Shown: in pieces, positions 1 to 20,575 of the stretch
How the letters are laid out: the number at the start of each line of letters is the position of its first letter
Numbering within the stretch: position 1 is the first letter of the stretch
The notes under the pieces: model-generated
What the model was told of the DNA's origin: nothing
The model's input: only the letters and a program-made list of their open reading frames with translations
The model's database searches: none
NCBI GenBank assembly: GCA_000310025.1
Contig: FN648570.1
Coordinates: 11,962-32,536, forward strand
From: Ectocarpus siliculosus
Taxonomy: Eukaryota > Sar > Phaeophyceae > Ectocarpales > Ectocarpaceae
Length of the DNA stretch: 20,575 nt
Reading direction: 5' to 3'
Translations under genes and position numbers: made by a program

Positions 1-117
<117 letters not shown>

Positions 118-514
118 CCCCGTCTTCAAAACAGGGCCGCCTCACTGAAACTTGAGCCGTGTCAGTCGTACGTGCTCCTCTGCGCCATTAGACGCCACTC
201 TTTGTGAATGGTTTATTTGCTCTCCCGGACGATCATCGAGATGCTAACTGCATGAAGCAAGGTTTCCACACTTTCCAATCATTGAAGAATCATTTGAGTT
301 ATGTACCGAAAGGCGTACGGTAAGGGTATTTCTTTCACGTCGTTCTTATTCAATGTCAACAGTGTACTTCCTGATTCCGGTCAATAACGTTTCTTACAGA
401 ATCAGAAAATAGACATTTCCATCTGAACATTCTTGATTTCACGTTTTCAAGCAGTCATGTACGGCCTCATCTTGTGTATTCCCCCCAGTACTACATCATT
501 CAGACCTGTCACGC

Positions 515-892
515 GATTCACTGGTTTGCTGGCATTTTACCCTGGCAATACTACGTGTATGATGGTAGGCGCTGTGTAAGGCCAGGCAGTCAGTGCATGT
601 AGAGCAAACGGCTGGGGAATCTGCCCCCAAAACACAAGCAACGGCATGCTCGGCGACCTGATCGTGATGGAGCCCACGGTGGAGAGGTTCTGCAGCAATT
701 CACACCACCCGGTGCACTTACGACATCTGGCAGGGTACCGTTGACGAGGTGCCCGACATCATTGTTCTCCCCTTTTCTTCGTGCGGGTAGGCGAACCAAT
801 TGGACATACATGCCGACCAACAACCTGCGCGTACAGACGCGCGGCGCTAGCTCTCAAATTGTATCTCAGTGCAGCAGCAACGCTGGCCTGAT
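515..892 (+). repeat. Dispersed repeat, copy A
   Basis: This stretch aligns by eye, in the same orientation and with small indels, to 3125-3492 (copy B). Shared landmarks include a GGCGYTGTGTARGGYCAGGCA block (557-590 against 3170-3195), a CGACATCTGGCAGG block (721-735 against 3328-3342) and a TTGGACATRC/TTGGACATGT block (800 against 3405). A second similar block, at 1090-1170 and 4296-4372, suggests that the element is longer. Divergence is high, so it is an old, probably non-autonomous transposon relic. No transposase or reverse-transcriptase frame is visible. Confidence 0.6.
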
Positions 893-1268
893 TCAGTGTT
901 CGACTTCCCTGTTGTTTCCAGTTCCCAGCCCAAGAAGGCCTACGAAATACACTTTGATCGCAGACATCTGCCAGACGCACACACGCACGACCCCACCGGC
1001 ACATCTATAAACAAACCTACGCGCGATAGGCCACAGCCGGCCGATTCCACGTCAGTCAATGGAATTCCGCAATTGATCAGTTCCCCGAAGTAGTTGGAGC
1101 AGCAAATACGTGGCGCGGTGTTGGTGTGGTTCTGTGGTGCTGGTAGCCTGCCCCTGCTATAGGCATAGAGGCATATTTTCTGATCCTCCAAGCCTCCTCT
1201 TGAGATCTGTCTCCAGATCTTCGCTGTTCGCTCAAACCAGGAGCGGTGGAGCCAAACCAGGCTCAAAC

Positions 1269-1310
1269 TTTCTGACTTCTGACTTCTGACTTCTGACCTT
1301 CTGACTCTGA
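1269..1310. repeat. (TTCTGAC)n short tandem repeat
   Basis: Four to five head-to-tail copies of the heptamer TTCTGAC, the last ones imperfect. It is non-coding and lies about 270 bp upstream of the first exon of the Zn2Cys6 gene. Confidence 0.85.
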
Positions 1311-1581
1311 GATCTGAGAACCACAGGTTGGTTCAGGAGCGAACTGGTTCTCTGATTTAATTCTACATTCCACCAATCGGCAAATCACCGCTAGTTCCCC
1401 GCCACATGCCCTGTGCCCCGATACTTGTTCTAGATTTCTCGATCCTCGAGTCCTCGAGTCTCGTCTGGTCGCAGTCGCTTTTGTTCTCTTCCTGTGCCTG
1501 CCTTCTCGTTTTTATGCATGCGCGATAGGACGCGTGTGGTCTGAATACGTAAAGTAGCAAACTAACTTCAACTTGTCATCG

Positions 1582-2038
1582 ATGCAGCTGGACCATGGGA
1601 ACCACAACGATGATGGTCGAACGGCGACTTGCGTGCGGAGGCCGTCCGAGCCCGGAATGCGGAGGAGTTGCTCAGAATGCGGACGAAGAAAGAAAAGTTG
1701 TGATGGCCAACGACCTTGCGGGTAAGACGTGCATCAGGGGTGAATACAAGTAGCAGGGGCCCGGAGACCCGATACGTGAAGTTTCGGGTCGAGGCTCAAT
1801 CCATTCTGAGACGTGACATTTCAAAATCCTACACGTTCACTTGGTCCAGGGGGTGTGTTATCTTGTGTCACATACGGTAGCGCATTGTTGGACTTCCGCT
1901 CAACAAGACACGCAAATTGTCGAGATCAACAGTTGGGCATTGAACAGGCTTTCAGGCCCAACAACGTCCAAGCGTTCTTCTCGACAGGAGCGCCTAGTTT
2001 TAATCCGACGGAACATGACCAGCTTCGACTTCAGTCAG
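1582..2038 (+). CDS. Exons 1-2: start codon and Zn2Cys6 DNA-binding domain
   Basis: Exon 1 starts at ATG 1582 and encodes 46 residues that include RRSCSECGRRKKSCDGQRPC, which is the first four cysteines of a Zn2Cys6 cluster (C30-x2-C33-x6-C40-x5-C46) with the usual basic stretch. Exon 2 opens after the acceptor CCAG (1846-1849). Read in frame GGG-GTG-TGT it supplies C49 (C-x2-C) and C59 (x9), completing the cluster, followed by a basic Ser/Arg linker. It leaves in phase 0 at the donor CAG|GTATTC (2039). The junction is odd: the only GT donor (GTAAGA at 1722) leaves phase 2, which would shift exon 2 into a stop at 1878. The frame that completes the cluster and matches exon 3 needs two bases fewer. 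Confidence 0.7.
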
Positions 2039-5000
2039 GTATTCGGCAAGAAAGCAAGATCGACTTTGAGGTGGAGAAGCCACGGTTCCGTGGAACGGTC
2101 CGGAGACGGCACTGGCATCTGACGATTGGCTTCGAAGTATGGTCCAAGTGATATTCAGCTTATCGCAGCGCGCCTATTTTCTGAAACTCGTTTTTTCCCT
2201 CAGAAACTTTCAGAAGGGAGGCACCGGGCCAAACCTAGACACCCACAGGCTCCCCAGTCCTGGAGCGCCGGGCAAGAGTTTGAGGTTGAAGTTCTCTCTA
2301 ATGCATACATAATTACTGAATGGACCAGACGGTTTGAAACGCCGATTGAGTTTCTGCACAACGGGCAGAGGAGGGAGGGGCGAGGAAGGTGAGATAGCAT
2401 CATCACAGGAGTTGTATTATAGTACATCGCCGAGGACCAAACAGCCAACCACGTGAAACGCAAACGTCTGGCTTACCGCAGTACGCTCCATGCCAGTCGA
2501 CACAGTAGGGGGTGGAGTCTAATGGTGTATTTGCCTCGAATCTTTAAGGCATCATCAGGTATATCCAGAATACTGTGATGTTCTTCATGTCCTTGAACTC
2601 GCTCAGCTTTCGCACAGTCAACAACAAACGTTACACGTCATCTTCAACAAGGAGTCGGAACACTGGTATGTTCGCAAAGTGGTGTGTGTGTGCAGCGTGT
2701 AAGCTTGTAAATTGGCACATGGTCATGCTACCTGCCTACATGAAGAATGAAGATGCGCTGCCTGCAGGTCGGAAACTCCTTCTGATGATCCCGTTGCCAG
2801 CTTTGCCTGCCTGTTTCGGAAATCGAAGACATATCTCTTTGCAGTTTGAACTACACCTAGCTGAGCATGTGTTCTGTTGAACCATCTGGCATGCTCTCCT
2901 TGCTGTTCTCGCGGATCAGGATATGTCTGTCGTCAAGTAGGAGGCCCATCCTACTGCCGTTTGAACCGCAGGCAGCTCGCCCGATGCACTCGAAACCCGT
3001 GAGCCTGTTGCTGCCGTTCGTCCTTGCTCGTCGTGAGTGATTGTTCTTTCAATTCGTACAGGGCAACGTATTTCCGCGTCGAATACATTCCCATCAGCAT
3101 ACATCGCTCACTCCTCCACGGTGGTACCGTTTTGCTTGCCTTCTGCCACCGCAATACGTCTGTCATCGCAGGCGTTGTGTAGGGTCAGGCAACCCGTGCT
3201 CGTACATAAAACGCCGGTGGCATCTTCCGCAAGCATACCGGGAGCAATCTCTGCCTCGGTCACGCGACCGTAACGGCGCGGACGGTAGAGATCCTGTGCT
3301 TCAGTCCTCACCATCCGGCGCACTCGCGACATCTGGCAGGTTACCGTTTAAGAGGTACCGTAGATCACGGCGTTCCCCCTTGCTTTGCGCGTTGCTGTAC
3401 CACTTGGACATGTCGACGAACCCAACATGAGTACAGACGTGCAGTACTACAGTAATTCTCGAACCATGTCACAGTACATCGGTTGTTAGGCAACCGTTGA
3501 GTTGAATCCGTTGAATTGAATTGCCACGAGAAGTGTTGGGTTGTTCATTACATTGGATCCGGAATCAGCCGAATCGGCTTCGGCCGTCCCACTCGGTATC
3601 GCCTCATGTGGTGTTTCCACCCGGTCGAGTTGGCGGTCCCCGTGGTGGTCTTTCGTGTCGGAATGCACAACACCTTAACCTCTCACCATCCAGTAATCAC
3701 CAACCTAGTAGCACCTATTCACAGTGCACTGACCTCACATCGAGCCCAGTTGATTCGGGTTAGGGGTTGGGATAGGGAATGCGTTTGAAACCGGCATGCA
3801 AGCTAAAAATAGAAATACGCTTGTCTTGCTGTGTCAACCATTCCCTTTACACCTTGTAGTCGGGCCGTCGCCTGCTGCTTGTGGTTGCATTTTCTGATGC
3901 TGTACCGGTAGCGAACAACGGCGAACGTCCGTTACGCAGGTGTTTTCCGGCGACGTCTCTGCAGGAAATCTACCCGTCAGGCTTCTATTCGAGGGTGGTT
4001 CAGCCTAGCAGAGCACATGGTCAGGGTTGACGGAGGGTGCCCGTGGCATCCGTCTTCGTTATGTCTCTGTCTGACTTTACATTCAGGTTCAGGTTTAGTG
4101 TATCTCCGGCAACCGGTCTCGTCGGAATGCAGGAGAGCGCCTTCCTCAGCGACTTCTTCGGCTGCGTCGGATTTTTCCCGTTAGCCACCCAGAGGTATCG
4201 TATCGCATGTGGCACATAGTTTTGATTGGAAGGCATTCGGTTTGGGGAAAAAGCGAGATGGTTACATTGCGCGTGGCATCGTTGGCAGATTGGCCGATTG
4301 AAGCAGCGTCTGCACGGCGTGGGCCCGCGGTACTGGTGTGGTGATGGGCGCTCGCGGCTTGCCCCTGCTGCGCCACGCCCCGTTGACCCGTACTACAACA
4401 TGTGCGGTTGGTTCGTTCGCTGTTATTGCCAGTGAAATTCGCGCGTCGATGGTGAAGATCATGACAACTCTGCAGTCGTCAGCTGTTGGGGGCGACTTTG
4501 GCGAACAAGGGCGCTTCGATGCGATCGTACGAGGGGCGGACTGGAGCAAGGCCTCCGAAGGACACCAGATTCCGATGAACCCGTCCAGTTGCACGTTCTG
4601 GTGTGCAATTGCCCTGGGGGCACTCGTGAAGGGCCATCCCATCGGATCGGTATGGAGTGGCGTGGGTTGATGAAAACGAGTTTCAGTACCTGGTCGAGGA
4701 GCCAGTTACTATCTCCGTTCCTACCTACATGTCGTAGGATTCTTTAACTTGTGGAATATATTTCGTTTACGGAATGTATGTCGTTTACGGAAATGTATTT
4801 CGTTTACGGTGCTTGTTGAAAGGTGACCAAGTACTCTCAACTGGCCCACGAAGCCCTGGCCAAGAGCAACTCGGCCCCCGCAGACGTCGAGGTCGCAAAG
4901 TGAGTCGATCAGGGATATCCTCTACCAACGTCACCAATGCACGTCTGCCATACGGCCTTCGACCTCGTCTCGCCTCTCTCTAGCTAGTGTTGACGTTCTC

Positions 5001-8000
5001 GAGACGATCACCGAATTAATGCCATGGGCAGCGCTCCGTTCTACGAGAACATTCACGCTGATTGCCGTGGAGTGGAGCGTTTAACGTCCCCTTCGATATG
5101 TCCGTTGGTGGCTGCCCAGGGCGTGGGCGATTCTGGCCTACTTGCACGGCTGGATGGGAGACTTGGTGAGGCTTTACCCCTGGCATGTCGTGGAAGTGTG
5201 TGTACATCGCGGTTGACTCACTACATAAATCTAACGTATTATCTGAGCTTTTTTTGCCTCAGCAATTGCCGTTTTAAGTGTATCGGTGCACTCGCCTGGT
5301 TGAAGCTCGTTAGAAAGTATTTGCCCCAGCTGGTGTATCTTCCCACAGGTTTCCCCGCTTCGTCCGCTCCACCATGACGTCAATCCTGCAGGCACAGTAC
5401 CAACAGTACCTGGCTCTTTCGGAGTCGTATGTGAGGAGTTTCAGCAAGCACGGGTCCACCGATGCTCTTCCAGTGGTGAGCGTACGTTTGCGGTCGATGA
5501 GGGCGCAAATGTTGACCAAGGTACAAAGAGCGTACCTCCTCTAGCCTATGCCGCTTCTTCTTACATTCGTGCGGCCGATCAATACCCACGACGACGAGCC
5601 CGGTGTTGCAAAGCGAAGCGTCAATCCAAGGTGTTCAAAGAATGTACTGGCACGAATGAACGAATGACATTGATTCATTCCGATTTCCTCTCCTCGCCTG
5701 ATTCTATGGTTTGGGCAGCTGCCGACATCGCTGAAATGTCCACATGTCCCATGCAACCGTGCGCTGACCAGGGGTTCTCCGAGGTTGTCACTTATGCGGA
5801 GATTTCTGACTCTTGCTGCGAAGAGAGGCTGATGAAATCGTTTGTCACGGAAGAGGAATCGATATTCCAGGTTTGTGAATCGGATACATGGCAGAGTCTC
5901 GGTGACATACGTTGAACCGGTGGTTCGATGTTCTGAATATGCAATTGGGTATGATTCGCTCCAGATTGTACACGGAATAGCATCTTCGCATCATGGGAAT
6001 AGGCCTTCAGCACGTAGAGTGGCATGCTTGAATGCCGTTGTCTTTCTTTTCTCGCCACTATCACCTCTCTTGCTTCTTGGCCCACACCCGCCCACCTCTT
6101 CCGAATACTCGGTGATCGCAGTTGAACGAAGCTGCCACCGAGGGCGAGATATATCAACATGTCGCTCAATCCTTCAAGGCGTTCGAGCAGGCTTCTCACG
6201 CAATAGCGAGTGCGCAGATGTGGAAACCACGCGAAACCCAAAGCGAGGCCGAGGGTGATGGCCGATCAGAGAGAGTACGCCCATCCGACAACCCTCTTCT
6301 GTGTATGGCGATTTCCAACGCTATGGGTACCGTGCTGCAAAGCGGGCGTTGCCTCGATTTCGAGCCGCTTGAAGCAACGGTAGATCGGTGAGTGGAATGA
6401 AGATACCCGTGAGGAATCCAAAGGTGGTATGACACCACGGTTGGATCACGGTGGGACTAAAGGTTTCCACCGAGATCATGGTGGCCTAAGGGTGGACATC
6501 AGGAGCCATCGAGGCGCGACTATTGAAATGCTTGACCTGGACAGTCAGGAAACCTAGTCTGGACAGTCAGGAAACCTGTTCTCCTTGTGTATTGTTTCAC
6601 TTTCTTCCCATTCGTCCGATGTTGTACGTTTCACTTCGCAATCGGCCTGTATGTCGACGTATGGGATGCGGTCGCTCCGGCGAGCAGGCCAAGTTTTGGC
6701 GAGGGTGTCGGCAGCCTCTTCATCAACGTGTGAGTTGGGGTGTGTTGAAGTCGTCGAATGCATGTGCCTATCCGACACCATGCTTTCCGAGAGAGCCCCA
6801 ACGAACTGTAGTTGTCGACAGGGGGTGTTGCAGTCCTGCTGCTTGGGCTCAGTGGGTTGATGGTATGTGTCCATACCATCAATGTAAGCCTGAGATGTCA
6901 TGCTATGAGCATGGCACTTCGCGGTAGCAACTGCCGATCTAACGCACCGCTGCTGTTCCCCTGTTGCTTAGGCTTCTCACTCGGTATGCTTTCACGCTCT
7001 CATTCTTTTTCCCGGGAACCTCGAGTACAACAGGGCCCTCGCCGTTGTAAAGGGAGTAAAAGGCGACCTGCAAGCCTCCATGGAGAGACTTCGCCGCTGC
7101 GTGGAGGTTTATGAGCGGTATCCTGGCTTGTGCCGTGGCACAATGGGGTGAGTCGCGTGTGCGACCTCGGCACAAGCAGAGGTTATGCAACTGTGGTTCA
7201 CGTGGGGGGACGCACAGCGTTCGCTGCGTCATCTTGCCCCATGCACTTGACGATTGTAAACCTGTCGATGATGCCTGATCATGTGCGCGGTGCTTACTCC
7301 GCGACGAAAAAACGTGCATTCTTGGTTTGTACATTTCCGTTCATGGATGCTACCGTTGAAGAGACGCATAGATTGTTTCTCGCATATCGTGAGAAACGCT
7401 GTGTCACCTATACCTGTTCTGTGTTGTGATGTTTCCTTGCCTGGGGCTTGTAGTATTCCGATCAGTTGGCCTTTTGTTAAAAATCGTTGGGCTGTTCGTG
7501 CCGGCACTCGTCAACAACGGCAGTGGCATCAGTTGGGCCCGTCGTGTTGCATGGTCACCCCCAATTTTTCTACACTCGTGGGTGTCCCAGGGTGCTTACT
7601 TCGTGTCGTATAGTGAAGCCCACGGAAACCTCGCTGGCCGTTGGGGTGCATGAAAGTGTACGAAACAGAGCGCGCGCTAGGCGTTGACATCTGTGAAAAT
7701 CTTTCTGACGTCTCCAGGTCGTGCGGAGTTGAGTTGGATTGGTCGAGGAAAGCACAGGACTCGCCAATGAAATTCACGCCTTCGTGGACGTGCGATGATA
7801 ATGTTTTTCATTCGTACAGTAAATAGTGGTGTGGGCGCATGATAAATTATGTATGCGGCTAGTTTGACCACCCAAGCGGAGCACGGCAGCAAAATTTCAT
7901 GGGTACGAGAAGCCTTACTGCAGCACAGTATGTTTGGTTGGCGGTAGAAACCATTGTCGTGGTGTATCTAATAGCGGTATCCACGAAGTGACATTTTTGA

Positions 8001-8950
8001 TTGCCTTCTCCTGCCGTGCCTCCCGCTGCCGGCGTGTCCATGAAAGGCACCACAAGGCACACTTTGTACTCATTTGTCTCGCAGCCGTAAAGGACTCCAG
8101 GGCTCGAGCGATGTACGAGAGGTTGCGGTCGTTCTACAACTCATTCCGCCCAGCTGACACTCTGCCTGTACCACCGTTTGACGAGTGGCATGGAGTGGGA
8201 ACCTTCTGCGACTATTTCTACTGCAGGTACGTACTGCAGTTGAGCTTGCCGATCGCAGATCGGGTAGAATCCACTGTGTGGGAAAACCGACATGTAGCAC
8301 GCCTTCCCTAGCATTGCTTCGGGGAGGAAGGCTTTTCCGGCGCTGGGTGGAAGCAAAATCACGGAATTTGTCAACATCGGGCTCAAAGCTGCACGCACTA
8401 GAGCTCACAGCGAACCCGGACGACGTGGAATTTTTCAGTATCCTCCCCTCGATACAAACACTCGCTTGGTAGGGCGGTCGAGGGCCTCGTTGCCAGTGAG
8501 CACATGAAGGACTTCTCGGGGCCACCAGTCGACAGAAACGACATCGGTGATAGAATGAACGGCACCGATCGTGACGAAGGCGAGGCGGCTCCCCTCTGTG
8601 ACGTGAACACGCGACATGAAAGGCGGTCGGCCGGCTACATCTCTCAGAATATAATCGACACAGACTCCGATTGGCCATCTGAGAGCGGGACCGACGGTGT
8701 TACAGGCTCAAGTGTAATAGCGTCGACACCTCCTGCTTCTCCAGTATTCTTTCACTACCCATGCTATCAGTCGGAGGCACGCGTTCACTCCAACCGCTTC
8801 GAAAGCAATGCCATGGTCGTCGCTCCCGAGTCATTGTCGAGGTCGCTAAAGATGGGTGACAGGGGTGGGGTGATGGAGGATACGGAGGACGAATGCATTG
8901 GTGCTGGGAATTGGTTGGATGTGACCCATGCCATGTTAGATGCACTCTGA
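1582..8950 (+). CDS. Zn2Cys6 (fungal-type) transcription factor, multi-exon gene model
   Basis: My exon model is 1582-1719/1721, 1850-2038, 2204-2388, 2549-2665, 2768-2843, 2972-2998, 3062-3120, 4433-4649, 4823-4899, 5120-5165, 5392-5475, 5631-5870, 6122-6387, 7034-7147, 7718-7818, 8085-8226, 8312-8346 and 8439-8950. Intron phases match at every junction except intron 1, giving about 874 codons and a TGA at 8948-8950. The ATG at 1582 follows an in-frame TAG at 1555. Domains: a Zn2Cys6 binuclear cluster at residues 30-59, then a middle region (about 310-405) with the hydrophobic helical style of the fungal transcription-factor regulatory domain, then an acidic Ser/Asp-rich C-terminus. Members of this family are nuclear proteins that bind CGG-type half sites; the target here is unknown. 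Exons 5-7 and 17 are the weakest. Most introns are 85-270 bp; introns 13 and 14 are 646 and 570 bp, and the one at 3121-4432 is 1.3 kb and carries a repeat. Confidence 0.72.
2204..2388 (+). CDS. Exon 3 of the Zn2Cys6 gene
   Basis: The acceptor is a strong pyrimidine tract, TTTTTTCCCTCAG (2191-2203). The frame is open for 61 codons plus 2 nt and ends at the donor AAG|GTGAGA (2389). The entry phase 0 agrees with the exit of exon 2 in the zinc-cluster frame. The peptide (for example SWSAGQEFEVEVLSNAYI, ITEWTRRFETPIEFL) is non-repetitive and protein-like. It could belong to a PAS-like or linker region, but I do not recognise a family motif. Confidence 0.65.
2549..2665 (+). CDS. Exon 4 of the Zn2Cys6 gene
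   Basis: Entry in phase 2 is possible at the acceptor CTTTAAG (2542-2548), and the exon leaves in phase 2 at CACTG|GTATGT (2666). It contains EYCDVLHVLELAQLSHSQQ followed by TLHVIFNKESEHW, which has convincing amphipathic-helix character. Two other AGs nearby (2558 and 2568) would give the same frame but the wrong entry phase, so the exact 5' boundary is uncertain. Confidence 0.6.
2768..3120 (+). CDS. Exons 5-7 of the Zn2Cys6 gene (tentative)
   Basis: The proposed exons are 2768-2843 (acceptor CTGCCTGCAG, peptide including SETPSDDPVASFACLFRKSK, weak donor GCA|GTTTGA), a 27 nt microexon at 2972-2998 (acceptor ACCGCAG, good donor CCC|GTGAGC), and 3062-3120 (acceptor TTCGTACAG, donor CG|GTGGTA). 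The phases run 2 to 0, 0 to 0 and 0 to 2, as needed to join exon 4 to exon 8. The last block abuts dispersed-repeat copy B and may be partly repeat-derived. These are the least certain coding pieces; transcript data could drop or move any of them. Confidence 0.35.
3125..3492 (+). repeat. Dispersed repeat, copy B, inside intron 7
   Basis: This is the diverged counterpart of the copy at 515-892, in the same orientation and with the same order of landmarks. A further similar block occurs at 4296-4372 (TTGCCCCTGCT end) against 1090-1170 (CCTGCCCCTGCT end). It lies within the largest intron of the Zn2Cys6 gene (3121-4432), which explains that intron's unusual size. No coding capacity is visible. 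Confidence 0.6.
4433..4649 (+). CDS. Exon 8: start of the regulatory-domain-like region
   Basis: The acceptor TGTTATTGCCAG (4421-4432) gives entry in phase 2, and the donor TCG|GTATGG (4650) exits in phase 0. The peptide includes EIRASMVKIMTTLQSSAVGG, then FDAIVRGADWSKASEG and SSCTFWCAIALGALVKGHPI. The 'FW-A-ALGAL--G-P' pattern is typical of the start of the middle homology region of fungal-type transcription factors, which mediates regulation and protein contacts. This is one of the best-supported exons. Confidence 0.75.
4759..4812. repeat. Threefold ~20 bp repeat in intron 8
   Basis: Three imperfect head-to-tail copies of a unit close to ATGTATTTCGTTTACGGA lie in the 173 bp intron between exons 8 and 9, ending about 11 bp before the acceptor. 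They make up about a third of the intron. Confidence 0.8.
4823..5165 (+). CDS. Exons 9-10 of the regulatory-domain-like region
   Basis: Exon 9 (4823-4899; acceptor TTGAAAG, donor AAA|GTGAGT) encodes VTKYSQLAHEALAKSNSAPA and an acidic end. Exon 10 (5120-5165; acceptor GCTGCCCAG, donor TTG|GTGAGG) encodes AWAILAYLHGWMGDL. Together they give the helix-turn-helix alternation 'Y-LA-EAL ... VE-AKAWAILAYL-G-MGD', as in the helical repeats of fungal-type Zn2Cys6 regulators. Phases 0 to 2 and 2 to 0 fit exactly. Confidence 0.75.
5392..5870 (+). CDS. Exons 11-12 of the Zn2Cys6 gene
   Basis: Exon 11 (5392-5475) follows the acceptor ATCCTGCAG and reads AQYQQYLALSESYVRSFSKH before the donor GTG|GTGAGC. 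Exon 12 (5631-5870) follows CAATCCAAG and runs 80 codons to CAG|GTTTGT. Both are phase 0 at each end. Exon 12 is Met/Cys/Glu-rich (for example DSMVWAAADIAEMSTCPMQP) and ends in an acidic segment, SFVTEEESIFQ. Its cysteines have no recognisable metal-binding spacing. Confidence 0.72.
6122..6387 (+). CDS. Exon 13 of the Zn2Cys6 gene
   Basis: It follows the acceptor GGTGATCGCAG and is open for 88 codons plus 2 nt to the donor CG|GTGAGT (6388). The peptide contains two predicted helices (LNEAATEGEIYQHVAQSFKA; PLLCMAISNAMGTVLQSGR) separated by a charged linker. Entry phase 0 matches exon 12 and exit phase 2 matches exon 14. No catalytic motif is visible; it is probably part of the helical C-terminal half of the regulatory region. 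Confidence 0.72.
6537..6577. repeat. Direct repeat of 19 bp in intron 13
   Basis: CTGGACAGTCAGGAAACCT occurs exactly twice, at 6537-6555 and 6559-6577, separated by AGT. The neighbouring 6420-6500 is also internally repetitive, with several GGTGG/CCACC pairs around ATCACGGTGG-like words. All of it is inside the 646 bp intron 13. Confidence 0.9.
6857..6882. other. Perfect 11 bp inverted repeat (hairpin) in intron 13
   Basis: TTGATGGTATG and its exact reverse complement CATACCATCAA flank a 4 nt loop (TGTC). A transcript would fold into a stable short hairpin about 150 nt upstream of the exon 14 acceptor. Its role is unknown; it is not a terminator in this eukaryotic context. Confidence 0.85.
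7034..7818 (+). CDS. Exons 14-15 of the Zn2Cys6 gene
   Basis: Exon 14 (7034-7147) follows AGTACAACAG and encodes ALAVVKGVKGDLQASMERL followed by RRCVEVYERYPGLCRGTM, a clear helical segment ending at the donor GG|GTGAGT. Exon 15 (7718-7818) follows the pyrimidine-rich acceptor TTTCTGACGTCTCCAG in the required phase 2 and leaves in phase 1 at TACA|GTAAAT. It encodes CGVELDWSRKAQDSPMKF and so on. Exon 14 is well supported. Exon 15 rests on splice sites and phase agreement, and another frame across it (EESTGLANEIHAF) also looks protein-like, so it is less sure. Confidence 0.6.
8085..8226 (+). CDS. Exon 16 of the Zn2Cys6 gene
   Basis: The acceptor is strong (CTCATTTGTCTCGCAG) and the donor is near-consensus (TGCAG|GTACGT). 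The peptide VKDSRARAMYERLRSFYNSF followed by RPADTLPVPPFDEWHG and VGTFCDYFYC is clearly protein-like. Entry phase 1 and exit phase 2 fit the neighbouring exons. Confidence 0.75.
8312..8950 (+). CDS. Exons 17-18: C-terminal tail and stop
   Basis: Exon 18 (8439-8950) follows the good acceptor GAATTTTTCAG and is open for 170 codons to TGA 8948-8950. It is rich in Asp, Glu, Ser and Gly (for example NGTDRDEGEAAPLCDV) and ends WLDVTHAMLDAL, like an acidic activation-type tail. Joining it to exon 16 needs a 35 nt exon (8312-8346; acceptor CTTCCCTAG, weak donor CTGG|GTGGAA). Alternatively, the frame entered at 8312 stays open through 8346 to a TGA at 8502-8504, giving a shorter protein with the end RASLPVST. 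The two ends could be alternative isoforms. Confidence 0.55.
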
Positions 8951-11270
8951 ATCGGGTGACAAGAAACCCCTCGCGGAGGCCAACGTGGCTTTCAAATGCT
9001 GCATGTGGCACGCCGAGAAGCGCTTTTCTCTGCTTGTTTTTCGTTTGAGCGTCTCTATTGAATATTTCGAGGTTATCCGTGCAATGTCGGCACGTCCTTT
9101 GCAGTTGGAAGTGTTATCACAAGAGCCGACGATTTCGAGGTTGCCCGTTTCTTGATCGTCGCTTCTCCACGTTCGTGTGCATTTCTCGAACGATGTTGTA
9201 CCGGCATTGTACGTGCCCAGGCGCACCAGTACGGTGGTTTTGCACCCCTCGGGGTTATGGCACCGGGGTGAGCAAGAACACCTTGGACGGTGTGGTATAA
9301 TACAATGTAAAACCCGCCGCTTCGGGCGCAAGGTTGTCTGCAATCGCGATTGTCTCCGGGCAGTTCATTAAGCTGATGTCGTTTGTGCAGTTGCTACAGT
9401 CAATGCAGCCAAGACATCATCGGATCGACACTCCCGGAGTGTATGGCGTTGTCACGATGCACCCGGAGGAACGAGGCCTTTTGTCCCAAATGGCACCGCG
9501 GCTTGCTTCGGGCAGCCGTGCTGGTCGTCTATGAGGTTGTCGTTTCCTTTGTTGGCCGTCTCTCGCTTCCACCCGGCGTTTCAAACGCGGACGTTCTGTT
9601 GAACTCAACGTTAGTTATTTCTCGAGGGATCCTTGGTATCTTATTCTCTCGCTTCCACCCGGCGTTTCAAACGCGGACGTTCTGTTGAACTCAACGTTGG
9701 ATATTTCTCGAGGGATCCTGGGTATCTTGTTCTCTCGCTTCCACCCGGCGTTTCAAACGCGGACGTTCTGTTGAACTCAACGTTGGCTATTTCTCGAGGG
9801 ATCATTGGTATCTTGTTGAAGGTGGTGGAGAGCACAGGCGAGATGAAGTTTCGCACACAACCAATCAATGCTGAACAAGCAAGCGCAGCATCATCCCGAC
9901 ATACACACACGGTGTTCATTTTCTCGCTCGCTAGATCACCCCTCCTGGTGGAACTTGCAAGTATGGACCTCCATCGACAGCGCTATGCAACGAGCTCTTC
10001 CGCCTTCGCCATCACATCTTCCTGACTGTAGTACGCAGCACGTGCGACACATGCATCCATGCCCCACATTGCCAGGTTCTCCCTCGAGCTTCTGTGGCGT
10101 CGGACCCCCACACCCAACAATATCCGCATGTTTTTTTTTCTTCGGGACTCCACGCCTCACGCTCACCCTTAACCCCCCGCCGATTCGTCGTATTGGTCAG
10201 CATGACGTTTAAAGTCTCACTTGCTTGGGGTAATTCATTCTCTTTTCTGTCGTGCCCGACCACGAACCCCTTTGCACAGTTTTTGCTGTTCACACCAACC
10301 AACCGTCATGTACAAAAAAAATATACAACCTTGGAACTGCAGAATGTGTTATTCATACTACAACGCTCACCGATTTTCCCACGATGTCCGTTGAAAAACA
10401 TAAAAAATATCTCATGCCTGCCGCGTTTACGTATTGGTTGCATCTTTCACACAACAACCAATCAACATATGTCAGTGTGGAAAAGTGCAAGCCACGCGTG
10501 CATATATTGTCGTTCCATCCTTAACAGCGACGGTATTGTCAAGAAGGAAACGGTAAGTATAGACGGACAACCATCGACAAATAACACAATCTGATGTAGA
10601 GAGTACAGACGAGAAAAAATGATTCGCATACATACGCATGCCACAACAATCAATCGGTGCTGCGTACCAAATTACGCGCGTTATTGTATTTTTGCACCCT
10701 ACACCGCAGCGTTTGATCGTTCGATGTCACACGCATCATGCTGGTACCTTGGGGGGCTCGCTATAGTGCCGGTGCCCGGTGTAGTGCCGGTGTTTCGGCT
10801 CACACAAATTGAAAGAGTCGTTATGTAGATTCTCGACAACGTTGACTTTTTGTCTAGACTAGATCGCGAAATATTCGACCATGAAACTTTTTGAGAGCTA
10901 TGTACGTAAGTGTACGAAATTTACGAGAAACGGTATAGTCGTCAAAGAAGCACCCTTCGTTCAACACGCGTGTCTAGTGCATCTGGAATGATATGAACAA
11001 GCACAGTAAAACACGCCGTCGAGAGTTGTCCGTGGAGACAGGCCTTGCAGCCATCGATGTATTCCGGAATAGGCACCCCGTTCTCGAGGAACCTTGTATC
11101 TGAATGATGATGAGACCATGGTCATCGAATGACCTGAGTGTAGACGCTTGCGAGAGACGCGATACTTCCAGCGAATACTGAAACTGGTCGAGCAAAAAGC
11201 ACAAAAGAAAACCTTGGTAATTTCCACACGGATCTGGGTGAATTCAAAAGGACCCTGTAGAACGATTTTC
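8951..11270. other. Intergenic region
   Basis: No gene is supported here. The early part should contain the 3' UTR and poly(A) site of the Zn2Cys6 gene, but I cannot identify them. It holds the 86 bp minisatellite at 9561-9818. From about 10180 to 10720 it is more AT-rich, with A and T runs. Short ORFs in all frames are low-quality and lack splice support. Confidence 0.55.
9561..9818. repeat. Minisatellite, 3 x 86 bp
   Basis: Three head-to-tail copies start at 9561, 9647 and 9733, each beginning TCTCGCTTCCACCCGGCG and differing at only a few sites. Each unit contains GTTGAACTCAAC (arms GTTGA/TCAAC) and a CTCGAG palindrome. The period, 86, is not a multiple of three, so ORFs crossing it change frame between copies and it is not a protein repeat. 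The high identity between copies points to recent expansion. Confidence 0.95.
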
Positions 11271-11573
11271 ATGCCCCCTAACGCAAGGCACGTGGCTGGA
11301 ACAGCTCCCATCATTACTCTGAAAAATGGTTGTACCGAGTATCTTGTCCGGCCCGGCCGGTGTTTGACCCCACTACTACTGTTGCTCGTGCTTCTTGCGT
11401 TCCCCGCTCCTTCTCAACCATCTCGAGAGTGCAGTAATCAAGGTTCTGAGGTGACAAGATCTGCCTACTACGAGAGCTACGAGAGCGGGGTAGTGGCCGC
11501 CGGGACAGATGGAGGAGGAGGGTCCGCGACCAACGTCGCGAACGAAGTCCATGACATTCTACCCAATGTGAGG
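11271..11573 (+). CDS. Possible exon with signal-peptide-like segment
   Basis: From ATG 11271 the frame is open beyond 11573, where a GTGAGG donor-like site follows. It is open to 11846 if unspliced. It contains a run LTPLLLLLVLLAFPAPSQ that resembles a signal peptide or a single membrane segment, but this lies about 35 residues in, and is followed by Ser/Gly/Tyr-rich sequence. No family is recognised and no downstream exon could be joined. It may be a chance ORF. Confidence 0.22.
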
Positions 11574-12381
11574 AAGCCATATCAACCTCTCTGTCGCAGG
11601 TCATCTTGTGAGGTCCGTTATGAACGCGAATCCGTGCGTGGGCACACCCCTCTTGATACTGTACAACGGCCTATACTTGCCCACAGCAAACGCGTAAGCC
11701 TGTCCACTGACCGTACCTATCACCAAGCGTATGGCACCTGTTGTAAGGCGAGAGAAACCCGAGCTCGCGTCGGCGTTTGTGTCCGATTGGTTCTGGTTGC
11801 CAATTGTGCAACTTCTCATGTGTTGTGGTCCTGTCTTTTTGTCTAGCGAGCTACCCGATTGGGTTGATTGAAGGGGCTGCTGACTCCGCATAAACCACAT
11901 GAACCGTTGTTCGTGCGAGAAGGCACTCGATTACTCTAAGATTGGGCGCACCACCGTGCACAAGGCGTACCCTACTATCCTTCGAGAACGCCTCCTCGCA
12001 TGGGAACCCCCCCACCCACAACAAACAAATACGCTCGGGGTAGCACAGAAACGTCAAGATAGAACCGCGGTTTGTGTTATAGACTCGACATTCGTGGGTC
12101 AGCGTTGTGCTCTGTGTACGGGTGCCTCACGCCAACGAGGACGTTTTGCCCCGGGAACCAATTTCATTGTTTGAAATATCGCCCCGCTAGAGTACCTTCC
12201 AGAACGGCCCGACGTGATTGTTTCGCCAAAAACGAAATGACCGCTCCCGGAGGCGTTCTCAAATGATACTACGCTGTATGTGTTGCACGCGTGTACGACT
12301 CCTCCGCGGACCCAAGATCTCGCCACGGCCAATCTGTCGTGAACTCACCTGCTGCAGGGAAACACCGTAGCATGCGGGCTT

Positions 12382-12934
12382 GCCTTCGACGGCAAAGATT
12401 TCATGTCGTGGCTTGCAGAGTACGTGGATCACGACCAGTACCTGTGCATCGCCCCGGTGTCGAAGGGCTTCAGGGGCGCGTGGAGGCAACGAGCTACGAT
12501 AAACCGGCCGGTGGTGGCCGAAACGTCCATCGCGCAGCTCAGGTACTGCTTGAAGCTCGGCCTGCCCTTGCGCATTCGGGGTACAAGCATATGCAACGCG
12601 GCTGCCCGGAGCTTGCGTACAAAGGTGCTTGTGGGTGGAGCCCAGCGCCTTGTGGTCAGGCCGCCAGGGGGGGGCACCTGGAGTTCCTCAAATGGCTTCG
12701 CGCGCAGAGTTGTAGCTGAGATGAATTTCGTACTGGTGCCCCGCGGTCGGATGCCATTCCCGGGTGCTGGAATGGGCGCCGTCACCCACCGAGAACTGGC
12801 CGACGGCGATGCGGGACCCGAACGCGTGCCCTCGGGACGAGCGGGCGTGCGCCGGTGCTGCGCTAGGCGGGTGTAGCGACATTCTGGAGTGGCTTCGGAG
12901 ACACGGCTGCCCTTGGGTGACCCCACGTGTGTAA
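12382..12934 (+). pseudogene. Ankyrin-repeat protein pseudogene, frameshifted
   Basis: Typical algal ankyrin-array segments appear in successive frames. The first, from about 12382 to 12600, includes MSWLAEYVDHDQYLCIAPVS and AQLRYCLKLGLPLRI. The second, about 12620-12718, includes AARGGHLEFLKWLRAQSC and a TGA. The third, about 12725-12934, includes RVLEWA, DERACAGAALGGCSDILEWL and RRHGCPW, then a TAA. The expected 'GC-W---TC--AA-GGHLE-LKWLRA' period is clear but needs at least two frame changes plus a stop, so the copy is broken. The N-terminal part looks like the F-box-like cap often seen before these arrays. Intact relatives are probable elsewhere in the genome. Introns could explain one shift but not the in-frame stop. 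Confidence 0.7.
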
Positions 12935-14248
12935 TCGGCCGCACGTCGCGGAGACTTCGACGGTCCCCTTTTGGCATTTTCACTTCACTTGAAGTGTTGT
13001 GTGCCATCATCTCGTATGTATGTGTGCTCTCTACACCACCTTCAAAGTCATACCAACCACCTTTCGAAGTGATGCTGTAGTTATCGCTAAGTTCAAGTGA
13101 AATTTCGCGTCTGCAACGCACGGTGGAAACGAAAGATGATCGCAAACATATGTCGAAAACCTCGCAGCGGACCAGCAACGTTGCCCGAGGCAAGCGGCGG
13201 CACCAATGTCAAACCAATAGATGAAGCCAGACACCCTCTCGGAGCGAAGAACACAGATAGTTCATTCCATGCTGGAAGAATGATTCACAAAAAGTTCATC
13301 ATGATTTTTGTTTTTTGCCACAGTGGTCATAGTGCACGATGATGAAGTGAAACACTATCAAATGAAGACAGGTACCCCCCAAAGCAACAGATATCAAATA
13401 TATGTCGACGCAAGGGAAACTTATTCACTCGAAAAGTTCAATGAATATCATTTGAGTGCCGGTAGAAATCGGGCGCGAGTGAGTACAATAGCAGCATCTG
13501 AAGACTGGCACCCGGCCGTGAATTCACAACGTCCATATACATATTATCCGTCGCGCCCACAGCACGATACATTCGAATATTTGTTTGAGAGTATGCACCT
13601 GCAGAGCAAACATATACTAGAAACACCAGGCTGGTGAGCGAGAACCCCAACTTTCCTGCAGAAACCCACCTCGCCCTAAACAACATTAATTCGTCCGTAA
13701 CCCATTCGTCCACGCAGGCATAGTAGTTCGTTGTATACAGCTATGAAGTCTTAAACGACTCCTGATAAACATGCTAGCTCGAACTAGTGCGCAGGTGGTT
13801 GTGTATCCTAGAAATAGAGATAAGCACCTCGCCCTGACTGATATACATTCATACCTCATTCATCAACGTGACAGAATGGTTCGTTCATTCGCTGGAAAAC
13901 GAACATTGAACTTGATGGCCGGCGGCCGGCAGTGTCCACTCGATCTCCTTCTTGCATGCGTCTCTCGGTTATACAGACAACGCAGGAGAACCCGTACGAA
14001 AAAAGGTGATTGTTCGTACCTCCTCCCTCTTGTGGGCTTGGACTGGCTAGAGAAGACGACATTGGTTGCTTGCTCTCGGACATTTTTGCTTCGAGAAATG
14101 ATTTGGTCGTAGATCCATTGTGGAGGTCATTGCCTCATGACTCATTACGTTTCATTCAGTGGTTGGTGGTTTGGAAGGAAAATGTGAAAGCGAGACCGGA
14201 ATTCCCCTGACCCAGAATTCGTAGTGACAATATTTTTCGTCTCAATAC
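12935..14248. other. No supported gene
   Basis: There are scattered short ORFs on both strands, none with convincing composition together with splice sites. Nothing recognisable was found. Confidence 0.5.
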
Positions 14249-14649
14249 TCAATGTGGAAAAGGTATCCCACGAATACAGCAGCATGGAATGGCGCCCGAA
14301 TCTCCTCGTTTCATTCTTTGATTGATTGATTGGGAGATAAATCTGTGTAGGTTCTAACAAGACGAAAACAATCAACCATCCATGTGAATCGGGGTGCCAG
14401 TATTTTGGAAGTATGTTATACTCACTCCTTGATGTGTGGGCAGGTGGCGCCCGTACTTACGAACCCGTAGTTCTGGCCGAGGCTGGGGTTCTTAAATGGA
14501 ACGGTTGTACCGCGAATGGCCGCGGCATATCGTATAGGAGAACCGGGTTCACCAAACGGTGCCAAGTTCTCAAGGGATGGCCAACAACATAAGAAAACGT
14601 ATGAGCTCCAGAAAATGGACGCGAGGCACCCGAGGCCAGTCGAAGCCAT
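14249..14649 (-). CDS. Possible two-exon gene for a small secreted protein
   Basis: On the minus strand an ATG at 14649-14647 opens a frame with a hydrophobic N-terminus (ASIFWSSYVFLCCW at residues 10-23) that could be a signal peptide, then PFGEPGSPIRYAAAIRGTTV and PFKNPSLGQNYGF. It ends at a consensus donor TTC|GTAAGT (exon 14649-14461, phase 0). A good acceptor, TTTTCGTCTTGTTAG, starts a phase-0 exon at 14353 that runs 34 codons to TGA (14251-14249), giving about 97 aa. A second donor (GGA|GTGAGT at 14425) is an alternative. No family is recognised; the model rests on splice sites and composition only. Confidence 0.28.
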
Positions 14650-14989
14650 CGGGAAATCAGAAATCGTTGACTCTTACACGGGGCGGCAGTAGAGGCGGGT
14701 GAAATTAACCTATGAGCCTACCCCCAAACGCCTCTCCTATGAAACCAAATATACAAAAATATCACACCAGTCCAAATTCCATCTTGTTTGTACACTGACC
14801 CAAGAAATTGAGCCAGCGTCAGAAGGCGTTTGGCTGCCATGCTTGAAGTGCGGGATCTAGAATAATGGCTGCATGTTTAGACTGCATTCATGTTCGGCTG
14901 GTTTCCACATCATCCGTTGTAGTTTTGGGCCGCGTAAAACTCTTCTCCCCTGCTCGGCGTGCGTGAACAAGTAGCAGCACTGTTGGCTG

Positions 14990-15600
14990 ATTTTACTCTT
15001 CCACGACAAGTACGGGGGTGCGCACCCATCACGTACTGCAAACGCATGCGGTACATTGACCTCGCATCTCTGCATCGAATGCCGGGACGGAGCGGTAAAT
15101 GCAGGGTTTTCGAAGGCCCAGGCCACGTCGCGCGAGCTTGAATGAACCAGAAGCTTGTCATCATACTTGCCTTTGAAAGGAGGAGTGAAAACTACCACCT
15201 ATAAATGAAACTGTTGCTTCTGTGTCGTGTGCTCGGCAGACAGAAAGACTATGTAGGCGGAGATTATGTCAACTGGCCGCCCTAGCTCCCTCATGTTGTC
15301 TACCCACTCACCCGACCAAGAGAATACGAACCAACGGTTCGTACGAGCGACGACTAGTGACCTGATGCCGACCCGTGGGGATTCCCTGGCATGGCACAGC
15401 GAACGAAAGTAACGATGATGACCCACCAGCTTCTTTCTCTGGTCCATCCTTGTAAACCGGAACCGAGGCCGGCCGGTGGAAACCCGGCAAACGTATCGCT
15501 CCGTCCCGCCATCGTGTAGAGATGCGAGGTCCATGGTCTAACGACTACGGCATGTGTGAGTACAATGTAGTACCCCCCACACACAATCGACCCTGAGTAC
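14990..15600. repeat. Inverted duplication of a decayed coding-like unit
   Basis: The plus strand from 15058 (GACCTCGCATCTCTGCATCG...) matches the minus strand read from 15531 (GACCTCGCATCTCTACACG...) with small gaps. The core arms are 15058-15097 and 15494-15531. Weaker similarity extends to about 14990-15175 and 15400-15600. Both arms translate to related peptides (IDLASLH...CRV...MNQKLV against MDLASLH...CRVS...MDQRKKLV), so the unit was once coding or transposon-derived. One plus-strand stop interrupts one arm. The minus-strand frame 15534-14860 is open apart from one TAG (15201-15199). Confidence 0.55.
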
Positions 15601-15650
15601 ACTCGAATTCCCGAACGAGGTACATGAGATATGCAGATTTCATGCATGCT

Positions 15651-15953
15651 TCATGCGGTCTCCGACACCAGAAAGAGATGATGGATGTCGTTGGTGAGGA
15701 ACCCTAGCCTTGCAAGGAAGGGCAAACTAGCTTTCCCAGTGCTTGCTGCCAGTTTTAGACTACTGTAGCCCTCGTTCTCAACATAGTCTAAGAATGTTGA
15801 AACTGCAGGTCGCACTGGAAGCTGACGTAACGTTCGGTATGTTCCGTGTGGCGCATTTGGTGCCCCATTTTGAGAAAGTCCAGAGGACGGGACCGAAGCT
15901 GGAGTCAGGCCTACCTTCACATGAAGATTCAAGAAAGTTTTCAACCAGGTCAC
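15651..15953 (-). CDS. Unassigned open frame, possible exon
   Basis: The minus-strand frame is open for 100 codons ending in TGA. It contains protein-like sequence such as STFLDYVENEGYSSLKLAAS and FLARLGFLTNDIHHLFLVSE. There is no ATG; an acceptor-like AG at CTTCATGTGAAG could start it as a terminal exon, but no upstream exon was found. The opposite strand has an overlapping open frame (15743-16012) of similar quality, so strand and coding status are both unsure. Confidence 0.2.
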   Translation of the reverse strand: MTWLKTFLNLHVKVGLTPASVPSSGLSQNGAPNAPHGTYRTLRQLPVRPAVSTFLDYVENEGYSSLKLAASTGKASLPFLARLGFLTNDIHHLFLVSETA

Positions 15954-17210
15954 AAGCCGATCATGCGTGCAGCAATCAACCTACCCCACCAATGAACACC
16001 ACAGAAACATAACTTTCAACATGCAGAGGAGAACCAGACCGAACGTAACATGCTATCAAGAGAGTAGCACCCGCCACTATTATAATAGTCCCGCGGGAAG
16101 GAGTAGCCCCATCTTCGAAACCCATCACAAGAACCAAACGACTTGCAGACTACTTGGGCAGGCTTTCTTGGAGAGGAGTTCGCCTTCGGGCAGAAGGAGG
16201 CAGTCTGCGACGAAGCAACCCACGAAACAGGGCGGCGGTGTGAATCGCCTCCATCGCCGTATTATTTATTATATTTTTTCGCCCTAATAATTATGGCGAC
16301 AGTCCCCCCATTTTTCGTGGTGAGACGTGCACTACACTCTTCAGTACTATTATAATACACTTCTCAGTGTATTTTTTCCGTGTAGGACGAAAAAAAAAAA
16401 GAAGTCTGCATGAACTTGTTGAAGAAAAAACAAAAAAAATGTATGGACGTAAAGAGTGGGTAGCGGCCTGTACTGAGAAATCAAGCCTTACTTCTTCCAC
16501 GTCGAGAAACTACTTCATCGTATGAAACTTCAACATAATACTTTTACATGGACTACCCTACGAGCAATCTTGTCCGAAACATTTTCGTGATCTTGAGATT
16601 GCGTCGATACCCACCCTGCCCTAACGAACCTTGTCCCAAACTTCACGCGTGAAAAAAAAGCATTGCGTCCATTTTCCGCCGGACCTGATTTAATACCTAC
16701 CGCCAGGCCCTTATCTACCTCAACACATTCACTTGTTATCCACCCCTCATTCCTGCCATGTATCCAACCAAGCTGATCCAACTCTTGCCTACTAAAAATA
16801 CAGGTTCCGTGATACCGTCAAGTTTACTATTTAGAGTTCGCCGAGGAGAACAAGTCGTCGACCACGGAGAGAGGCAGAGAGAGAGAGAGAGTTACAAGAG
16901 GCGCGGAGCAGAGCCACCTGCACTTCCAGTGGTGCGACAATGGCTTCCCCGCGCGCTGGCTGTCGCCGCCACCGCAAACCGAAATAACTTCTAGCAGTCA
17001 TTGAACCGCTTCCTAACGGGACAGAAATGCGGCGCACGGTTCATAATTTAGAAGAAAAAAACTAGCGGCAAAAAGAAACAAAAAAAAAAGAAAACCGACA
17101 CTCGAAGTTAATTAACCGCCGAACCAAGCGTCAAGTCCGGGCCGAGATGAGCGGAAAGTGAAGATACGTGCGGTACCTCACCCCCCTCCGAACCGATTAT
17201 CACAGCTACG
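15954..17210. other. Non-coding spacer with A-rich tracts
   Basis: No gene is supported here. It contains poly(A) runs near 16389-16400 and 16426-16440 and near 17055-17095, an AT-rich patch at 16258-16370 and a short (GA)n at 16877-16890. Confidence 0.55.
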
Positions 17211-18085
17211 TTACTCGACGGCGAAGAGGACGTACAACCTTCTGAGCAATGAGTTTTCGGAAACCTCTCGACAACGCGGTACGCTGCATAAGCCACGAAA
17301 GATACTACCCCTTCCATTACTCCACGACGACGGAGAGGACGTACAAACTAGTCGACCTTTTCTTTCTTCGGAATGCTGTTGACGAGGCAGACACTTCCAA
17401 CGCCGCCACCACGCCGGATCGATCCCTAAACTTGAAAGCAAACACCAAAGCGCATGACCAGATCACCGCAGAACCAACTCCGCAGAGGTTCCGTCGTCGA
17501 ATGAAGCGAAACACAACAACAACGACCACGACACCGCCGCAGATCCGAATCGATTCCTATGTTGATATGAAACGCAACAATGACGAAAGGTTAAAACGAA
17601 ACGCAACAACAACGAAAGATTAGACCACCACCGCACCGATTCCGCCATAGACGCGTATGCATTGGAATTGAGCCGAACGCTATCAGCAACAACGACCATT
17701 GCAGCACCCATCCCGCCATCAAGGTTCAGCCGTGGATCGAGGCGAACGTCAACCACAACGACGCCGACGACCGTGATCATCAATCACCGCAGCAGCAGCA
17801 GCAGCAGCAGCAGCATGCCCAAGTCCCTAAGACGTTTCATCGATCACCGCAGCAGCAGCAGCAGCACCTCCATCTTCCCTACGGCGTCGAGGAAGTCGAA
17901 TCCTTCCCCGACAACACTAACGACGACGATGACCGTGATCATCAATCACCGCAGCAGCGGCAGCAGCAGCAGCAGCACGTCCAAGTCCCTCCTAAGACGT
18001 TTCATCGATCACCGCAGCAGCAGCAGCAGCACCGTCGGCTCCCTCCTAAGGCAAGGAGGAAGTCGAATCGTCCCCGCCATCCAGC
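17211..18085. repeat. Imperfect tandem-repeat field with CAG runs and a 162 bp duplication
   Basis: Two units, starting at about 17759 and 17921, share CCGTGATCATCAATCACCG, (CAG)n, AAGTCCCT...AAGACG and TTTCATCGATCACCG, then (CAG)n again. The unit offset is 162 bp. Upstream, weaker repeats pair GAGGACGTACAA (17226 and 17335) and AACGCAACAACAACG-like words (17510 and 17600). Length differences between units are multiples of three. One plus-strand frame (17595-18152) stays open without an ATG and reads HQSPQQQQQ...VPKTFHRSPQQQQQ twice; another (17662-18435) reads Ser runs. An ATG ORF at 17249-17623 is Thr/Lys-rich. Coding status is unresolved. Confidence 0.7.
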
Positions 18086-20575
18086 AGGTTCAGGAACGGC
18101 GACGACGCCGACAGCGAGCCGCTGTGGGGCGTGGTGGTGGTGGCGCTACTAGAAGAGGAGCTCGAGAAGCAAAGCGAGTGGTAGTCGGCGCGCCCTCCCG
18201 ACACCCCCTCTCCGGCCGCGGAGCCCGCCCTCCCCTCTCTCCCGGCGGAACCTCCGCCGCCAGAGGAAGAGTTGGAACTCCCTCTTCTTGCCGCCGCACC
18301 GGCTTCCCGGGGTCCTCCACCGCGCCCGGCGGGCAGCGGGGTTACGCCGTCGCAGCCAAACGTAGCGGCTACGGGCCTGGCCACGGACGCCTCGCCAACG
18401 GCAAACGACCCGCCACCGTCGCCTCCGCCGCCTGAGGACGATGATTTCCTCCCGTTGCTCCACCTGCTGCCGCCAACACCGGCACCCGGGTACATCGATC
18501 CCTCCGTCGCGAAGCCGTCCGTACCGCTTCCGCCGCCGCCGCCGCCGCTGCTGCTCCTCTCAGCCCCTACTACTCCGCGGGTGGAGTCTTCGCCCTCCAC
18601 ATCTTGGTGGTGGTGCCCGAGCCCCGTGTTTAACGCCCCGCGACGGCGAGCGGAGCTCCAACCAGCCCCGGAATCATCGTCCCCGGGTCGGCGCTTGATG
18701 GTCGAGCACCCGCCCCACGTGCTCCCGAGCGACTGCCGCGAGGAGTCCCCCGCGCCGCCGCCGCCCCCGCGGCCGTTGGTGGCTCCCGCCGGCGTACGCG
18801 GTCTCAGCCACCCCGCTCGCGATACCGAGTACCCGTCCAAGCCTTCCCCGTCGCTGCTATCGTTGTCATCGAACATCAAAGATGAGGACACGTTGTCGCT
18901 CGCGGCTTGGTCTTCCCGACCGTCACCGCTGCTGCTGCCGCGTATCCTCTCCGTGGAGCGAGAAATTTCACCGCCCCCCCCCTCAGAAATGCGCGAAAGG
19001 CCTAGGCCACCGCCGGCGGCCGCCGCCGCCGCCGCGGTGTTCTTCCTTCTCAGGGACGCAGCCAGCGGTGCGGCCGCCATCACCACACCGCTGGAGCTCT
19101 CCCCCCCCGCCGCCGCCGCCGACACCGTCATCGCTGAGGCGCCGTCATGAAACAAGCGCCCTCCTCCAAAACCGCCGCCGCCGCCGCCGCCGCCACCACC
19201 GGCCGCGGGGGTAGCCTCAACTTGCGCAGCAGCAGCAGCAGAGGAACAACCAAGAAGGTGCCTAGGAACGTCGACGTCGCCGCCGCTCCGGGTTCCGTCG
19301 CCGGTGCAGCCACCGGCGCCGCCGCAAGCGGCGGCGTCGTCGAGCCGCGCCGGGGAGTCGTCGTAGACGTTATAGGACGACAGGTGGCCCGGCGCCGTCG
19401 GGTCCCACTCGTAGCTGTCCTCCAGGATGGAAAGCTCTCCTCCGCGCCTGCGCGCGGACGGCGACACGACAACCGTCGCCGCTGCGGGCGCCGGCAGCGG
19501 CAGCGGGAGCTCCTCCTCTCTGGCTTGCTCTGCAGGTGCCGAGAAAGCGGCGGTTGTGCCGCGGTTCCGGGGGTTAACGGCGGGAGGAGGCGGGTTGGCG
19601 TCTACGAACACCGGGAACGGCAACGACGATGCCGCCGCCGTGCCCGCTGCTACTACCGGCGCGGCACCAGCGGCACCATCCCTCGGAGGCGCAGGACCAC
19701 GACCAAAAGACCTCACGAGGGCACCTGGCAATTTCGTCTCCGCTCCGCTGACCCCCGGAGCTTGTCCCGCCAATGGCATCGATCGAGCAAAGCCACCACC
19801 GCTACCAGCAGCCGATTCATCATCGCTGCCACCGCCGCCGCTGCAGTCGTCCTCGGACCCATCACCACCGCGGTCCCGGTAGACGGCGAACCCAAGGCCG
19901 CCGCCCGATGAGGCCTCAGCAGACGTCAAGCCGCCGGGAGAACTCGGAGTAGCAGTGGCCACTGATTCCGCCGCCGCCGCCGCCGCCGCCACCGCCACCG
20001 CCACCGCCGATGCCGCACTATCGTCGACACCGACATCGCCGGTGCTCGCATCTCCATCGCCGTCCTGAAACACGGAGAAACCTAGACCAGACGAGGCCCC
20101 TGCCAGGCCGCCGCCGCCGCTAACCTTACCGTCACCGGCGGCATCCTCGAAGACGGGGAACCCTAAGCCCTGAGCTGAAGCAGTAGCAGCACCACCCCGA
20201 CGACCATAGCCACCGGCAGCAGCACCGCCACCACCGATAGCACCGGGAGCAGCAGGAGCAGCAGCATCCCCCGCGCCGTCGCGGAACACAGCGAAACCAA
20301 GCCCCGAGGACTCCCCCCCCGTCGACGACGACAGATGACCGCCGCCCCCTTGCCCCACCGCCGCCGCCGGCGCATCCGAAACCCCTAGCCGGCCGGTGGG
20401 AGCCGAAGCCGTGGTCCTGCTGCTCCTGCTGTGGCCGGTAGTGCTCGAAGCTGGCGCGGTCGTGGCTCTCGACATCCCGCGGAGCACGTCGGCGTTGGTG
20501 AACCGTGTCGGCTGGGAGCTGCGATCACAGAGCGGCGCCAGGAGCCCCCCCCCCCCGCCCCCCCCTCCTCCGCCC
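18046..20575 (-). CDS. Large low-complexity protein with five ABBA-like motifs (5' end outside window)
   Basis: The minus-strand frame is open from the right edge to the TAG at 18045-18043, more than 840 codons with no stop. It remains open through a poly-Gly run at the edge, so the true start probably lies beyond the window. The first in-window ATG is at 20475. Numbering from 20487, F-x-V-[FY]-x-D motifs lie at residues 65-70, 110-115, 137-142, 200-205 and 291-296. The first four share the setting GLGF-x-V-[FY]-x-D-x2-GD. The rest is Gly/Ser/Ala-rich with homopolymer runs, plus one denser island (ELSILEDSYEWDPTAPG, about 351-367, then YNVYDD at 372-377). F-x-[ILV]-[FHY]-x-[DE] is the ABBA motif, which docks cyclin A, BUB1, BUBR1 and Acm1 on Cdc20/Cdh1. 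A BUB1/BUBR1/Mad3-like or other APC/C-linked role is an inference. No KEN box, TPR or kinase domain is in the visible part. Confidence 0.7.
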   Translation of the reverse strand, partial: GGGGGGGGGGLLAPLCDRSSQPTRFTNADVLRGMSRATTAPASSTTGHSRSSRTTASAPTGRLGVSDAPAAAVGQGGGGHLSSSTGGESSGLGFAVFRDGAGDAAAPAAPGAIGGGGAAAGGYGRRGGAATASAQGLGFPVFEDAAGDGKVSGGGGLAGASSGLGFSVFQDGDGDASTGDVGVDDSAASAVAVAVAAAAAAAESVATATPSSPGGLTSAEASSGGGLGFAVYRDRGGDGSEDDCSGGGGSDDESAAGSGGGFARSMPLAGQAPGVSGAETKLPGALVRSFGRGPAPPRDGAAGAAPVVAAGTAAASSLPFPVFVDANPPPPAVNPRNRGTTAAFSAPAEQAREEELPLPLPAPAAATVVVSPSARRRGGELSILEDSYEWDPTAPGHLSSYNVYDDSPARLDDAAACGGAGGCTGDGTRSGGDVDVPRHLLGCSSAAAAAQVEATPAAGGGGGGGGGGFGGGRLFHDGASAMTVSAAAAGGESSSGVVMAAAPLAASLRRKNTAAAAAAAGGGLGLSRISEGGGGEISRSTERIRGSSSGDGREDQAASDNVSSSLMFDDNDSSDGEGLDGYSVSRAGWLRPRTPAGATNGRGGGGGAGDSSRQSLGSTWGGCSTIKRRPGDDDSGAGWSSARRRGALNTGLGHHHQDVEGEDSTRGVVGAERSSSGGGGGGSGTDGFATEGSMYPGAGVGGSRWSNGRKSSSSGGGGDGGGSFAVGEASVARPVAATFGCDGVTPLPAGRGGGPREAGAAARRGSSNSSSGGGGSAGREGRAGSAAGEGVSGGRADYHSLCFSSSSSSSATTTTPHSGSLSASSPFLNLLDGGDDSTSSLP
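19170..19200. repeat. (CCG)n triplet run inside the ABBA-motif ORF
   Basis: An almost pure CCG/GCC run encodes a poly-Gly tract (about residues 430-439) in the minus-strand protein. A similar run at 19969-20000 encodes an Ala/Val tract, and the G-run at the right window edge encodes poly-Gly. Such runs are prone to length variation and assembly error. Confidence 0.85.
19600..20295 (-). other. Array of five ABBA-like motifs
   Basis: The motif cores are 20278-20295 (FAVFRD), 20143-20160 (FPVFED), 20062-20079 (FSVFQD), 19873-19890 (FAVYRD) and 19600-19617 (FPVFVD). The Gly-Leu-Gly before the first four is spelled with different codons in each copy (ggg-ctt-ggt, ggc-tta-ggg, ggt-cta-ggt, ggc-ctt-ggg), while the peptide is constant. 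This argues for selection on the protein rather than recent DNA duplication. A sixth, weaker match, YNVYDD, is at 19357-19374. Confidence 0.75.

Follow-up and report, generated by a model that had tools for sequence, protein, structure and literature searches.

A multiple-ABBA protein of Ectocarpus siliculosus is probably a MAD-type member of the MadBub checkpoint family

Recurrent splitting of MadBub genes has been described in general terms in the relevant part of PMC7414715. In those sections of Tromer et al. (2016; PMC5204127) that we draw on throughout, the MAD branch is characterized by the order TPR, ABBA1, Trp-KEN2, ABBA2, with the KEN2 motif of MADs flanked by two tryptophans. According to Tromer et al. 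(2016; PMC5204127), the checkpoint and the efficient binding of APC/C-Cdc20 both depend, for human BUBR1, on the ABBA1-KEN2-ABBA2 cassette. The same sections place ABBA repeat arrays in the MADs of Physcomitrella, basidiomycetes and stramenopiles, list Ectocarpus among the stramenopiles, and list a MadBub duplication, or MAD-BUB split, for Ectocarpales (Tromer et al., 2016; PMC5204127).

The window analyzed here is the whole stretch of 20,575 nucleotides, which corresponds to C116:11962-32536 in a genome of 492 contigs. Its minus strand holds the array exon, an open reading frame of 842 residues (window positions 18046-20574) that is still open at the window end. Five F-x-V-[FY]-x-D hexamers occur in this frame, all of them where the original prediction had located them (19600..20295): FAVFRD (20278..20295), FPVFED (20143..20160), FSVFQD (20062..20079), FAVYRD (19873..19890) and FPVFVD (19600..19617). 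The shared frame GLGF-x-V-[FY]-x-D-x2-GD that had been described for four of them is likewise present in the sequence, the last hexamer being the one outside it. A relaxed pattern adds a tentative, looser ABBA-like sixth copy, YNVYDD (19357..19374, minus strand). All five array copies, and the upstream ABBA1 discussed below, match the ABBA consensus F-x-[ILV]-[FHY]-x-[DE], and by order the first array motif is the candidate ABBA2. A Pfam search with the array frame returned no family at E 1, and the tail that it encodes is of low complexity and probably disordered. The frame also contains three RxxL matches to the D-box pattern, which is short enough to be expected often by chance.

Could the hexamers themselves be chance products of an untranslated, low-complexity frame? 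The frame is rich in Gly, Ala and Ser, its DNA is GC-rich and of low complexity, and long open frames run on the opposite strand too, all of which would fit such an origin. The numbers, however, speak strongly against it, as 0.010 hexamers are expected from composition and five are observed. Among 20,000 residue shuffles of the frame, 19,806 gave no match, 193 gave one and a single shuffle gave two, with never more than two; the other five reading frames of this DNA together yield a single hexamer match. A DNA pattern for GLGF-x-V-[FY]-x-D, GGNYTNGGNTTYNNNGTNTWYNNNGAY, searched with zero mismatches, has four matches in the 189-Mb genome, all four of which lie in the array, and its reversed version, used as a control, has none. 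Codons have also diverged silently between the copies, as the original prediction stated, while the core residues were kept: the four framed copies, compared at their seven core codons, differ by 0.80 per synonymous site vs 0.05 per non-synonymous site, the latter value being partly built in since the copies were selected by motif match, and the former being unaffected. At the two free positions, across all five copies, the synonymous and non-synonymous values are 0.72 and 0.55. Because the silent divergence is free of this selection bias and is high, it suggests that the array copies are not recent. We regard a chance origin in an untranslated frame as extremely improbable.

Past the window, on the same strand of C116, six exons (one tentative) with GT donors and AG acceptors splice into a single open frame. 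The first three, read from the sequence together with PF08311, make up the TPR (C116:50639-50734, C116:49424-49557 and C116:48368-48482, all minus strand). They are followed by three minus-strand exons called from splice sites and an open frame, namely a tentative linker exon (C116:46986-47081), the ABBA1 exon (C116:43902-44111), which ends in SSARLGFAVFVE, and the KEN2 exon (C116:42273-42478), which carries AAWADYGTRASRQKENTANPS (W-x10-KEN). Joined, the six encode in order the TPR, LGFAVFVE/EEF (the slash marking the exon border) and W-x10-KEN, with ABBA1 adjoining the KEN2 exon on its upstream side and in frame. The three joined TPR exons match Pfam PF08311 (Mad3/BUB1 region I) at E 1.2e-26, above the cut-off, and among PDB entries they come closest to fission-yeast Mad3 (4aez, E 2.3e-17), followed by BubR1 (2wvi, E 1e-13) and Bub1 (4a1g, E 5.5e-11). 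The whole genome yields four exon matches to PF08311, two on C116 and two on C2, and none to Mad3_BUB1 region II (PF08171). Two matches to the ABBA pattern, FSVYVE (C116:44913-44930) and FLLFFD (C116:47867-47884), map to the minus strand in the interval from the TPR exons to the ABBA1 exon, outside the exons read.

The KEN2 exon shows the KEN and the first tryptophan of the family motif; the second tryptophan was not found up to the run of N that follows, and would probably fall in that unread stretch. Above the TPR exons, a further run of N (C116:50775-65318) is probably where the KEN1 position would fall, and beyond it the minus strand of C116:65319-81787 holds one KEN only (73450), by eye unlike KEN1. 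The six frames of C116:1962-51999 contain six KEN tripeptides, three per strand, and since KEN and ABBA patterns also arise elsewhere by chance, a KEN alone weighs little. The weight of the motifs comes from their place, that is in frame, in exons beside the TPR and in the order of the family.

Do the array and these exons belong to one gene? The KEN2 and array exons are separated by a run of 8,118 N (C116:32537-40654), and the array frame is itself without a domain, so that the array exon could be a separate neighbor gene, for example an Acm1-type APC/C inhibitor, joined to the MAD gene only by scaffolding. Strand, order and splice phase all argue otherwise, the array exon lying on the strand of the upstream exons and coming next after KEN2. 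The KEN2 exon leaves two codon bases, which is the phase required by a possible acceptor, GATCGCAG/CTCC, that would start the array exon at window position 20518; the join would read ...KENTANPS-S-SQPTRFTNADVLRG, although such agreement has one chance in three and an additional exon is possible inside the unread stretch. The context of ABBA1 (SSARLGFAVF) is moreover similar to that of the first and third array copies (SSGLGF-x-VF), and the family, in the sections cited above, has an ABBA2 after KEN2 (PMC5204127), which array motif 1 fits by order and strand across the 8,118 N. A separate neighbor gene is thus unlikely, and we infer that the array and the TPR are parts of one gene. The MadBub-type protein, one of the options offered by the original prediction, is supported accordingly, because exons for the TPR (PF08311), ABBA1 and KEN2 follow past the window in the order expected of the family and on the strand of the array, linked to the array across the run of N.

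The other two TPR matches belong to a paralogue on C2 (C2:2247575-2251829, minus strand) with TPR and Bub1-type kinase exons. One of its TPR exons matches PF08311 at E 3.8e-8, and the best PDB match of its TPR is BubR1 (E 1.1e-9), followed by Bub1 (E 3.1e-8) and Mad3 (E 2.9e-7); for this reason the TPR alone cannot separate MAD from BUB. The TPRs of the two genes are 34% identical over 77 residues (26/77). A kinase exon of the paralogue carries HMDIKPDN and DFGR, and its PDB matches at E <=0.01 are BUB1 in six cases out of six (best E 1.7e-6). The last kinase-exon piece gave one PDB match, at E 0.086, which was taken as chance. On the minus strand of C2:2229000-2258999 there are seven motif matches (three KEN, four ABBA), none within the exons read: one ABBA match contains a stop, four of the seven are located below the gene at a distance of more than 9 kb, the ABBA-pattern match FFLFLE (C2:2248249) falls in a presumed intron that separates two kinase exons, and one KEN (C2:2258150), about 6 kb above the TPR exons, could be exonic. 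An additional 10 kb upstream of this region has no KEN or ABBA match on the minus strand. A neighboring gene on the minus strand of C2 matches SNRNP27 (PF08648, E 3.9e-18). The two loci agree with the reciprocal set expected after MAD/BUB subfunctionalization, as outlined in the sections consulted, and with the split given there for Ectocarpales (PMC5204127).

Of the partner domains that the original prediction envisaged on the minus strand past the window, the TPR and KEN2 are present and a kinase was not found there. An undivided MadBub or Bub1-type gene would have its kinase further downstream, toward and below the window start. The three read-through minus frames of window positions 1-18045 gave nothing in Pfam at E 0.1, a weak negative because a comparable scan of C2:2240500-2248999 returned the neighboring SNRNP27 only, although two kinase exons and part of a third were covered; one C2 kinase exon given alone to Pfam also had no match. 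Since the Pfam scan missed the kinase exons of the paralogue, tblastn and a scan for the catalytic loop were used instead. With the C2 kinase exons as queries against the window and the C116 sequence read, nothing better than E 0.45 was found, whereas the C2 TPR exons, as a positive comparison, find C116 at E 6.6e-5 and 8.6e-5. The pattern [HY]xD[LIVM]KxxN has no minus-strand match in the same sequence and one match on the plus strand. These searches spanned 59,538 bases, of which 28,843 read N, and divergent exons could escape them; below the window, a second flanking run (C116:1962-11961) reads N throughout, and the sequence examined ends at 1962. Given these searches and the separate Bub1-type gene on C2, an undivided gene with a downstream kinase seems very unlikely, and the locus is better read as the MAD partner of that gene.

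Duplications at exon borders were seen at two places in the C116 gene. In the intron that follows the ABBA1 exon there are four further copies of that exon's final 27 bases (RLGFAVFVE; C116:43269-43928, minus strand), three of which keep F-x-[VL]-F-x-E and one of which has G replacing the last E; one of the four has lost the GT after the motif. The copy at C116:43631-43657 is followed by a GT and preceded, within 300 bases, by three AGs; the resulting exons, of 69, 135 or 144 bases, would all be open, a multiple of three in length and end in RLGFAVFVE. For the other three copies, no exon with a GT and an intact motif was found within 300 bases. None of the intronic copies was counted as an exon, these being calls from sequence only, and the 69-base candidate leaves this less clear; it could be spliced in as an extra, in-frame ABBA exon. 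At up to seven mismatches, the ABBA1-end core has exactly five copies in the C116 sequence read, all in C116:43269-43928. The repeat adjoining the copies is dispersed, with at least 53 matches (the best 40 of 451 candidates scored), and among the matches listed on other contigs at most nine of the 27 motif bases are covered. The second place is C116:49526-50110, a tandem array of 4.9 copies with a 120-bp unit, through which the beginning of the second TPR exon, together with its CAG acceptor, extends into the preceding intron. The intronic ABBA1 ends may indicate how ABBA copies come about or change, and since a duplication of this sort is also seen at the second TPR exon, such events at borders are not special to ABBA. 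Elsewhere in the genome there is a large family of EsV-1-7 cysteine motifs, with at least 150 matches (the best 150 of 880 candidates scored), a family whose size suggests a brown alga.

Taken together, the motifs are very probably the ABBA motifs of a brown-algal MAD (BubR1/Mad3-type) paralogue of the MadBub family, an assignment that follows from homology and motif order. The predicted protein would run from a Mad3/BUB1 TPR through ABBA1 and KEN2 into an array beginning with ABBA2, followed by four further canonical ABBA copies and perhaps the looser sixth (YNVYDD), with no kinase found.

To our knowledge, fission-yeast Mad3 has no long, low-complexity ABBA array. By sequence, its TPR domain (PDB 4aez) is the closest solved one. 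The TPR and, with array motif 1 as the candidate ABBA2, the ABBA1-KEN2-ABBA2 order are common to the Ectocarpus gene and human BUBR1. Human BUBR1 has a C-terminal (pseudo)kinase. It carries three ABBA motifs according to the sections cited here (PMC5204127), whereas the present gene has six canonical ones (five in the array and ABBA1) and no kinase was found. The array MADs of stramenopiles, basidiomycetes and Physcomitrella, compared with this gene for domains and motif order as described in those sections, also combine a TPR, ABBA1, KEN2, an ABBA array and a separate Bub1-type paralogue (PMC5204127). The original prediction held an expanded ABBA array to be unusual, but arrays had already been named in stramenopile MADs (PMC5204127). 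Array and duplication had both been reported before, in the sections consulted of Tromer et al. (2016; PMC5204127), and the protein is a further example of a known family type. The gene may be the same as the Ectocarpus MAD of Tromer et al. (2016). Among the papers listed by literature searches on the checkpoint in brown algae or Ectocarpus and on multivalent ABBA repeats of Mad3, there was no further study of it.

What might so many ABBA motifs do? By homology, the protein should retain Cdc20 within the mitotic checkpoint complex, where KEN2 and the ABBA motifs on either side of it would bind the Cdc20 WD40 propellers and block the APC/C. Extra ABBA copies could make rebinding more likely, or retain additional Cdc20 or Cdh1, and we infer that the added copies bind Cdc20 and act jointly, through multivalency. 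Candidate partners are encoded in the genome: C19 carries a Cdc20/Cdh1-type WD40 gene (249 bits vs a Pfam cut-off of 200), and exons on C22, whose best score of 102 bits is below the cut-off, probably make a second; the genome search for this domain gave 43 matches, mostly weak WD40. One may go further and see in the array a working multivalent sink for Cdc20/Cdh1, in which the number of motifs sets checkpoint strength and is still changing through small duplications at exon edges, of which the intronic copies of the ABBA1 exon end would be an example. This fuller reading is possible but doubtful; if true, a single MAD molecule would hold several co-activators.

The finding leaves the picture of the family unchanged. 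What it adds is a concrete MAD, probably from a brown alga, with six canonical ABBA motifs and a sister of Bub1 type, that can be used to ask why ABBA motifs multiply in certain lineages and whether the extra copies alter the strength of the checkpoint.
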